This document shows, piece after piece, positions 1-64,000 of a stretch of DNA of 64,000 bases. A program made the position numbers and the translations under genes. The notes beneath the pieces were generated by a model, which saw only the letters and a program-made list of their open reading frames with translations, did not search any database and was not told where the DNA came from. Within the stretch, counting starts at the first letter, position 1. Every line of letters starts with the position of its first letter. Origin of the DNA: Kordiimonadales bacterium (lineage in GTDB: Bacteria; Pseudomonadota; Alphaproteobacteria; Sphingomonadales; Kordiimonadaceae); NCBI GenBank assembly GCA_002401685.1, contig NVTU01000042.1:1-64000 (forward strand). Direction: 5' to 3'.

Positions 1-516
1 ACCGATTGACTGGGCTGCCCTGTAAAGCCGCCGCCACAACACATACCTACGGAGCGGCAAGCCGGTAACCGCACGGAATTTCTTGGTGAACAGGCTTTTC
101 GACATTCCTGCGCTGCGGGCAATAACGTCGAGTGTCACTTTCCCTTCAAGCATTGCATCCACCTCCGTGAGCGCTGCCGTCAGGCGGCCGTCTTCTGTCA
201 CAGGTTTTGCCCCGCGCAGGTAAGTTAGCCAGTCCACAAGAGACGTTGGTATATTGCCCTCGTCTGGCAACAAAGTCGGCTCAACAAAGAGAATGTCAAC
301 TGTCGTTTCCGTTTGCAGTAGCTGATGCTGCATCCTGCTTGATACCGAAACATACCTGTCCGAGAGCTGGCCATCTTCCAAGTTTACAGTCACGGACCCT
401 TGGCCTGCAAAAATAATCTGCGCGGGATAATGGCTGTGAAAGCTGGTATCCCCGGCCCGGCCGCAATAATGCGCCCAGCCGTTCGCCAGAAGTAGCTCAC
501 CTTGCCAATCAGCCAT
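1..516 (-). CDS. AraC-family transcriptional regulator (3' part cut by window edge)
   Basis: The reading frame opens at an ATG at 516 (MADWQGELLLANG) and runs for 172 codons off the left edge of the window without a stop. Residues 15-60 resemble the cupin-like sensing domain of AraC regulators, with a His-rich stretch (DTSFHSHYPAQIIFAGQG). Residues from about 125 on are a typical first AraC helix-turn-helix (LDVIARSAGMSKSLFTKKF, then GLPLRRYVLWRRL). It is therefore a DNA-binding regulator with an N-terminal ligand domain. The second helix-turn-helix should lie outside the window. It lies just downstream of the M48 protease gene on the same strand, 35 bp away, so co-transcription is possible. 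The ligand and targets cannot be read from the sequence. Confidence 0.8.
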   Translation of the reverse strand, partial: MADWQGELLLANGWAHYCGRAGDTSFHSHYPAQIIFAGQGSVTVNLEDGQLSDRYVSVSSRMQHQLLQTETTVDILFVEPTLLPDEGNIPTSLVDWLTYLRGAKPVTEDGRLTAALTEVDAMLEGKVTLDVIARSAGMSKSLFTKKFRAVTGLPLRRYVLWRRLYRAAQSIG

Positions 517-551
517 GTCTTCGTGCCCTTTCAGGTCGGTGGATCTGAGTT

Positions 552-1868
552 CTATTCAGCTTCAGATTTGGTTTCGTCTTGGTGCGCTGCTTTCCAGTCC
601 ATTGCCATTTGTACACGGGTGCGACCCGACGGATGGTCAAACAGCAAGAATTCTTCTAGCGGCGTTGGATCAAGCTTGCGGTACTTTGCTAGCTTAAGCG
701 CGATGGTGGCGAAGCCGTCCGGCTCTTTCGCTGCGTCGAGGCCAAAGGCGTCAGCCTGACTTTCATTGACCCGGATGACCGTATTAAAAACAGGCGTCAT
801 TACAAACATATAGGCGGATAGCAGCACCGAAGCGAGCGGAAGCCCGGCGATATCATCAATGCCCTTAATGCCCCAAGTTGCGCCCCACCGTTTTGTCGCC
901 CAACCAAACGCCAACGTAACAAACAGATAGCCCAAACCGAGGATTGCAGAAAACATTGCCACCATAACCAACACATGACCCAGCACATAATGCCCAAGCT
1001 CATGGCCCATCACGGCTTTAATCTCCGCCACTGTGCTTTGGTTCATCAGATTATCATTGAGGGAAATTCGCTTGGTGGCACCAAGGCCCGATACATTGGC
1101 ACTGATCCGGGTGGACTGAGCCGACGCGTCGAACATGTAAACATCGTCGAACTCAACGCCCTGGTCTTTCGCCATCGCCAATATTGCGTTTTTAACGGGG
1201 CCAGCTTCAAGCGGCGTATAAGTATTGAATAATGGGTTAATGAAGACAGGCGTGATCAACATCAACAGCGCAATAAAGCCGGCGGTAATGCCCGCGCCCC
1301 ACATCCACCATTTGGTGCCTGCTTTGCGGATAACGGCATAAAGCACTGCAATGAACAAACTGGCGCCGATGATGGCCATGATAAAACCAATCGCCTGATC
1401 CCCGAACCAGGCGCTAAAATCCTGTGTTGCCAAATCGTACTGATGCTCACGGTAAAAACTGGTGTAAATGGCCCACGGAAATGACATCACACTGCTTAAG
1501 GCAATATAGGCCGCGCTGTAAAAGACAGTTTGCAAGAAAGGCCGCTTGCTGTGGGCTTCGCACCAGTCGCGGATACGGGCCGAGAACCCGTTCCGAAGCA
1601 GCAACCACGCCACCACAATGCCGTATAGAAAACCCCACAAGATCAACCAGTAACCGCCTTCAAAGTAAGCGTCTGACTTTTCCTTTTCCGGACCGGACAA
1701 GCTTGCCAAATAGGCTTCCGTCGTTGCGTCCGGATCAAAGGGTTGCGACGCGGCCTCTTGAGCCGCTGCCTCTTGGGCAAAGGATGCCTCAGGCGTTACA
1801 GCTGCCAGCCCTACCACTGACAGAGCCAGTAGTGCCGTCAAAAATACTCTCATAAATACTGATGTCAT
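552..1868 (-). CDS. M48 family (Ste24/CAAX-type) membrane metalloprotease
   Basis: This is a zinc endopeptidase of the Ste24/M48 type, acting in or at the inner membrane. The HExxH motif is seen as GHELGH (H289, E290, H293), and the downstream glutamate lies in NESQADAFGLD, as expected for the family. Several hydrophobic segments surround the motif (around residues 70-90, 110-200, 300-340 and 350-370). The N-terminus looks like a cleaved signal peptide (MTSVFMRVFLTALLALSVV...ASFAQ). I place the start at 1868 because GGAGGGGGA lies just upstream. A longer frame from 1958 would run into the decarboxylase stop codon and lacks such a site. The 438 aa length fits the family. Its role is probably membrane protein quality control, and the substrate is unknown. 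Confidence 0.88.
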   Translation of the reverse strand: MTSVFMRVFLTALLALSVVGLAAVTPEASFAQEAAAQEAASQPFDPDATTEAYLASLSGPEKEKSDAYFEGGYWLILWGFLYGIVVAWLLLRNGFSARIRDWCEAHSKRPFLQTVFYSAAYIALSSVMSFPWAIYTSFYREHQYDLATQDFSAWFGDQAIGFIMAIIGASLFIAVLYAVIRKAGTKWWMWGAGITAGFIALLMLITPVFINPLFNTYTPLEAGPVKNAILAMAKDQGVEFDDVYMFDASAQSTRISANVSGLGATKRISLNDNLMNQSTVAEIKAVMGHELGHYVLGHVLVMVAMFSAILGLGYLFVTLAFGWATKRWGATWGIKGIDDIAGLPLASVLLSAYMFVMTPVFNTVIRVNESQADAFGLDAAKEPDGFATIALKLAKYRKLDPTPLEEFLLFDHPSGRTRVQMAMDWKAAHQDETKSEAE

Positions 1869-1954
1869 GCTTTCCCCCTCCACTACCCTGTCGCGGTACC
1901 ATGGTCGGGCACCGGTCACGGCCACTATTACGCGGCCAGCGCATATTTGCAATG

Positions 1955-3370
1955 TCACGGCAGCCTGCGCGCAATTTCAGCCACCCGCCGCCATGCGGCA
2001 GAGATGTGATCCTCCGTCGTATTCAACGGACCAACTTGGAAGCGAATAACCGGCCTACCGTGCACCACGGTGCGTGTTAGGTACGTAAAGCCATCATCAT
2101 TCACTGCCTGCAAAAGCTGATCAGAGATCGCATCGTGTTCAGCTGATGATTTCGAGTCGGGTATGTAACGAAATGTGAAAAGAGATAGATTCGGTTTCGT
2201 AACAACCTCAAAATCAGGCTCAGCACCGATGGTTTCAGCCAGCTCATCCGCCCATGCCACATGCTGCCGGATCATATTTTGCAAGCCCGAAACGCCGTAC
2301 GAGCGAATGGTAAACCATAATTTCAGCGCACGTATCCGGCGGCCAAGCTGAATACCCCAATCGCGGTAATCAGTAACAGTCTCGCCTTCACGTGTTTCCA
2401 AATAGGCCGGCAAGATCGTTAGCGTACGGATCAGCACGTCTTTTTCGCGGACAAAATGCAGCGAACAATCAAAATTTACACCCATCCATTTATGAGGGTT
2501 AAAAACGAAACTATCGGCCATCTCAATCCCAGCCATCAGCGGGCGAAATTCTGGGCAAATCATCGCACTGCCCGCCCAGGCAGCGTCCACATGAAAATAG
2601 ATGCCGTTCGCACGGGCAATATCACCGACCGCTTGCAGGGGATCAAAGGCACCCACACTGGTGGAGCCAACAGTTGCCATCACCATCGCTGGCGTAACAC
2701 CGTTTGCTTTATCCTCGGCGATCATTTCGGCCAGCGCATCTGGGCGCATAGCGTGGTCCTCGCCCGTTGGCACCAAGCGCACCGCAGCCCGGCCGAGCCC
2801 GGCCATTTTTACGGCTTTTTCCAGCGAAGAATGCGCTTCACTGCTGGTATAGAACGCAAGCTTGGGCGCATCTCGCAGACCAGTTTCATTCACTTGCCAA
2901 CCCGTCGCCCACTCACGCGCAGCGAGCACAGCACAGAATGTTGCCGAAGACGCCGTATCCTGAATAACGCCTGACCAACTGGTGGGCAGCTGCATCATGG
3001 ATTTCATCCAGTCGACCATCTGCTCCTCAAGCTCGGTCGCGGCGGGGCTGGTTTCCCACAGCATCGCATTTACACCAAGCCCGCCCATCAGCATTTCAGC
3101 CAACAGCGACGGCGGCGAGGCATTGGCTGGGAAGTAGGCAAAGAACCGAGGGTGCTGCCAGTGGGTGATGCCGGGCAGAATGATGTTTTTGAAATCATGC
3201 ATCATTGCCTCAAATGGCTCGCCCGCTGCGGGAGCGGCTGAGGGCAACTGAGCGCGAATTTCGCCGGGTTTCACCTGCGAACGCACAGGAAATTCCTGCA
3301 CATCGCCCATATAATCAGCAATCCAGTCCACCACTTGATGGCCGTATTTTCTAAACTCGCTACTGTTCAC
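1955..3370 (-). CDS. PLP-dependent aromatic L-amino acid decarboxylase (group II)
   Basis: This is a cytoplasmic pyridoxal-phosphate enzyme that decarboxylates an aromatic L-amino acid (tyrosine, tryptophan, DOPA or similar) to the amine. The PLP-binding lysine is K294 in FNPHKWMGVNFDC, the cofactor-stacking histidine is H180 in SEAHSS, and the PLP-nitrogen-binding aspartate is D262 in FHVDAAWAG. All are placed as in DOPA/tyrosine decarboxylases, and 471 aa is the usual length. Translation starts at GTG (3370) with AGGAGA eight bases upstream. It is transcribed towards the M48 gene with an 86 bp gap, so an operon is possible. Exact substrate preference is not readable. A related glutamate-type specificity seems less likely given the spacing of the AADC-type motifs. 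Confidence 0.9.
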   Translation of the reverse strand: MNSSEFRKYGHQVVDWIADYMGDVQEFPVRSQVKPGEIRAQLPSAAPAAGEPFEAMMHDFKNIILPGITHWQHPRFFAYFPANASPPSLLAEMLMGGLGVNAMLWETSPAATELEEQMVDWMKSMMQLPTSWSGVIQDTASSATFCAVLAAREWATGWQVNETGLRDAPKLAFYTSSEAHSSLEKAVKMAGLGRAAVRLVPTGEDHAMRPDALAEMIAEDKANGVTPAMVMATVGSTSVGAFDPLQAVGDIARANGIYFHVDAAWAGSAMICPEFRPLMAGIEMADSFVFNPHKWMGVNFDCSLHFVREKDVLIRTLTILPAYLETREGETVTDYRDWGIQLGRRIRALKLWFTIRSYGVSGLQNMIRQHVAWADELAETIGAEPDFEVVTKPNLSLFTFRYIPDSKSSAEHDAISDQLLQAVNDDGFTYLTRTVVHGRPVIRFQVGPLNTTEDHISAAWRRVAEIARRLP

Positions 3371-3591
3371 GGATCGCTCTCCTGCTGGCTACCTAGATAG
3401 TTATCAATAGAGCAAGGCGGGCGGGCATTCGTCAAAGGAATTCTGGCAGCCTCCCTCCACCAAAAACCGAGAAAAAGGGCCTTCATTCCTTCACAGCCCA
3501 GGCGTTAATTCGTTATTCTACTTCCCGCAAGGTCGGGATTCTGCTTTGATGCAAAATCATATTTGACTACGTGCAGTAAAGAGTGTCCAAA

Positions 3592-4140
3592 ATGAGAAAA
3601 GTATTCTGCCTCGGCTTTCACAAAACGGGCACCACCTCCATGTATTATGCCCTGGGTCTGTTAGGGTACCGTGTCTCGGGATCCTTACTGGAGAACACGT
3701 CCGATTTCGCGGTTAAACTGCATCAGAAAACGGCTGATGTTTCCCGAAAATACGATGCTTTTCAGGACAATCCTTGGCCCCTTCTCTACCGGGAAATGGA
3801 CGCTCTATACCCAGACGCTCGGTTTATCCTAACCACTCGCGATAGCGCCGCCTGGATAAAAAGTGCTGTAAAACACTTTGGCGAACGCGATACGCCGATA
3901 CGTCGATATATATACGGTGCGGGTTCGCCGCTGGGCAATGAAGAGATCTACTGCCGCACAATGCAGCGGCACAATTCAGCTGTGCGCGACTATTTTGCTA
4001 CTCGTCCCGACAAGCTCTTGGAACTGGATCTCGCGGGTGGAGAGGGATGGAAAAAGCTATGTAATTTCCTAGGGCACGACATACCCGATATACCCTTCCC
4101 GCATTCGAACAAGGCAGGCGATCCAAGCGGCCATAGATAA
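3592..4140 (+). CDS. Small sulfotransferase-family protein
   Basis: The protein begins with a PAPS-binding 5'-phosphosulfate loop (GFHKTGTTS, residues 7-15), the hallmark of cytosolic and membrane sulfotransferases. A second expected element is DARFILTTRDSAAW around residue 85, which corresponds to the 3'-phosphate-binding strand and Arg/Ser pair. At 182 aa it is shorter than many family members but matches a compact bacterial group (GFHKTGT type). ATG at 3592 is preferred over an in-frame GTG at 3583, because the purine-rich AAAGAG just upstream would overlap the latter. It probably transfers sulfate to a carbohydrate or lipid acceptor, but the acceptor is unknown. It stands alone, directly before the rimO fragment. 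Confidence 0.75.
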   Translation: MRKVFCLGFHKTGTTSMYYALGLLGYRVSGSLLENTSDFAVKLHQKTADVSRKYDAFQDNPWPLLYREMDALYPDARFILTTRDSAAWIKSAVKHFGERDTPIRRYIYGAGSPLGNEEIYCRTMQRHNSAVRDYFATRPDKLLELDLAGGEGWKKLCNFLGHDIPDIPFPHSNKAGDPSGHR

Positions 4141-4182
4141 GGGCTCTGGCTTTTTATCCCTAGCTTCTGTCTAGGTCGTTCC

Positions 4183-4257
4183 GTGAATAAGCACACATCA
4201 AAAGCTGGTTTTGTTTCGCTCGGTTGCTCGATGGCACTAGCGGACGGTGAACACACC
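4183..4257 (+). pseudogene. Decayed duplicate of the first 25 codons of rimO
   Basis: Starting from GTG at 4183 the frame reads MNKHTSKAGFVSLGCSMALA, which aligns without gaps to the start of the intact rimO at 6184 ([20 protein letters not shown]). Over 75 bases I count 18 mismatches (about 76% identity), many of them at third codon positions. After codon 25 the similarity stops and the frame continues into unrelated sequence. The first conserved cysteine (SLGC) is kept, but everything needed for function is missing, so this is a remnant and not a gene. It lies between the sulfotransferase and the TPR gene, 2 kb before the real rimO, and in the same orientation. It may mark a past insertion or recombination at the rimO start. 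Confidence 0.8.
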
Positions 4258-4298
4258 CAGAAAGCAAACAACAATCACCTCACCACCCAGACCCACAG

Positions 4299-5876
4299 TT
4301 ACTCGGCAGTAGTTTTAGTTTGCCTCAGGATTTTAGCTGCAAAGTCATCAGACATTTTCTTATCACCAACCGCTTTTGCAGTGGCAACGATCCCACGCAG
4401 CGCGTTAAGACGATTGGGAGAGCCTTTTAAAACGGCTTGATATTGTGCCAACGCGCTTGGATAATGTCCTACCTCAGTCAGCATATCAGCGTAAAGTTCG
4501 CGCGCAGGCATTACCTCGCCCGGCGTAACAGGATGCTTATCAACTCTGTCTTCGTTTGCTGCTGCAGCAGCAGCTAATTTCAGCGCGGCCTCGGTTTTTC
4601 CTTCCAAAAGCAAGATCCAGGACGCCACAACATCTGCTTGCACTTGCACCTCAACGCGCCAGTATAAGGGAGCCGTTTCGGATAGCTGTTTCTGCAAGGC
4701 TTCAATCGTTGCCAATTCCACTTTGGCTTGCTCGAGTTGTCCACTTCTGGCAGCACCGATACCGCGAGCAAAATGATGGATAGATTCTGCCCAAGGGAAT
4801 TTCTCCCACGGGAAATCCGCGATAGAAAGCGTAATCTCGCTCGCTTCTTTCCAATCTCGGCGCTCCAACGTATAGCGGGCATAAGATGACGCATACGTGA
4901 AAGCGGCTTTAAAGTTCTCAGGCGTATTTTTACCAATTTCCGACAGCTGATCCAGCAGTTGACGCGCCTCAGCATCGCGGCCAGTTTGCAGCATTGCATA
5001 CATCAAATAGTCCATACTATGCAGGCCTTCGTCATAGTGCTTTTTCAGATGCGCACGCTTGGTGTATTGCGCGGCTGATTTTACAGAATCATGGTTAGAG
5101 GCCAATGACAAATCCCACATACCAAGGCGCGTGAAGATATGAGACGGCATGTGCTGCGCATGGGCAGAGTCTGTTGCTGCAGCAGCATATTGCTTGGCAT
5201 CATCCAATGCCAAATGCGCAAGACCTGGGAAATCATAGGAATGGATGCGGTAATGCAACACACCCGGATGCTGCGGGCGGGCCTGTTGAACCATCTTCAA
5301 CAAAGCCCCGGATTTATGCTGATTTTGATATGTTTTATCAAGCGGATCCGCGGAGCCCAGTAAAGACAGCGCATAAAACACAGTGGCATCCACATCACCT
5401 GCACCATACTCTGTATGAATACCGTACATTTTTCCCGCATATATCCGCGCGCGCGGCCGATTTGTCCTAGCATCAGAACTGCTGAAAAAGCTTGAAAGCG
5501 CCCCCAAATAGGCTTTTTCGCGTGCCGTTGCTTCAAGCCCCTGCGCAACTTTTAAAAGCCTTGCGCCAGCTTCTAAATGCTCTCTTTTAGGCGGCGCCCA
5601 AAGGGGATGCCATATGCTCATGGCGGCGCCCCAATATGCCATCGCACACGTCGGCTCTTGTTTGATAATCGCTGCAAATATTTTACTGGTCTCGGGGTAT
5701 TCAAAGGAATGCAGCAACCTGACCCCTCTATTGAACTCACCCTTAACTGCTGCGCCGCAGCTATTGGCAAATTCAAAATGGGCTACTTTCGACTCTGATG
5801 CAGATACAAGCGGTGAACTAAAGCTGCTGCATAAAACCAGACAACAAGCCGCAATCCCTTTTTTAATAATCATCAT
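4299..5876 (-). CDS. Secreted tetratricopeptide-repeat protein, function unknown
   Basis: The 525 aa product has an N-terminal signal peptide (MMIIKKGIAACCLVLCSSF...SASES) and then helical repeats typical of TPR proteins, for example PETSKIFAAIIKQEPTCAMA near residue 60 and HYPSALAQYQAVLKGSPNR near the C-terminus. It matches in style a family of periplasmic TPR proteins of around 500-600 aa with a conserved AYWGAAMS segment. No catalytic motif is visible. The start is one of two adjacent ATG codons (5876 or 5873), with GGGGAAACAGG upstream. It is convergent with the rimO fragment and divergent from intact rimO. It is flanked on both sides by rimO sequence, which raises the possibility that it arrived as an insertion. 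TPR proteins usually scaffold protein contacts, and nothing more specific can be said. Confidence 0.75.
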   Translation of the reverse strand: MMIIKKGIAACCLVLCSSFSSPLVSASESKVAHFEFANSCGAAVKGEFNRGVRLLHSFEYPETSKIFAAIIKQEPTCAMAYWGAAMSIWHPLWAPPKREHLEAGARLLKVAQGLEATAREKAYLGALSSFFSSSDARTNRPRARIYAGKMYGIHTEYGAGDVDATVFYALSLLGSADPLDKTYQNQHKSGALLKMVQQARPQHPGVLHYRIHSYDFPGLAHLALDDAKQYAAAATDSAHAQHMPSHIFTRLGMWDLSLASNHDSVKSAAQYTKRAHLKKHYDEGLHSMDYLMYAMLQTGRDAEARQLLDQLSEIGKNTPENFKAAFTYASSYARYTLERRDWKEASEITLSIADFPWEKFPWAESIHHFARGIGAARSGQLEQAKVELATIEALQKQLSETAPLYWRVEVQVQADVVASWILLLEGKTEAALKLAAAAAANEDRVDKHPVTPGEVMPARELYADMLTEVGHYPSALAQYQAVLKGSPNRLNALRGIVATAKAVGDKKMSDDFAAKILRQTKTTAE

Positions 5877-6183
5877 ACCTGTTTCCCCCGCGGCCTAGGC
5901 CTGCCCATTTACATAAGAACCATCACTGTTTTATATCTTCTGCTGGAGATACGGCCAACTTTCAACAATTCTAAAGGAAGGTAAAAACATTCTTCCTTTC
6001 AAAGCCTTACTTCGTGCCTAAACGCTAGCACTCCCCGTAGCTCTATCCCTACAAAAAGCTCTTGTTCGGGTAAAATTCCATCTAAGACTGCGCTGACTTG
6101 ATGAATGACAAATATACACCGGGAATATAGGGGTTGGTGTTTCCCCAAAAATTGAGCTATACGCTGGCCAAATGGAAAAGATT
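5877..6183. other. Intergenic region between the divergent TPR gene and rimO
   Basis: About 300 bases without a credible gene. It must hold the promoters of both divergent neighbours. A weak -35-like TTGATG lies at 6098-6103, but I find no convincing -10 at the right distance. I see no repeat ends, tRNA or integrase remnant that would explain the rimO duplication. Confidence 0.4.
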
Positions 6184-7536
6184 ATGAACAAACAGACCCC
6201 AAAAGTTGGCTTCGTTTCACTCGGTTGCCCGAAGGCATTAGTGGACAGTGAACGCATCCTCACCAAGCTCCGCTCTGAAGGCTACGAGCTAACGCCAGAA
6301 TATGCTGGCGCGGACGTTGTGATCGTCAACACGTGCGGCTTTATTGACAGCGCCAAGGAAGAAAGCTTCGGCGCCATCAAAGAAGCCCTGGCTGAAAACG
6401 GCAAAGTTATTGTAACGGGGTGTCTGGGCGTTGACGAAGGCGCGGTGCGCGAGGTTGTGCCCGGTGTGCTGGCTGTAACCGGCCCACAACAATACGAACA
6501 AGTGGTTTCTGAGGTTCATAAAGCGGCACCGCAGCCGCACGACCCTTACACGCACTTGGTACCAGCGGCTGGGCTTAAGCTTACGCCCCGTCACTATAGC
6601 TATTTGAAAATATCAGAGGGCTGTAACCACCGCTGCAAATTCTGCATCATTCCAAGCCTGCGCGGTGATCTCGACTCGCGCCCTATCCGCGCCGTGCTCC
6701 GCGAAGCAGAAAAGCTGGTTGAAGCAGGCACGCAGGAAATCCTGATCATCAGTCAGGATACCTCGGCGTACGGCCTCGACCGCAAGCATGCGACCGAAGT
6801 GTGGAAAGACAAAGAAATCCGCGCGCATATGACAGACCTCGCCCGTGCGCTCGGCGATATGGATGTATGGGTGCGCCTGCACTATGTATACCCCTACCCG
6901 CATGTGGACGATATTATGCCGCTGATGGCGGATGGTAAAATTCTGCCGTATCTGGATATTCCGTTCCAGCATGCCAGCCCAAAAATTCTGCGTGCGATGA
7001 AACGCCCGGCGAACGATGCCAAAGTGCTGGAACGCATCAAAAAATGGCGCGAGATTGTACCTCAGCTGGTGATCCGCTCTACCTTCATTGTTGGCTTCCC
7101 TGGCGAAACCGAAGAAGATTTCCAGTATCTGCTCAACTGGCTTGAAGAAGCCCAGCTCGACCGGGTTGGTTGCTTCAAGTATGAGCCCGTTGACGGTGCA
7201 GCCGCCAACGAACTGCCAGACCATGTTGCGCCAGAAGTTCAGCAAGAGCGCTGGGAACGCTTCATGGCCGCCAGCCAGAAGATCTCCGCCGCCAAGCTGA
7301 AGAAACGTGTCGGCATGGAAATGGCTGTGCTCATTGACGTTGTCGACGAAGAAGGGGCCGTTGGCCGCACGTACGCAGACGCGCCTGAGATCGACGGCAA
7401 GGTGTTCCTTAAAGGCGCTACAGAATATTCAGTAGGCGACATGGTAATGGCGCATATTGATGCCAGCGACGAATATGACCTGTTTGGCCATATCGTCATT
7501 GATGATCAGGCTGAGGATGACGACTGGGACTGGTAA
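6184..7536 (+). CDS. rimO: Ribosomal protein S12 methylthiotransferase RimO
   Basis: RimO is a radical SAM enzyme that adds a methylthio group to an aspartate of ribosomal protein S12. The N-terminal UPF0004 domain carries the three auxiliary-cluster cysteines (C15 in SLGCPK, C51 in NTCGF, C80 in TGCLG). The radical SAM cluster is C147, C151 and C154 in [18 protein letters not shown], with the family signature IPSLRG. A C-terminal TRAM domain follows from about residue 375. I take ATG 6184 as the start, because the purine run GGAAAAG precedes it and the displaced copy at 4183 starts at the same codon. An in-frame ATG at 6172 is possible. Length (450 aa) is normal and no residue is missing. 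Confidence 0.95.
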
Positions 7537-7559
7537 GCCCAAGCCGTCACTCCTGCCCT

Positions 7560-8144
7560 TTAAGCAGCGTCGCCCGCAGCGGCCAGGGCCGCGCCGTGCA
7601 CCGCCGCTGCGATCTGGTCGGCCAGCTCACCGCTGGCGACCGCGCGGGACGTTGTTAGGCCGCCGATCAAAGTTGATAACATAGCCCAAGCCCGCGCAAG
7701 CCGTGCGTCGTCGGTGCCGCCCGCGAGGCCATCGGCGACAAGCCGGGTAATCAGCGTCATTTTTTCTTCATAGATTGCCTGCACATCAGGGCTCGCCCGC
7801 ACTACCTCGGGCGAAAGGCTTGTCATCGCACAGCCACCGCCCAGGTCAACACGGTGCGACTGGCCGAGATAATAATCCGCAAAAGCAACAATCCAGCCTT
7901 GACCATGCTCATCCCGAAACACCGGAATCGCGGCAATCACTTCATCAAGCCCCGCAGTTATGGCCGCCTCAAACGCGCGGCCCTTCGAGCCGAAGTGCGC
8001 GTAAAACGCGCCCGAGGTTACACCCGCTGATTTCGCAATTCCATCCACGCCGATGCCCGCAAAGCCGTGCGCGCGGAAACTACGCCCAGCAGCCGCCAGC
8101 ATGCGTTGGTGGGTTTGCTGCTTTTTGGTCGAGGTTTCAGCCAT
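7560..8144 (-). CDS. TetR/AcrR-family repressor
   Basis: The 194 aa protein has an N-terminal TetR helix-turn-helix (residues about 10-50, ending SAGVTSGAFYAHFGSKGRAF) and a C-terminal all-helical ligand domain with a YYLGQSHR...GGGCAMTSLSPEV segment. That segment is typical of one subgroup of TetR proteins that respond to small organic molecules. The start is set at 8144, because GGAGAGAAAG sits just upstream and itself contains the alternative ATG at 8156. It is divergent from the secreted protein at 8315. Three copies of a palindrome lie between the two genes, the obvious operators for self-repression and control of the neighbour. The ligand is unknown. Confidence 0.9.
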   Translation of the reverse strand: MAETSTKKQQTHQRMLAAAGRSFRAHGFAGIGVDGIAKSAGVTSGAFYAHFGSKGRAFEAAITAGLDEVIAAIPVFRDEHGQGWIVAFADYYLGQSHRVDLGGGCAMTSLSPEVVRASPDVQAIYEEKMTLITRLVADGLAGGTDDARLARAWAMLSTLIGGLTTSRAVASGELADQIAAAVHGAALAAAGDAA

Positions 8145-8159
8145 CTTTCTCTCCATAAA

Positions 8160-8226
8160 ATAACGATCGTTATATTTTTCTTGACAATATAACGATCGTT
8201 ACGTATTTAAATATAGTGATCGTTAT
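8160..8226. promoter_or_regulatory. Triple TetR operator array overlapping a promoter
   Basis: Three palindromes sit in 67 bases: 8160-8173 is a perfect ATAACGATCGTTAT, 8189-8202 is ATAACGATCGTTAC, and 8213-8226 is ATAGTGATCGTTAT. Their centres are about 29 and 24 bases apart. The first lies 16 bases upstream of the tetR start and the second lies inside the promoter of the plus-strand gene. They are the likely binding sites of the adjacent TetR protein. This is inferred from position and symmetry, not shown. Confidence 0.82.
8181..8209 (+). promoter_or_regulatory. Sigma-70-type promoter for the secreted protein gene
   Basis: TTGACA at 8181-8186 is followed after 17 bases by TATTTA at 8204-8209. 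The 17-base spacer contains the second TetR palindrome almost entirely, so a bound repressor would block RNA polymerase. The predicted transcript would start near 8216 and carry a leader of about 100 bases to the ATG at 8315. Confidence 0.65.
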
Positions 8227-8314
8227 ATAACACCAGATCAACAACCGCAACTGCTATCGCCTGCATAGACAAAAACACGGGCACAGCGCTAAAAATAAAC
8301 ACAAAGGACATACC

Positions 8315-8815
8315 ATGAAAAAATCACTCACCTTGACAGCACTTGCCTTGGCCGCTGTTTCCGCAGCCGGCAGTTTTAGCGCGGCTAGTGCTGAGACATC
8401 AGCGCAAACCTGCATGATCATCGGCGGTGTAGCGATCCCTAATTTCTTCGCTGAAGGCGAAGGCAAGCCGATCATCATTTCTGCAGCTCTGACCGGCAGC
8501 GTGCAGGTGGCCTCTGGTAAAATTCTTCGCCAACGAGAAACCGCGACCGGGCTTGAGATGGATATGGAGCATTATTTTGGCCGCGACGACGGCGGCGCAA
8601 TTCAAACCAAAGATACCTCGGTGCTAACTGCGATACCTGGCAAACCAGGCCGATTTATGATCGAAATCAACTATCACATTCAGCCTGCAATGAGCAGAGG
8701 CACGCTTAAAGGATACTCAGGCCAGTTCAACAGCTACGGGCTGGTAGATTTGCGCGACCCCAACAATATGGAAGGGCTGGTGCGCTATACCGGCGAGATT
8801 TGCAAATTGACATGA
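8315..8815 (+). CDS. Secreted protein of unknown function under TetR control
   Basis: A 166 aa product with a clear Sec signal peptide (MKKSLTLTALALAAVSAAG...ASAETSA, cleavage after about residue 26). The mature part is about 140 aa with alternating hydrophobic and polar residues, suggesting a beta-rich fold, and has two cysteines (TCMIIGG near the start and GEICKLT at the end) that could form a disulfide. I do not recognise the family. AAAGGA precedes the ATG at 8315. It is divergent from tetR, with three operators and a promoter between them, so it is probably the repressor's main target. A periplasmic or exported role is likely. There is no transporter next to it, which is unusual for a TetR pair. 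Confidence 0.7.
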   Translation: MKKSLTLTALALAAVSAAGSFSAASAETSAQTCMIIGGVAIPNFFAEGEGKPIIISAALTGSVQVASGKILRQRETATGLEMDMEHYFGRDDGGAIQTKDTSVLTAIPGKPGRFMIEINYHIQPAMSRGTLKGYSGQFNSYGLVDLRDPNNMEGLVRYTGEICKLT

Positions 8816-8843
8816 TTTAACGGGGCAGCCACATAGCGAAGGC

Positions 8844-8870
8844 GGGCGGCGCCACAGCTGTCCGCCGCCC
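8844..8870 (+). terminator. GC-rich hairpin after the secreted protein gene
   Basis: GGGCGGCG (8844-8851) pairs perfectly with CGCCGCCC (8863-8870) across an 11-base loop, 28 bases after the stop codon. The following sequence is pyrimidine-rich but has no clear T run, so it is a weak or factor-assisted terminator at best. Confidence 0.4.
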
Positions 8871-9014
8871 TGCCTCTTCCCTTCCCCCAAAATTATCTGA
8901 GCAAAAGGCAACAGTAATGCCAAATCCCACAGTCGCAGCGCTCAGGGCTGGAAGTTCACCAGCAGACCGACTATATCTAAGCTGTCATTTTCATTTGTGA
9001 GGGGCTTAGTTGGC

Positions 9015-9341
9015 GTGATTATTACCAATATCGAGAATATTCCGGGGCGGACGGTTACTGAGGAACTAGGGCTAGTGCAAGGCTCGACCGTACGCGGCAA
9101 GCATATTGGCAAAGACATTGCCGCCTTCTTCAAAGGTTTGATCGGCGGTGAAATTAAAGGCTATTCAGATCTTCTTGTAGAAGGCCGCGAAGAAGCCACC
9201 TCCCGCATGGAAGGCCACGCAAAGGATCTTGGTGCTGACGCTGTGGTCAATGTGCGCATCACCACGTCGAGCATTACTGGCGGTGCCGTTGAACTGTTAG
9301 CCTATGGCACAGCCGTAAAGCTCTCCCCTGCCAATGGTTGA
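9015..9341 (+). CDS. YbjQ/UPF0145-family protein
   Basis: A 108 aa cytoplasmic protein matching the YbjQ (UPF0145) pattern: IITNIENIPGRTV at the start, the VQGSTVRGKHIGKDI block, GYSDLLVEGREEA in the middle helix and GADAVVNVRI near the end. The family forms pentameric rings and is sometimes called heavy-metal binding, but its biochemical role is not established. GTG at 9015 gives the usual family N-terminus (M-I-I-T) and has GAGGGG upstream. An earlier in-frame GTG at 8997 would add six atypical residues and overlap that site. The stop overlaps the start of the next YbjQ-type gene by eight bases, so the two are co-translated. Confidence 0.85.
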   Translation: MIITNIENIPGRTVTEELGLVQGSTVRGKHIGKDIAAFFKGLIGGEIKGYSDLLVEGREEATSRMEGHAKDLGADAVVNVRITTSSITGGAVELLAYGTAVKLSPANG

Positions 9342-9894
9342 TTTCTCTTCCCAAATTGATGAATTTGACAAGGCTCTAGCTGAGATGCCTGAGGTGATGC
9401 AGTTTTTCTTTGGCGGGAATTTTTATGATTTTATCGCCGGTAATATCTATCAGGCCATCGGCATTGGTGGCCTTGGCTGGCTAATCGCCACCCTTTACGA
9501 ACGCCGCCACAATAAACAAATGGCTGAGCGCGAAGCTTTGCTCGGCGACATCAAAATCAGCACTACCAAACACATCGGCAGCAATGCCGCCAGCGGCGTG
9601 ATGATATACGGGTCGGTCGTTGTGGCGCATGATTTCTTTCGTACACTTATCATACAGTTCAGGAAGATAATTGGCGGCAATATCAAAGCCTACGAAAGGC
9701 TGGTTGTGCGCGGCAGGCGCGAAGCACTGATCCGCCTTAGGGAAGACGCCCGCCTACGCGGCTTTGACCGTGTGGTCAACGTGCGCTACGGCAGCAGCCG
9801 TATTTCTGGCCTGTTCATCAATGCCGTCGAATTGGTAGCCTACGGCACCGGCATTAAAGATCACGCCAAAACCAACATCTCGCCCAAAAGCTAG
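9334..9894 (+). CDS. Membrane-anchored YbjQ-like protein
   Basis: The 186 aa product has an acidic N-terminal region, one hydrophobic segment (around residues 30-52, FYDFIAGNIYQAIGIGGLGW) and then a YbjQ-like domain from about residue 70 (ISTTKHIGSNA, GNIKAYERLVVRGRREALIR, GFDRVVNVRYG, NAVELVAYGTG). The middle helix is more basic than in the upstream YbjQ gene. The start overlaps the end of that gene by eight bases, so the two products are probably made together and may form mixed rings tethered to the inner membrane. Function is unknown. The pairing of a soluble and an anchored copy is the notable point. Confidence 0.72.
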   Translation: MVDFSSQIDEFDKALAEMPEVMQFFFGGNFYDFIAGNIYQAIGIGGLGWLIATLYERRHNKQMAEREALLGDIKISTTKHIGSNAASGVMIYGSVVVAHDFFRTLIIQFRKIIGGNIKAYERLVVRGRREALIRLREDARLRGFDRVVNVRYGSSRISGLFINAVELVAYGTGIKDHAKTNISPKS

Positions 9895-9997
9895 ATTTTT
9901 ACCTCCCTGTTATGTTGGTCGGTAGACCTCTGTTCAACTACTTGACAAAATCAACCATTTACTTGATTATCACAAGCACACCTATACGGAGGCTGTG

Positions 9998-10939
9998 ATG
10001 CATCAAGATACGAATATCCAAAAAATTCTGTCGGTACGGCAGTTTAACCGTTTTTATACACAGGAGTTTGGGTTCCTTCATAAGCGTATGTTGAGCAGTA
10101 ATTACTCCCTCGTCGAGGCGCGTGTCGTATACGAGCTTGCCAACCGCGAGGAAACTACAGCCAGCGAAATCGCGGCAGCTCTGAAACTTGATGCCGGATA
10201 TCTCAGCCGTATTTTGAAGAAGTTTGAGGAAAGCGGGCACCTTCTGCGCTCAGCCAGTTCAACAGATGCCCGTTCAATGCGCTTATCCCTAACGGACAAA
10301 GGCGCCCAGGAAGCCGCTGACCTTACCGTCATGGCTACCGCCGATATCGCAGAGAAATTCAAAGGCCTTTCAGGCGACCAATTGCACGACATGGTAAGTG
10401 CCATGCAGACCATTGAGAAAACACTTGGGCAAGGTGATACAAAGCCGCGAACTGCCATCATTCGCGACCATAGGCCCGGCGATATTGGTTGGGTCATCTC
10501 GTCCCAAAGTAAATATTATGCGGATACCTGGGGCCTGAACGAGAATTTCGAAGCTCTTGTAACCCGTATCGCGGCAGATTTTATCAGCGGCTATGACCCC
10601 AAGGTCGAACACTGCTGGATCGCAGAGGTAGACGGCCGAAACGTTGGCAGCATTTTTCTTGTTCAGGAAGATGCCACAACAGCCAAACTGAGGCTGTTTT
10701 ATGTGGACGAAAGCGCGCGGGGGTTGGGGCTGGGTTCTCGCCTGCTGGAAGAATGTATGACTTTCGCTGAACGCGCGAGCTACCAACGCATCGTGCTTTA
10801 CACCAATGCCATCCTAGCACAAGCACGGCGGCTCTACGAAAAAGCGGGGTTTCGCCTAACGTCTGAGGACAAACATACGGACTTTGGTGACCCACAAGTT
10901 GGCCAAAACTGGGTACATGAGTTTAGAAACACCCCTTGA
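9998..10939 (+). CDS. MarR-type regulator fused to a GNAT acetyltransferase
   Basis: Residues about 1-145 form a MarR winged helix (ETTASEIAAALKLDAGYLSRILKKFEE followed by the wing around DARSMRLSLTDKG). Residues about 150-313 are a GNAT domain with the acetyl-CoA loop ARGLGLGSRLLEEC and the C-terminal YEKAGFRLTSE strand. This fusion is a known bacterial architecture, usually 300-320 aa, and this copy is complete at 313 aa. It presumably links DNA binding with acetyl transfer or with sensing of a small amine. ATG 9998 is chosen over the adjacent GTG 9995, since GGAGG lies five bases before the ATG. It stands alone before the FMN riboswitch. Confidence 0.9.
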   Translation: MHQDTNIQKILSVRQFNRFYTQEFGFLHKRMLSSNYSLVEARVVYELANREETTASEIAAALKLDAGYLSRILKKFEESGHLLRSASSTDARSMRLSLTDKGAQEAADLTVMATADIAEKFKGLSGDQLHDMVSAMQTIEKTLGQGDTKPRTAIIRDHRPGDIGWVISSQSKYYADTWGLNENFEALVTRIAADFISGYDPKVEHCWIAEVDGRNVGSIFLVQEDATTAKLRLFYVDESARGLGLGSRLLEECMTFAERASYQRIVLYTNAILAQARRLYEKAGFRLTSEDKHTDFGDPQVGQNWVHEFRNTP

Positions 10940-11004
10940 ATTCTCCACAGACGCCCTATATCTAGCTGTATGCTGCTGGTTGTCAGCAGCATGAAATAGC
11001 TTGT

Positions 11005-11150
11005 ACTCAGGGCAGGGTGAAATTCCTGACCGGCGGTATTTCCTGAAAGGGAAGAGCCCGCGAGCGCCTTTTGTTTTCAAAAGGGTCAGCAGATCCGGTG
11101 AGATGCCGGAGCCGACGGTATAGTCCGGATGAGAGAGTGGAAGCGGTGAT
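11005..11150 (+). promoter_or_regulatory. FMN riboswitch (RFN element) in the ribB leader
   Basis: The leader carries the conserved RFN pieces in order: AGGGCAGGGTGAAATTCCTG, then ACCGGCGGTATT, GAGCCCGCGAGCG, GGTCAGCAGATCCGGTGAGA, TGCCGGAGCCGACGGT, and AGTCCGGATGAGAGAGTGG. This is a full aptamer for flavin mononucleotide about 110 bases before the ribB start. The sequence after it ends in a run of eight T residues (about 11191-11198) before the ribB ribosome site, so control may act by early termination. High FMN should lower ribB expression. Confidence 0.95.
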
Positions 11151-11259
11151 TGTTGGTGCCAATAGGTGCCCGTGATTGCTATATATGGCTGTTTTTTTTG
11201 CAGGCATATAACCGCACTTTAAGCCCTGATTCCTGCTGCCCTAATTTGAAGGACATACA

Positions 11260-11934
11260 GTGAATCAGAACCAACCTACATTCGAGACCAGAAAGTCAGC
11301 GCTGAGCGGTACGCCGCACGAGCGCGTAGACATTGCCGTTGCCGCACTAAAAGCAGGCGGCGGCATTCTTGTGGTTGACGACGAAAACCGCGAGAACGAA
11401 GGCGATATGATCTTTGTCGCCGAAACACTCACCAACGCGCAAATGGCGCTTATGGTACGCGACGGCACGGGTATTGTATGCCTAGCCCTAACCGGCGAAA
11501 AGCTTGATAGCCTCAATTTGCCGCCAATGGTCGCAGATAACACTTCGTCTATGGGCACCGGTTTCAGCGTTACCATTGAAGCCGCAAAAGGCGTGACGAC
11601 AGGTGTTTCAGCGGCAGACCGTGTAACCACTATTCAGGCTGCTATAGCAGACGGCGCAGTGCCAACAGACCTCGCACGGCCGGGCCATGTATTCCCACTG
11701 CGGGCTGCCGCAGGCGGCGTGCTCACACGCGAAGGCCACACCGAAGCGTCCATTGAATTCGCTGAACTAGCCGGTTTCAAATCAGCTGCCGTGCTGTGCG
11801 AACTAACCAACCCTGATGGCACGATGGCGCGCTTGCCGGAGATCATGTCGTTCGGCGAAAGGCAGCAGATGCCTGTGGCAACGATTGAGGATCTCATCCT
11901 CTACAAACAAGCCGTGCAAACGGTTGCCGCCTAA
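11260..11934 (+). CDS. ribB: 3,4-dihydroxy-2-butanone 4-phosphate synthase
   Basis: RibB converts ribulose 5-phosphate into formate and the four-carbon unit of riboflavin. The acidic Mg2+ site is seen as [11 protein letters not shown] (residues 39-49). [29 protein letters not shown] and [14 protein letters not shown] follow in family order. At 224 aa it is the stand-alone form, with no fused GTP cyclohydrolase II. The start is GTG at 11260 with GAAGGACA upstream. It is alone under the FMN riboswitch and is followed by a hairpin terminator, so it forms a single-gene unit. The rest of the riboflavin pathway must lie elsewhere. Confidence 0.96.
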
Positions 11935-11943
11935 TAAAGCATC

Positions 11944-11976
11944 GCAAGGTCACAACATGTGGCCTTGCTTCCTTTT
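11944..11976 (+). terminator. Rho-independent terminator after ribB
   Basis: GCAAGGTCAC (11944-11953) pairs with GTGGCCTTGC (11959-11968) with a single G-T step around a five-base loop, followed by TTCCTTTT. It lies ten bases after the ribB stop. Confidence 0.75.
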
Positions 11977-12019
11977 GCCGCGCCTTGCCGTAGTTTACCG
12001 GCTGAAGGCCATGCTGTAA

Positions 12020-14464
12020 TTATTCTGCATGCAGCACCATGGCGGGCCGCGCTCGCGCAGCGCGCCAAATATGGAAGAACGTTGTGCCCCACGCCATCAC
12101 GAGCACTAAAGTAAGAGTGCCTATCACCGGGACTAAACCAAGGTCAATCCGTTCGGAAAACCGGGTAATATACTGAGTTTGCAGGAACAAGAATGCCAAG
12201 GGCAGGCCGAGGGCAATCGCCAGCATCACGGGCTTATTGAACTGCCACATTAAAAGCTGGAGTATCCGTGTCAGGGTCGCGCCGTGTACTTTACGGATAC
12301 CAACTTCGAGCCTTTTAGAAGCCGCGAGATAAGCAGTCAGAGCATACAGCCCGGCCGCGGCCATCGTCAGCGTAATCACAGTGATAACAAACAAAATGAT
12401 TTGCTGCTGCCTATACGGGCCGATGGCCACGTCAGCCATCTCTGAAACAGGCCTGACGCGAACTTTAGCTGTCGGATCGATGGTTTGCCATGCATGATTA
12501 AGGGCAGGAAGATCGATCACCGTACCTGCACCGTAGACCACTGTAAGCGCCGTCAGGTATGTTTCGCGCTGAAGATAAAATGCAGGCATCAAGGCTTCAG
12601 TTGGCAGCCCCAAGCGGATATCGGGCACCACACCAATGATTGTACGGGCGGAAGAGATAGGTGCTTCGCCTCCGGTATTGACCATAAAGGAACGTCCAAT
12701 GATGCGCCCCGGATCAGTGAAGCCAAGCAATCTCATTGCCGTTTCATTTATAATATAGTTGTGCGGTAAGCTGTTGATACTGGCCTCCTCAGCGGTGAGA
12801 TAATCCGCATCGCGGTCATCGCTGAAAGCACGCCCGGCCAGCATATCAACGCCGAGCTGATCAAAATACTGGCTATCAATATCAATGAGCTGCACACGGA
12901 GGTTATCTGTGACGCCTTGAATATTGAAAAACGTAAAGGACCCAGCGACATGAAAAGGCGGCAACGCATTACGCGACACTGAGGCAACGCCCGGTAACTT
13001 TCGTACCGTTTCTGCTACCGTTTGCCCCATGCCCGAAGGGCTCATCCCGGTGATAGCCACCATACGGTCTGATTCTATCTGCAGCGTCCGGCTAAGCAGG
13101 TGTTGGTTTTGCAACTGGACAACAATGAAGCCAAATATGAGCGCTGTTACAACAGCAAATTGGGCAGCGACCAGTGTTTTCCGCAGCCCGCCCGCAGTGC
13201 GCGCCAACGTTAAAGTTCTGCTGATGGAAACGTTTTTAAGCAGCCCGGAAAACAGCAGAATTGGATAGATACTGGAGGCAAGCCCGACGCCAAAGGCCGT
13301 TAGAACCAGCATAATAATCAGCTGCGCATCGATCATGTTACCGAAATGCATGTCAAAACCGCTAAGTTCCTGCAGTGCTTGAAATAAATCGAAGGAAGCA
13401 AGGAAAGAGACAGTCAGCGCAATAAAGGCAAAGAGCGTATTCTCGGTGATAAACTGTACAGCGAGATTGAGCCTGCCGCTGCCAAACACACGGCGCAGGC
13501 CAATTTCGCGGGTGCGGTTTATCATCCGGGCACTGGCGAGGCTGATAGCATTCAGAATTGCGATCCCGAGGATAAGGCTTCCAATCAGCCGCACAAGAAG
13601 GATAATACTCACCCCTTCAACCTCAAAACCCGCAACTTGCACGTCAGTGATTGGGCGTGCCCATAGGCCGCTAAAATATTTCTGCCCCTCAGCGCTCATA
13701 TTGGCGCGCAATTGTTCGGACAATCGTTGCTCAAGCAAGGCAATATCAACGCCGTCTTTCGCAACCACATAATTAACGAGGCTACCCTGTGTGGAGCGCC
13801 AATTGTTTTTGACGCTGCGGCCGGACAGTCGAGCATAAAAATCGATGGGGACAAGAAAGTCAAAGGCCGAACGGTTGCCTGGATTGGTCATCAAATGGCT
13901 GTTCATTGCTAAGTCTTTATAGACCCCAACGACGGTGACCGAACGGCGGTTATCGATATTGAACGTTTTACCAATTGGGTTTTCAGCGCCGAAATGGAAA
14001 GCCGTTTCGCGTTCACTCAGAAGCGCAACATCGACTTTACCCGCGAAAGCTTCTCTGCTGCCGCGTATAAGTTCCACGTCAAAAATATCGAGCGTGTCCA
14101 TATCAACTGCCCGGATTTCCAGCGGCAGATACAGTCCGTCCTTCTCGTAAGCAACGGTGGCGGTTATGACACGCCCCGCAAGCTCAATTTCGGGTGCGCG
14201 GTCCCGTAAGCCATCAACAGTACCGGTAAAACTGTGGAAACGCCGCAACCGCCCGGATGGGTGGCCAGGTGCCAGCGCCCGGTTGACTGTATAGATTCTA
14301 TCAACTTTTGAGAAACCGCTTTCGAAGTTCCCCATATAGTGAGCAAACGAAAAAGTCAGCGTGAAGATGGTGAACCCAACCACAAGCCCAATTATATTGA
14401 TAAGAAAACCTGAAAGGTCCCGATGCGCGCTGCGCCAAGCCATCAAAATATAATTTCTAAACAC
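12020..14464 (-). CDS. FtsX/MacB-type ABC transporter permease without adjacent ATPase
   Basis: The 814 aa inner-membrane protein has the double MacB layout. A first TM helix (about residues 18-40) is followed by a periplasmic MacB-like domain (about 45-265) and three TM helices of the first FtsX domain (about 275-420, with RTREIGLRRVFGSG). A second TM helix near 440, a second periplasmic domain and a second FtsX domain (about 690-805, with RLEVGIRKVHGA) complete it. The two ARxxEIGxRK-like coupling segments show both halves are intact. Such permeases export lipoproteins, peptides or drugs or act mechanically on the envelope, and need a cytoplasmic ATPase that is not encoded next to it here. 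The start at 14464 overlaps no neighbour. The substrate is unknown. Confidence 0.88.
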   Translation of the reverse strand: MFRNYILMAWRSAHRDLSGFLINIIGLVVGFTIFTLTFSFAHYMGNFESGFSKVDRIYTVNRALAPGHPSGRLRRFHSFTGTVDGLRDRAPEIELAGRVITATVAYEKDGLYLPLEIRAVDMDTLDIFDVELIRGSREAFAGKVDVALLSERETAFHFGAENPIGKTFNIDNRRSVTVVGVYKDLAMNSHLMTNPGNRSAFDFLVPIDFYARLSGRSVKNNWRSTQGSLVNYVVAKDGVDIALLEQRLSEQLRANMSAEGQKYFSGLWARPITDVQVAGFEVEGVSIILLVRLIGSLILGIAILNAISLASARMINRTREIGLRRVFGSGRLNLAVQFITENTLFAFIALTVSFLASFDLFQALQELSGFDMHFGNMIDAQLIIMLVLTAFGVGLASSIYPILLFSGLLKNVSISRTLTLARTAGGLRKTLVAAQFAVVTALIFGFIVVQLQNQHLLSRTLQIESDRMVAITGMSPSGMGQTVAETVRKLPGVASVSRNALPPFHVAGSFTFFNIQGVTDNLRVQLIDIDSQYFDQLGVDMLAGRAFSDDRDADYLTAEEASINSLPHNYIINETAMRLLGFTDPGRIIGRSFMVNTGGEAPISSARTIIGVVPDIRLGLPTEALMPAFYLQRETYLTALTVVYGAGTVIDLPALNHAWQTIDPTAKVRVRPVSEMADVAIGPYRQQQIILFVITVITLTMAAAGLYALTAYLAASKRLEVGIRKVHGATLTRILQLLMWQFNKPVMLAIALGLPLAFLFLQTQYITRFSERIDLGLVPVIGTLTLVLVMAWGTTFFHIWRAARARPAMVLHAE

Positions 14465-14620
14465 AGTCCGTGTCCTTCCCCGTTTACTATCTGAGCAACT
14501 GTTTTCGCTGCTTTCATAAAGACTTCTACCAGCAAGGTATACGCCAGTTTAGCGGCAGAATAATTTTAGTATATTTTATAGGGGTTTAGTCTTTTTTGGG
14601 GAAAAATATTTCACAAAAAC

Positions 14621-14636
14621 TGTTCATAAATGAACA
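14621..14636. promoter_or_regulatory. Perfect inverted repeat upstream of the permease gene
   Basis: TGTTCA (14621-14626) and TGAACA (14631-14636) are separated by TAAA. The site lies in an AT-rich stretch about 155 bases before the permease start, a plausible operator position. The regulator is unknown. It does not match the alphaproteobacterial LexA box (GTTC direct repeats). Confidence 0.4.
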
Positions 14637-14741
14637 CCCATTGTCCGATTTTGAACAAACTTAGTATTTCCGTAACCGGCGGAACTCGTTGGATTTTTTT
14701 CCTGCATTGGGGCGTAAGGCCTCAAGGAACAGGCCTCTGCC

Positions 14742-15659
14742 CTAGCAACGAACTGGGCTGAAGGGGAACGGCCGGAAATTGGCATAAATACCGAGGCGCT
14801 CGCTGTGTGTTTCGGCATGCCCCCTGCGGTGAAATCCGCGGATGTCTGCAATGACCAACGTGTTCGCTTTCACGGGGAACGACGTTGGTTGGGGTAAACC
14901 CATATAGCGCAAATCCGCAGGTGTCGCACGGAACGCGCCGCCTTGTGTTACCCCAGGCCTACCAGAGGAGGCCCGCACGCTTTTCTGATGTTCCCACTTA
15001 AGACGTTTGTCGTTCATCTTATGGCTGCCCACAACATAATCCAGTGGGCCGTGCTCGGGTTCTACATCCTTGAAGAAGTACCAAAGTTTCACGGCAGAAT
15101 GAAAGGTATCCCGGTGTAATAGTTTCTGGTTGTCAGGGTTAGCGCCGTCGTCCCCGTGAACGGTTTGGTATAGCTGAAATTTTCCAGGTCGTCTTATTGT
15201 CCCCGCGGCCTTACGGTAGAGTTGGCTGATACCTAGGGCCGAGGCGAACTTAAAACACGCGGGCGTTTTCTCTTCAGTAATATCCAGGAACCGATTGAGC
15301 GTGCCGCCATCATAGCGGTCAAACCCGCCCGGGAACGGCTGCTTATCGCCAAAGCCTTTGCGGACAGTATTACCGACGATGGGATATGTATCTGCTGCCG
15401 CAGCAAAACTCTCTAACGCTTCTTTCTTTATCGCCGTAAAAGCGTCAGTTGGCAGATAGTTAGGCAGGGCTACAATGCCGTCGCGCAGGAACGTGCCGAA
15501 ATTCGCGGGCGTGCCAAGATCCTGGAACCTACGAGCAGCCAGACATGCATCAGCAAGGCGGATCCTGGCTTTATGCAGGCCATATTCGTTCAGTTTCGCG
15601 TGCCCAATCCACTTGCGGGCAAAAGATTTTTCTGAACTAATCAGCTCGAAAACTGACAT
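14742..15659 (-). CDS. PhyH-type Fe(II)/2-oxoglutarate dioxygenase-like protein
   Basis: The C-terminal half resembles the phytanoyl-CoA dioxygenase superfamily. The HxD metal pair is H182 and D184 in LLHRDTFHS, the distal histidine is H277 in DIRGFHRRGHA, and the 2-oxoglutarate-binding arginine could be R288 in HSERLGIYANFRP. Such enzymes hydroxylate lipids, amino acids or natural products in the cytoplasm. The start is placed at ATG 15659, because AAAAAGGA lies six bases upstream. An ATG at 15665 overlaps that site. Length 305 aa fits. The substrate is unknown, and no biosynthetic cluster surrounds it. Confidence 0.78.
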   Translation of the reverse strand: MSVFELISSEKSFARKWIGHAKLNEYGLHKARIRLADACLAARRFQDLGTPANFGTFLRDGIVALPNYLPTDAFTAIKKEALESFAAAADTYPIVGNTVRKGFGDKQPFPGGFDRYDGGTLNRFLDITEEKTPACFKFASALGISQLYRKAAGTIRRPGKFQLYQTVHGDDGANPDNQKLLHRDTFHSAVKLWYFFKDVEPEHGPLDYVVGSHKMNDKRLKWEHQKSVRASSGRPGVTQGGAFRATPADLRYMGLPQPTSFPVKANTLVIADIRGFHRRGHAETHSERLGIYANFRPFPFSPVRC

Positions 15660-15785
15660 TGGCATTCCTTTTTTTAACTGCGACTGTTTATTTTTCGCTA
15701 CTGGCAGCGCTAGGCTATAGCTCGCAGAGACAATCAGCCGTATATAAACGCCTTCGCTCCGTCGGTATAGTATCAGTTATTTGTT

Positions 15786-15804
15786 GCAAATGATTATCAA
15801 TATC
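15786..15804 (+). promoter_or_regulatory. Fur box upstream of the PepSY-domain gene
   Basis: GCAAATGATTATCAATATC matches the 19-base Fur consensus (GATAATGATAATCATTATC) at 15 positions by my count. It lies 14 bases before the start codon, a place where a bound repressor would block transcription or initiation. This predicts induction under iron limitation. Confidence 0.75.
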
Positions 15805-15817
15805 GCTAAGGGGTCTT

Positions 15818-16546
15818 ATGTCACAAGATAAGGTTTACAGCATGCCCCACGATACTGCGCGCCCCCCGGTAAAAAAGAACGGCCTGGGCTATCATTTCAT
15901 CCCTGCCCGTTTCCAAAAGGCCAACATCCTTATCTGGCTAAAACGCGTGCATGCCTGGACGGGCCTTTGGGGCGCTTTAATATTCTTACTTGTCGGCACC
16001 AGCGGCTTTCTGCTGAATCACCGTTCCACTCTTAAGATCGATACTGGAAAAGCAATTGAAGTTGCGGATATTGAGATCAGGATTGACCCGACCCTGATTA
16101 ATTCCAGCCGCGACCTTGAGCGTTGGGTTCAGGAACGCTTTGACTTTAAGGCTGACGAAGCCCAAATCCGCACACGGCTCCGCCAGAAGGCGCGGTTCAA
16201 CGACGAAGAACTTACCCGCCCTGCCAAATATGATGTCCGTCTTCGCGGCCCTAACCGCACCATCACCGCCGACTATACGCAAGGCGCCAATATAGTGAGC
16301 ATGAAGGAAGTTGAAAACAACGTTTGGGCCTTTCTGAAAAACCTGCATAAAGGTTCAGGGCTCGGGGTGATGTGGATCTTGTTTTTTGATACGGTCGCCG
16401 GCGCGCTTTTGATGATGAGCCTGACGGGCTTCCTCCTCTGGAGCAAACTGCACGGGCCTAGGCTTGTAGGCCTTGGTCTGCTTTTTGGCAGCCTAGGTGT
16501 TGCGGTAGCTGCGGCGTTCCCATTTATCATAGGATCACTAACCTAG
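15818..16546 (+). CDS. PepSY-associated TM-helix protein, probably iron-regulated
   Basis: The 242 aa inner-membrane protein has a cytoplasmic basic N-terminus, one TM helix (about residues 50-68), a periplasmic region (about 70-175) and two or three TM helices at the C-terminus (about 180-240). The motif RVHAWTGLWGALIFLLVGTSGF with its conserved histidine, and NLHKGSGLG ahead of the third helix, match PepSY_TM proteins. Many of these accompany siderophore receptors and may reduce or process ferric siderophores in the periplasm. AAGGGG precedes the ATG. The overlapping Fur-type box supports an iron role. No TonB-dependent receptor is adjacent. Confidence 0.82.
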   Translation: MSQDKVYSMPHDTARPPVKKNGLGYHFIPARFQKANILIWLKRVHAWTGLWGALIFLLVGTSGFLLNHRSTLKIDTGKAIEVADIEIRIDPTLINSSRDLERWVQERFDFKADEAQIRTRLRQKARFNDEELTRPAKYDVRLRGPNRTITADYTQGANIVSMKEVENNVWAFLKNLHKGSGLGVMWILFFDTVAGALLMMSLTGFLLWSKLHGPRLVGLGLLFGSLGVAVAAAFPFIIGSLT

Positions 16547-16555
16547 GGCCGCGCT

Positions 16556-16924
16556 TTACGCTAAACCCGGAGCCGCGAAGATAGAAATTCCTAAAAACAG
16601 TATCCACTGGGGAAATTGCATCAGTTTCAGCTGGTGCTTCACAATCATGATCAAATTCCAGACCATAAAACTGACGGCAAGCAGAAACGATAGCCAGCCT
16701 AGCTCAATGCCTTCAGGAAAGTAAGCTGCCCAAGCAAACGCGCCGCCCATAGCAAACAAAACGATGGTCACAAGATGCCAACAATAATAGTTGGTAAATT
16801 TTGGAACTTTTTTTAAGTCTGATGCTTCTAGTAGCGGCCCGGCAATTGCTGGCCCGCCAACAAATGTATGAACGGCAAACGTAAAAAAACTAGCTGCGGC
16901 TGCGCCCAGAAAATACCAATTCAT
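16556..16924 (-). CDS. Small four-helix membrane protein, function unknown
   Basis: The 122 aa product consists almost entirely of four hydrophobic segments (about residues 4-25, 48-68, 75-93 and 103-121), with short polar loops (ASDLKKVPKFTNYYCWH). No motif of a known enzyme or transporter is visible, and I do not recognise the family with confidence. AGGGAG lies upstream of the ATG at 16924. It converges with the PepSY gene, with nine bases between the stops, and is divergent from the acyl-CoA synthetase. Confidence 0.65.
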   Translation of the reverse strand: MNWYFLGAAAASFFTFAVHTFVGGPAIAGPLLEASDLKKVPKFTNYYCWHLVTIVLFAMGGAFAWAAYFPEGIELGWLSFLLAVSFMVWNLIMIVKHQLKLMQFPQWILFLGISIFAAPGLA

Positions 16925-17057
16925 GCTTAAGCTCCCTGTTTTCGGTTGGCCGGACCATAGCAGTTAATGTAGATGCTGACGGCCCTAGCGGCAGCTTGCC
17001 GCACCGCACACTTTACAGACCAAGCAATCGCCCTATTCTTCAATCAAGGAAACACTG

Positions 17058-18608
17058 ATGGGGAGAGCGCCGAGCATGACCGAAGATACGTTTTTTGTCC
17101 TACCTGATCTGGTGCGGGGTTTCGCTCAGTCTCAGCCCGCCAAAACTGCCGTTATCGACGACGATCGTCAGCTGAGCTATGCCGAACTAGACGAACAGAT
17201 GGATATGGTTGCGGCGACGCTGCAGCATGCCGGCCTAAAGCAAGGCGATGCTATTTCCCTCTGCGGCTATAATAGCAGCGCCTATGTTGTGCTTTTCCTC
17301 GGCGCTTTGCGGGCAGCAGTGGTTCCTTCGCTGATCGCTCCTTCCTCCACCGCCGAAGGCATTGCCAACATGGCAAAAGACAGCCAAGCGAAAATGCTTT
17401 TCATCGAAGATAGTTTGGCTGAGGCAGTCACTCCTTTCCTTGAAGGCAGAACGCCAATCCTCTCACTAGAAAACGCCGCGGTTACAGCCTGGTCCTCGAA
17501 GGCAATCTCACGCCCGGCACCAATTAGAATTCGGCCTGACTGGCCGTTCAATATTATTTATTCCTCGGGCACCACGGGCACGCCGAAGGGCATCGTGCAG
17601 AGCCACGGCATGCGCAGCGAGCACATCAAACGCGCCGGCATTGCTTTTGCCTATGAGGCCAGCTCCGTCACCATGATCGCAACTCCGCTTTATTCGAACA
17701 CAACGCTGGTTAGCTTTATCCCTGGCATCGCGCAGGGCGGCACAGTGGTGATCATGGGCAAGTTTAACACTGCGGATTACATGGCGCTGGCGGCCAAACA
17801 TAAAGCCACGCACAGTATGTTGGTGCCCGTACAATATAAACGCATCATGGCTTTGCCTGATTTTGACAGCTATGACCTGTCCAGTTTTATCATGAAGTTT
17901 TGCACCAGCGCGCCTTTCTCTGGCGAGCTCAAAGGCGACATTGTTGCCCGGTGGCCCGGTGGCCTCGTAGAATTCTACGGCATGACAGAAGGCGGCGGCA
18001 CCTGCATGCTGCCCGCGCACTTGTACCCAGATAAACTTCACACTGTTGGCTTGCCCACAGAAGGCCATGACATACGGCTAATTGACGATGACGGTATTGA
18101 AGTTACCCAAGGTAAAATCGGCGAAGTTGTTGGCAGCTCGAATGCGATGATGGCTGGATATTACGGCCAGCCAGAGAAAACCCGCGAAGCCGAATGGTAT
18201 AGCCCTGAAGGCAAACGCTTCATCCGCACAGGCGATAATGGCCGATTTGACGAAGATGGGTTCCTGACTTTGATGGACCGCAAAAAAGATATGATCATCT
18301 CAGGCGGATTTAATATTTTCCCCAGCGACCTTGAGGCAGAATTGATCAAACATATAGCCGTAGCCGACGTAGCCGTTATCGGCGTACCGTCTGAAGACTG
18401 GGGCGAAACACCCGTGGCGGTTATCGTACGCGAAGAAGGCGCCGAGGACGCGGGCGATACAATCAAGGCATGGCTGGCGGAACGGGTTGGTAAAACCCAG
18501 CGCCTGCACGATGTGGTGTTCACCGACGAATTACCACGCAGCGCCATCGGCAAAGTTTTGAAGCGCGAACTGCGCGACACATACGCAACTACACAAACAG
18601 GGGGTTAG
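17058..18608 (+). CDS. AMP-dependent acyl-CoA synthetase / fatty acid-CoA ligase
   Basis: This cytoplasmic adenylate-forming enzyme activates a carboxylic acid to its CoA thioester via an acyl-AMP. The P-loop-like motif is YSSGTTGTPKG (residues 168-178). FYGMTEGGG is the A5-type motif. RTGDNGRFDEDGF and DRKKDMIISGGFNIFP form the hinge region, and the catalytic lysine is in PRSAIGKVLKREL near the C-terminus. Length (516 aa) is usual for medium- or long-chain and aryl acid ligases. The start at 17058 has AAGGAA upstream. Two DUF3089 hydrolases follow at 9 and 51 bases, suggesting that released acyl groups are activated by this enzyme. The substrate is not predictable. Confidence 0.93.
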   Translation: MGRAPSMTEDTFFVLPDLVRGFAQSQPAKTAVIDDDRQLSYAELDEQMDMVAATLQHAGLKQGDAISLCGYNSSAYVVLFLGALRAAVVPSLIAPSSTAEGIANMAKDSQAKMLFIEDSLAEAVTPFLEGRTPILSLENAAVTAWSSKAISRPAPIRIRPDWPFNIIYSSGTTGTPKGIVQSHGMRSEHIKRAGIAFAYEASSVTMIATPLYSNTTLVSFIPGIAQGGTVVIMGKFNTADYMALAAKHKATHSMLVPVQYKRIMALPDFDSYDLSSFIMKFCTSAPFSGELKGDIVARWPGGLVEFYGMTEGGGTCMLPAHLYPDKLHTVGLPTEGHDIRLIDDDGIEVTQGKIGEVVGSSNAMMAGYYGQPEKTREAEWYSPEGKRFIRTGDNGRFDEDGFLTLMDRKKDMIISGGFNIFPSDLEAELIKHIAVADVAVIGVPSEDWGETPVAVIVREEGAEDAGDTIKAWLAERVGKTQRLHDVVFTDELPRSAIGKVLKRELRDTYATTQTGG

Positions 18609-18617
18609 GCGAAAGAT

Positions 18618-19745
18618 ATGGGCAAGAAATCAATTATTGCAGGCGGCATAGTTGGGCTTTTAGCGATCGCGGGAGCTTACCTTTTTACCTCTGGAGCCTA
18701 CATCGCCATTCTCATTTCTATGGCTGAGCCTGATCACGGCTATGACGCCTCGCTGAATGTTGCTGCGCCAGATTACAGTCAGCAAAAGTTTTGGGCTGCA
18801 CTGCCTGCCACCAATGATTTAGCCGATAGCCTACCTGTCGGAGCAGTAGCGGCAACAGAGGCACCTGCGGACGTGTTCTTTATTCACCCTACAGGGTTTC
18901 TGAACGGCAAAAACTGGAACTCACTTCTTGAAGCAGAAAGCCGTACAGAAGAAAATACCAAATGGATGTTGATCAACCAAGCCAGCGCCTTTAACGGCTG
19001 CTGCGATATCTATGCACCGCGTTACCGCGAGGCCTCTATTTTCCGATATTTGACCGACGATGAAACGATCATCAAGAAGACCATGGATTTGGCCTACAGC
19101 GATGTCGTGAATGCTTTCAATCATTTCCTTGAGACCTACAGCAAAGGCCGACCTTTCATCATCGCCAGCCATAGCCAGGGCACTGAGCATGCTTTCCGCC
19201 TGCTGCGCGACCATATTGACGGCACCCCGCTTGCAGACCGCATGGTTGCCGCCTACCTGATCGGAATGCTCATAACAGACACCGAAGCTGATGCGCTTCA
19301 AACCGTTAAGCCGTGCACCGGGGAAGACGACAGCGGCTGCATGCTGCACTGGGCTACGTACGGCGAGAACGGGGCACCGCAAGACCGTCACCAAGTTGGC
19401 ATGCTCTGCCATAACCCTATAAATTGGACACGCGGCGGCAAAGCCGCCGCTAGCGACCATGTTGGTGCAGTGCCAATTTCCGGCACATTTGCCCGCGACT
19501 TTTTCAGCGATGACGGCCCTGCAGGCACGGTCTTTGATCCGCTCAAAGACCCAATCCCAGCGCTAACATCTGCCGAATGTGTAGACGGCATCCTGATCGT
19601 GCGCGACATGGACGGCACACTTTACGAGAATGCAGACTTGGGCGGAAAAAACTACCACGGCCTCGATTACCCGCTTTTTCACATGGATATTCGCAAGAAT
19701 TCCGTGAAACGGGTCTCTGCTTATCTAGCAAAACAAGGGCGCTAA
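18618..19745 (+). CDS. DUF3089 alpha/beta-hydrolase-like protein, copy 1
   Basis: The 375 aa product has an N-terminal hydrophobic anchor or signal (residues about 5-35) and a DUF3089 domain: DVFFIHPTGFLNGKNWN, MLINQASAFNGCCDIYAPRYR and the nucleophile elbow ASHSQGTEH with S186. The C-terminal NYHGLDYPLFHMDI likely supplies the catalytic histidine. The domain belongs to the alpha/beta hydrolase fold, and members are presumed lipases or esterases exported to the periplasm. It begins nine bases after the acyl-CoA synthetase stop, so it is in the same operon, and it has a close paralogue immediately downstream. The natural substrate is unknown. Confidence 0.85.
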   Translation: MGKKSIIAGGIVGLLAIAGAYLFTSGAYIAILISMAEPDHGYDASLNVAAPDYSQQKFWAALPATNDLADSLPVGAVAATEAPADVFFIHPTGFLNGKNWNSLLEAESRTEENTKWMLINQASAFNGCCDIYAPRYREASIFRYLTDDETIIKKTMDLAYSDVVNAFNHFLETYSKGRPFIIASHSQGTEHAFRLLRDHIDGTPLADRMVAAYLIGMLITDTEADALQTVKPCTGEDDSGCMLHWATYGENGAPQDRHQVGMLCHNPINWTRGGKAAASDHVGAVPISGTFARDFFSDDGPAGTVFDPLKDPIPALTSAECVDGILIVRDMDGTLYENADLGGKNYHGLDYPLFHMDIRKNSVKRVSAYLAKQGR

Positions 19746-19796
19746 GGGCTGACTAAAAATCTGCGGAGGCTTTAAAACAGGATCGGGGAAGCAGAT

Positions 19797-20930
19797 ATGA
19801 AAAAAGCGATAAAAATCATCGGCAGCCTTTTGACCGCTACCCTACTTGTGCTGGGCGCGCTGCATGTAAGTGGCACCTACACCCTTCGCGATATGGTGAT
19901 TGCATACTCGATGCCCAGCCACGGCTGGGGACAGGGCCGTGCCGTCGCTCCGCCCAACTATGCTGATCAAAGCAGTTGGGCAGCACTGCCCAAGACGGGA
20001 GATTTATCGGACAAGGTGCCCGCTGGGGTTACGGCAGCAGTGAATGCCCCCGTTGATGTGTTTTTCATTCACCCGACGGGTTTTCTAAACGGCAAGGACT
20101 GGAATTCTCACCTTGAGATAGACAGCCGAACCGAAGAAAACACACAGTGGATGATGATCAACCAAGCCAGCGCCTTCAATGGCTGCTGTTCGATTTACGC
20201 GCCACGCTATCGGCAGGCGACGTATCTGCGCTATTTTTCAGATGACCCTACGATCATTCCCAAGTCCATGGGTCTCGCTTATTCAGATGTAGAGCGCGCA
20301 TTTGATTATTTCATAACACATCACAGTGCAGGCCGGCCCTTCATACTCGCCAGCCACAGCCAAGGCACTGCACATGCCGAACACCTGATGAAAGCGCGCA
20401 TCGACGATACACCGCTTGCGGGCCGTATGGTGGCTGCCTATCTGATCGGCAATGTAATTTCGAACGATTTTATCGATAACCTAAAGTCGGTAAAAGCCTG
20501 CGAAACAGAAGCTGACACAGGCTGTATTATCCACTGGGTTACCTACGGCGAAAACCCTACACCGCAGGCCCGGCACAAAAACCTGCTCTGCACCAATCCG
20601 CTGAACTGGCTGCGCGACGGCGCACGTACAGAAGCCGCTGCCCACAGAGGTGCCATCACCCCGAGCGGGGAGTTTGCCCGTAAGCCATGGGGAGGCGACA
20701 GTGCTGCGGGAACCGTCTTCGGCCCGCTTGCAGCTCCCACACCGAACGTTACCTGGGCCGAATGTAGGGACGGCCTTTTAACAGTTGCTGATTTTACCGG
20801 CACACCGCTCGCAGCAGCTGATCTCGGCGGCAAAAACTATCACGGGCTGGATTTCCCGCTATTCTATATGGATATCCGCTTCAACGCTGTACAGCGCGTC
20901 GAGGCATTTTTGAAAAACACGTCTCAATAA
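19797..20930 (+). CDS. DUF3089 alpha/beta-hydrolase-like protein, copy 2
   Basis: A 377 aa paralogue of the preceding gene. It keeps the same blocks (FFIHPTGFLNGKDWN, MMINQASAFNGCCSIYAPRYR, ASHSQGTAH with S188, GGKNYHGLDFPLFYMDIR) and the same N-terminal membrane or signal segment. The two proteins are more than half identical by eye, with drift mostly in the surface regions and in the N-terminal 60 residues. This indicates an old tandem duplication with both copies maintained. It is 51 bases downstream of copy 1. A short palindrome (ACATCGGCCGATGT, 20958-20971) and T run after the stop may end the operon. Substrates may differ between copies. Confidence 0.85.
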   Translation: MKKAIKIIGSLLTATLLVLGALHVSGTYTLRDMVIAYSMPSHGWGQGRAVAPPNYADQSSWAALPKTGDLSDKVPAGVTAAVNAPVDVFFIHPTGFLNGKDWNSHLEIDSRTEENTQWMMINQASAFNGCCSIYAPRYRQATYLRYFSDDPTIIPKSMGLAYSDVERAFDYFITHHSAGRPFILASHSQGTAHAEHLMKARIDDTPLAGRMVAAYLIGNVISNDFIDNLKSVKACETEADTGCIIHWVTYGENPTPQARHKNLLCTNPLNWLRDGARTEAAAHRGAITPSGEFARKPWGGDSAAGTVFGPLAAPTPNVTWAECRDGLLTVADFTGTPLAAADLGGKNYHGLDFPLFYMDIRFNAVQRVEAFLKNTSQ

Positions 20931-21000
20931 AAAAACACCGGCCAAACACATCGGCCGATGTCTAATTTTTTAAGCTCCAAAAGCCATGCTCAAGTATTGG

Positions 21001-21627
21001 CTAGGGCGCGAACGAGTATGGTCCGCCTGCGTCGAGCGCGCGCTTATAGGCCGGCCGCGCCTGCAAGCGTTTCAGCAAGGCAATAAGGTTCGGAAACTCT
21101 TTCAGCAGATCGCGCATATTGGCGGCTTCTAGAATGAAACTGGTGTGAACATCCACAGCTGAGAGCGCATCACCCATGAAATAATCCTGCTCACCAAGCA
21201 CGGTAGATAGATAGCCGAGATGCAGTGCCTGCTCACTTTGGATACGCGGGCCGAGCGGCGCACCAGCTTCGCCGAGGTGGCTCACATACAGCCCAAGCAT
21301 CAACGGCAACATGGCCGAACCCTCTACATAGTGCATCAATTCGTTATACTTGTTGAAGCCGGCGCTGTCAGACGCTGGCGAAAACTTGCCTTTACCGTAT
21401 GTGCGCGACAGATAATCGATAGACGCACCCGATTCCGCCACGACCATATCCCCGTCCTGAATAACGGGGCTTTTTCCGAGCGGGTGGATTTTCTTCAGGC
21501 TCTCCGGCGCTAGGCGGGTAACCGCATCGCGCGCATAATGCTCAATAGCATACTCAACGCCGAGCTCTTCCAGCATCCACAGCACCCGTTGGGACCGGCT
21601 ATCATTTAAATGGTGTATCGTAATCAT
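21001..21627 (-). CDS. Glutathione S-transferase family protein
   Basis: The 208 aa cytoplasmic protein has an N-terminal thioredoxin-like GST domain (MITIHHLNDSRSQRVLWMLEELG, then GKSPVIQDGDMVVAESGASIDYL containing the glutathione-binding ES pair) and a C-terminal helical domain (LSAVDVHTSFILEAANM). The pattern SRSQRVLW places a serine near the thiol site. Family members conjugate or reduce electrophiles using glutathione. The gene is monocistronic here, converging with the DUF3089 operon and divergent from the M3 peptidase. The substrate is unknown. Confidence 0.9.
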   Translation of the reverse strand: MITIHHLNDSRSQRVLWMLEELGVEYAIEHYARDAVTRLAPESLKKIHPLGKSPVIQDGDMVVAESGASIDYLSRTYGKGKFSPASDSAGFNKYNELMHYVEGSAMLPLMLGLYVSHLGEAGAPLGPRIQSEQALHLGYLSTVLGEQDYFMGDALSAVDVHTSFILEAANMRDLLKEFPNLIALLKRLQARPAYKRALDAGGPYSFAP

Positions 21628-21927
21628 AATATTCTTCTTCTAATTGCTCCACTCACATGCCTTAAACTAGAGCGCGGCGTGTGAAAAAAAAGCCTAAGCA
21701 TAAATGAGGTGTGACCCTCAAAATATTGCCCTACCCCTAATTACGGCCGGAAGCTGGGGAAAACCCAGCTACATTAAGCTTTTGGGCAGGGTTTAACACC
21801 CCCCTGCTTGCGCCCGGCACCACATCAATTCGTTTCACCGAAAAGGGTTTGCTGCCACCCCGTGCTTTGACTAGGGTGACCGCCTGATAAAAATGGGAAT
21901 GTGGGACAATAAAAAGGGGAAATCACC

Positions 21928-24132
21928 ATGATAAAATCATCCTATAAAAATGGCCTTCTGAAAAGCGCCAGCATCGCGGTATTGATGCTTACGGCTGCGT
22001 GTTCAGAAGCAGAAACCAAGAGTGAGACCAAAGGAGCAGACGAAACAGTGGCAGAGGCACCGATGGCAACTGAAAACGCGCTTTTGGCGGAATGGAAAGG
22101 CCCATTCGGCGGCGTACCAAATTTTGACACAGCCAAACTGAGCGACCTGGAAGCCGCGTTGATTAAGGGCATGGCTGATAACTTGGCCGAGATTGAGACA
22201 ATCTCCAGCAACAGTGATGCGCCAACGTTCGAGAACACCATCGTTGCGATGGAAGACACGGGCCGCGCACTCAGCAGGGTATTTTCCTACTACGGCACAT
22301 GGTCATCCAATAACTCAAGCGACGAATTCCGCGCAATCCAGCGCGAGATCGTACCGAAGCTGTCAGCGTTTCAGTCTAAAATTACGCAGAATGATAAGCT
22401 TTTTGCCCGCATTAAAGCGGTTTACGAAGGCGACGAATTTAAATCCCTCAGGTCTGATCAGCAGCGTCTTGTGTGGCTGACCTATGATGGCTTTGCCAGC
22501 AACGGCGCCACGCTCGATGGCGAAGCGAAAGACCGCTACGCTGCAATCAATCAGGAGCTTGCAGGCCTGCACACGTCTTTCGGCAACAACGTACTGAACG
22601 ACGAACAGTCGTATGCGATCTACTTTGAAGACGCCGGCGCGGACGGTTTGTCATCCGCCTTTCTTGCCAGCGCCAAAGCAACAGCCGAGCGTAAAGAAGG
22701 CACTGGCACGTACGCGGTCAGCAATACGCGCTCCTCAATGGACCCGTTCCTGACCTATGCCACCAACCGTGAACTACGCCAAAAAGTGTGGGAAATGTAT
22801 TATAGCCGCGGCGATAATGCAGACCAGTTCGACAATAATAAAATCATTGCCGACATCCTGAGGCTGCGTGACGAGCGCGTGAAACTGCTTGGGTATGAGA
22901 ATTATGCTGCATGGCGCTTGCAGAACCGCATGGCCAAAACACCAAAGCGTGCGCTTGAACTGATGGAAGCCGTTTGGCCAGCAGCTACTGCACGAGTGAA
23001 AGAAGAAGTCGCCGACATGCAGGCTGTTGCAGACGGCGAAAATGCTGGCATCACCATCGCCCCGTGGGATTACCGTTTTTACGCAGAGAAAGTGCGCCTT
23101 GCGAAATACGATCTCGATAGCAATGAAGTGAAACAGTATCTACAACTGGATAAACTGCGGGAAGCCATGTTCTTTGTGGCTGGTGAGCTGTTCGGCTTCA
23201 GCTTCGCCCCAGTCGCAGAAGGCAGCGTTTCTGTATTCCATGAAGATGTGAAAGTGTGGGAAGTAACGAACAAAACCACAGGCGATCATATCGGCCTTTG
23301 GTATCTCGACCCGTACGCACGGGAAGGAAAACGCTCTGGTGCTTGGGCACGCAGTTTCCGCAGCTATGAGAATTACCAGGGCAAGATAACGGTTCTGGCG
23401 ACCAATAACTCAAACTTTGTAAAATCCGCAGACGGCTCGCCGACACTGGTTTCGTGGGACGATGCCACAACTTTCTTCCACGAGTTTGGCCATGCGCTGC
23501 ACGCACTGTCATCGCGTGTTGAATACCCAACGCTGAACGGCGGTGTGCGGGATTATACCGAATTCCAATCGCAGCTTCTGGAGCGCTGGCTTTCAACGGA
23601 CGAAGTGATCAACAATTACCTGATCCACGTTGAAACTGGCGAGCCGATGCCTGCTTCACTTGTGGCCAAAATTAAGGCTGCAGCCAACTTCAATCAGGGT
23701 TTTGGCACAACTGAGTATCTGGCGTCAGCGCTTGTAGATATGCGCTACCACACGAGCAACCCAGAAGGGCTGGACCCAGACCAGTTTGAGAAAGATACGT
23801 TGGCGAGCCTCGGCATGCCTGCAGAAATCGTTATGCGGCACCGTAGCCCGCATTTCGGCCATATCTTCTCAGGTGAAGGCTATTCGGCTGGTTATTACGG
23901 TTATATGTGGGCAGATGTCCTAACCGCAGACGCGGCTGAGGCTTTCCGCGAAGCGCCGGGCGGCTTCTACGATAAAGACGTTGCCAAACGCCTAGTGGAT
24001 AACCTGTTCGCCGTAAGGAATGCGATCGACCCTGCAGACGCTTACCGTGCCTTCCGCGGCCGGGACGCTAAGATCGAAGCCTTAATGCGTGACCGAGGTT
24101 TCCCGGCACCAAAGAAATCTGACGGCAAATAA
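21928..24132 (+). CDS. dcp: M3 family peptidyl-dipeptidase (Dcp-type), lipoprotein
   Basis: This zinc peptidase of the thimet oligopeptidase/Dcp family removes dipeptides from peptide C-termini. The active site is FFHEFGHALHALSS (H518, E519, H522), and the third ligand is probably the glutamate of YTEFQSQLLE. GYSAGYYGYMWADVLTADAAEAF near the C-terminus is the substrate-binding tyrosine loop of the family. The N-terminus is a lipoprotein signal with the lipobox LTAAC (C25), so the enzyme should be tethered in the periplasm, unlike E. coli Dcp. Length (734 aa) is normal. AAGGGG precedes the ATG. It is monocistronic and ends at a strong terminator. The symbol is by family, and exact specificity is untested. 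Confidence 0.92.
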   Translation: MIKSSYKNGLLKSASIAVLMLTAACSEAETKSETKGADETVAEAPMATENALLAEWKGPFGGVPNFDTAKLSDLEAALIKGMADNLAEIETISSNSDAPTFENTIVAMEDTGRALSRVFSYYGTWSSNNSSDEFRAIQREIVPKLSAFQSKITQNDKLFARIKAVYEGDEFKSLRSDQQRLVWLTYDGFASNGATLDGEAKDRYAAINQELAGLHTSFGNNVLNDEQSYAIYFEDAGADGLSSAFLASAKATAERKEGTGTYAVSNTRSSMDPFLTYATNRELRQKVWEMYYSRGDNADQFDNNKIIADILRLRDERVKLLGYENYAAWRLQNRMAKTPKRALELMEAVWPAATARVKEEVADMQAVADGENAGITIAPWDYRFYAEKVRLAKYDLDSNEVKQYLQLDKLREAMFFVAGELFGFSFAPVAEGSVSVFHEDVKVWEVTNKTTGDHIGLWYLDPYAREGKRSGAWARSFRSYENYQGKITVLATNNSNFVKSADGSPTLVSWDDATTFFHEFGHALHALSSRVEYPTLNGGVRDYTEFQSQLLERWLSTDEVINNYLIHVETGEPMPASLVAKIKAAANFNQGFGTTEYLASALVDMRYHTSNPEGLDPDQFEKDTLASLGMPAEIVMRHRSPHFGHIFSGEGYSAGYYGYMWADVLTADAAEAFREAPGGFYDKDVAKRLVDNLFAVRNAIDPADAYRAFRGRDAKIEALMRDRGFPAPKKSDGK

Positions 24133-24153
24133 CTACGTCGTAGACTAAAAGAG

Positions 24154-24190
24154 AAAAGCCCCGCTGAACATTTCAGCAGGGCTTTTTTTT
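24154..24190. terminator. Terminator between dcp and the convergent DUF2306 gene
   Basis: AAAAGCCCCGCTGAA (24154-24168) faces TTCAGCAGGGCTTTT across a three-base loop, with one mismatch, and is followed by eight T residues. It ends the dcp transcript and overlaps the stop codon of the minus-strand gene. On the minus strand a shorter T-rich stretch follows, so it may work both ways. Confidence 0.85.
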
Positions 24191-24794
24191 ATTTCGGAAT
24201 AGCGGCGTATTTCCTGACGTACCATTCGCCGTATAGCAAGTTTGGCACCCAGCATGACCAGGCGATGATCACATAAGCTGCTGCAAACTCCATCCCGAAT
24301 ACGATCAGGAACATTGGGATATGCAGGCGCAACGTTACCGCAGCAAACGCCAACACATAAGACCGGATCATCCACCGGCGGTGCTGTTGGTATTTCCCGG
24401 CCCGTGCCAGTAGATAACCGCGCACCGTGGTAAATATCGACGCTATTGCCAGCCCGCCAAAGCCTGCGGCAGCCACAGGCCCTGCATTGGTTGTTATCGC
24501 CATCACCGAAGCACCGAAGCCTGATAACAGCATGCTACTTACATAAGTACGCCCGGCCCAACGGTGATAGGCTGGATGCTTGCTGCGCCACCCAGGGTAA
24601 AACTGAAAGCCGCCAATCAGCAGCGCCAGCGGTCCAAAAATTACATGCAAGTACATAGCAATAGGGCGATCCGCCAAATGGTGGCTCATCGTTCCGCTAT
24701 TCTCAGCCATGCTTGCAAATAAGACGTAGCTCCAGCCATATAGCGCAATGGCAAAAGCCAGAAAAATGGCTAGCCCTAATAGAAATTTCTTCAT
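24189..24794 (-). CDS. DUF2306-type membrane protein
   Basis: The 201 aa inner-membrane protein has six or so hydrophobic helices and the DUF2306 blocks: YLHVIFGPLALLIGGFQF, HRWAGRTYVSSMLLSG and HRRWMIRSYVLAFAAVTLRL. The conserved histidines and arginines at helix ends suggest a haem- or quinone-related function, but none is established for this family. I set the start at 24794, where GAGGGA precedes the ATG (MKKFLLGLAIFLAF). A longer frame from 24839 adds 15 residues with no ribosome site. It follows the sorbosone-dehydrogenase-like gene on the same strand with a gap of about 70 bases on its upstream side. Confidence 0.8.
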   Translation of the reverse strand: MKKFLLGLAIFLAFAIALYGWSYVLFASMAENSGTMSHHLADRPIAMYLHVIFGPLALLIGGFQFYPGWRSKHPAYHRWAGRTYVSSMLLSGFGASVMAITTNAGPVAAAGFGGLAIASIFTTVRGYLLARAGKYQQHRRWMIRSYVLAFAAVTLRLHIPMFLIVFGMEFAAAYVIIAWSCWVPNLLYGEWYVRKYAAIPK

Positions 24795-24862
24795 AATCGC
24801 TCCCTCGCTTCGGACTCTAAATGACCCGTGAAGAGACATTTATGCCAAATGCGAGGGCCGCG

Positions 24863-26350
24863 TCAATATTCTGAAAGCAAATAGATAGCTAAGGCTCTGC
24901 GCTCCTCATCCGTCAAATCAGGCCGCGGCATCGGCCCAGACGGCGCATCAAGAAACGCCTGCAAGCTTTCAATAGTATAGCGCCTGCCTAGCTTTTTAAG
25001 CTGCTTTACCTGCACGCCTTCTGGTGCCTGCTTGGCATCATGACAGAAGGCACAGGAGTTACTTTCGAATAGATCCAACCCTGTTCCGCGGAATGCAATG
25101 AGCTCCGTTTCGCCGATGCCTTCAAGGGGATTGCTAGCGGACGCACTGGTAGCAAGGGTGCTTCCCGGCACAATAATATCGCCCCAGCCGATTTTATAGA
25201 TGGTGCCGGAATAATCGTCAGAAACATAGATCGCACCGTCTGCACCCTGCACAATATCCACGGGCCTGCCAATAACGTCTTCGTCTTTCTCGAACCCTGT
25301 CAGGAAATCGGCTTCGGTGACGGACCCGTCCTCCCCAAACTCAAGCGACACAAGTTTGTAACCAGAAAGCGTGCTGCGGTTCCATGATCCGTGCAAGGCA
25401 ACCAGTGCCTTTCCGCCGTATCCTTCAGGCGATGTAGCCGCATCAAGGAATTTGATCCCCATCGGGGCCACGTGAGCACCCAGACCATGTACCATCGCGC
25501 GCGAACTGGCAATCTCAGTTTCCCGGCCCGCACCGAAATCTGGGTCAACAACCAAATCATCAAAGGTGAAAGGCCAACCGTAAAATTGGTCAGCCTCAAT
25601 TAGGTTAATTTCGCAGTGCGGGATATCATCCCCCAGTAGGTCGCGGCCATTATCTGTGCCGTAAAGCCTTCCTGTGCTGGGCTGCCAATCGAACCCAACA
25701 GTGTTCCGCAAGCCTGTCGCAAAAATTTCTGCATCCGAACCATCAGGTTTCATCCGCAACATCGCAGCACGGAAAGGGTGCTCTTCAATGCACGCATTGC
25801 AAGTAGAACCCACCGTTACATAGAGCCAGCCGCCGGGGCCGAAATCAATTGTCCGGGTTTTGTGGTTGCCGCCGGGTGGTAAGTCACTAAATACTGGCTC
25901 AAGCACTCCAATTTTTCGTGTTTCGGCATCGAAAAGAGCGCGCCCGATACCGCCTGTTTCAGCCACATAAAGATAGCCGTCCTTGATCGCCAACCCGTGC
26001 GGTTGATCAAGGCCTGTTAGCAATACCGTGCGACCGTCCGAGGCGCCGTCACCGTTACTATCAGCGTGCAGCAGGATCACTTCGCCTGGACGCATACTGG
26101 AAACAACAATGTCCCCGCGGCTGGTCACCCGCATCATGCGCGCATTATTTATATTCGCCGCAAAAACGCCGATACTAAACCCTGCAGGTAACTGGAAACG
26201 GCCATCAATGGTAGCTTCCGTCGGCGTCGCAAGCTGTTTGCCTGTGATGAAATCGAGCAGCGGCCCGTTTGTCGTTGGTTTCAAATAGAGGCCAACGGCC
26301 AACAGAATAACGACAATTGCAACAAACCCTAATGCGATCTTGCGGAACAT
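24863..26350 (-). CDS. Sorbosone-dehydrogenase-like PQQ beta-propeller with C-terminal cytochrome c
   Basis: The 495 aa product starts with a signal or anchor helix (MFRKIALGFVAIVVILLAVGL) and continues as a six-bladed propeller of the glucose/sorbosone dehydrogenase family. Blocks are QPHGLAIKDGYLYVAETGG, PPGGNHKTRTIDFGPGGWLY, VGSTCNACIEEHPFRA and ATGLRNTVGFDWQP. A haem c site, CAFCH (C433, C436, H437), lies near the C-terminus. The enzyme probably oxidises a sugar or aldose in the periplasm with PQQ and passes electrons through its own haem. The start at 26350 has AAGGAG upstream, so an earlier in-frame ATG at 26392 is unlikely. The substrate is not known. Confidence 0.85.
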   Translation of the reverse strand: MFRKIALGFVAIVVILLAVGLYLKPTTNGPLLDFITGKQLATPTEATIDGRFQLPAGFSIGVFAANINNARMMRVTSRGDIVVSSMRPGEVILLHADSNGDGASDGRTVLLTGLDQPHGLAIKDGYLYVAETGGIGRALFDAETRKIGVLEPVFSDLPPGGNHKTRTIDFGPGGWLYVTVGSTCNACIEEHPFRAAMLRMKPDGSDAEIFATGLRNTVGFDWQPSTGRLYGTDNGRDLLGDDIPHCEINLIEADQFYGWPFTFDDLVVDPDFGAGRETEIASSRAMVHGLGAHVAPMGIKFLDAATSPEGYGGKALVALHGSWNRSTLSGYKLVSLEFGEDGSVTEADFLTGFEKDEDVIGRPVDIVQGADGAIYVSDDYSGTIYKIGWGDIIVPGSTLATSASASNPLEGIGETELIAFRGTGLDLFESNSCAFCHDAKQAPEGVQVKQLKKLGRRYTIESLQAFLDAPSGPMPRPDLTDEERRALAIYLLSEY

Positions 26351-26600
26351 GCCGCTTCTCCTTCTCAGTAGATGCCGCCCCGCACGGGCCAAAACGATCT
26401 TGTTAAAAAGTTACATTAAAAACTAGGCTTCACAAACGGCCTTTCAAACTTAATCACAGATAAGCCGAAGTATTGTAGCTCTCAAATACCATGATCACCA
26501 AATCCGGTAACTCTTTATTAAAGGTCGTATGACAAGTTTAAGTCTCACAGACTTTGCGCCTCCAGCCTAATTAAGGCTTTAAAGTAAAAGAGTAATTTTG

Positions 26601-27362
26601 ATGAGCAGTCCATCACTAATTTTTTTACGCATCTTAATCTTCACATGCATCTTCGGTGTCTTACAAGTGGCGGAGGGTTACGCCTTAAAGACTAATGCCC
26701 AATCAACCGATAATTTGCCGGGTTTTCTTGATTTCAATGGCTATCCCATTTTAACAGAAACCAAGAGTGATAATTACCTGACGATCAATGCTTTTCAGAA
26801 AATTAGTACGCGCCTTTCCTATTTTAGCCTGAATAATTTTGGCACGCGCAAAGGCACCAATGGCAACCCCGATACCAACACTTTTTACACAGAACAAAGT
26901 TTGCGGTGGAAAATCACAGAGAATTCGCCGTTTGATCTTACCGTGCAGCTTAACTTCAGGTCAGGCGACAACAACGACAGACACAGGCTTGGCATTCGTT
27001 GGCGGCTCAATGACACGGCAGCTCTGAAAGGCTTTTTCAAGAGTATTAACCTTGCCTATTCTGTGAACCTGCATGCTTTACAACTTGACCATGAAGACCC
27101 TTACGTCTGGCAATTAGAGCATGCCTTTAAAATGACTTTCCCCTATTTGACGGACAGGTTGTATTTGGCAGGTTTTGCTGACCAAACGTTTAATCAGAAT
27201 TTGCCGGATAATTTCCCCTCGGCCCCGATAGTCGGCGAAGCCCAATTGGGCTTTCGCTTGTTCGATAATTTGTACGCTATTGGCGAATTTCGGATTAACG
27301 AGTTTCGTCGCTCCGACGTCGATAATATCGGACTGGGGATACAGTATAAGGTCAGTTGGTGA
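26601..27362 (+). CDS. Probable outer-membrane beta-barrel protein, function unknown
   Basis: The 253 aa product has a signal peptide (MSSPSLIFLRILIFTCIFGVLQVAEG) and then alternating amphipathic strands rich in aromatic and polar residues (KISTRLSYFSLNNFG, WKITENSPFDLTVQLNF, LRWRLNDTAALKGFF). It ends in a strand terminating with tryptophan (NIGLGIQYKVSW), as many outer-membrane barrels end in an aromatic residue. I do not recognise a named family. The ATG at 26601 is preferred to the adjacent TTG. It is followed by the CHASE histidine kinase 89 bases downstream in the same direction, so it may supply or sense a ligand for that kinase, though this is only inference. Confidence 0.62.
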   Translation: MSSPSLIFLRILIFTCIFGVLQVAEGYALKTNAQSTDNLPGFLDFNGYPILTETKSDNYLTINAFQKISTRLSYFSLNNFGTRKGTNGNPDTNTFYTEQSLRWKITENSPFDLTVQLNFRSGDNNDRHRLGIRWRLNDTAALKGFFKSINLAYSVNLHALQLDHEDPYVWQLEHAFKMTFPYLTDRLYLAGFADQTFNQNLPDNFPSAPIVGEAQLGFRLFDNLYAIGEFRINEFRRSDVDNIGLGIQYKVSW

Positions 27363-27451
27363 CTTGTGGTCGCGCTGAAAAAGGCTCAAGCTGTTTCATG
27401 TTGGTAACTGAATAATATGTGCAACCAGAACATCTAGGAAAACACCGCTCC

Positions 27452-29566
27452 ATGATGACCCGCTACAAACAATTCATAGTACCCATAATTGTTATTCTAA
27501 CCGGCCTCATCGCCTCTTACCTTGCCTTCTCAGTCGTGCGCGAACTGCGTATCACAAATGAAGAACGTGCGTTTGCTTTGCAAGCCGACAGCCATTTTTT
27601 TGTCGCCCAAGACAAAATCATGGGGACTGAAGATTTACTAACATCATTGAAGGCATTTTTGGAAAATGCTGAGGTGAACAATTTGAAGCAGTTTAGCCAG
27701 TTTTCCGCTTCTTTAATGCTCCGCCATCCTGAAGTTCAAGCTCTAGAATGGATACCGCGCATCCCCGTGCTGGAACTAAACAGCTATGTAGACCGCGCCA
27801 ATAAGGCAGGACACGAAGACTTCAAAGTGGTGGAACGATCTCAAGGCGGACTTATACCTGTGGCTGAGCGGGCAGAATATTTCCCTGTTTACTATGTCCA
27901 CCCTATGCAAGGCAATGAAGCCGCAATTGGGTTTGATTTAGGGTCGAATTCGGCACGGCACCAAGCTCTGGTGGAAGCTCGGGATACTGGTGAAGCAGTT
28001 ATGACCCAGCGCATTACGCTGGTACAAGAAAAAGCCTCTCAAGCTGGCGTCCTTGTATTTTTACCTATGTATCAAGGTGGAATAGTTCCGGGCACCACCA
28101 AAGTTCGGCGTCAAAAACTAACTGGCTTTGCCTTGATCGTTGTTCGGGTCGGTGATCTGATCGTTAAGTCCAGAGCTAACCTTGTGGATACCATTGATAT
28201 GGTGGTCACAGATGCTGCCACCCAGGAAAGCCTGTATGATAGCCGCGACGCCGTTCGTTACGAGGGCCCACTAGTTCAGGAAAAGAAAGTTGAGTTTGGG
28301 CGCCGAACCTGGAATTTCATGCTTCTTCCAAAGACGAACAACTTCACTCAAACAAGTCGTGTTGGCGAGTGGCTAACGCTCTTTTCTTCCGTCTTAATCA
28401 CAGCCCTGGCTACTCTCTTCATTGCGCAACTCGGCCGGTCACACGAAACCGTTAAAAAAGAAGTGGCCCTACGAACCGTGCAGTTACGCTCAAGTGAAGA
28501 ACGGTTTAAGGCAGCAGTCGACGGATCCAGTGTCGGCATATGGGACAGAGTCAATATTGGCGAAGATACCGAATATTGGTCACCCGTGTTCTACGAACTA
28601 CTCGGCTATCGTGACCAAGAAATTGCTGCCAAAGGTTCTATACTTCAAGCGGCTATCCATCCCGACGACTTGGCTAATACACAAGCCATGCTAAAGGCGC
28701 ACCTCAATGACAACAGCCCCTACCAGGTAGAACACCGCATCAAAACCAAAGACGGCACCTACCGCTGGTTCTTAACTACAGGTAAAGTTACCCGGGACGC
28801 TAAAGGAAATCCCATTAGGATGGCTGGATCGATCCAAAACATAGACGGGCGCAAAAAAGCCGAAATTGTTACATTCGAATATGCGCGTGACCTCAAGCGC
28901 TCGAATGAAGACCTGGAACAATTCGCTTACATCGCATCACACGACCTGAAAGCGCCCCTGCGCGCAATTAACGAGTTAGCCAATTGGATTGAAGAAGACC
29001 TCCAAGACGTAATGAACGATGAAACCCGGTCTTATATGAAATTACTAAAATCGAGAGTAAAGCGCCTTGAAGGGCTGCTTGCTAGCTTGCTTGAATACTC
29101 CCGCCTCGGGACCGATCGTCACGATGCAACAAGTGTAAAGCTGAATGAGATTATAAAAGAAACTACTGACATTTTGGGCTCGGCTCAAAAAGGGTTTGTC
29201 GTCGAGTATGATCTGCCGACCATTAAGACCATACCAGCAGCGCTGCAGATTATTTTCCGCAACTTGATTTCAAACGCAATAAAGCACCATCACAAGGCGG
29301 AAGGGCTGATTAAAATTCAATATACAGAGAAGGGAAATGAGCATATTTTTTCCGTTCATGACGATGGTCCTGGCATCCCAATTGATATGCAAGACCGTGT
29401 TTTTGGAATGTTCAAGACACTAAAATCACGGGATACCGTAGAAGGCAGTGGCATGGGTCTTGCTATTATCAAAAAACTGGTCGAGCGCCACGGCGGCAAA
29501 GTTTGGATTGAAAATACGGACGGCGGCACTGGAACCAATTTTAAATTTTCGCTGCCGAACTCATAA
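27452..29566 (+). CDS. CHASE-PAS hybrid-less sensor histidine kinase
   Basis: A 704 aa inner-membrane sensor. Its order is TM helix (about residues 8-30), periplasmic CHASE domain (about 60-250, with LRHPEVQALEWIPRIP), second TM (about 300-322), PAS domain with PAC tail (about 345-470, KDGTYRWFLTTG), HisKA with H497 in IASHDLKAPLRAI, and HATPase with N box RNLISNAIKHH, G1 DDGPGIP and G2 GSGMGLAI. The HisKA sequence belongs to the phytochrome-like group (ASHDLKAPLR). I prefer ATG 27452 over the GTG at 27419 because AGGAAA precedes it. The receiver at 29577 follows after ten bases and is the likely phosphate acceptor. The ligand of the CHASE domain is unknown. Confidence 0.92.
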   Translation: MMTRYKQFIVPIIVILTGLIASYLAFSVVRELRITNEERAFALQADSHFFVAQDKIMGTEDLLTSLKAFLENAEVNNLKQFSQFSASLMLRHPEVQALEWIPRIPVLELNSYVDRANKAGHEDFKVVERSQGGLIPVAERAEYFPVYYVHPMQGNEAAIGFDLGSNSARHQALVEARDTGEAVMTQRITLVQEKASQAGVLVFLPMYQGGIVPGTTKVRRQKLTGFALIVVRVGDLIVKSRANLVDTIDMVVTDAATQESLYDSRDAVRYEGPLVQEKKVEFGRRTWNFMLLPKTNNFTQTSRVGEWLTLFSSVLITALATLFIAQLGRSHETVKKEVALRTVQLRSSEERFKAAVDGSSVGIWDRVNIGEDTEYWSPVFYELLGYRDQEIAAKGSILQAAIHPDDLANTQAMLKAHLNDNSPYQVEHRIKTKDGTYRWFLTTGKVTRDAKGNPIRMAGSIQNIDGRKKAEIVTFEYARDLKRSNEDLEQFAYIASHDLKAPLRAINELANWIEEDLQDVMNDETRSYMKLLKSRVKRLEGLLASLLEYSRLGTDRHDATSVKLNEIIKETTDILGSAQKGFVVEYDLPTIKTIPAALQIIFRNLISNAIKHHHKAEGLIKIQYTEKGNEHIFSVHDDGPGIPIDMQDRVFGMFKTLKSRDTVEGSGMGLAIIKKLVERHGGKVWIENTDGGTGTNFKFSLPNS

Positions 29567-29576
29567 AGGGCTGGTT

Positions 29577-29990
29577 ATGAAAGAAAAAGTGCTGCTTTTA
29601 TTTGTCGAAGACGACGAAGTCGACACAATGGGCTTACGCCGTATGATGCGAAAAAAGAAAGTTGCTAACCCCTTTAAAGTGGCAGTGGACGGGATCGAGG
29701 CGCTTGAAATATTGCGCGGTGAAAATGGCCACACCAAATTACTTCACCCATACGTCATATTGCTTGACCTTAATCTGCCACGCATGAGCGGCTTAGAATT
29801 GCTCACAGAGATCCGCGCTGATAGGGACCTGCAAGATACCGCCGTGTTCATCATGTCAACTTCAGAAGATCAACGCGATATTCAAGCAGCTTATGACCAA
29901 GGTGTCGGCGGTTATATCGTTAAAACCGGCGCACAAGAAACCATGACTAAAGCACTCGAAATGCTGGATGCCCATTTGATTTCTAATTAA
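29577..29990 (+). CDS. Receiver-only response regulator (Rcp1-like)
   Basis: A 137 aa single receiver domain with the acidic pair VEDDEVD, the phospho-acceptor D64 in VILLDLNLPRMSG, the threonine/serine at IMSTSED, and the lysine in GGYIVKTGA. It has no output domain. This type, like cyanobacterial Rcp1, usually accepts phosphate from a phytochrome- or CHASE-type kinase and signals by protein contact or through a downstream HPt. The start at 29577 has AAAGGG upstream, and an upstream in-frame extension overlaps the kinase end and has no site. The kinase stop is ten bases away, so the pair is a two-component system. Confidence 0.93.
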   Translation: MKEKVLLLFVEDDEVDTMGLRRMMRKKKVANPFKVAVDGIEALEILRGENGHTKLLHPYVILLDLNLPRMSGLELLTEIRADRDLQDTAVFIMSTSEDQRDIQAAYDQGVGGYIVKTGAQETMTKALEMLDAHLISN

Positions 29991-30160
29991 TCAAATAAGG
30001 TCATGAGAAAACCCCGACGGCCAGTAAAATGGTTTACTCAGTTACCGCCAAAGCCATCAAACGGCACCTTCCTAGACAAATAAAATATCGATCGATCCAA
30101 GGGAAAATTCGACCATCGTCACGCTTTGTTTCCTCCCGCTTTGACTGATATACCACTTCC

Positions 30161-30188
30161 TGACAGTATACTGACACAAACCGTCAGT
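30161..30188. promoter_or_regulatory. Overlapping palindromes upstream of the WYL regulator gene
   Basis: CAGTATACTG at 30164-30173 is a perfect ten-base palindrome, and ACTGAC (30170-30175) with GTCAGT (30183-30188) forms an inverted repeat with a seven-base spacer. Both lie within 50 bases of the regulator start at 30211 and share the ACTG half. WYL regulators of this type bind TGAC/GTCA-like repeats at their own promoters, so this is a candidate autoregulatory site. Confidence 0.5.
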
Positions 30189-30210
30189 AGCCGTATGATA
30201 GAGAGTACGC

Positions 30211-30909
30211 ATGAAACGCGCAGACAGACTTTTTCAGATCGTAAATCATATGCAGGGCCGCCGAATGGCGATCACGGCACAGAGTATCGCTGACGAATTT
30301 GATGTGAGTGTGCGCACTATTTACCGCGACATACAGGACCTGATTTTAACCGGCGTACCGATCAGCGGCGAAGCGGGCGTGGGTTATTTGATTGACAAAA
30401 GCCATTGCCTGCCACCCATGTCGCTCGAAGTTGGTGAACTGGAAACATTGATGCTGGGCGCCGCGATGGTTAGCGCCTTCACAGACGAAGCGATGGCAAA
30501 ATCGGCCAAGAGTTTGGTGCGAAAGCTCAGGAATGTGTTGCCAGAAAAGGACCGTGAGATTTTTGCGGGTACCGCGTTGTTTGCCCCGCCTACAAACGCC
30601 CTAATCCCCTGGACCGTCGACTTTTCAATGATGCGCGGAGCCATTCGGACCAAGCACAAGCTGCAACTGGATTATGAAGATAAGAACGGTGATTATACTG
30701 AACGCACCGTGCGGCCGCTGTCGCTTTCTTTCTGGGGGCCCAGTTGGCTGCTGCTTGCGTGGTGCGAACTGAGGCAGGACCACAGGCATTTCCGCCTCGA
30801 CCGAATGCGCAGTGCCAGTCAGCAGGAAGCAACCTTCGTCGAAACACCAGAGACATCGCTGAAAAGCTACCTTGATTGCCTCGGCTTCAAAGACGGCCTG
30901 CGGGATTAA
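30211..30909 (+). CDS. YafY-type HTH/WYL-domain transcriptional regulator
   Basis: The 232 aa protein has an N-terminal HTH_11 winged helix (RRMAITAQSIADEFDVSVRTIYRDIQDL), a linker and a WYL domain. In the latter, the RPLSLSFWGPSWLLLAWCELRQDHRHFRLDRM stretch carries the conserved tryptophans and arginines. WYL domains bind nucleotides or other small ligands, and such regulators act on stress or catabolic genes. A pair of palindromes lies just upstream, suggesting self-regulation. It is followed by a 127-base gap to the LOG gene. Target genes are not obvious from context. Confidence 0.88.
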   Translation: MKRADRLFQIVNHMQGRRMAITAQSIADEFDVSVRTIYRDIQDLILTGVPISGEAGVGYLIDKSHCLPPMSLEVGELETLMLGAAMVSAFTDEAMAKSAKSLVRKLRNVLPEKDREIFAGTALFAPPTNALIPWTVDFSMMRGAIRTKHKLQLDYEDKNGDYTERTVRPLSLSFWGPSWLLLAWCELRQDHRHFRLDRMRSASQQEATFVETPETSLKSYLDCLGFKDGLRD

Positions 30910-31036
30910 ACAGTAGCAAGCGGGCCCACTTTTCTGCCCCAAGCGTTTGGCTGCTGGACAAAACTGGCTGTGTTGATAAAACTACGACCGCAAACAGGTC
31001 TTTATGAAATCACCCCCTAATACAGAAAAGTGTTAA

Positions 31037-31597
31037 ATGAAAATAGCAGTATTTTGCGGCTCAAAAACAGGCAATAATCCGGTATTCATGCAAGCTGCAC
31101 GGTCACTTGGAAGCTTATTTGCAAAGAGTGATATTGAACTTGTTTACGGCGGCGCTCAGGTCGGTTTAATGGGCGCTATAGCCGATGCTTCCTTAGAAGG
31201 TGGCGGACGTGTCACCGGTGTTATGCCAAAGGCGCTTGTCGAAAAAGAAATAGAGCATAAAGGTCTGACTGAGCTGATTATCACAGATGACATGCATGGC
31301 CGGAAACAGACCATGGCGGACATTGCAGATGGATTTATCGCCATGCCCGGCGGTGCCGGCACGCTCGAGGAAATTTACGAACAGTGGACATGGGCACAGC
31401 TGGGCATTCACAAGAAAGCCTGCGCCTTTTTGAACATCAATGGATTTTATGACCCGGTACGCGTGATGGCCCAACAAAGCGCCAAGGCTGGATTTATGAA
31501 ACAGCATCATGCCGATATGCTCATATTTTCAAGCGACCCTGACGACTTAATTCAGCAAATACACGCTTACTCCGCGCCAGAGCAAAAATGGCAATAG
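31037..31597 (+). CDS. LOG-family (TIGR00730) nucleotide 5'-monophosphate phosphoribohydrolase
   Basis: The 186 aa cytoplasmic protein carries the lysine-decarboxylase-like Rossmann motifs of the LOG family: VYGGAQVGLMGAIADA, MHGRKQTM with R89 and K90, and PGGAGTLEEIYE at 104-115. LOG proteins release a free base from a nucleoside 5'-monophosphate, e.g. cytokinin ribotides or AMP. In bacteria it may act on purine nucleotides or damaged nucleotides. It is six bases before the NUDIX gene, which would suit a nucleotide-cleaning pair. Length and key residues are complete. Confidence 0.92.
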   Translation: MKIAVFCGSKTGNNPVFMQAARSLGSLFAKSDIELVYGGAQVGLMGAIADASLEGGGRVTGVMPKALVEKEIEHKGLTELIITDDMHGRKQTMADIADGFIAMPGGAGTLEEIYEQWTWAQLGIHKKACAFLNINGFYDPVRVMAQQSAKAGFMKQHHADMLIFSSDPDDLIQQIHAYSAPEQKWQ

Positions 31598-31603
31598 ACG
31601 TGT

Positions 31604-32014
31604 ATGAGTAAAAACACCTTACGAATAGCGGCAGCCCTAATAACGGATGATCATGGGCGTACCCTTTTAGTTCGCAAGCACGGCACCAAAGCCTTCATGC
31701 AAGCGGGCGGCAAAATAGACGCTGGCGAAACGCCGTGCGAAGCACTCGTCAGAGAATTATTCGAGGAGCTTCGCATCACCGTCGGCACGAACGACTTACA
31801 ACCACTTGGCCAACACTCAGCGCCAGCTGCAAACGAAGAAAACTGCCTTGTCATTGCTGATATCTTTCGTGTCAGCCTTACGGCCACTCCAACGCCAGCT
31901 GCAGAAATTGCGGAAATACTTTGGTACAAAGAACCCGGCAGCGACCATGTCGCGCTAGCCCCTCTTACACGGGATTGCATACTACCGTTGCTTAAACAGA
32001 TGCAAAGGTCGTAG
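31604..32014 (+). CDS. NUDIX hydrolase
   Basis: A 136 aa cytoplasmic pyrophosphohydrolase. The Nudix box runs from G36 to L56 (GKIDAGETPCEALVRELFEE), with the REx2EE catalytic core at R50, E51, E54 and E55. Such enzymes cleave nucleoside diphosphates linked to another moiety, and the exact substrate cannot be read. It starts six bases after the LOG gene. Both deal with nucleotides, so they probably form a small housecleaning operon, with the methyltransferase 67 bases further on perhaps read through. Confidence 0.9.
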   Translation: MSKNTLRIAAALITDDHGRTLLVRKHGTKAFMQAGGKIDAGETPCEALVRELFEELRITVGTNDLQPLGQHSAPAANEENCLVIADIFRVSLTATPTPAAEIAEILWYKEPGSDHVALAPLTRDCILPLLKQMQRS

Positions 32015-32081
32015 AAAACAGAAGCGCCGGACAGCATGTGCTGTCTGTCGGCAATGAACCCAAAAAGCGTAACTCCAAGTC

Positions 32082-32684
32082 ATGGCCAAAAAAATGGAAA
32101 CTCTTGAGATTGATTTTGTCGGCGGCGCGGTCGGCCATAGGCTCAGGTTTGGGGGCGGTCGGGGGCAGGCTTTGCCAAAAGCAGTTGGGCTAAAATCTGG
32201 CAAAACACCGAGCATTGTGGACGCTACTGCCGGGCTCGGCAGAGATGCATTCCTATTGGCTTCGCTCGGGGCAGAGGTAACGCTTATTGAACGCTCCGGC
32301 CATATGCACCAGCTGTTATCTAAGGGGATGGAGCGAGCCCGAGAGGCAAGCTATGAGCTTGCCAAAATTATTGACCGCATGACGTTGCTGCACGGCGACG
32401 CGAAGGATCTGCTTCCAACACTGTCACCAGAAGTTATTCTTGTTGACCCCATGCATCCACCGCGCACCAAATCCAGTTTGGTAAAGAAGGAAATGCGGTT
32501 GATACGGGAAATTGTTGGCGTCGACCAAGACTCTACGGAGCTGATGCAAGTAGCGCTTGCCCATGCAAGCAACCGCGTGGTTCTGAAATGGCCACAAAAG
32601 GCCGATCCGCTTGCCGGCATTCGCGCGCCGTCGCACCAGATCACCGGCAAATCAACACGCTACGATGTGTTTATGTCGCTGTAA
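32082..32684 (+). CDS. rsmJ: RsmJ-like 16S rRNA guanine-N2 methyltransferase
   Basis: The 200 aa SAM-dependent methyltransferase has the RsmJ signatures: DATAGLGRDAFLLASLGAEV for SAM binding, IERSGHMHQLL at the acidic-loop position, DPMHPPRTKSSLVKKEMRL at the catalytic region and KWPQKADPLAG at the end. E. coli RsmJ methylates G1516 of 16S rRNA using SAM. The protein is shorter at the N-terminus than E. coli RsmJ (about 250 aa), lacking the first 40-50 residues. It follows the NUDIX gene. The presence of this mainly gammaproteobacterial enzyme here is notable. The exact target position is inferred from homology recalled, not shown. Confidence 0.82.
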   Translation: MAKKMETLEIDFVGGAVGHRLRFGGGRGQALPKAVGLKSGKTPSIVDATAGLGRDAFLLASLGAEVTLIERSGHMHQLLSKGMERAREASYELAKIIDRMTLLHGDAKDLLPTLSPEVILVDPMHPPRTKSSLVKKEMRLIREIVGVDQDSTELMQVALAHASNRVVLKWPQKADPLAGIRAPSHQITGKSTRYDVFMSL

Positions 32685-32854
32685 GCTCGGCAGTTGGTTT
32701 CGCTGCCCCTGATGCTCAAACTGGCAAATAAAATCGTTCCACTGCATCGTCTCGGGCAAGTCCCGTAGGTTGGTTTTCTAATAAGTATGACACGGCGGCA
32801 ACTAGTAGCTATGTTTCACCCATAACAAAAACAAACGGCCATGGGAGAGACACA

Positions 32855-33814
32855 ATGCAATTTCTGGGAAATGAGCTATTTGATAAAACCGAACCAAGAC
32901 CATGGTTAAAGCCTTTTGGGCCTGAGCGCAGCAAAGCTTCCAGCTTGTCAATCGGCATACTGATTTTCATCCTACTTACTATTTTATCGCTAGTCTTTTC
33001 AGTTTTTGGTCAAGTCGTTGGCGCGAACATCTTATCGCTCGCAGGCTTTTCAGACTTATTTGGTTCGGGGCCACGCGTCTTAGCCTTGGTCTTGTTCGGA
33101 CTTTTTCTGCCGTCCGCAGTTATCACCATGGTTTGGGTTCGGTACGCAGAAAATCTGCCGTTCACCAGTATGGGTTTCAGTAAGACAGCACGGCTAAGAA
33201 CTTTCGTGCGCGGCCATGCCATCGGCATTGGCACAATTTCCATTATCGTCGCGGCAATATGGATATCAAATGGCTATGAAGTTGGTGCGATCCTGCCTGC
33301 GTTTTCTTCTCCCGCAGGGCTCATCAGCATAATTCTACTATTGCTCGGCTTCGCTGTTCAGTCGAGCGTTGAAGAAATCATTTTTCGCGGCTGGATGCTC
33401 GGGACAGTGACGCGCCGGTTCAACCTTTTGACCGGCATTATCATCAGTTCCCTTATCTTTGCGTTGCTGCATTTTGACGGAGACAATCACTGGATAACCA
33501 GCGTCAACATCATTTTATTTGCGGTATTTGCAGCCTTGTGGACCATTAAAACTGGCAATATTTGGGGCGCGATGGGCTGGCACGCAGGTTGGAACTGGAT
33601 GCAATCCGTTGGATACGAGCTGCCGGTGACCGGTATCGAAGTTGGTACACCTGCCCTTGTGGTCGAACTGACGGATCAAGGGGCTTTGCTTCTGACAGGC
33701 GGCAACATCGGCCCCGAAGGCAGCTATTTTTGCACTGCGCTGTTTGTGGTGATGATCGTATATATGGCGCGGAGTGCCAATGCGCCGGCGATCGAAGCTA
33801 GAGTTGAGAGCTAA
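32855..33814 (+). CDS. CPBP-family intramembrane metalloprotease (Abi/CAAX-like)
   Basis: The 319 aa inner-membrane protein has about eight hydrophobic segments and the three CPBP motifs: EEIIFRGW (E173, E174, R178), FALLHF (H206) and HAGWNW (H243, N247). These form the zinc or glutamate active site of Rce1-like proteases. Bacterial members are often linked to bacteriocin immunity or membrane protein processing, but no bacteriocin gene is near. GGGAGA precedes the ATG. It is monocistronic and ends at a strong terminator shared with the convergent korB. Confidence 0.88.
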   Translation: MQFLGNELFDKTEPRPWLKPFGPERSKASSLSIGILIFILLTILSLVFSVFGQVVGANILSLAGFSDLFGSGPRVLALVLFGLFLPSAVITMVWVRYAENLPFTSMGFSKTARLRTFVRGHAIGIGTISIIVAAIWISNGYEVGAILPAFSSPAGLISIILLLLGFAVQSSVEEIIFRGWMLGTVTRRFNLLTGIIISSLIFALLHFDGDNHWITSVNIILFAVFAALWTIKTGNIWGAMGWHAGWNWMQSVGYELPVTGIEVGTPALVVELTDQGALLLTGGNIGPEGSYFCTALFVVMIVYMARSANAPAIEARVES

Positions 33815-33862
33815 GGCACCAAGTATAAATCTGGCGGCAGCTAACGCCGAGTTTCGACAATA

Positions 33863-33889
33863 AAAAAGCCCGGCTAAAGCCGGGCTTTT
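33863..33889. terminator. Bidirectional terminator between the CPBP gene and korB
   Basis: AAAAAGCCCGGCT and its partner GCCGGGCTTTT surround a loop of three A residues, with T runs on both strands. It lies 49 bases after the CPBP stop and 25 bases past the korB stop, so it can end both transcripts. Confidence 0.85.
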
Positions 33890-33913
33890 CAAATTCTGCT
33901 TGCAACCGTTACG

Positions 33914-34954
33914 CTATTTTACTTCCCAGGTCTGGCCAGAGTAGATCATGTCCTTCAGGGTACGTTTGCCCTTCTGAGCTTCGACCTGCGCTAGAACAGC
34001 TTCCGTATAGCTATACTCTGCTTGTTCTGAGTACAGCACGCCCATTGCCATCGGCTCATTCGCCTCGGCACCAAGCTCAGCCAACATACGGGCCATCTGC
34101 AGGTTGCTTTCGTCGTGCACCAATATATCGTCTTCGGTGATGCCGTTCTCGCCGATCATCACGGCTTGCAGCGAGAAGCTGGCCAGATCAAACCGAATAC
34201 CCTTGTCTTTCTCTTTGCCGAACAGCATCTTCTCGCCGTTTTCCAAAAGCAGTTGTTTGTCTGCAGCCGTTGCTTTTTGCGTTACGTCGCCCCAAACTTG
34301 GTCCGCGTACACAATACAATTCTGCAAAATCTCAACAAAAGATGCGCCTTTAAAACCGTGCGCGCGCTTGAAAACGCCCGGCATATGTTTGATCGCCGTA
34401 TCTACCGTACGAGCAACAAAGCGTGCGCCAGAGCCAAGGGCAAAGCCAATTGGGTTCAGGGCGGGATCAACCGACCCTTGGGGCGTTGACGGAGATTTAG
34501 TGCCAGGCTTCGAAGTTGGAGAGAACTGGCCTTTGGTCAGCCCGTAAATCATATTATTGAACAGCAGAATGTTGATATCCACATCGCGGCGCAGCACATG
34601 CAGCATATGGTTACCGCCGATGGATAGGCCGTCACCGTCACCGGTGATCATCCATACATCCAATTCAGGGTTCGCCAGCTTAACACCCGTCGCAACAGCA
34701 GGCGCACGGCCGTGGATGGTGTGAAACCCATATGTATCCATATAGTAAGGGAAACGGCTAGAACAGCCGATACCCGATACGAACACCGTGTTTTCGCGGG
34801 TAACACCCAGCTCAGGCAAAGTACGCTGCATGACCTTCAAGATCGCGTAGTCGCCGCAACCGGGGCACCAGCGCACTTCTTGATCACTGGTAAAATCTTT
34901 AAGGGTCAGCGGAGCTTTTTCCGGTGTTCCTTTGAGAGCACTAATTTCATTCAT
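33914..34954 (-). CDS. korB: 2-oxoacid:ferredoxin oxidoreductase, beta subunit
   Basis: The 346 aa cytoplasmic subunit binds thiamine diphosphate and one [4Fe-4S] cluster. The signature WCPGCGDYAI near residue 30 provides two cluster cysteines, GIGCSSRFP a third, and the TPP/Mg site is GDGDGLSIGGNHMLH with NNMIYGLTKGQ. With KorA it oxidises a 2-oxoacid (most likely 2-oxoglutarate) to the acyl-CoA and reduces ferredoxin. The start at 34954 has GGGAGGAGA upstream. It lies 12 bases after korA, in one operon. No ferredoxin-like delta subunit is present, so this is the two-subunit type. Assignment as 2-oxoglutarate-specific is from family resemblance. Confidence 0.93.
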   Translation of the reverse strand: MNEISALKGTPEKAPLTLKDFTSDQEVRWCPGCGDYAILKVMQRTLPELGVTRENTVFVSGIGCSSRFPYYMDTYGFHTIHGRAPAVATGVKLANPELDVWMITGDGDGLSIGGNHMLHVLRRDVDINILLFNNMIYGLTKGQFSPTSKPGTKSPSTPQGSVDPALNPIGFALGSGARFVARTVDTAIKHMPGVFKRAHGFKGASFVEILQNCIVYADQVWGDVTQKATAADKQLLLENGEKMLFGKEKDKGIRFDLASFSLQAVMIGENGITEDDILVHDESNLQMARMLAELGAEANEPMAMGVLYSEQAEYSYTEAVLAQVEAQKGKRTLKDMIYSGQTWEVK

Positions 34955-34966
34955 GATCTCTCCTCC

Positions 34967-36817
34967 CTACTCTGCGATATCGCTGTGGATGGCATCCAGG
35001 ATTTCCTGAATTTTAAACGGCAAGCCAGACACTTTATTAAGCGGCTTGGCATCAATCAGGAATTTATCCCTAAGTACCGTCTTCAACTGCCCTGTATTCA
35101 TTTCAGGTACGATAATACTATCATATCCAGCCAATAATTCCCCGAGATTTGACGGGAAAGGATGAAGATAACGAATATGAATATGGCTAGCATCGTGCCC
35201 GTCACTGCGCGCTATTCTCACGGCCTCAGATATCGGCCCAAAGGTTGAGCCCCAGCCAACAACGGCCAGCTTGCCGCTGGTATTGCCCTGCTCTACGGCC
35301 TGCAGCGGAATATCGTTGGCAATGCCATCGATTTTCGCTTGGCGCGTATCAGTCATGCGCTGGTGATTGTCAGAATCGTAGGAGATATGGCCGGTATCAA
35401 AATCTTTCTCAATCCCACCAATACGGTGCTCTGTACCCACATTGCCCGGAATTGCCCAGTTGCGCGCCAATGTCTTTTCGTCGCGTTTATACGGGCTGAA
35501 CGTTTCGCCTTCGGCTGGCGTTTTAGCGTGCTCGACCTTGAATGGTACAAGCGCGTCCAGATCAGGCAGCATCCACGGTTCAGCCGCATTGGCTGTAAAG
35601 CCGTCCGTCAGCAGCATTACCGGCGTCATATATTTCACGGCCAAGCGCACGGCTTCGATCGCAACTTCAAAACAGTCTCCCGGACTACGCGTTGAAATCA
35701 CCGGAATCGGCGCATCGCCGTTTCTGCCGTAAATCGCTTGGTACAAATCAGATTGCTCGGTTTTAGTCGGCAAGCCCGTTGATGGCCCGCCGCGCTGGGA
35801 ATTAATAACCACCAGCGGCAATTCGGTAGAAATCGCCAAACCCATCGCTTCCATCTTCAGTGCGATACCCGGTCCAGAGGAGCTGGTAACGCCGAGTGAG
35901 CCAGCGAACGAGGCACCAATCGCAGCACAAATCGCAGCAATTTCGTCTTCTGCCTGAAACGTTACAACGCCGAGCTCTTTCATGCCCGACAAGGCATGCA
36001 AAATCGAGGATGCCGGGGTGATCGGATAACTGCCCAGCACAACATTCAGGTCAGCCAGCTGGCCGCCCTGCACTATACCCCATGACAGCGCCTGGCTACC
36101 GGTTACTGTACGGTAAAGACCTGGCTCACTAGTAGTTGCGCCGATCTGATAGCGTTTGAAAGTAGCGGAAAGCTCAGCCGTTTCGCCGAATGCGTGGCCA
36201 GCATTCAGAGCGGCAATATTAGCCGCAGCAACAGCTGGCAGTTTGGCGAATTTCTTATCCAACCATTTGGTAATAGGCTCACGCTTGCGGGAGAACATCC
36301 ACAAGACCATGCCCAGCGTCCACATGTTTTTGCAGCGCAGTGCTTCCTTATTGCCAAGCCCGTGCTCTTTCACGGCCTCAAGCGTCATCCTCGAGATATC
36401 AAGGTCAATAACCTGATAATCATCCATCATTGGTGTGCCGAGAGGGGTTTCTTCGTAGCCAGCTTTTTGCAGGTTACGCTTGGTGAAGGCACCGCTATCA
36501 ACAACCAGTAAACCGCCAGAACGCAAATTCTTAAGGTTCACCTTCAAGGCCGCCGGGTTCATTGCCACAAGCACATCCGGGCTGTCACCAACCGTTTTGA
36601 TTGATTTGGCACCGAAGTTTATCTGGAATGCAGAAACACCAAACGTAGTGCCCACGGGCGCCCGAATTTCCGCCGGGAAATCAGGGAAGGTTGCCAGATC
36701 GCTTCCTGAAAGAGCCGTTGACGATGTGAACTGGCTGCCCGTAAGCTGCATCCCGTCACCGCTATCACCCGCAAATCGTACAACTGCGGATTCTAAAACC
36801 TGTACCTCAGACACCAT
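34967..36817 (-). CDS. korA: 2-oxoacid:ferredoxin oxidoreductase, fused gamma-alpha subunit
   Basis: The 616 aa subunit fuses an N-terminal gamma domain (residues about 1-190, with FAGDSGDGMQLTGSQF and PAEIRAPVGTTFGVSAFQI) to the alpha domain (about 220-600, with GSYPITPASSILHALSGMKE, AEDEIAAICAAIGASFAG and TSSSGPGIALKMEAMGLA). These match the pyruvate/2-oxoglutarate oxidoreductase family. It supplies the dimer interface and 2-oxoacid-binding face. It is 12 bases ahead of korB, and the two form a heterodimeric enzyme. The ATG has GAGGACGAG upstream. In alphaproteobacteria this enzyme can supplement or replace 2-oxoglutarate dehydrogenase under low oxygen. Confidence 0.93.
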   Translation of the reverse strand: MVSEVQVLESAVVRFAGDSGDGMQLTGSQFTSSTALSGSDLATFPDFPAEIRAPVGTTFGVSAFQINFGAKSIKTVGDSPDVLVAMNPAALKVNLKNLRSGGLLVVDSGAFTKRNLQKAGYEETPLGTPMMDDYQVIDLDISRMTLEAVKEHGLGNKEALRCKNMWTLGMVLWMFSRKREPITKWLDKKFAKLPAVAAANIAALNAGHAFGETAELSATFKRYQIGATTSEPGLYRTVTGSQALSWGIVQGGQLADLNVVLGSYPITPASSILHALSGMKELGVVTFQAEDEIAAICAAIGASFAGSLGVTSSSGPGIALKMEAMGLAISTELPLVVINSQRGGPSTGLPTKTEQSDLYQAIYGRNGDAPIPVISTRSPGDCFEVAIEAVRLAVKYMTPVMLLTDGFTANAAEPWMLPDLDALVPFKVEHAKTPAEGETFSPYKRDEKTLARNWAIPGNVGTEHRIGGIEKDFDTGHISYDSDNHQRMTDTRQAKIDGIANDIPLQAVEQGNTSGKLAVVGWGSTFGPISEAVRIARSDGHDASHIHIRYLHPFPSNLGELLAGYDSIIVPEMNTGQLKTVLRDKFLIDAKPLNKVSGLPFKIQEILDAIHSDIAE

Positions 36818-36999
36818 ATATCTCTCGTCCTCTTAATCAGCAGAGGCCTGCTTTGCCCACCCCTTTGATCGTTACCTATATCATTAGCTTGTTATATATT
36901 CCTACACCAAAGCCATTGCGAGGTATATTTTCTAATGAATGGGCAAAAATATGCTATTTATGAATTTTAATTCTACAATACCCATATTTAGCCCGATCT

Positions 37000-38361
37000 T
37001 TATCGTGGATTTCGCATAAGAACGAATTCCTCGGCGCTTGAAGGGTGCACCGCGACGGTCGAATCGAACTGCGTTTTTGTAAGTTCAGCCTTCACTGCTA
37101 TGCCAATTCCCTGAATAATCTCCGCGGAATCGAGCCCGATCATATGCGCGCCCACGACTTTATCGGTGGCTTTATCAACGATCAGCTTGGTGTAAGCACG
37201 CTCATTCGAGCCGCCAAGCGTATGCTTCATTGGCCTGAAATCACTCTCATACACATCAATATCAGTGAACTTTTCGCGTGCCTCAGCTTCTGAAAGACCC
37301 ACTGTGCCAATTGGTGGCTGCGAGAATACAGCTGTCGGGATTGCATCATGCTCTGGCGAAACTGTCATGCCGCCAAACTCGGTCAGCGCAAAGGCATGGC
37401 CTTCCTTGATCGCCACTGGTGTTAACTGCACCCGGTCCGTTACGTCACCTACTGCAAAAATGCTTGCTACATTTGTTTTACCGTATGCGTCGACTTTAAC
37501 GGCACCGTTCTTGGCTAGTTCCACGCCTGCAGTATCCAGGCCCAGGCCTTTAGTATTCGGGGACCGGCCGGTCGCGTACATAACCGCGTCCGCTTCCAGC
37601 GTCGTGCCGTCCGTTAGCGTAAGGGAAACACCGGTGTCTGTTTTTTCAATAGCGGTTACATTCACACCGACCCGTACGTCCATGCCTTTTTTGCGCATCT
37701 CGTCTGCCAGCCTGTTCCGGATATCATCATCAAAACCGCGCAAGATTTGCTCACCGCGGTAAAGTTGAATAACGTCGCTGCCCATGCCGCCAAAAATACC
37801 GGCAAACTCCACAGCGATGTAACCGCCGCCAACAACAACGATACGCTTAGGAAACTCTTCAAGGTGCAACGCTTCGTTGGATGTGATCGCATGCTCGATG
37901 CCCGGCACATCTGGCATCGTCGGCCAACCGCCTACAGCCACAAGTATCTTATCAGCCGTAATAACCTTATCACCCATGCGAATTGTATTTGGGCCTTCAA
38001 CAACTGCACGACCGAGCATAATTTCGACACCGGCATTATTCAGGGTGTTTAAATAGAGGCCGTTCAAGCGGTCAATTTCTGTATCTTTACGGGCAATCAA
38101 CTTTTTCCAATCAAAGCTAGTTTCGCCAATTGTCCAGCCGTAGCCTTCGGCCGTTTCAAAATCTTCCGCGAAATGCGACGCATATACGAGCAGCTTTTTC
38201 GGCACGCAGCCGCGGATCACGCAGGTGCCGCCCACGCGGTACTCTTCAGCAACAGCAACGCGTGCGCCGTAACTGGCTGCGATGCGACTGGCTCTTGTGC
38301 CACCCGAACCCGCGCCGATAACAAACAAATCATAATCAAATTCTGTGGTACCGATACTCAT
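37000..38361 (-). CDS. gor: Glutathione-disulfide reductase
   Basis: The 453 aa flavoprotein reduces glutathione disulfide with NADPH. The FAD site is GAGSGGTRASR (residues 16-26), the redox pair is C47 and C52 in GGTCVIRGCVPKK, and the NADPH site is GGGYIAVEFAG with arginines at YRGEQILRGFD selecting NADPH. The catalytic histidine is in VAVHPSSAEEF at the C-terminus. CGGAG precedes the ATG. It lies downstream of korA by 180 bases on the upstream side of that operon, in the same direction, so it is probably separately transcribed. Length is standard and all key residues are present. Confidence 0.95.
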   Translation of the reverse strand: MSIGTTEFDYDLFVIGAGSGGTRASRIAASYGARVAVAEEYRVGGTCVIRGCVPKKLLVYASHFAEDFETAEGYGWTIGETSFDWKKLIARKDTEIDRLNGLYLNTLNNAGVEIMLGRAVVEGPNTIRMGDKVITADKILVAVGGWPTMPDVPGIEHAITSNEALHLEEFPKRIVVVGGGYIAVEFAGIFGGMGSDVIQLYRGEQILRGFDDDIRNRLADEMRKKGMDVRVGVNVTAIEKTDTGVSLTLTDGTTLEADAVMYATGRSPNTKGLGLDTAGVELAKNGAVKVDAYGKTNVASIFAVGDVTDRVQLTPVAIKEGHAFALTEFGGMTVSPEHDAIPTAVFSQPPIGTVGLSEAEAREKFTDIDVYESDFRPMKHTLGGSNERAYTKLIVDKATDKVVGAHMIGLDSAEIIQGIGIAVKAELTKTQFDSTVAVHPSSAEEFVLMRNPR

Positions 38362-38573
38362 CCGCTATCTCCGCAATGTTGAGTTTTCGCAATTGAGCCG
38401 TTATGTGGGTGTGCATAGTGAAGATGCCAAGCCGTAATTGCCTCATTTCCGATTACAATAATGTGAAATGGGGTTTGGTCCAGCTTTTCGTGTGATCCTC
38501 GCCGGGATTTGTTTGCAGACACGAAAAAGTGAGCCGCCATACGGACGGCCAGTTGTTTTGAAGGAATGAATTG

Positions 38574-39878
38574 ATGCTTTCTGTCCGCCTATCCCAACTG
38601 TTTCAAGGCCTTGCCCTGAGCGCTGCCCTCGCTGCCACGTCATTTGGCGCAATGGCCCAGCATGCAACAGAAAATGTAGAGGCGTCAGAGACGGCGGCCA
38701 CGACAGAAGAAAAAACCATCGGCTTTGTTGCCGTCGGTGATACCGGCGCTGTTACACCTTGGTATTCTTTCATCGGTAGTTGGTGGGGTGTTCGCGGCGA
38801 ATATTGGGCACCTGGCGAAAGCGGGCTTACTGAAACCGCCGCATTGCTGCGCACATATTGCCAAAATAACGACTGTAAATTTGGTGTCATGCTTGGCGAC
38901 AACATCTACCCAGACGGCATCGACGGTGAAGATACTGAAGACGACAATGAGCGGCTCAACAAAATATTCACTGTGCCGTTCAAACCTCTCATGGATGACA
39001 ACGCTGATTTCAGAATTTATCCAACGCTCGGCAACCACGATTGGCGCGGCAAGCGCAAAGGCGTTTCAGCCCAAGTGAATTTTCTTTCGACCAGTAAGCC
39101 CTTCGCGATGGATGGCCTGTTCTATAGCGTAAAGCCTGAGAACGCCGGCGGCGACGTTGAGGTGTTTGTTATAGATACGCAGATCCTGCTTACCGGACTG
39201 ACAGTGTATAAACCTGAGCTCAACGACGACGGCAGCGAAAACCGCGACGAGAGCGAACAGCTAACACCAAAACCCCATGTCAAACCACAAAACGACGCGG
39301 AAAGGAATATGTTAGGCTGGCTAACGGACGCCCTTAAAAATTCCACCGCCAAATGGAAATTTGTGATCGGCCACCACCCTATTTGGTCCTCGGGCGGCAA
39401 CAAGTTTGAGCAGTCCCATGCACTGCGCCCCGTACTTCTCCCAATATTGTGCCGATATGCTGACGCCTATTTCGCCGGACATGAGCATACGCTGGAAGTG
39501 CAGGAAGACAGCTGCGAGACTGTAATGAAAGCCGAAATTGCAGCCGGAGAAAAAATCACACCGCTGCTGCATATTGTTTCAGGGTCCTTTTCAAAATCCC
39601 GCCTGGTCCATGCCAATTTTCTCGCCAAGCAGGAAGCCAAATATCCGCAACTAACAACCCATTATGCGCGCGGCAAAACGACAGCCGACGAAGAAGACGC
39701 CTACACCCAAGTGTGGGGGTTCGCGCACGTTAGCCTCAAAGGCGACGACGCGACGGTCCGCATGATAACGCTTTACGAAGATGCCGAAGGCGAGACGTCT
39801 GGCGAGCCCGCTTTTGAATGTACCTTTTCCAAAGGCCGCAGCACCGATAAAACTCGCTGCAGCGCACCAAACAAATAA
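38574..39878 (+). CDS. Secreted metallophosphoesterase
   Basis: The 434 aa protein has a signal peptide (MLSVRLSQLFQGLALSAALAATSFGAMAQ) and the purple-acid-phosphatase-like metal ligands: VGDTGAVTPWYS, LGDNIYPDGID, GNHDWRG, GHHPIWSSGG and GHEHTLEV. These are the five calcineurin-type motifs, in order, so it is catalytically complete. It should dephosphorylate a phosphate ester in the periplasm or outside the cell. ATG 38574 (after a TTG at 38571) has GAAGGAAT upstream. A dehydrogenase gene begins 20 bases after the stop and a racemase 23 bases later, so it heads a three-gene operon despite its different role. Confidence 0.88.
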   Translation: MLSVRLSQLFQGLALSAALAATSFGAMAQHATENVEASETAATTEEKTIGFVAVGDTGAVTPWYSFIGSWWGVRGEYWAPGESGLTETAALLRTYCQNNDCKFGVMLGDNIYPDGIDGEDTEDDNERLNKIFTVPFKPLMDDNADFRIYPTLGNHDWRGKRKGVSAQVNFLSTSKPFAMDGLFYSVKPENAGGDVEVFVIDTQILLTGLTVYKPELNDDGSENRDESEQLTPKPHVKPQNDAERNMLGWLTDALKNSTAKWKFVIGHHPIWSSGGNKFEQSHALRPVLLPILCRYADAYFAGHEHTLEVQEDSCETVMKAEIAAGEKITPLLHIVSGSFSKSRLVHANFLAKQEAKYPQLTTHYARGKTTADEEDAYTQVWGFAHVSLKGDDATVRMITLYEDAEGETSGEPAFECTFSKGRSTDKTRCSAPNK

Positions 39879-39898
39879 CCCCCACCTAGGAGACCCCC

Positions 39899-40669
39899 AT
39901 GGAATTATCTGGCAAAACTGCTGTTGTAACCGGCGGAGCATCCGGCCTTGGCCGTGCGACCACTGAATATTTTGTATCTCAAGGCGTCAACGTTTTGATC
40001 ATCGACCTCAATGACGAGCTCGGCGCTGAAATGGAAGCTGCTCACGGCGGCAAAGTGACCTACAAAAAAACTGACGTATCAAGCGAAGCCGAAGTTGGTG
40101 CTGCGATGGCCCTTGCTCGCGAGACATACGGCAGTGTTGATATTGCAGTGAACTGTGCTGGCATCGCCACCCCGCAAAAAGTGCTCGACCGTGAAGGCAA
40201 CCGTAATCCGCTCGCTTATTTCCAGAAAATCATCAGCGTTAATCTGATCGGTACCTTCAATGTGGCAGCGCACGCAGCCGAAGCCATGCAGCATAATGAC
40301 CCAAATACTGACGGCGAACGCGGCGTGATCATCAACACCGCCTCTGTAGCAGCCTTTGAAGGCCAGATCGGCCAAGCGGCCTACGCGGCCTCTAAGGGCG
40401 GCGTAGCCAGCCTTGCACTGCCGCTCGCACGCGAACTATCCCGCCAAGGCATCCGTGTGATGACAATTGCGCCGGGCTTCATCCACACACCGCTGTTTGA
40501 TGGCCTGCCGGAAGCTGCGGTCGAAAGCCTGACACAGCAGGTGGTCTTCCCGAAGCGCCTCGGCCAACCAAACGAATATGCCAAACTTGCTGGCCATATC
40601 GTTGAAAACGCCTACCTTAACGGAGAGACAATACGCATGGACGCCGCAGCAAGGATGGCTCCTAAATAA
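39899..40669 (+). CDS. SDR-family 3-hydroxyacyl-CoA dehydrogenase (HSD10-like)
   Basis: The 256 aa cytoplasmic oxidoreductase has the NAD motif TGGASGLG (residues 11-18), the catalytic S149, Y162 and K166 in [22 protein letters not shown] and the NAG motif NCAGIA. The stretch [20 protein letters not shown] and the C-terminal [18 protein letters not shown] resemble HSD10/type II 3-hydroxyacyl-CoA dehydrogenases. These oxidise 3-hydroxyacyl-CoA or 2-methyl-3-hydroxybutyryl-CoA. It sits between the phosphatase and an alpha-methylacyl-CoA racemase, supporting a branched acyl-CoA role. AGGAG precedes the ATG. Confidence 0.9.
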
Positions 40670-40692
40670 AGCGACACAGGTAAGGAAATATC

Positions 40693-41784
40693 ATGGGACC
40701 ATTGGCAGGCGTTAGAATTATCGAACTGGTTGGCATTGGTCCCGGTCCTTTTGCGGGCATGATGCTGGCCGACATGGGCGCGGAAGTGATCATGGTTGAC
40801 CGGGCTGGCCCTGCCTCCCCTACTGATTTTAAAGTTGATATAAACCGGCGCGGTAAACGCTCTATCGCGCTGGATTTGAAATCCGACGACGGCAAAGAAG
40901 TTTTTTTTAAGCTTTGCGAAACGGCTGATGCTTTATTTGAAGGCTTTCGCCCGGGCGTTATGGAAAAACTGGGCCTTGGCCCTGACGAAGTGGCCGTCCG
41001 CAACGAGAAGCTTGTATACGGCCGCATGACAGGCTGGGGCCAGACCGGCCCACTGGCCAAAACCGCAGGCCACGACATCAACTATATAGCGCTCTCAGGT
41101 GCGCTGCACGCTATGGGCCCCGCTGACGGCCCACCGCTGGCACCGCTCAATCTTGTGGGCGATTACGGCGGTGGCGGCATGATGCTGGCATTTGGCCTTG
41201 TATGCGCGATCCTTGAAGCCCGCACATCCGGCAAGGGCCAGGTGGTGGATACCAGCATGGTTGAAGGCTCCAGCGCCTTGATGTCCATATTCCACTCGCT
41301 GATGGCAAGCCACCGCTGGGCCCCTGCACGCGGCATCAATCTACTGGATGGCGGCGCGCATTTTTACGGCACGTTTGAAACCGCTGACGGCCACTATGTT
41401 AGTTTCGGTGCGATCGAGCCGCAGTTTATGCAAGTATTTGTTGACCGCGCAGGCCTAGACGAAAGCTGGATGCAAAAGCATATGAACCCCGGCGAATGGA
41501 AAAACCTGAAGGTTGAACTGACGGAAGTTTTCAAAAGCAAAACCCGGGCCGAATGGCAGACACTGCTCGACGGCACCGATGCCTGCTTTGCATCCATCCT
41601 ACCGTTTTGGGAAGCCCACAAGCACCCGCACAATGTAGCACGCGAAAGCTTTGTGGAAATTGACGGCACGATCCAGCCAGCACCGACACCAAAATTCAGC
41701 CGCACCAGCCCCAACACCCCGCACGGGCCAGCAGCAAAAGGCGCAGACACCGACACCATATTGAAAGAGCTTGGCCTAGCTTAG
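40693..41784 (+). CDS. Alpha-methylacyl-CoA racemase (CaiB/BaiF family)
   Basis: The 363 aa cytoplasmic enzyme matches CaiB/BaiF CoA transferases, subgroup racemase: LAGVRIIELVGIGPGPFAG at the N-terminus, DLKSDDGKEVFFKLCETADA, and the likely catalytic pair H127 (AGHDINY) and D157 (VGDYGGGG). It interconverts the (R) and (S) forms of 2-methylacyl-CoA so that branched fatty acids can enter beta-oxidation. It is 23 bases after the HSD10-like gene and completes the operon. Its stop codon overlaps the convergent stop of the next gene by three bases. Key residues and length are normal. Confidence 0.92.
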   Translation: MGPLAGVRIIELVGIGPGPFAGMMLADMGAEVIMVDRAGPASPTDFKVDINRRGKRSIALDLKSDDGKEVFFKLCETADALFEGFRPGVMEKLGLGPDEVAVRNEKLVYGRMTGWGQTGPLAKTAGHDINYIALSGALHAMGPADGPPLAPLNLVGDYGGGGMMLAFGLVCAILEARTSGKGQVVDTSMVEGSSALMSIFHSLMASHRWAPARGINLLDGGAHFYGTFETADGHYVSFGAIEPQFMQVFVDRAGLDESWMQKHMNPGEWKNLKVELTEVFKSKTRAEWQTLLDGTDACFASILPFWEAHKHPHNVARESFVEIDGTIQPAPTPKFSRTSPNTPHGPAAKGADTDTILKELGLA

Positions 41785-42410
41785 TTGCTAGGCTTCGCTG
41801 ACGGCGCTGTTTCTTCCTGTTTAGGCGCTTCCTCGGCGTTAATACCCAGGAACGTGTCATAGTTTTGCAAAAGCTGCCGCGCCAGGGAATTGCTGATCGA
41901 AAGATGCTGCTGAAACTTTCGTGCCGTCATCGCGGTATTATTGCCGCTTTGCATGTCGATTGTCAGATCTGCATATTGCTGGAAGAAGAAATTCAGATAT
42001 TTAGCATAGTAGGCCTGACTATCGTAAATTGTGGCCAGCGAGGTGACGGTCTCTACCGGCATCTCACTGATGGCCTGCGTCATTTGTGCCGTAGTCCATG
42101 CTGAATTGGTTGTGGAGCCACCTTCGATTTCCAGAAAAGGCGCAAGCCTCCCCATGGTTACCTCGCCGCCAGCAAATACCTTAGCGATACCGTCAATGTT
42201 TTCCTGAGTGCCGTTAATCGCGGAATTCAGATCTTCCCGGTTCTGACTGACTTCAACCCTGATACGCTCAAGGTAATCATCCGCGCGTTCCCTGCGCTGA
42301 AAGTCCTCGTACCAGCCTTCAAGCCACAGCGCCAAAATCACGGCAAAGACAATGCCCACCATCTCGGTACTGAAGAAACGCCAACTAGTCCCTTGTTTTT
42401 TCCCAGCCAT
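41781..42410 (-). CDS. Single-span membrane protein with extracytoplasmic domain, function unknown
   Basis: The 209 aa product has one N-terminal TM helix (about residues 15-33, FFSTEMVGIVFAVILALWLEG) followed by a predicted helical, acidic extracytoplasmic domain and a disordered tail (EEAPKQEETAPSAKPSN). The pattern of a short basic stretch, helix and ERADDYLERIRVEVSQNREDL helix is seen in a family of uncharacterised proteins of marine bacteria. No catalytic motif is visible. It begins 20 bases after the symporter gene in the same direction and may be co-transcribed. The stop overlaps the racemase stop. Confidence 0.65.
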   Translation of the reverse strand: MAGKKQGTSWRFFSTEMVGIVFAVILALWLEGWYEDFQRRERADDYLERIRVEVSQNREDLNSAINGTQENIDGIAKVFAGGEVTMGRLAPFLEIEGGSTTNSAWTTAQMTQAISEMPVETVTSLATIYDSQAYYAKYLNFFFQQYADLTIDMQSGNNTAMTARKFQQHLSISNSLARQLLQNYDTFLGINAEEAPKQEETAPSAKPSN

Positions 42411-42430
42411 TTAAGTCCCCACTTGCCTGA

Positions 42431-43927
42431 TTATAAATCCATAATCCTATCTATATCATGTGGGAGCTGTTTTGGCTTCGCCAAGAGCGAAATGACGATA
42501 AAGAGGATCATTGAGACCAGCATCGCCAAAAAACCTGCCGAGATATTGTAGGGAATTTGTATTTTAAAGACCGCAATACCGAAGTTGATTATCAAGCTGG
42601 AGCTGATCGCCACAATAGCAGCCGTTGACGATGCCTGCTTCCAATTGAGGCCAATGAGCACCACCGGCACAAGGGCCGCCGCAAACGTCGCCCAGCCAAA
42701 GGCTCCGAGCAAGCCCACCAGATCTCCGTTCTCATAATAGCTATAGAGCGCGAAGAAGGAGGCCAGAACCGCGAGGCCCACCGTCGCCACCCGCGCCCAA
42801 AACAGTTCGTTATCGAGCACCTTGCCGCGAATTGATTTAGGGATATCGTGGATCAGCGCCGCGGCGCCGATATTGAGGAAGCTATCAGCGGTGGACATAA
42901 TTGCCGCAAACAAACCTGCGAACACCACACCGGCAAGCAAAGGATGAGCGTAGGTGGTCAAGAACATCGGCGCGGCCTGATCCGGACTAGCGAGCGGCAT
43001 GCCCACATCCCCGAGCACCAGCGCCCGCATAACAACACCAACTGAAATCCACAGCATCGCCGCGATCACATAGCCAAAAATTGTCATCGGCAGAATGATG
43101 CGGTTATCAGATATTTTGCGGTTCATCATCAATTTTGTCGCAATATGGGGCTGCCCAGCAAGACCAAGACCAAACAGGAAAAACCATGTCAGCGAGGCCA
43201 TTGCACCCAGCGTACCAAACGGCATGATATCTTCGCCGCCGTTGGATAGCAGAATATTACTGACCTCCGAGAAGCCACCATCAAACACGTGCGCCGCAGT
43301 AATAACCACCAGTGCGCCAGATACGATCATGACCAAACCTTGCACCAAATCAGTATACACAGAAGCAATAACGCCGCCCGTCACGCAGTAGAAAATAAGC
43401 ACGGTTGAAGACATAACCACGCACATAACAAGGCTTACATCTGCAAACATCTCGGTGCCGGTAAGGATCGACTGCAGCACCAGTGCCATCGCCAAAATCT
43501 GGGTTGCTAAATAGCCGAGCACGCCAAGTAGAATGGTGCCAGCCGTAAGCAGCCGCGCTGCTTCACTGCCGTAACGAGCAAAGACAACATCTGGCATAGA
43601 CACTGTATCGCGCACTTCCGCGATCATTCTAATCCGCTTGGAAATGAGATAGAAGCCTGTGGCATAACCAAGTGCAGATGTAACCACCATCCACATGGAC
43701 GAAAGGCCCGTGGCGTAAACCAGGCCAGGCCCACCGACGAAGCCGAAACCGGACAGCGTGGAGGAAAAAACAGCAAGACTGACAACAATGGGGCCAAGAC
43801 CTTTACCTGCCACGAAAAAGTCGTTGGCATTTTTGGTACGGCGCATTGCCCAAATACCAACACCGATACAAATGACTAAATATATGAAAACCGAGCTGAG
43901 GATAATTTCCTGACGAAACGCTTCCAT
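42431..43927 (-). CDS. Sodium:solute symporter (SSS family)
   Basis: The 498 aa inner-membrane protein has about 13 hydrophobic helices and SSS-family motifs: FFVAGKGLGP at the first loop, GYATGFYLISKRIR and the sodium site STADSFLNIG. It drives uptake of an organic solute with the sodium gradient. The substrate could be a sugar, amino acid or carboxylate. Its start codon overlaps the stop of the small membrane protein gene by one base (TAATG), so they are translationally coupled. Upstream lie eda and pgl, which hints at a sugar or sugar-acid substrate, but this is only context. Confidence 0.93.
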   Translation of the reverse strand: MEAFRQEIILSSVFIYLVICIGVGIWAMRRTKNANDFFVAGKGLGPIVVSLAVFSSTLSGFGFVGGPGLVYATGLSSMWMVVTSALGYATGFYLISKRIRMIAEVRDTVSMPDVVFARYGSEAARLLTAGTILLGVLGYLATQILAMALVLQSILTGTEMFADVSLVMCVVMSSTVLIFYCVTGGVIASVYTDLVQGLVMIVSGALVVITAAHVFDGGFSEVSNILLSNGGEDIMPFGTLGAMASLTWFFLFGLGLAGQPHIATKLMMNRKISDNRIILPMTIFGYVIAAMLWISVGVVMRALVLGDVGMPLASPDQAAPMFLTTYAHPLLAGVVFAGLFAAIMSTADSFLNIGAAALIHDIPKSIRGKVLDNELFWARVATVGLAVLASFFALYSYYENGDLVGLLGAFGWATFAAALVPVVLIGLNWKQASSTAAIVAISSSLIINFGIAVFKIQIPYNISAGFLAMLVSMILFIVISLLAKPKQLPHDIDRIMDL

Positions 43928-44475
43928 TATGCGTCTCCCTGCTTGGCTGCGCTGTCTTTTTCAGCGTTCAGCTCAGCAACAAGCTGCTCGAACGCTTGCT
44001 CATCCTCATGGGTATAAAAATAATTCCGGAAGAAGAATACAAAGATCAAATCAAACAACACGAAACTGCCCCATATCCCCCATAGCATCCAAGTGGTCGG
44101 CACAGGGAAACCAAAGACGATATCTGTCTCGCCTGTGGCCAAATAGGCCTCATAACCGCTGTAAACCTTATACCAAACGAACAGCGCAAACGCTGTGGCG
44201 CTTCCCATCAGAACATAAAACCTAGTATCACGCAGGCGTTCGTGTACGGCCATGGTCAACAGCGATACAGCAAGAAGAATAACTATAATCTGGAAATAGA
44301 AGGGGGCTTTGCCAATAGTAGCCAGCCGCGCAGCACCGTCACCGCCAGCACTCATACCTTGAATAGTTGCGTGCGGCACACCTGCAGCACCAACCGGCGG
44401 TTCAGTTAGCAAAATATAGCCTGTGATACCGGCAATGATCAGTAGAAACAGTAGAACAAAATGGATTGATTTCAC
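43927..44475 (-). CDS. Small membrane protein coupled to the SSS symporter
   Basis: The 182 aa protein has four TM helices (about residues 5-25, 58-78, 85-105 and 128-150) and a charged C-terminal cytoplasmic tail (YTHEDEQAFEQLVAELNAEK). It ends in the one-base TAATG overlap with the symporter start, so the two are made in step. Other SSS transporters have small membrane partners (e.g. YjcH with ActP, YhdT with PanF), but this is not an obvious DUF485 or DUF997 protein. A structural or regulatory subunit role is inferred from coupling. Function is otherwise unknown. Confidence 0.7.
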   Translation of the reverse strand: MKSIHFVLLFLLIIAGITGYILLTEPPVGAAGVPHATIQGMSAGGDGAARLATIGKAPFYFQIIVILLAVSLLTMAVHERLRDTRFYVLMGSATAFALFVWYKVYSGYEAYLATGETDIVFGFPVPTTWMLWGIWGSFVLFDLIFVFFFRNYFYTHEDEQAFEQLVAELNAEKDSAAKQGDA

Positions 44476-44567
44476 GCTGGTCTCCCCTCCAGTTGAAGCG
44501 GAGACTAGAGCGCTTTATACCGCCGGGTCAATAGGGCGAGATCACTTTTTTCAACAATCGTTGAATT

Positions 44568-45188
44568 TTATGAGAAAATCGCCTTCGCGCGCTGCTGCAC
44601 AAGCGCCAAATCAATGGTACCATCGGTGCCGCGCCCTGTAATCCACGACCCGCCAACAGTGGCAACGTTCTTAAGTTCAAGATAGCTTTTTACCGTCGCG
44701 GCAGAAACGCCGCCCGTCGGACAGAAGGTAAGATCAGGCATCACACTGCCAATGGCCTTAAGCAGCGCGGGGCCGCCAGATAGTTCGGCAGGGAACAGTT
44801 TGAGATCTTTAAAACCAAGTTCGCGCGCGATCATGGCTTCTGACAATGTTGAAATACCTGGCAGAAACGGCCAGTTCATTGCCTTGACGGCTTTTGCCAA
44901 ATCTTCGGTTAACCCGGGGCTCACACCAAAGGATGCGCCGGCATCTCTGGCTTGGATAGCAAGCTCAGGCGTAAGCACCGTTCCCGCGCCAACCATCGCA
45001 TCTTTTGGCAACGCGTTCTCTACGGCGCTGATTGCATCAAGCGCGGCTTTGTGCCGCAAAGTAATTTCCAAAACATGCAAGCCTTCCTCGTACAGCACCC
45101 GGCAAACTGAAACAGCTTCTTCTGAATTATTAAAAGATAGTACGGGGATGACCGGCCCTGAGGTCATGACGTCACGGATCGAAACCAT
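44568..45188 (-). CDS. eda: KDPG/KHG aldolase
   Basis: The 206 aa cytoplasmic class I aldolase cleaves 2-keto-3-deoxy-6-phosphogluconate into pyruvate and glyceraldehyde 3-phosphate in the Entner-Doudoroff pathway. E41 (LEITLRHKAAL) and the Schiff-base lysine K130 (FKDLKLFPAE) are present, as are GAGTVLTPELA and CPTGGVSAATV. AGAGGG precedes the ATG. It is 76 bases after pgl on the same strand, so the two ED-pathway steps are adjacent. edd and zwf are not in this window. A second activity on 4-hydroxy-2-oxoglutarate is possible, as in other Eda enzymes. Confidence 0.95.
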   Translation of the reverse strand: MVSIRDVMTSGPVIPVLSFNNSEEAVSVCRVLYEEGLHVLEITLRHKAALDAISAVENALPKDAMVGAGTVLTPELAIQARDAGASFGVSPGLTEDLAKAVKAMNWPFLPGISTLSEAMIARELGFKDLKLFPAELSGGPALLKAIGSVMPDLTFCPTGGVSAATVKSYLELKNVATVGGSWITGRGTDGTIDLALVQQRAKAIFS

Positions 45189-45264
45189 AGAAAACCCTCT
45201 AAACTAAAATAAAACGCTTAAAATTATAATTCTTGGATAAAATATTCTGCCCCATCCTATACAC

Positions 45265-45978
45265 CTAGGGCGCCCAGTAAATATCAAATGCCCGCAATTT
45301 ATGCAGCCGCCCAACGGGCAAGTCAGGATCAGTCGTTAGAGCAGCCTGCAAAACGTGGCGTTTCTCTTGCCCTGTGATCATAAGCGCTACATGTTTGGCA
45401 GCCATAATTGCGGGGGCAGTGATGCTAACACGTTCAATCTCCTCCCCGGTGACGTCACTTTTTCTGGCAACCAGCGCACGGCACGTATCCTTGCCTGCCG
45501 GATCAAGTGCCGCATCAAGCCCTTCAGCCCCCGGAAAGAAAGAGGCCGTATGACCGTCAGGCCCCATCCCCAATAGAATGGAAGAAAAAGGCAGCAAAAG
45601 CGCGCCGTAGTTTTCGTTCAGTTCGGCTAGTCCCTCGGCGGGTGTTGGATGGTCTGTTTTCATACCGGTGAAATTTGCTTTTTCAGCCCTGCCGCGCAGC
45701 AACCTGCGGCACACAAAGGCCTCGTTAGACCGCGGGTGATCAACATCCACCCAGCGCTCATCAACCAGCGCAACATCGACATTAGCCCAGTTAAGCCCGG
45801 TTTCGCTCATCGCTTCAAAAAGCGGTGCTGGCGTAGACCCGCCAGACACAGCCCAGCTCGCACGCCCGGACCGCATCAAATCTGTCAAAAGCCGCTCGGA
45901 TATCGCGGTTTGAATTGCAGTGACCATTTCAAACCTATTATCAAACCGGAAAAGATTGAGCGGCGGCTTTTGTGTCAT
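45265..45978 (-). CDS. pgl: 6-phosphogluconolactonase
   Basis: The 237 aa cytoplasmic enzyme hydrolyses 6-phosphogluconolactone to 6-phosphogluconate. It shows SGGSTPAPLFEAMS, VALVDERWVDVDHPRSNE and LGMGPDGHTASFFPG, the family's three blocks. It stands first in a minus-strand set pgl-eda-(membrane pair). AAAGGAT precedes the ATG. The two flanking ED steps (zwf and edd) must lie elsewhere, so the usual zwf-pgl-edd cluster is split in this genome. Confidence 0.93.
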   Translation of the reverse strand: MTQKPPLNLFRFDNRFEMVTAIQTAISERLLTDLMRSGRASWAVSGGSTPAPLFEAMSETGLNWANVDVALVDERWVDVDHPRSNEAFVCRRLLRGRAEKANFTGMKTDHPTPAEGLAELNENYGALLLPFSSILLGMGPDGHTASFFPGAEGLDAALDPAGKDTCRALVARKSDVTGEEIERVSITAPAIMAAKHVALMITGQEKRHVLQAALTTDPDLPVGRLHKLRAFDIYWAP

Positions 45979-46150
45979 TTATCAATCCTTTTTGGTCTAG
46001 CGCGAAGAGGCAGCCATTATCATAGACGACAATTAACAAAAAACCCTGAAGAGCTTTGGGCATCTTTCAGACGCGACAGAAGCTTAACTTATGAGAAGTC
46101 AGCATGCGCTAATTCAGCCGTCTATTCAAACGAACTTTGTCGAATTATCG

Positions 46151-47620
46151 TTACCCTGCAGCACGCCTCAATAGCTTTTCAAAAAACTCCACTTGCCGGG
46201 CGAAAGCATCTTTGTGGATATGCTCATTGGTGCCGTGAATACGTTGCAGATCCTCAGGGCCAAACACCAGCGGGCCAAAACGGTAAACACCGTCAGCGAC
46301 GCCGTCATAATGCCTGCTATCAGTTCCTTGTACTGTTAAAGTCGGCACGACAGGGATGTCACCAAACTCTTCCCGAATGGTCTCGGCGATCACACGGTAA
46401 CCCTCCCCGTCAACGCTCGACATGTTCGTGGCCTCTCTCCCTCCAAGGCGCGTCACTTTCACATTCTCATTGGCGATAAGGTCCGTTGCACGCTCGACCA
46501 CACTAGCAACCGTATCCCGAGGGTGAATACGGTAATTAACAACCGCCTCCCCATATTGAGGCAAAATATTCGTTTTGGTGCCTGATTTCATCATGGTGAA
46601 AGCCGTTGTGGTGTGCATGAACGCCGCCATAGTTTGGCTTTCAGCCAACTTCTCCTCCAGCACGGAACGGGTAAGCCATAGGTTTGCTACAGCAAGCCGA
46701 CGCACAAAAGGCAATTCCGGCGCCGCCGCCAACAGCAGCGCTGCCAAATTATCGTCTAGTATATAGGGGTACGGATTATCCATTACCGCCACCCCGGCCT
46801 TGGCTGCCAGAGAGGCTGCGGTATAGCTTTTCGGCGCAGACGAATGCCCGCCTTTAGCCTTGGCTGAAAACCTCAAACTAACTGACCCTTTTTCGCCTAA
46901 GCTAATCGCCGCAAGCGGGCTTTTTAATCCGGGTACGATATCGACTGCTATCGCCGACCCTTCATCCAGGACCCAAGAAAAATGTACGCCGCGTTCCTGC
47001 AAAAGCTTTGCCATAACTGCTGCTCCGTTGTCGCCGCCAAGCTCCTCATCATGCCCAAACAAAAAATAAATATCACGGTCTGGCTGAAAGCCGGCTTTTG
47101 CCAACCGTTCTGCCGTTTCCATCAACGCAATTACACTACCTTTATTGTCTACACTACCCCGGCCCCAAATATTGCCGCCAGCGTCAATCACGCCTGCAAA
47201 CGGCGCTTCTGTCCAGTTCCCCAGCCCTGTTTCAGGAACCGGCACAACATCCATATGCGCCAACAGCGCCACGGGTTTTTTCGACGAATTCGCGTTTGCT
47301 GCGGGCCAGCGATACATCAGAGAATAGTCGCTGATAATTTCCTTATTGAGAACAGCGTGCGCCGCCGGATAAGTGGTTTCCAAGAACGCGTGAAAGGCCT
47401 TAAACTCAGCATCGTCGGGCGCCCTATCCAGGGCAAAGCTAACAGTTTTGATGCGTATCGCCGCAGCCAAGTTCGCGGCAATTTTATTGGTCTCAGAAGG
47501 GTCCAAATTAGCAACCTTGAGCGTTTTTGCTTCACCGGCAGGGACAAGCACCACTGTGCGGCCCACCATCACGGCCACCAGCAGAAAAATTGCACCCCCT
47601 ATGTATTTTAAAATCCGCAC
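46151..47620 (-). CDS. M20 family metallocarboxypeptidase (Cps1/PM20D1-like)
   Basis: The 489 aa protein starts with a hydrophobic helix (LKYIGGAIFLLVAVMVGRTV) that anchors it in the membrane or guides export. The two-zinc peptidase motifs are LLAHMDVVPVPE, GRGSVDNKGSV, FGHDEELGGDNGA and DSRHYDGVADGVYRFGP, covering the metal ligands, the catalytic glutamate and the last histidine. The layout and length match carboxypeptidase S/PM20D1-type enzymes rather than short DapE-type. GTG at 47620 is the start with GGGAGA just upstream. It cleaves an amide bond, and substrates could be peptides or N-acyl amino acids. Confidence 0.9.
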   Translation of the reverse strand: MRILKYIGGAIFLLVAVMVGRTVVLVPAGEAKTLKVANLDPSETNKIAANLAAAIRIKTVSFALDRAPDDAEFKAFHAFLETTYPAAHAVLNKEIISDYSLMYRWPAANANSSKKPVALLAHMDVVPVPETGLGNWTEAPFAGVIDAGGNIWGRGSVDNKGSVIALMETAERLAKAGFQPDRDIYFLFGHDEELGGDNGAAVMAKLLQERGVHFSWVLDEGSAIAVDIVPGLKSPLAAISLGEKGSVSLRFSAKAKGGHSSAPKSYTAASLAAKAGVAVMDNPYPYILDDNLAALLLAAAPELPFVRRLAVANLWLTRSVLEEKLAESQTMAAFMHTTTAFTMMKSGTKTNILPQYGEAVVNYRIHPRDTVASVVERATDLIANENVKVTRLGGREATNMSSVDGEGYRVIAETIREEFGDIPVVPTLTVQGTDSRHYDGVADGVYRFGPLVFGPEDLQRIHGTNEHIHKDAFARQVEFFEKLLRRAAG

Positions 47621-47843
47621 TGCTCTCTCCCGATGCTAATTGACTAATTAATCAATAAGCTAGGGCGCAATCATATGAGCGTCAATAATCAGAAATTGGC
47701 AGCCGGTCCTCAGGCGCAGGTTTCGCGCACAGGAAGCGGCAGTATATTGGGCCTTTGCTTCGCTATGAGTACCACTGAGGCTAGCTTCCTCTTGCCGAAA
47801 ACCGGACTTTGCACTTTCAGAAAGTCTTGCGCTGGTCTGAAGG

Positions 47844-48527
47844 CTAAGCTTCTAAATAGGTTTTAGAGAATTGCCGGGTCCCGGAGTCGCTGAAGCGGAC
47901 TGTTCGACTATCCAAATCGCGCTCAACCCATTTTTTCTCTAACAGATCCGAGAGGATCCACGCGCCAAGGGCACCCGCCAAATGGTGGCGGCGCTCACTC
48001 CAGTCAAGGCAGTTTTTACAAAGCGGCCTTGGCTTTTTTGACAGCGTTTCAATATCAACGCCCCTACCCTTAAACCAAGCCAACCCAGCCCCGGTTAAGG
48101 CTAATTGTCCACTCTCTTCGACCAATATTCCCCGACCAAGAAGACTGTCGCGTAGTGCCACGCTTTGCGTCCCCGCCAAATGGTCATAACACACACGTGC
48201 CTGCCGCATTCCCGGGTCCTTGGGACCTGTTTTAACGGTAGAATGGTCAATATTTGCAGATAGATTGAGCAACGTTTCCAGGAGCGCGGCCACCTCCGAC
48301 CCGTGGAGCTGAAAATACTTATGCCGACCCTGCTTCTGAACCGTGATTAACTGCCGAGCCAACAGCTTGGCCAAATGGCCACTGGCAGTTTGCGGCGTTA
48401 TATCTGCCTCGAGCGCCATTTCCGTCGCCGTTAAGGCCTTACCGCCCAGTAACGCGACCATCATCTTGGCACGCGCCGGATCGCCCAACAGTGCCGCAAC
48501 ATCTGATATTTCGCCTTGAACCACCAC
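47844..48527 (-). CDS. ArsR-family winged-helix regulator
   Basis: The 227 aa protein has an N-terminal ArsR-type winged helix (residues 8-80, LLGDPARAKMMVALLGGKAL and ADITPQTASGHLAKLLARQL). A C-terminal region follows, ending with CKNCLDWSERRHHLAGALG, a pattern found in a subgroup of ArsR regulators, and contains a CxxC. The start is a GTG at 48527 with AGGAGAGA six bases upstream. A longer frame to 48653 runs through the promoter region and is unlikely. It is divergent from the hydrolase gene, with a perfect inverted repeat between them that fits its operator. The inducer (metal, redox or organic) is unknown. Confidence 0.85.
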   Translation of the reverse strand: MVVQGEISDVAALLGDPARAKMMVALLGGKALTATEMALEADITPQTASGHLAKLLARQLITVQKQGRHKYFQLHGSEVAALLETLLNLSANIDHSTVKTGPKDPGMRQARVCYDHLAGTQSVALRDSLLGRGILVEESGQLALTGAGLAWFKGRGVDIETLSKKPRPLCKNCLDWSERRHHLAGALGAWILSDLLEKKWVERDLDSRTVRFSDSGTRQFSKTYLEA

Positions 48528-48570
48528 AGCATTCTCTCCTTCAGCGCATACCTTAACCGGTGCTACCTTC

Positions 48571-48596
48571 CATACTTCGTTCGCCGCCGAAGTATG
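48571..48596. promoter_or_regulatory. Perfect 9-8-9 inverted repeat, probable ArsR operator
   Basis: CATACTTCG (48571-48579) and CGAAGTATG (48588-48596) form a perfect inverted repeat with an eight-base spacer, centred about 57 bases before the regulator start and about 118 bases before the hydrolase start. ArsR proteins bind such imperfect 12-2-12 type dyads, and this position can control both genes. Confidence 0.75.
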
Positions 48597-48701
48597 CCGT
48601 GAAAAAGTGCAGTATCCCACAACCTTCACAGTATATACAGCAGGTAGAGACACATGAGATTTTTCGCAGTTTTCTTGATACTTGCCTTAACGGAGGCACC
48701 A

Positions 48702-49703
48702 ATGGCAACAAGCCTAAATTACACCCAACACTACACCGAAAGCCAGACCGATCGGCTTAACTTGTGCTTGATCCATGTCGAACCGGACAGTTCCAATAAC
48801 GAAACCAAGCACAGAGACCGCGCACCGGTACTGTTCATCCACGGCGCCACTTTCCCGACAATGCTGGCATCCGGGTTTGAGATGGGAGGCACCTCTTGGC
48901 TAAAATACCTCAGCTCCGAAGGTTTTGATGTCTGGGCGCTGGATTTTCTCGGCTATGGCTGTTCCGACAGATACCCCGAAATGCAGACTTCATCTGCCCA
49001 CGGCGAGCAGCTAGGCAAAGCACCAAGCGCCGCCGCAGATATAGAGGCCGCCGTCGCCTACATTCAAAACCACACAGCAGCAAAGCGCGTATCGTTGGTT
49101 TCGCATTCCCGAGGCGGTATTGTCGCCGGGCTATACGCCAGCCAATATCCTGAAAATATCGAGAAGCTGGTATTTTTCGCGCCTCTCATTGAAAGGCAGA
49201 ATTCTTTAACCGATAGCGTCGTGAGGTTTTTCAATATTGGTCGGCCAGATAAAGTTGCCTACCGGGACTTGGATGTTTCTGAAAGACTGGCTAGTTTCGA
49301 AAACGATGTGCCTCAAGGGAAATCCTCAGTGTTGGCCTCCGAAATGGCGACCGCATGGCCGCGACTGTGGTTGGCTAGTGACGGGTCATACGAAGGTGCC
49401 CTACAGCCTCAACCAGCTACTGGCAGCGTCCGCGCGCCAGCCGGGTATGAAGATGATTTCTATAACAGCTGGACAGGTCACGGGTATGTGGACTTCTCAA
49501 AAATACTATCACCAACTCTGATTATAAGGGGCAGCTGGGATAGCATTACAGCGGCTAAGGATACGGCGCATATGATGAAGCGGCTGACCGCTACGCCGTT
49601 CAAAAAGCTAGTTACCATTGCGGATGCCACGCACGTGGCCCATTTAGAACAAGGGCGCTTCCAGTTATACAGCGCTACCGCCGACTTTTTGAAAAAACAC
49701 TAG
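48702..49703 (+). CDS. Alpha/beta hydrolase
   Basis: The 333 aa protein has the alpha/beta hydrolase core: an oxyanion-type HGATFPTML segment, the nucleophile elbow SHSRGGIVAG, a likely acid near RGSWDSITAAKD and a histidine at DATHVAHLE. I favour ATG 48702 because ACGGAGG lies five bases upstream. An in-frame ATG at 48654 would add 16 mostly hydrophobic residues (MRFFAVFLILALTEAP) that could act as a signal peptide, so periplasmic location is not excluded. It is divergent from the ArsR regulator, which probably controls it. The substrate is unknown, e.g. an ester or lactone. Confidence 0.85.
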   Translation: MATSLNYTQHYTESQTDRLNLCLIHVEPDSSNNETKHRDRAPVLFIHGATFPTMLASGFEMGGTSWLKYLSSEGFDVWALDFLGYGCSDRYPEMQTSSAHGEQLGKAPSAAADIEAAVAYIQNHTAAKRVSLVSHSRGGIVAGLYASQYPENIEKLVFFAPLIERQNSLTDSVVRFFNIGRPDKVAYRDLDVSERLASFENDVPQGKSSVLASEMATAWPRLWLASDGSYEGALQPQPATGSVRAPAGYEDDFYNSWTGHGYVDFSKILSPTLIIRGSWDSITAAKDTAHMMKRLTATPFKKLVTIADATHVAHLEQGRFQLYSATADFLKKH

Positions 49704-49742
49704 CCATCGATCGAGCCAGAGCATCAGAGTTGTCCCAATAAA

Positions 49743-49772
49743 AAAGGCCTTAGATTTATCTCTAGGGCCTTT
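49743..49772. terminator. Bidirectional terminator between hydrolase and pentapeptide gene
   Basis: AAAGGCCTTAG (49743-49753) and CTAGGGCCTTT (49762-49772) pair with one G-T step across an eight-base loop, with an A run before and TTT after. It lies 40 bases after the hydrolase stop and 26 bases past the stop of the convergent gene. Confidence 0.8.
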
Positions 49773-49797
49773 AACCGTCTTCCATCACATCACTTGT

Positions 49798-50418
49798 TCA
49801 TACGGCCTTTTCGCCCATACGAATGCTTCGTTCCCGATCCTGATCATGAGCAAGCTTAGCGGCAAACTCTATGGCACCGGCATAAGGTTCCGGAATATTT
49901 TTATCGTCAAAATCAAATGAATGGCGCTTGTTTTTGGCATGAACCTGCCAGCTTGTCGGCGTTTTAAAAAGCACCATAGGGCCTTCCGCCGTTGTCACTA
50001 CCACGTAGGGGTACTGTGATATTATCCGCGTACGACGAGCATAGCGCGGATAGACGAAACTACAGCTGTTAAAGTCCTGCGGGCCTAAAAAGCCGCCAAT
50101 AATACAGTCCGTAAAGCTAGTGTCTGAGACAGCAGAAGCCTGCATATCAGCGCACGTCAGATTACAGGATATGAACTCGCTACCATCAATGTCGCACGCA
50201 CGGAACAAGGCGCCAGCAAAATCACACTCAAAGAATATCGTGCCGGAAAGCATCAGCAAATGGAATTGAGCTTCGGTGAAATCGCAATTCACAAAAATAG
50301 TATTCGACCAGTTAAGAATACTCTTCACTTTAAGGGCGCTGATGTTCTCTTGGGAAAATTGTTCACCCATGACTAGCTTATGGGAGGGGAACATATTTGT
50401 TAACGTTTTTAGATCCAT
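49798..50418 (-). CDS. Pentapeptide-repeat protein
   Basis: The 206 aa cytoplasmic protein has a run of pentapeptide-like repeats from about residue 35 to 115 (NTIFVNCDFTEAQFHLLMLS, FECDFAGALFRACDIDGSEF, CNLTCADMQASAVSDTSF), which should form a right-handed beta helix. Cysteines replace the central residue unusually often. A C-terminal region of about 90 residues (from PRYARRTRIISQY) is not repeat-like and is unknown to me. Pentapeptide proteins can mimic DNA (gyrase protection) or mediate contacts, but no function can be assigned. It lies alone, with a terminator on its downstream side. Confidence 0.75.
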   Translation of the reverse strand: MDLKTLTNMFPSHKLVMGEQFSQENISALKVKSILNWSNTIFVNCDFTEAQFHLLMLSGTIFFECDFAGALFRACDIDGSEFISCNLTCADMQASAVSDTSFTDCIIGGFLGPQDFNSCSFVYPRYARRTRIISQYPYVVVTTAEGPMVLFKTPTSWQVHAKNKRHSFDFDDKNIPEPYAGAIEFAAKLAHDQDRERSIRMGEKAV

Positions 50419-50850
50419 TTAAAACCCCTGGGTACTCGTGTGTACGTCGCTGAAAATTACACCCTGTCTAGCCCGAAACATAATAGTGACGGCAGCTTTC
50501 TAAGCGGTAAAGTATTATCTAAAAGTTTAATAAACTTGTTTCTATTTTAGATTTTACAACACCACCTATGCGTTTCCTTGCTATTAATACCAATGTTCCG
50601 GTTACAGCTATTTTCGAGCTAAATTGGCTAGACACTTTACGGGCTTAGCACCTTCAGGTGCTCGTTAAAATCTTGGTTGTATCCCAAGAAAAAAGACGTT
50701 TATAGGGCGCCGCACAGCCCTAAAGTTATTTGAAATCAATCAAGAAACTTTCGATCGTTAACGCCAAAGGTGAACGACTCGCACGCTTAAAGTCTCGAAT
50801 TTTCTTAAATTTTGACTCATTAGTTAAGTGAACCTCATAGGAATAAAGAC
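50419..50850. other. AT-rich intergenic region, possible small RNA
   Basis: About 430 bases without a convincing reading frame. It contains short hairpins (AGCACCTTCAGGTGCT at 50646-50661, CTTGG/CCAAG at 50672-50688) and, at its right end, runs into a strong terminator whose best T run is on the plus strand. No plus-strand gene precedes that terminator, so a plus-strand RNA ending there is possible. I see no tRNA or known RNA family. Confidence 0.35.
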
Positions 50851-50851
50851 A

Positions 50852-50893
50852 AAACAGCAGCGGTCCACTTTTTGGAACCGCTGCTGTTTTTTA
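50852..50893. terminator. Strong hairpin terminator downstream of the TerB gene
   Basis: AAACAGCAGCGGTCCA pairs with TGGAACCGCTGCTGTTT with one bulged base, around a five-base T-rich loop, followed by a run of six T residues on the plus strand. Reading the minus strand it is followed by TTTTGTCTTT, so it also suits the TerB-like gene that ends 88 bases away. Confidence 0.85.
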
Positions 50894-50980
50894 ATATTCG
50901 ACACTTGTTTCGACTTTAACGATCAGTCAACAGACAACAGGGGAGGCACTTCACAATCTGAAGTTCCCCCAGTCGCCCAA

Positions 50981-51436
50981 TTAGATCTTAATTTCGTCCT
51001 CATCGAGGCCGGTAACTTCGGCTGGCGTTAAACCAAATGCAGTCACGACACCGTTGAAAAACTCAACTTCAAAAGGACTTACTTTGCCGTCCACCTTAAT
51101 GAGGTACGCCAATGAACGAACAATCATTTGCCGGTCAGCAACATCAAATTTTCCGCGCACATTACTGAGATACTTATTCAGTGTAGCTTCTTTATAAAGA
51201 TCGGAAATCGCAGCAACGCGAATATCTTTGCAGCTCACCTCTTTACCCGCGACTTCGAGGAAGATCTTCTGAACTGTCTCAACTTCGAGAGCGCCAATGT
51301 TGCTGTCAGCATTTGTTGCGCGCGACAATGTCATCAACAGCGCTTCTTCCACTAATTTCTTTTTTTGCTCTGGATCAGGCATTCTATCGCCGCCTGTGAA
51401 AAACTTGGCAATATTGCTCAAAGTTTCGATACCCAT
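50981..51436 (-). CDS. TerB-like (tellurite resistance) domain protein
   Basis: The 151 aa cytoplasmic protein is all-helical with two TerB-style repeats of an acidic calcium/metal-like loop: RATNADSNIGALEVETVQKI in the first half and YLIKVDGKVSPFEVEFFNGV in the second. This is the classic duplicate pattern of the TerB fold. AAGGAGA precedes the ATG at 51436. TerB-like proteins occur in tellurite and envelope stress systems, but here no other ter gene is near, so only the fold can be stated. Confidence 0.82.
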   Translation of the reverse strand: MGIETLSNIAKFFTGGDRMPDPEQKKKLVEEALLMTLSRATNADSNIGALEVETVQKIFLEVAGKEVSCKDIRVAAISDLYKEATLNKYLSNVRGKFDVADRQMIVRSLAYLIKVDGKVSPFEVEFFNGVVTAFGLTPAEVTGLDEDEIKI

Positions 51437-51912
51437 TCGTACTCTCCTTAAATCCGCCTAACCCCGCACTGACAGATCAATTTGCAGATCAATTTGCCAG
51501 GCCGTATAAGACGCCCTATTCCCTTTGGATTAAATTTCATATCAAAATACATGCTGGGTCAAGCCTTCAACGTCCAACCCCTACATTTATTTTTATTTTT
51601 TTACGGAAAAAATCCTTGCCAAATCAGCAACTCGGCCTGTTTTGCCACTAAAACCCGCAGAAATCCAGCAATCAATGCACAAAAATAAAGCAGGCACAGA
51701 AATCTCGATTTGAAAGCATAGAAGATCGTTTTTTTTCGCTTAGCCTGCACCAATAGCCTGTAAGTATCTACCGAGACACCAAACTACGCAAAAATGACTC
51801 CGCTTTGTTTAGCACTGACCCTGACTTTATTCCTTCATACTCAGCTAGACAATTGACCGGGCTAGAGAAAAATGAAAATTGGAATGGCCACAAATACCTT
51901 CCATTCAGCTCT
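51437..51912. other. Intergenic region without a recognisable gene
   Basis: About 475 AT-rich bases between TerB and the small unknown gene. A 69-codon frame at 51482-51688 exists, but it has no ribosome site and an irregular composition. T-rich runs (around 51588-51600 and 51730) are present without stems. I see nothing I can support here. Confidence 0.4.
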
Positions 51913-52206
51913 TCACACACCAGTTTTGTAAACCGATAAAGAGTTTACAACAAAACGCTCAGCTGCAGGGTCGACAGGCAGACTGAACGCTGAAGACAAA
52001 AAACCATCGCTGAGCCCGCCGACCGTTTTCACGACAAGACTGGCGAACAAAACATCATGTTCTTCAAAGACCCATTTGGTGGCGCTTTCAAGTTTAAGGG
52101 CTTTGCGCAACAGACCAAATTTCCGTTGCAAAACATTTACGGAATAAAGGACACGAGGAACCCGCGCCCGAGCCTCTAAACGCAAGTGTAAATTGCCCAT
52201 AGTCAT
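51913..52206 (-). CDS. Small conserved-looking protein, possible ACT-like fold
   Basis: A 97-codon frame with GAGGGAGAA directly before its ATG at 52206 (MTMGNLHLRLEARARVPRVL). The order RVPRVLYSVNVLQRKFGLLRKA resembles a beta-alpha ACT-type module, where a ligand-contact loop is followed by an amphipathic helix and a strand (HDVLFASLVVKTVGG). ACT-like small proteins include the IlvM type, but I cannot show homology. Nothing in the neighbourhood points to amino acid synthesis. It is divergent from the esterase gene at 52267. Confidence 0.5.
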   Translation of the reverse strand: MTMGNLHLRLEARARVPRVLYSVNVLQRKFGLLRKALKLESATKWVFEEHDVLFASLVVKTVGGLSDGFLSSAFSLPVDPAAERFVVNSLSVYKTGV

Positions 52207-52266
52207 TTCTCCCTCTAGATTAGAGTTGCAGTAGCCTCAAACGATCACACCTCTTTGGGAACAAGC

Positions 52267-53043
52267 ATGAAAAGCCTTCTAAATACCGCATTAAGCGCCC
52301 TTCTCCTCAGCGTTATAGGTAGCGCTGGCTCGGTTTGGGCTAAGGACGGCACGCTGTCCCAAAACATCCGCATCGAAAGCAGCAAGCTTGGCTATGCGCT
52401 GCAATATCGGGTTTATGAGCCTGCAGGCATCAAAGATTTATCAAATCTGCCTACACTCTATATCACCGACGGCCAGTCCTATATAAGCCGCGGCATGATG
52501 CCTAAAGTCCTCGACGACCAGATTGCCAAAGGGAAGATTAAACCGGTAATTGTCGTGTTTTTGGACCCTCGAGATCCAGATAAACTTCGCATCAACCGTC
52601 GCAATCGTCAGTTTTTCTGCAACGCAGATTACATAGACTTTTTCCGCCAGGAATTGGTGCCTACTATCTCTGCCAGTTACCCGGTCAGCGACAACCGCAA
52701 AGACAGGGTTATCCTCGGCCTTTCCTTTGGAGGCTTGAACGCCGCTTGTTTCGGCATGCTTGCTGACGATGTTTTCGCGGGCGTTGCGATGCAATCCCCT
52801 GCGCTGCACCCAGTGCCTGAAATTTACGACGCGTACGAAAAGAACCCGCACAGGGACATCAAGATTTATTTCAGCATCGGCACCAAAGACGACAACACTG
52901 CTGCCGGTCGGAGGCTGAGACGTATTCTCAAGCGGGCCAAGTATGAAATGCAGTATAAGGAAGTACCCCACGGCCACAATTGGCAAAACTGGAGACCACT
53001 TTTGCCAGACGTTTTAGCGTATTTCTTTAAAAAAATTGCCTGA
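52267..53043 (+). CDS. Secreted esterase of the alpha/beta-hydrolase (esterase D-like) family
   Basis: The 258 aa protein has a signal peptide (MKSLLNTALSALLLSVIGSAGSVWAK) and an esterase core. LPTLYITDGQSYI leads into the first strand, GLSFGGLNAACFG carries the nucleophile serine, an acid follows at FSIGTKDDN and the histidine lies in EVPHGHNWQNW. This pattern (with GHNW) matches the putative esterase family that includes enterochelin esterase-like and feruloyl-type enzymes. ATG 52267 is preferred to an upstream TTG at 52255. It is monocistronic, and the substrate is unknown. No siderophore genes are adjacent. Confidence 0.83.
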   Translation: MKSLLNTALSALLLSVIGSAGSVWAKDGTLSQNIRIESSKLGYALQYRVYEPAGIKDLSNLPTLYITDGQSYISRGMMPKVLDDQIAKGKIKPVIVVFLDPRDPDKLRINRRNRQFFCNADYIDFFRQELVPTISASYPVSDNRKDRVILGLSFGGLNAACFGMLADDVFAGVAMQSPALHPVPEIYDAYEKNPHRDIKIYFSIGTKDDNTAAGRRLRRILKRAKYEMQYKEVPHGHNWQNWRPLLPDVLAYFFKKIA

Positions 53044-53271
53044 TTTCTATTACACGAAGGCCCCTGATCGCTTAAAATATTCGAATTCTAGGCAGGTTTT
53101 CCTTTTTAGCCGCCCCATACAAACCACGGCCACTCGGGCCTTCCGGAACCCAAACTTCCCTCAACAAGATGAAAACCAGCATCCCACAAATTTGCTTTGA
53201 CGTGTAAAGTTCATCGTTAACATTAGTGATATTTTGTTAAAGGTTCGCTGTTAACCTCAGGTTGTCGTCGA

Positions 53272-54396
53272 ATGACAGAGAAGCCGAACGGGAGCAGCAG
53301 CCACATGCATGACTGGATGGGAAAGTCTAAAACTTGCGCATATGCTGGAGCTATGGCAGTTTTTATGGCATCTTTCATGGCACCGGCTGCGAAAGCTCAA
53401 GTCACACCGAGCGAGCTTTCCCGGCTCAGCCTTGAGGATTTGCTCGGCGTAGAGATTGAAGACATCGTCAAAAAGAAGCGTTGGTTTATAGCCTATGAGC
53501 TCAAGTACCTTGATATTGGGCAGTACCAGCAAGGCACTAATCGCCTTACGTTTGACGAGGTCCAATTTGTCCCCGGTGAAACACGCACAGATAGAAACTA
53601 CCCCATTGTACCCACTTTCATCCGGCAAACGGTTCATGCCTTCTCACTTGGCCGGGCGTTTTCCAGCGAATTCTCCGTTGGGATAAACATTCCCTACGTG
53701 ATGCAAAGCACGCAGCACGTCAGCATAGTTCCCGAATTCAACGAATTCACACTCAGAAGCGGTAGCATTGGTGACATCAGTATTATGGGCCAGTATCACC
53801 TTACACGCAGCGCGACTTCCCATACCACCATCGGTTTTGGTATCAGCCTGCCGACAGGCTCGATTAACCAGACCGGCGACACCCCCCGTGCCGGCACAGG
53901 AACCCTTGAGCGCCTACCTTACACCATGCAGATAGGGGCTGGTACTTATGATCTTCTTGCCAACTTGTCCTACGAACGAGATGCAGGAAAGTGGGCGCTT
54001 GGCATAGATGCCAGCACCACCATCCGAACTGGCCGTAACGCTAACGCCTATAGGCTCGGCAATAATTACGGTGTCGCATTGAACGCACGCTTCAAAGGGT
54101 GGTCTGCTATTCGTCCAAGCATCAGTCTCAGCTTCCGTGCAACAAAACGCATTCAAGGGCGCGACGAAAGCCTCGTAATACAAGGCTCTCCCTTTCCGTT
54201 CGGCGCCAGCATCACCGACCCGGATAATTTTGGCGGCGAGAAAATCAAAGTTGGCGGCAATGTGCGGGTGTGCCTTATAAAAGTATGCTCTCTCAGTTTA
54301 AACTTCAAAGGGGCCGTACCTTTTTACCAGAACTTGAACGGCATCCAACCGCGCGAGCGTTTCAGCTTGTCGTCCGCCATTAATTACAGTTTCTAG
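53272..54396 (+). CDS. Outer-membrane-type beta-barrel protein with N-terminal LSLEDLL motif
   Basis: The 374 aa product has an N-terminal signal (from about M12, KSKTCAYAGAMAVFMASFMAP) followed by LSRLSLEDLLGVEIEDIVKKK. That is the short LSLEELL-type motif that precedes the plug of some TonB-dependent receptors. The rest is a series of beta strands (SSEFSVGINIPYVM, SHTTIGFGISLPTGS, KWALGIDASTTIRTG) ending in aromatic NYSF, as for a barrel of roughly 12 strands. There is no TonB plug. The start may be 53305 instead, where GGGAG precedes an ATG. It is 11 bases before the YfiR-type gene and heads that operon. Confidence 0.72.
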   Translation: MTEKPNGSSSHMHDWMGKSKTCAYAGAMAVFMASFMAPAAKAQVTPSELSRLSLEDLLGVEIEDIVKKKRWFIAYELKYLDIGQYQQGTNRLTFDEVQFVPGETRTDRNYPIVPTFIRQTVHAFSLGRAFSSEFSVGINIPYVMQSTQHVSIVPEFNEFTLRSGSIGDISIMGQYHLTRSATSHTTIGFGISLPTGSINQTGDTPRAGTGTLERLPYTMQIGAGTYDLLANLSYERDAGKWALGIDASTTIRTGRNANAYRLGNNYGVALNARFKGWSAIRPSISLSFRATKRIQGRDESLVIQGSPFPFGASITDPDNFGGEKIKVGGNVRVCLIKVCSLSLNFKGAVPFYQNLNGIQPRERFSLSSAINYSF

Positions 54397-54407
54397 GCAT
54401 TCTCCCC

Positions 54408-54944
54408 ATGAATAAATATTGTCGGTATATAGGTATAGGGGCCGCTTTCTTGGTGTGCTCAGCGACAGCAGCCATCGACTCCGCCGACCCAAAAACAACA
54501 CTAGAAGCAGCCATTAGCTTAAACCTAGCTCGTTTTGTTAGCCGTGCGCAGGAAGCCTCAAACGGCACTGGAAACTTGGTATTCTGCGTAAAAGAGGGGT
54601 CACCAATTGCCCGTGACCTTGCGGTGATGCAAGCGGGCCTCGCCGCCAGCATGCCGCTTACGCTCCGCAACGCTCCAACATATGATGCTTTTTTCACAGG
54701 TTGTGACATCGCTTTTATTCCGTCCTCTGACCAGCATTCAGTAGGCCTTAGCGCACTATCGGCAGCGGGGGTGGTTACCATCAGCGACGCATCTGGTTTC
54801 CTTGAGGCCGGCGGAACCATCATGCTGGTGCAGCGCTCTCAAAAAATTTCCTTTTCTGTAAATATGACATCGCTTAGGAAAACCGGGAAAACTCTGTCTT
54901 CTCATGTCCTAAAACTTGCAACGGAAGTGAGGGCGTTTCCCTAA
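54408..54944 (+). CDS. YfiR/DUF4154-type periplasmic protein
   Basis: The 178 aa protein has a signal peptide (MNKYCRYIGIGAAFLVCSATA) and the YfiR domain pattern: SLNLARFVSRAQ, LVFCVKEGSPIARDL, the C at FFTGCDIAFIPS, GVVTISDASGFLEAGGTIMLVQ, FSVNMTSLRKTG and the C-terminal LKLATEVRAFP. In Pseudomonas YfiR is a periplasmic repressor of the YfiN diguanylate cyclase, and members contain redox-active cysteines. Here it is 11 bases after a barrel gene and overlaps by one base the start of a histidine kinase, so it probably modulates that kinase's sensor. Confidence 0.85.
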   Translation: MNKYCRYIGIGAAFLVCSATAAIDSADPKTTLEAAISLNLARFVSRAQEASNGTGNLVFCVKEGSPIARDLAVMQAGLAASMPLTLRNAPTYDAFFTGCDIAFIPSSDQHSVGLSALSAAGVVTISDASGFLEAGGTIMLVQRSQKISFSVNMTSLRKTGKTLSSHVLKLATEVRAFP

Positions 54945-56449
54945 TGCCTCCTTTCATAAATAACCTACATATCCGCGCTAAACTCACACTGTTGATCACT
55001 GTGGTCTCTGCTGTCGTGATTTCACTCATGTGCATTGCGATCATATTTTATGATCTATCCACCTTCCGCGCAGACCTAAGCTCACAGCAGCGCAATCTCC
55101 TGAAGATTGTTAACAACAACATCTCAGCCGCCATAGTATTTGGTGATCAGGCTGCGGTTGACGAAAACCTGGCCCTCTACAGGTACCAGCCCGATGTTCT
55201 TTCCGTTTCCGTAACAGACGTTTTGAAGCAGGAAATCGCCTCTTACAAAGCCCCGGGACCAAACGCGCCGACCACTATGCCAGATTTACAAATTGCCGAC
55301 ATTTCCACGCTCGATATGAAAACTGCTTTTTATATTCAGGAAACTATCATTCTGGACGGAGAGCTGATCGGCTACTCTCGTGCTCTTATCAGCCTTGATG
55401 CACTCGACCGTAAGGTTTGGCTTTATATTCAGCTTGGTTTGGGCGCTGTCACTGTAACGTTGTTTCTTGCCTTTGTTATTGCCCGGCGGTTTGCCAGAGC
55501 CTTCTCGCAGCCGATTGAGCAATTGGTAAAAACCGCTAAACAGGTCTCCCGGTCAGCAGACTATAGCGTACAAGTTCAGCCTTCTTCTAATGACGAGGTT
55601 GGCGAGCTCACGCGCTATTTCAACCAAATGTTGAACGAAATTAACCGACGCGACAAGGGCCTTTTAAAGCAAAAGCAAACGCTGGAAGACCTTGTTGAGA
55701 AGAAAACAGCAGAGCTTCGTGCAGCCCTGGAAAAATCAGAAACTGCCAGCCGGGCAAAATCTGAGTTTCTCGCCAATATGAGCCACGAACTGCGCACACC
55801 GCTAAATGCGGTTCTCGGCTTCTCGGAAATAATGAAGCAGGAACTTTACGGCCCTCATACCGATCCAAAATATCACGAGTATGCAGGCCTTATTCACCAA
55901 AGCGGCTCGCATCTTCTTAATATTATCAACGACCTACTCGACCTTGCCAAAGTTGAAGCCGGGCAAATGGATCTCGCGATTGAGCCCGCAGATTTCAAGA
56001 AAATCATGACGGAAGTCGCCGACATGATGGGCGTACGGGCGATCCGCAAAAGCCAACACCTGCGGCTTGATATGCCCGACGAATTGCGGACTGTTCACTG
56101 CGATAGCCGCATGATCAAACAAGTGTTCCTCAATCTAGTTTCCAACGCCATAAAATTCACACCGGCGCTAGGCGACATCACTGTCACCGTCCGTGATGCA
56201 TCGCTTGATTTCATCGAAATTCAGGTGGCCGATACCGGTCAAGGCATGACCCCGGAGGAGCTTAAGGTTGCGATGCAGCCCTTCGGCCAGGCACAGTCAA
56301 TCCTCTCCCGCTCGCATGAAGGTACGGGCCTTGGCCTACCGCTTGTGGAACAGTTCCTCACTTTGCACGGTGCAGAGATGCACATAAAATCGGAGCCGGG
56401 CGTTGGCACTACCGTCACAGTGAAATTGCCTATTGCTCAGGCCATTTAA
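54944..56449 (+). CDS. YfiR-linked HAMP sensor histidine kinase
   Basis: The 501 aa kinase has TM1 (about residues 14-36), an extracytoplasmic domain (about 37-150) resembling the CHASE8 sensor of YfiN-type cyclases (QQRNLLKIVNNNISAAIVFGD), TM2 (about 159-181), HAMP (182-235) and HisKA with H281 in ANMSHELRTPLNAVLG. The ATPase domain has LNLVSNAIKFT, ADTGQGM and GTGLGLPL. Its ATG lies in TAATG with the YfiR stop, so the two are tightly coupled. There is no receiver or HPt gene next to it, so its phosphorelay partner is elsewhere. Nucleotide-binding boxes are complete. Confidence 0.9.
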   Translation: MPPFINNLHIRAKLTLLITVVSAVVISLMCIAIIFYDLSTFRADLSSQQRNLLKIVNNNISAAIVFGDQAAVDENLALYRYQPDVLSVSVTDVLKQEIASYKAPGPNAPTTMPDLQIADISTLDMKTAFYIQETIILDGELIGYSRALISLDALDRKVWLYIQLGLGAVTVTLFLAFVIARRFARAFSQPIEQLVKTAKQVSRSADYSVQVQPSSNDEVGELTRYFNQMLNEINRRDKGLLKQKQTLEDLVEKKTAELRAALEKSETASRAKSEFLANMSHELRTPLNAVLGFSEIMKQELYGPHTDPKYHEYAGLIHQSGSHLLNIINDLLDLAKVEAGQMDLAIEPADFKKIMTEVADMMGVRAIRKSQHLRLDMPDELRTVHCDSRMIKQVFLNLVSNAIKFTPALGDITVTVRDASLDFIEIQVADTGQGMTPEELKVAMQPFGQAQSILSRSHEGTGLGLPLVEQFLTLHGAEMHIKSEPGVGTTVTVKLPIAQAI

Positions 56450-56866
56450 AAAAGGGGGGGGCGGTTTGGCCCTAACGGTTCTGCGCCATGCTTTGAGTTA
56501 GCCAACTAATCTGCCGACCGTTCACACCAACATCTCAGTAGATCCAAAGGTAGTGCATCAAACGACATATGCTGCGCGCACTACAGCCGCCCAGAAGCAT
56601 AAATCAACCCCACAGCAGACGTGCTGCCACTAGCTAAAAAAACGCTCAGGGCAAACTTTCCTGCCTCTATTAAGGATTTGGTGAGTTCCATAAGGCACAA
56701 TTTTAAATGGGTGGTGCACAAGCTTACTGCACGCAGTGCTTTCGGTAACCAAACCACCGCAGCCGATCACGTGTCATAGTTCATTATCCGCACACCTGTT
56801 CCTGGGTGGTTTTGGTTGAATCCTTGTAGAGACTTTGAGTTGTTATGGGCGCTACTGGAAAAATAA
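56450..56866. other. Intergenic region with a poly-G tract
   Basis: About 415 bases without a gene. Directly after the kinase stop an A6 run leads to G8 at 56454-56461, and there is no hairpin or terminator. The rest is mixed composition with no supported element, and it separates two kinase genes with different base composition. Confidence 0.4.
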
Positions 56867-58555
56867 ATGGTTAGAGCAACTAAGGCAGAAGCGGGTTCAA
56901 AAACGAACTTGGTACCAGATGTGCTGGATTGTGACGTTTTGTCTGCCTTGAATGTGCTGGCGGCGAGGCTTCCAACGATTAAATCCATCGATGAATTGAC
57001 CAAGTTGGTTGTTTGCGAAGTCGTTGGTGGTTCTGGATTTGAGAACTGCATTTACTATGTGATGAATGCAACAGGGGATGCGCTAAAGCCCGCGGCGTCT
57101 ATTCAGAATAACGTGAAGACAAACATAGATACTCTTGAGCCTGTTTTTTTACAAAACGGAGGGGGTGAGCCCAGTTATGCCTCTCAAACCTCCTCTCGAA
57201 AATCTGAGGTAGACTTTTTTGAGCAAGCTCGGGAAAAGGCCTGTACCGGAGGCAAGGGCTCCCATATCTGTGCCCCGATTGTTCACCATAATAGACTTTT
57301 AGGAACGATTGATTGTTGGCACCAGAATGATAATTTTTTTAATGATCAGCACCTTGATTTTCTTACAAAGATTGCTGTGTTTACGGGCGCTACCCTATCT
57401 GAACTTCGTTCCTATGAACAACTCACCCGTCAGTTTCACATCCTGAACCAAATTGACGAGGCCATGGTCATTATAGGGACGACAGGTCGATTTATTGACT
57501 GTAACGCTGGAGCCACAAGGATGTATGGCTATTCCCGTGAAGAGCTGCTTCAAAAAGGGAGCACCGATATAATCCGGACACCTGGCGGTTGGCACAAGCA
57601 TAAGAATGTTATAATTGACAGCCTCAAAAAGACAGGTGTTTGGCGGGGAAACGTGCAAATCAAGACAGGTCAGGATAAGCTTCTTTCCGTGGCCTTCAGT
57701 GTAACTAATTATTTTGATAAAAGCGGACACCTGGCTGGGACGGTTACTATCGGGCGTGACATCTCGGCTTTGTTGAAATCTCAACAAAAGTTGGAGGCTG
57801 CAAATAAAGAGCTGCAGAGGCGAGAAAAACAGTTACGAGAAACTATCTGTGAAAAAGAAGCGGCAAGGCGCGCACAAGATACATTTATAGCGGCGGCATC
57901 TCATGAATTGCGCACGCCTTTGAACTCCATAGAAGGGTTCTCTGCACTTTTGCTAAAAGCCCAAGACAGTAACCTGCCTGCCGAAAAGATTGTAGAGTTT
58001 GCGGGGTATATTAATCAGGCTAGCAATCAACTAACAGAAACAATCGCCAATATTTTGGATATCTCGTCGGCTTCTGCTTTTACTGAAGATGTCTTGATCG
58101 AGCCTATAAATATAACGCGCCAAATGGAGGCTATTTTCGGACTGGTGGAGCACAAGGCCCATAATAAAAGTCTGCGCATTGTAATCGAAATTGGAGATGA
58201 TTTGCCTCAGGTAATTTTTCATCCTCGGCAATTTATTCGTGTGATATGCAATCTGCTCGACAATGCTATTAAATTCAGCCCCAAAAGAGGCGTAATACAG
58301 GTATCTGTCAGCCGGTGCAGTGTAGGAGTGAATATTACCGTAAGGGATCATGGGCCAGGCATCGCACCTGAGGCCATAAAAAGGGTGTTTGAGCCTTTTT
58401 ATACGAAAGACGCGGATGCCAGATCTAACGGTAAGAATGTTGGATTAGGTTTGTCCTTAGCGAACCAATTTTCCCAAGCTAACGGTGCCCACATGTTAGT
58501 GCGGTCAACGTTGGGCAGCGGGGCAAGTTTCACACTAGTAATACCAGCCAGTTAG
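56867..58555 (+). CDS. Soluble GAF-PAS sensor histidine kinase
   Basis: The 562 aa protein has no TM segment. The GAF domain spans about residues 20-190 (TGGKGSHICAPIVHHNRLLGTID), PAS-PAC about 195-305 (MVIIGTTGRFIDCNAGATRMYGYS), a coiled linker 306-340, HisKA with H346 in AAASHELRTPLNSIEG and the ATPase domain 430-560 (CNLLDNAIKFSP, DHGPGIAPEA, VGLGLSLA). It senses a small molecule or light/redox state in the cytoplasm. The codons and AT content differ from the preceding kinase gene. No cognate receiver is adjacent. The start is unclear because no strong ribosome site is seen. Confidence 0.9.
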   Translation: MVRATKAEAGSKTNLVPDVLDCDVLSALNVLAARLPTIKSIDELTKLVVCEVVGGSGFENCIYYVMNATGDALKPAASIQNNVKTNIDTLEPVFLQNGGGEPSYASQTSSRKSEVDFFEQAREKACTGGKGSHICAPIVHHNRLLGTIDCWHQNDNFFNDQHLDFLTKIAVFTGATLSELRSYEQLTRQFHILNQIDEAMVIIGTTGRFIDCNAGATRMYGYSREELLQKGSTDIIRTPGGWHKHKNVIIDSLKKTGVWRGNVQIKTGQDKLLSVAFSVTNYFDKSGHLAGTVTIGRDISALLKSQQKLEAANKELQRREKQLRETICEKEAARRAQDTFIAAASHELRTPLNSIEGFSALLLKAQDSNLPAEKIVEFAGYINQASNQLTETIANILDISSASAFTEDVLIEPINITRQMEAIFGLVEHKAHNKSLRIVIEIGDDLPQVIFHPRQFIRVICNLLDNAIKFSPKRGVIQVSVSRCSVGVNITVRDHGPGIAPEAIKRVFEPFYTKDADARSNGKNVGLGLSLANQFSQANGAHMLVRSTLGSGASFTLVIPAS

Positions 58556-58747
58556 CAAGCGAAGACCACTAGGTGGGATCGCCAATAAATCGCCTAAAAC
58601 CGCTCATCATATCGAGACCCAATAGAAGAACACGACCAACATTGCAGCGCTGGGCGGATATTGTCTCTGCCCAATTAAGAGTGGCTACATCAGCGGCTGG
58701 CTAGGCCACGACTAAGGCTCCGCACGTCACCAGAAGACATTGACGAC

Positions 58748-58972
58748 ATGCAGCCGGCGCTCGATCTACTGCAGTTGCTGCCATACAAAGAAGACATGAT
58801 GATTTGTTATTGGGGCGCTTACGACCAAGACGGGGAAAAGCAATCCAAAATACGCTGGTCAAGGGTGATTGAAGCGCATGATTTGGATATGTCTAGGTGG
58901 ACGCTCAAGCGACACTATGACGGCGCACTAGAAACGATTTGTAAATGTTGGGAGTTTGAAAATGCTGCTTGA
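58748..58972 (+). CDS. Small unknown protein, possible degenerate DUF6362-like gene
   Basis: A 74 aa frame starting MQPALDLLQLLPYKEDMMIC and ending in a helix with SRWTLKRHYDGALETICKC, which looks like the recognition part of a helix-turn-helix. From memory the order (SPEDIDDM ... ALDLLQLL ... RWSRVIEAHDL ... WTLKRHYDGAL) recalls the C-terminal half of phage-associated DUF6362 proteins, whose N-terminal half is missing here. The frame is open upstream to a TAA at 58676. It overlaps the following gene by 11 bases. It is probably debris of a mobile element or a very small regulator, and the assignment is tentative. Confidence 0.45.
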   Translation: MQPALDLLQLLPYKEDMMICYWGAYDQDGEKQSKIRWSRVIEAHDLDMSRWTLKRHYDGALETICKCWEFENAA

Positions 58973-59174
58973 AGCAACTAGTTTGATGGCACGGTTAGAA
59001 ATTGCGCGCCAAATGCGCGGCATTTCACGGAACGAACTATCTGAAGAAATGGGCTACCATCGGCACACATTAGCAAGAATGGTTAAAAGCCCTGCGACGG
59101 CAAAATTGTCCCAAATGATTGATATGGCGAAAGCGCTTGGTGTTACGTTGAGCCTCGATGTCGTGATTGATTGA
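58962..59174 (+). CDS. Small XRE-type HTH protein
   Basis: A 70 aa DNA-binding protein starting at ATG 58962 with GGAG seven bases upstream, overlapping the previous gene by 11 bases. It is essentially one XRE helix-turn-helix (ISRNELSEEMGYHRHTLARM, then KLSQMIDMAKALGVTLSLDV), as in phage repressors and toxin-antitoxin antitoxins. No toxin-like partner is evident, since the upstream product is not a known toxin. The coupled pair could be a minimal regulatory or addiction unit, or a relic. Confidence 0.7.
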   Translation: MLLEATSLMARLEIARQMRGISRNELSEEMGYHRHTLARMVKSPATAKLSQMIDMAKALGVTLSLDVVID

Positions 59175-59422
59175 AACTGTAGGATTTTACTTTTAGTGAC
59201 GTACAGAGTGTGGAATCTCATAATTGACGAGATAATTCTCTATTTATGATTGTCTGCTTTTCGCCCGTGACCGGACATTCAGACAACTACGGTTGGCTTC
59301 CGCTTCTCGCCAGAAGTGGAAATAAGCTCTACTCTTGGCGTCGGGAGGGCAGTTTGCAGGTCACAGAGCTTAAGGGGGGTAATTCGTTGTTTTTAAGGGA
59401 TGGCCCGCGAATTCATAAGTGA

Positions 59423-61075
59423 TTACTTTCTCGCTCTCCCGTCAACGGCATTTTTGAGAGCATCCATCAGAATTCTGTCCTCGGCAGAGTGCGATCTCCA
59501 GCCAACCATATCCTGTAACATCAGGCCAGCAATGACTTTAAGTTCGGGGCGGAAATCCGAAATAATGTCCTCGCTTGGAAAACTTGAATTGCTAACCGAA
59601 AGACCCGTCATGTGCAGATGCTCGGCCATGAACCGATGAGGATGAAGCTTTGTATTTTTGCTGAAGAACCGATCATCAAAAGTACCGTCTAATATTGATA
59701 GGGCCGACTGCCAGACCGCTGCGTATTTATCCATATTTTGCGACGTCGAAATCGCAATTTGATCACCGCAGCCAAGGAGAAAAAGCTTATCAACTATAAT
59801 CTGGGTTTCATAATAGTGGGGCCCGTGAATGTCAAAAGCAGGAAACAGACAGTCAGGGCGCGCTCGAATAACAAGATCATACTCTTTACTTCGACGGGTC
59901 TCGGCAGCGGTCTTCATCTCATTAGCTTTGAAAAGACCATAATACATTTTGAGCTGATTGAGATGCGCTGATGTAGGTGCGACCAAATGGGCTTTTTTGC
60001 CCCAATACTGTGCTTCAAAATCTTCCTCACTGGAAATCAGAAGCTCGGCAGTAGGATAGGTACGCTTAACATCTTCAACCTGAAGCGAATTACGCTCAAT
60101 TTTACGCAAATGGGCTACGGCCGTTGGAAAGAGACCCGGGAAGGGTTCCCCAAGATATCGATACGGAAATTTATGCTCAAACTCGTCCGGCAAAAATCGT
60201 TTGATAGACTGAAAACCACTGGTCTTAAAACCGCGACGATCCCAGGTTGAAATAAAGATGTCCGTGTCATATTTTTCTGTGAGATTGGTAATCACAGACT
60301 GGGCGCATGCTTCGAAGTTGCGCATTTGACCTGACAAACACAGAGCAATTCGAATGGGTTGACCGCGAGGCTTCTTTTGTTCCCGCTTCAATACCGCAGC
60401 ATTTTCTTCGGCGCGTGTCTGGTGTTCACCAAGTAATGTGTGGGTGGCCCGAATATTGTGATAGTCGTTGCGATTGATCTGCGAGCCGGAATTGATCGCC
60501 TGCCTAAGCAGATCAACTTTATCCGCGGTCCTGTCTTGAGCATCCAAACATCTCAATAGTAAGCTAAACGTCTCAGCGGTTCGGTTCAGTGCGTAATTCT
60601 GCCGAGCCAGATTTAGCGCCTTGTCGTACTGTTTCAGCCTGATGGCTCCGGTGATCAAGCCTCTGATTCTGGGGTGAGACCGATCAATAGTGCCTGGAAT
60701 TTGGTCCACGACCAATTTTAGTATCTTCATGTCAGACAACTGCGCAGCCACGAAGGAACCAGAGCAAAGTAACATAATATCCGTGGTGCCCTTTGCCAGG
60801 TACGGCAAAATCAAATCACGTGCCCAGTCGGCCTGACCCGACAGCAAGAGAACCCAGGCCAGTTCAGCTATTTGAATTTCTTCATATTCCGTGGTGCGCA
60901 GCCGTATTGCGTCCAGGGCAGTTCGGGCTTCTTCCAAACGTGCTAACTTTAAAAGCGCAATGAACCGGCCTGCCAGCTCTTTTGACTGCAGGTCTGCGAC
61001 TTTGGGATCGGTCCTTAATAGTAGGCTGCGCAACTCTTTATCAGATGCGTTGAATATTTCGGCGTCAAAGGTCAT
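59423..61075 (-). CDS. TPR-containing glycan-related protein
   Basis: The 550 aa product has a helical repeat N-terminal half (residues about 1-250) of TPR type and a C-terminal domain starting at IALCLSGQMRNFEAC and continuing YDTDIFISTWDRRG. That motif pattern is found in a group of capsule and lipopolysaccharide cluster proteins thought to be glycosyltransferase-like. A conserved LVIRARPDCLFPAF acidic/arginine stretch follows around residue 430. ATG 61075 overlaps the stop of the nucleotidyltransferase gene by ATGA, so the two are coupled. Cytoplasmic, no TM seen. It probably transfers or positions a sugar for surface glycan. Confidence 0.75.
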   Translation of the reverse strand: MTFDAEIFNASDKELRSLLLRTDPKVADLQSKELAGRFIALLKLARLEEARTALDAIRLRTTEYEEIQIAELAWVLLLSGQADWARDLILPYLAKGTTDIMLLCSGSFVAAQLSDMKILKLVVDQIPGTIDRSHPRIRGLITGAIRLKQYDKALNLARQNYALNRTAETFSLLLRCLDAQDRTADKVDLLRQAINSGSQINRNDYHNIRATHTLLGEHQTRAEENAAVLKREQKKPRGQPIRIALCLSGQMRNFEACAQSVITNLTEKYDTDIFISTWDRRGFKTSGFQSIKRFLPDEFEHKFPYRYLGEPFPGLFPTAVAHLRKIERNSLQVEDVKRTYPTAELLISSEEDFEAQYWGKKAHLVAPTSAHLNQLKMYYGLFKANEMKTAAETRRSKEYDLVIRARPDCLFPAFDIHGPHYYETQIIVDKLFLLGCGDQIAISTSQNMDKYAAVWQSALSILDGTFDDRFFSKNTKLHPHRFMAEHLHMTGLSVSNSSFPSEDIISDFRPELKVIAGLMLQDMVGWRSHSAEDRILMDALKNAVDGRARK

Positions 61076-61830
61076 CGGGTTTTCTGGCTGGTGATAATAG
61101 ATGGTGGTGGTGTGCAACGAAGGAATTCTTCATATTCGCTTGGGACGCCACAAAAAGTAACGGCATCTTGTTCTATTACGGTGAAATGAATTTGGGCCTT
61201 TGCGTGAATTAAATGATTATAGATCGGTGCCACAAAAAGCTCAGCATCGCCCTGCGCGCGCACTTCGGCGAGAAAAGCTTTTTCAAACAACTGATACGTT
61301 CTGAAATAATATAAACCAGTCGAGCAAAGGTTAGAAATACGCCTTTTTTCTGCAGTTTCCTTGACCCTGGTTGATCCGAAGCTGGCAGGCAAAACAAAAG
61401 ACCAATGATCGCCCTCACCCTCAAAAACTTCCAGATACCCATCCCAATTCTCAACAACCGATGGCCTTGGGAGTTGGAACCCAGGCCTGAATGTATCAAT
61501 GTTGAAAATCAGGAGCGTTTCTTCCGCTTCAACATTTGCTTGCTGCAGCCCCAGCATTACAGTCTCCGCTTGTCCTCGGGTCGGTTGTTCGAGCTTAACA
61601 AAAACGCAATTTGAAATTCCGAGCTTGGCGGTCTCTTCTCTAACAAAAGTCCCCGCACCTTCAACCTCCCGGTAAATAAAAAGAAATTTCTCCGATTGAA
61701 AGTACTTCTCGAAACTGTTGACTGAATGGGCAAAAAGGCTCTTGCCATGTGCCTCAAGCATATATTTAGGGCCGTTGTAGCCCGCGTCTGTAAACCGCTT
61801 GCTCAATCCGGCCATTGGGATAACAATCAC
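61072..61830 (-). CDS. Sugar-phosphate nucleotidyltransferase-like protein
   Basis: The 252 aa protein starts with the nucleotidyltransferase fold signature IPMAGLSKRFTDAGYNGPKYML (G-x-x-x-R-F and P-K) and has an acidic metal site (LIFNIDTFRPG). Such enzymes join a sugar phosphate, or phosphocholine or phosphoethanolamine, to an NTP. It is sandwiched between a nucleotidyltransferase-kinase fusion 15 bases upstream and a TPR-glycan gene overlapped by four bases. It starts at GTG 61830, with AAAGGAG upstream. The sugar and nucleotide are not predictable from sequence alone. Confidence 0.82.
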   Translation of the reverse strand: MIVIPMAGLSKRFTDAGYNGPKYMLEAHGKSLFAHSVNSFEKYFQSEKFLFIYREVEGAGTFVREETAKLGISNCVFVKLEQPTRGQAETVMLGLQQANVEAEETLLIFNIDTFRPGFQLPRPSVVENWDGYLEVFEGEGDHWSFVLPASFGSTRVKETAEKRRISNLCSTGLYYFRTYQLFEKAFLAEVRAQGDAELFVAPIYNHLIHAKAQIHFTVIEQDAVTFCGVPSEYEEFLRCTPPPSIITSQKTR

Positions 61831-61845
61831 AAGATACTCCTTTGC

Positions 61846-63462
61846 CTAGTCAACATGGGACGTGAAAAGCCGGGCGGCATTCGCCAAGAATGCTTTTTGC
61901 CTCAAGGGTTTGTCGTAGTGAAGCGGCAGCATCGAAAGGAATAATAAGACGCTCATTGCATTGAATGTCGGGTCGTCGCCGCTGTATCTGCCAAACGAAT
62001 GTTGCAGAAACGTAGAACATATGGTTGACGTTTCACCGGTAACCATAAGCGAAAAGTCGAAGTTGTAATCATCGTGTTGACTATATTTGTAACGCCCTGC
62101 AACGATAAAATCATAAAATCCAACAATGGAATGATGGAGTTTGCCTACGTCGTATCTCGTATCCCCGAATAGATTTGGCTGCCCTTTGGTGATAAATCCC
62201 CTAGGATCGATGACCTTGATGCTTTGCGATCGAAAATCAAAGAATACATTGGAGAAGCAAAAGTCACCATGCATAATGCCGACGTTTGACGGCTGACATT
62301 TTTGTATCAAACTGGCAGAGACTTCCGCAATTTCTCTGAGAGGTGGCAGTGCCCGGCCACCCAATGTGAGCTCTGCATCCAAGTCAAAGCCTGTTTGCAA
62401 CTGGTATTCCTCCAACCGTTTTAACGTTTTTCCCAGATATAAATTATCCGGTTGCCGGTGGTCGAAGTCTTGACTGTTATAGGACTGGCAATCGCTCAAA
62501 AAGCGACTGCATGCCAGTATTATTTGATCCCAAATAGCCCCTTCAAGATTGCCAAATACAAAAAGATCACTGAGCGTCATGAGGTTCAGGTTTTCAATCG
62601 CATACCCCTTCAGCGTGCCGTTCTTATCCGGCCCTAAAAAAGTGGGAGCATATATCCGCATCCGCTCAGGCAGGTTATCGAACCAATTAACTTCTGCCGC
62701 CATTTTCTCAGAATCCGGCGAGGATTTTATGACTGTTTTGGTATCATTTTGAATTTCATTGAAGGACCGCTGGGTAGGGATTGTTGTTCTGGAATGGAAA
62801 TATGTATGGAGGTGGCCACAGTTGCGCCAATCAGCCAGAATCCGCAATTTTAGGCGCTGAGTTTTATGATATTCACTCAGAGCTCCAATAAAATCTTCAC
62901 CCGCTTCTTCAAGGGATTTCAAGAATAACGCAGCGCGTGAAAATGAATAGTATCCACTGACGACTTGGCTCGATGACTGAAACCTTGGTGACGATGCCGA
63001 GCGCACTGTAGTGTTTGGTAGAAACTGCAAACCGCAATTTTCACCTTCACTGATCACCGTCCACCGATAAGAACTCTTGGAAGTTGCCACTGATATGATG
63101 TCTGTTTCGTCGCCGGGCAACCAGTCGAATAAAGTATCGCCGCGCAAAATATGTATTGGCTCGTCGTACTCTCCAAGAATATTCAGAACGTGCAAGGCAC
63201 TCTGGCCCATCGAAACCTTGTCAGGTAGTGCAATAACCTCAATGCCGAGGTCGGCCATGATTTTTTTGTCGTGCTCGGGAATTATATAAGATTTTGGCAA
63301 CGTCAATGTCATGCTGAAATTGCAACGTTTAGCCAATTCAAATTGAAACTCATATAGCCGCTTATTCCCTAGAGGAAGAAAGCTGGGCGGCAACTTGCCA
63401 ATTTCGGCCTGCATTTCAGGATCGCAGTACGCCGCTGAGGTGACAATTAGTCTTTCGCCCAT
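61846..63462 (-). CDS. Nucleotidyltransferase-kinase fusion protein (surface glycan)
   Basis: The 538 aa product has two parts. Residues about 1-235 resemble a sugar nucleotidyltransferase (FLPLGNKRLYEFQFELA, LRGDTLFDWLPGDE), though the usual G-x-x-x-R-x loop is not obvious. Residues about 260-538 are an aminoglycoside-phosphotransferase/choline-kinase-like domain with the catalytic loop HGDFCFSNVFFD (H398, D400, N405) and the metal D419 in VIDPRG. A kinase fused to a nucleotidyltransferase would phosphorylate and then activate a sugar or alcohol in one polypeptide. It is the first gene of a three-gene minus operon. The start at 63462 has only a weak ribosome site. Confidence 0.72.
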   Translation of the reverse strand: MGERLIVTSAAYCDPEMQAEIGKLPPSFLPLGNKRLYEFQFELAKRCNFSMTLTLPKSYIIPEHDKKIMADLGIEVIALPDKVSMGQSALHVLNILGEYDEPIHILRGDTLFDWLPGDETDIISVATSKSSYRWTVISEGENCGLQFLPNTTVRSASSPRFQSSSQVVSGYYSFSRAALFLKSLEEAGEDFIGALSEYHKTQRLKLRILADWRNCGHLHTYFHSRTTIPTQRSFNEIQNDTKTVIKSSPDSEKMAAEVNWFDNLPERMRIYAPTFLGPDKNGTLKGYAIENLNLMTLSDLFVFGNLEGAIWDQIILACSRFLSDCQSYNSQDFDHRQPDNLYLGKTLKRLEEYQLQTGFDLDAELTLGGRALPPLREIAEVSASLIQKCQPSNVGIMHGDFCFSNVFFDFRSQSIKVIDPRGFITKGQPNLFGDTRYDVGKLHHSIVGFYDFIVAGRYKYSQHDDYNFDFSLMVTGETSTICSTFLQHSFGRYSGDDPTFNAMSVLLFLSMLPLHYDKPLRQKAFLANAARLFTSHVD

Positions 63463-64000
63463 ATGTATCTGTCCAAGAAAACTATCAAAAATTGATGAAA
63501 TAACGGTAAGAAAAGGTACATAGGCTCACGGTTCTTTTTTGCGTTCTAATCCCTTTAGGAACTTCGCCATGAAATTCCAATATGAATCCCTTCATAGAGA
63601 ATATCAAGTGGTACTAATTAGTCGCCAATTACCTGGCCTGGCAGACCCTCGTTTTGTCCTAAGAGCCTGATAAAGAAAGGCGCTACTACGCTTTAGCTAT
63701 CCCGCTGAAAACCGCCTCGTAAGTGCTGCTCAGTTTCCATTCTCTTGCTGTGTAAGGCAGGGGGAGGGTTCTCCACTATATAGCCGCCTTCTCTGTAGCA
63801 GCAATAAGATTGAAAACCAGACATGATTGTTACAACAATTGGGTAGCGTAAAATTCGTTTCCCAATGGCCGCTTTGGGTCAAGAGCAGCCATTCTATGGG
63901 AGACTTGTAGGGTCTGCTTTCCTAAGCGATAGCCGCCGTTTGTTGGGTAATTTTCCTACACTTGTGAGCCACTTGATGTGAAAATCAACAGAAACGGTAT
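63463..64000. other. Intergenic region at the right end, no gene found
   Basis: About 540 bases with stops in all frames at close spacing and no ribosome site with a reasonable frame. It should hold the promoter of the glycan operon near 63470-63560. The palindromic repeat listed separately is the only structured element. A gene beginning beyond the window cannot be excluded. Confidence 0.5.
63864..63893. repeat. Palindromic intergenic element
   Basis: AATGGCCGCT (63864-63873) and AGCAGCCATT (63884-63893) are inverted with one mismatch around a ten-base loop (TTGGGTCAAG). A related GGTCTGCTTTCC follows at 63911-63922. The CCGCTTTGGGTC... wording resembles short dispersed repeats I recall from several proteobacteria, though no second copy is seen in this window. 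Confidence 0.45.

Follow-up and report, generated by a model that had tools for sequence, protein, structure and literature searches.

In the MupP-AmgK-MurU route, a HAD phosphatase, an anomeric kinase of the APH fold and a nucleotidyltransferase produce a nucleotide sugar. LicCA of Treponema is a choline kinase-cytidylyltransferase fusion, with the nucleotidyltransferase placed ahead of the kinase in one polypeptide, and in the mannose-activation pair GMPPA/GMPPB, GMPPA is the inactive member. Fructose is found in the LPS core of V. cholerae and in the K11 capsule. Fructose branches also occur in the E. coli K4 capsule (available text of PMC7429809) and in the P. multocida B/E and H. influenzae e capsules (available text of PMC10627249), and the title of a paper cited in PMC12096258 gives beta-D-fructofuranosyl groups for K52. 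Deletion of kfoE in K4 yields non-fructosylated chondroitin, according to the available portions of PMC7925653 and PMC7429809, and KfoE is labelled a 'fructosyltransferase' in publications.

Three adjacent genes on the minus strand

The window, i.e. the whole 64,000-nucleotide stretch of Kordiimonadales DNA that was analysed, harbours three genes called here F, N2 and G3, with the following features.

61846-63462, minus strand: F, a fusion protein; open reading frame confirmed
62749-63462, minus strand: N-terminal half of F (residues 1-238), nucleotidyltransferase fold, catalytic Lys absent (VIA-align, hhalign and catalytic positions)
61846-62748, minus strand: C-terminal half of F (residues 239-538), APH-type kinase (Pfam APH at 2.5e-5, over the cut-off; Foldseek APH(3'); active-site residues)
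61831-61845, minus strand: 15-base gap between F, whose stop ends at 61846, and N2, whose start is at 61830 (sequence)
61072-61830, minus strand: N2; open reading frame confirmed
61072-61075, minus strand: ATGA overlap of the N2 stop and the G3 start (sequence)
59423-61075, minus strand: G3, 550 residues, ATG start at 61075
60368-61075, minus strand: N-terminal region of G3 (residues 1-236), TPR not significant (TPR_19, E 0.82)
59423-60367, minus strand: C-terminal domain of G3 (residues 237-550), putative DUF7796-like transferase (motifs SGQxR, TW, RxRPD and D; recurs beside the module)

The first-pass annotation had proposed a three-gene operon, and its three minus-strand frames, 15-base gap and ATGA overlap are all seen in the sequence. 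Because the ATG at 61075 overlaps the N2 stop, we retained the 550-residue form of G3 rather than the listed 564-residue form that starts with TTG. Promoter scanning gave 11 sites versus 7.1 (sd 2.7) in shuffled sequences, and terminator scanning 6 versus 5.4 (sd 2.4).

F joins a kinase to a probable pseudo-nucleotidyltransferase

Foldseek searches with the AF2 model of F (pLDDT 89.7) matched APH(3') and nucleotidyltransferase chains, and structure prediction thus agrees with the two halves proposed earlier. The N-terminal half superposes on E. coli GlmU (1hv9_B) with a VIA-align Z of 21.4 and an rmsd of 2.8 over 220 residues (model residues 1-238), and it matches the N2 profile in hhalign (probability 94.7, E 6e-8). 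Since this half filled the VIA-align rows, the fold of the kinase half was assigned from Foldseek and sequence.

The C-terminal half satisfies all the requirements of the APH fold (ATP Lys, Glu, HGDxxxxN and metal Asp). Residues K246, E257, H398, D400, N405 (HGDFCFSN) and D419 are each kept in 31/31 aligned relatives, which bears out the earlier claim of intact HGD...N and D residues, and the HGDFCFSN..DPRG signature is nearly invariant. These counts are based on 31 rows, 30 of them with the N-terminal half, after leaving out a duplicate (L003), the window pieces (L001/L002) and L034-L041. One of the 31 rows, L033, comprises the kinase half only with an adjoining Tn3 transposase, and it may therefore be truncated.

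The nucleotidyltransferase half differs markedly in its catalytic positions. At the catalytic Lys of the PK motif, no basic residue is found in any of the 30 members harbouring this half, position 27 being S, A, C or T. The catalytic Arg of the glycine-rich loop is missing in most of them, including the window copy, which has no basic residue at residues 5-22; across the 30 members, no column from 5 to 28 is basic in more than seven, and five distant members (L024-L028) have Lys or Arg at loop columns 14 and/or 16. Position 214 is N in the window protein and D in 29/30. The first-pass annotation was therefore right about the fold of the fused nucleotidyltransferase and not about its status as an enzyme: with both the catalytic Lys and a basic loop residue absent, the N-terminal half is probably a pseudo-enzyme. 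An active bifunctional nucleotidyltransferase-kinase was rejected on the absence of the catalytic Lys. The top Foldseek entry of F, 7d72, points to the GMPPA/GMPPB pair, in which an inactive nucleotidyltransferase may regulate its active paralogue; F differs in carrying its inactive domain on the same polypeptide as a kinase.

N2 and G3

The earlier claim of a second nucleotidyltransferase is well founded. By its motifs (AGxxxRF...GYxxPK and NIDT), N2 is an intact sugar-phosphate nucleotidyltransferase, with R12, K22 and D112 in 31/31 relatives. It matches 4evw_A, a V. cholerae protein, with an E-value of 4e-74 over 242 residues.

G3 had been described as a TPR/glycosyltransferase-like protein. 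The TPR part of that description does not hold at the TPR_19 score given above, and the matches of G3 to PDB profiles of engineered TPRs were discarded as repeat artefacts, no single stretch being significant. The glycosyltransferase part draws on a weak, below-cut-off DUF7796 match and on genomic association: a G3-type domain is present in 12/38 loci of the module described below, including the K4-type locus (direct match, E 3e-4), and 10 of the 11 other G3-type loci were found by direct search, without the iterated profile. We infer a transfer role for G3 from these data. Its predicted model (pLDDT 45.7) was too low for use, and its profile gave no match to PDB chains at E up to 0.1. Membership of the WavE family was rejected, as there was no Pfam match to WavE at E up to 1 and the profile comparison covered 42 columns with a probability of 4.9% (E 0.008).

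F belongs to the KfoE family

The published primer arms for kfoE deletion (available text of PMC7429809) match an E. coli K4-type locus with 0 mismatches and flank its F homologue, one arm lying in the end of the HAD gene and the other in the start of N2. As they bracket this homologue exactly, F is, on sequence grounds, a member of the KfoE family, with which it can be aligned over its whole length (34.6% identity over 534 columns; E 5e-113 in a two-sequence comparison). The N2 proteins are 45.8% identical. The two loci share the domain fusion and the N2 neighbour, and the K4-type locus also contains a G3-type domain; they differ in that a HAD gene adjoins kfoE in the K4-type locus and is absent from the window, where the operon lies outside any capsule cluster. 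The K4-type N2 is annotated as a family-2 glycosyltransferase. The K4-type locus used (L038) carries other broken genes, and a polar effect of the kfoE deletion on N2 is conceivable.

A G3-type domain likewise accompanies HAD, F and N2 in a probable, though untyped, K52 locus. C. jejuni HS1 has fructose branches as well, and its 11 capsule genes listed in the available part of PMC7901785 include one for a fructose transferase, HS1.08, but no look-alike of this kinase; the module is thus not needed for all capsular fructose. A requirement for a family member in fructose decoration is documented for K4 only, in the papers cited above. In the available main text of two E. coli capsule-locus papers (PMC13171606 and PMC13171598), the word 'fructose' is absent.

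Distribution of the module

F and N2 are adjacent in all 38 distinct loci, the window included, which belong to several phyla; L004/L005 (= L042/L043) and L036 (= L030) were not counted, and five of seven plasmid records were taken in. As the loci were collected via F or HAD-F-N2 DNA, the count of F itself is uninformative. The gene-neighbourhood survey showed that the module recurs in capsule and O-antigen clusters, including E. coli capsule loci and the E. coli O78 and O20 clusters. The published O78 and O20 O-antigen structures are not known to include fructose.

A small HAD phosphatase gene lies beside F/N2 in 33/38 loci, the window and four others being devoid of it. None was found in the window or in the 11 kb that follow it, nor in the 77%-complete genome from which the window comes, although the same query did find that of genome G001. 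It was not found either in G021 (100% complete) or G028 (99%), both of which have F and N2. F is present in 1/18 other genomes of the same genus. The window genome encodes a Capsule_synth (KpsC-type) protein.

A proposed route for sugar activation

On balance, we consider it probable that this KfoE-family operon activates a sugar, most likely fructose, and transfers it to a surface polysaccharide. There is good support for a function of the operon in activating a sugar. Less secure, and proposed by extension, are the identity of that sugar as fructose in this organism, the sequence of the reactions, the nucleotide used and what the dead domain does. F would act as an anomeric APH-fold kinase that phosphorylates the sugar, most likely D-fructofuranose at C2, with its dead domain probably docking or regulating N2. 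N2 would convert the sugar phosphate to a nucleotide sugar, from which the C-terminal domain of G3 may move the sugar to the polysaccharide. Where present, the HAD protein would take the phosphate off C6 of fructose-6-phosphate, either ahead of the kinase reaction or following it. The succession of phosphorylation, activation by a neighbour and transfer to a surface glycan, already suggested in the first-pass annotation, is supported by the recurrence of the cassette in capsule and O-antigen clusters. Its view that no known pathway matches needs amending, as the family is known genetically as kfoE, and its biochemistry appears to have been mis-assigned, the domains of KfoE being those of a kinase.

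The same chemistry could serve another sugar here, such as ribofuranose, xylulose, sorbose or heptose. The distance between F and KfoE, at only 35% identity, means that the sugar may differ from fructose, and the lack of a detected HAD partner in the window genome and the O78 and O20 occurrences also favour such a substrate; nevertheless, the sole genetic evidence found for a family member indicates fructose and the kinase signature is almost unchanged across the family, making this reading unlikely, albeit one to be taken seriously. That KfoE and F are themselves fructosyltransferases, as the published label says, is improbable. The loss of fructose upon kfoE deletion, as given in the available texts, would agree with it, but loss of the donor explains the mutant equally well; moreover, F consists of a nucleotidyltransferase-fold domain and an APH kinase with intact residues, and no glycosyltransferase family was found for it among the matches listed in the Pfam and NCBIfam scans.

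Two further readings stem from the systems introduced above. The order of activities and type of fusion recall LicCA, and phosphocholine-like chemistry had been put forward as an option, in which F and N2 would be a LicA/LicC-like choline or ethanolamine kinase and cytidylyltransferase. We rejected this route, which we regard as very improbable, on the Pfam and NCBIfam scans, where no Choline_kinase or LicC family was among the matches listed, a missing match not amounting to proof. The HAD partner has no obvious role there, the KfoE homologue is needed for K4 fructose, and unlike in LicCA the nucleotidyltransferase half of F lacks its catalytic Lys, with an intact separate enzyme encoded next door. 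We also rejected a peptidoglycan-recycling pair equivalent to AmgK-MurU, whose likelihood we rate as slighter still, despite MurU chains among the Foldseek matches of F and the shared logic of HAD, anomeric APH-fold kinase and nucleotidyltransferase. The module would act on a different sugar and has a fusion not found in that route, F is rare in the genus, and its relatives are located in gene clusters for capsules and O-antigens. Among the NCBIfam matches of N2 listed at E up to 1, the MurU entry NF045761 does not appear. Elsewhere, the window genome encodes a distinct MurU-like protein whose motifs are intact, as do 3/3 other genomes of the genus searched, an argument that is weak because all four score below the family cut-off (139 bits against 250 for the window genome), as do the proteins of 14/14 control genomes.

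Returning to the activation of fructose by F and N2, a more general proposal can be made tentatively, and we hold it as possible while doubting it somewhat: many bacteria may possess a dedicated route to nucleotide-activated fructofuranose for capsules and other surface glycans. Its kinase would phosphorylate ketoses at the anomeric carbon and be fused to a dead nucleotidyltransferase serving as scaffold for the active paralogue. KfoE would be this kinase rather than a fructosyltransferase, with the transfer itself falling to the G3/DUF7796-like domain, and fructose, being labile to acid, might have escaped notice in O-antigens such as those of O78 and O20. Among the matches listed in our literature searches, no title or abstract deals with fructose activated by a nucleotide as the donor for surface glycans of bacteria, and a few of the papers contain the terms UDP-fructose or GDP-fructose. 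Should KfoE prove to be a kinase, three or four purified proteins would suffice to address the donor question directly, and labels such as 'aminoglycoside phosphotransferase', 'glycosyltransferase family 2' and 'hypothetical protein' should be revised in clusters for capsules and O-antigens. The adjacent genes CJSA_1353-1355 of C. jejuni IA3902, listed as 'Unknown' in the available part of Table 4 of PMC7901785, encode proteins of 240, 507 and 132 residues, which, in size alone, correspond to N2, F and HAD.

The operon and its surroundings

The operon comprises three genes, with 15 bases between the first two and an ATGA overlap between the second and third:

63462-61846, minus strand: F, fused nucleotidyltransferase-fold/APH kinase protein (538 residues)
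61830-61072, minus strand: N2, nucleotidyltransferase (252 residues)
61075-59423, minus strand: G3, product of the third gene (550 residues)

Its GC content is 46.7%. Across the 64 kb, 300 segments as long as the operon average 50.8% (sd 2.2), and 5.7% of them have a lower value than the operon. No capsule cluster was found among the nearest ORFs of at least 150 residues on both sides: a sensor histidine kinase is closest on one side, and the other side, past the window end, has a 300-residue ORF together with genes for an IMS-family protein and for a polymerase of the DnaE type. The latter three are consecutive (L002, the stretch just past the window end, 1970-7599), in what we take to resemble an imuA-imuB-dnaE2 mutagenesis cassette. 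Two co-directional sensor histidine kinases, one CHASE8-HAMP and the other GAF-PAS, are encoded at 54944-58555.

Domain analysis of F and N2

F is a kinase whose nucleotidyltransferase domain is probably inactive. Its kinase half matches the Pfam APH profile above cut-off (2.5e-5), structure searches retrieved APH(3') enzymes, and K246, E257, H398, D400, N405 and D419 are each kept in all 31 aligned relatives. AmgK provides a precedent for an APH-fold anomeric kinase. In the predicted structure (pLDDT 89.7), the N-terminal half adopts a sugar nucleotidyltransferase fold, which aligns with E. coli GlmU over 220 residues (Z 21.4, rmsd 2.8), and this half and N2 are paralogous (hhalign 94.7%, E 6e-8). 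At the position of the PK-motif Lys, all 30 members possessing this half have S, A, C or T, and the catalytic-Arg loop of the window protein (residues 5-22) is devoid of basic residues. Because Lys or Arg is present in that loop in five distant members (L024-L028), these may harbour an equivalent of the Arg. The metal Asp 109 is retained in 25 of 30 members and Asp 214 in 29, the sole exception being the window protein, with N. As for N2, its R12, K22 and D112 are conserved in 31/31 sequences, and it is close to a solved protein (4evw, E 4e-74).

A MurU-like nucleotidyltransferase is encoded at L056:2060-3273, directly flanked by ORFs that we read as TsaE and AddB from their resemblance; at this locus, no APH kinase (AmgK) lies between it and these ORFs.

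Distribution of the module

Relatives were collected from 23 GTDB contigs, five of seven plasmid records, two genomes (G021 and G028) and seven E. coli clusters, giving 38 distinct loci with the window included (G001 duplicates L006). F and N2 occur together in all 38, in varying gene order, and a HAD protein of ~120-150 residues adjoins them in 33 (the L012 copy runs off its contig). The window, L007, L011, L042 and L043 lack it, with only 817 bases of upstream sequence available for L011. A HAD query matched the same-genus genome G001 at E 1e-46 but gave no match in the source genome of the window (77% complete, 63 contigs), in the L011 genome, in G021 (100% complete, assembled as one contig) or in G028 (99% complete); its two matches in the L007 genome (E 0.2-0.3) are at chance level.

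F is present in one of 18 other same-genus genomes and, at E 1e-30, in 7/385 genomes of the class, the window's own included; the module is therefore patchily distributed and was probably transferred. With the HAD-F-N2 copy of the E. coli O20 cluster as a query, some match was obtained in 126 of 5,426 E. coli genomes, five of them with at least 80% coverage; many weak matches are confined to the HAD end. On a Legionella sainthelensi plasmid (L033:8968-9957), the module includes a kinase-only F of 329 residues, which may be a natural short form or a truncation, adjoining a Tn3-family transposase.

Association with surface-glycan clusters

In E. coli, the module is located in capsule loci and in two O-antigen clusters:

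L034:8854-11566: HAD-F-N2, O20 O-antigen cluster
L035:8001-10728: HAD-F-N2, O78 O-antigen cluster

In both O-antigen clusters, the module's proteins bear the annotations HAD hydrolase, hypothetical protein or glycosyltransferase of family 2. The ST131 plasmid pMB9366_2 (L030/L036) carries a module-bearing capsule locus as well as phage-like genes (terminase, C1 repressor). In Vibrio rumoiensis (L013), the module is near a WavE gene and ORFs that are presumably heptosyltransferase-like and KdtA-like.

The C-terminal domain of G3 (residues 237-550) harbours SGQxR, TW and RxRPD motifs followed by a later D. G3-type domains were identified in 12/38 loci, window counted. Direct phmmer searches with G3 recovered 10 of the 11 others, from L037 (2e-18) down to L017 (1e-8), with the K4-type locus L038 at 3e-4; that of L009 was recovered only by an iterated profile. 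WavE proteins are encoded in L013, L031, L032, L033, L035, L040 and L041, side by side with G3-type proteins in L031, L040 and L041. Proteins like these are putative transferases. Elsewhere in the source genome, Capsule_synth (KpsC-type) and Wzy_C (O-antigen-ligase-type) proteins represent possible acceptor systems.

KfoE and the link with fructose

L038 encodes a nucleotide-sugar dehydrogenase, as expected in a K4 locus; a number of further genes in L038 are disrupted. The primers published for K4 kfoE deletion (PMC7429809) match L038 at 12250-12300 and 13869-13918 without mismatches, i.e., at both ends of its F homologue (12300-13868). Deletion of kfoE is reported to yield non-fructosylated chondroitin (PMC7925653), and the 'fructosyltransferase' label of KfoE is tied to this loss of fructose. 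The domains of KfoE and F argue for a donor-making kinase. The module is also present in L037, from a strain named ST69. This locus is likely K52, since K52 is given as the most frequent locus of CC69 (163/413; PMC13171598) and kpsM and kpsT are separated in L037, as in the rearrangement reported for K52 among others (PMC13171606). Fructofuranose is a K52 constituent, according to the title of a paper cited in PMC12096258.

In the proposed pathway, all of whose reaction steps we infer, the HAD protein, or another phosphatase in this organism, would dephosphorylate fructose-6-phosphate, F would add a phosphate at the anomeric C2, N2 would make NDP-fructofuranose and G3 would transfer the fructofuranose. 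The kinase might equally precede the phosphatase, through the 2,6-bisphosphate. Several points count against this proposal. The O78 and O20 O-antigens are not known to contain fructose. Substrate specificity is uncertain at 35% identity to KfoE, the kfoE deletion may have had a polar effect, and HAD was found neither in the window operon nor in its incomplete genome. Campylobacter jejuni HS1 has capsular fructose without such a module in its locus as listed in PMC7901785. The window operon belongs to the KfoE family but shows it in a new context: it lacks a HAD gene, its third gene is of the G3 type, and no capsule cluster surrounds it. The point worth pursuing is that KfoE, labelled a transferase, would be reassigned as a kinase.
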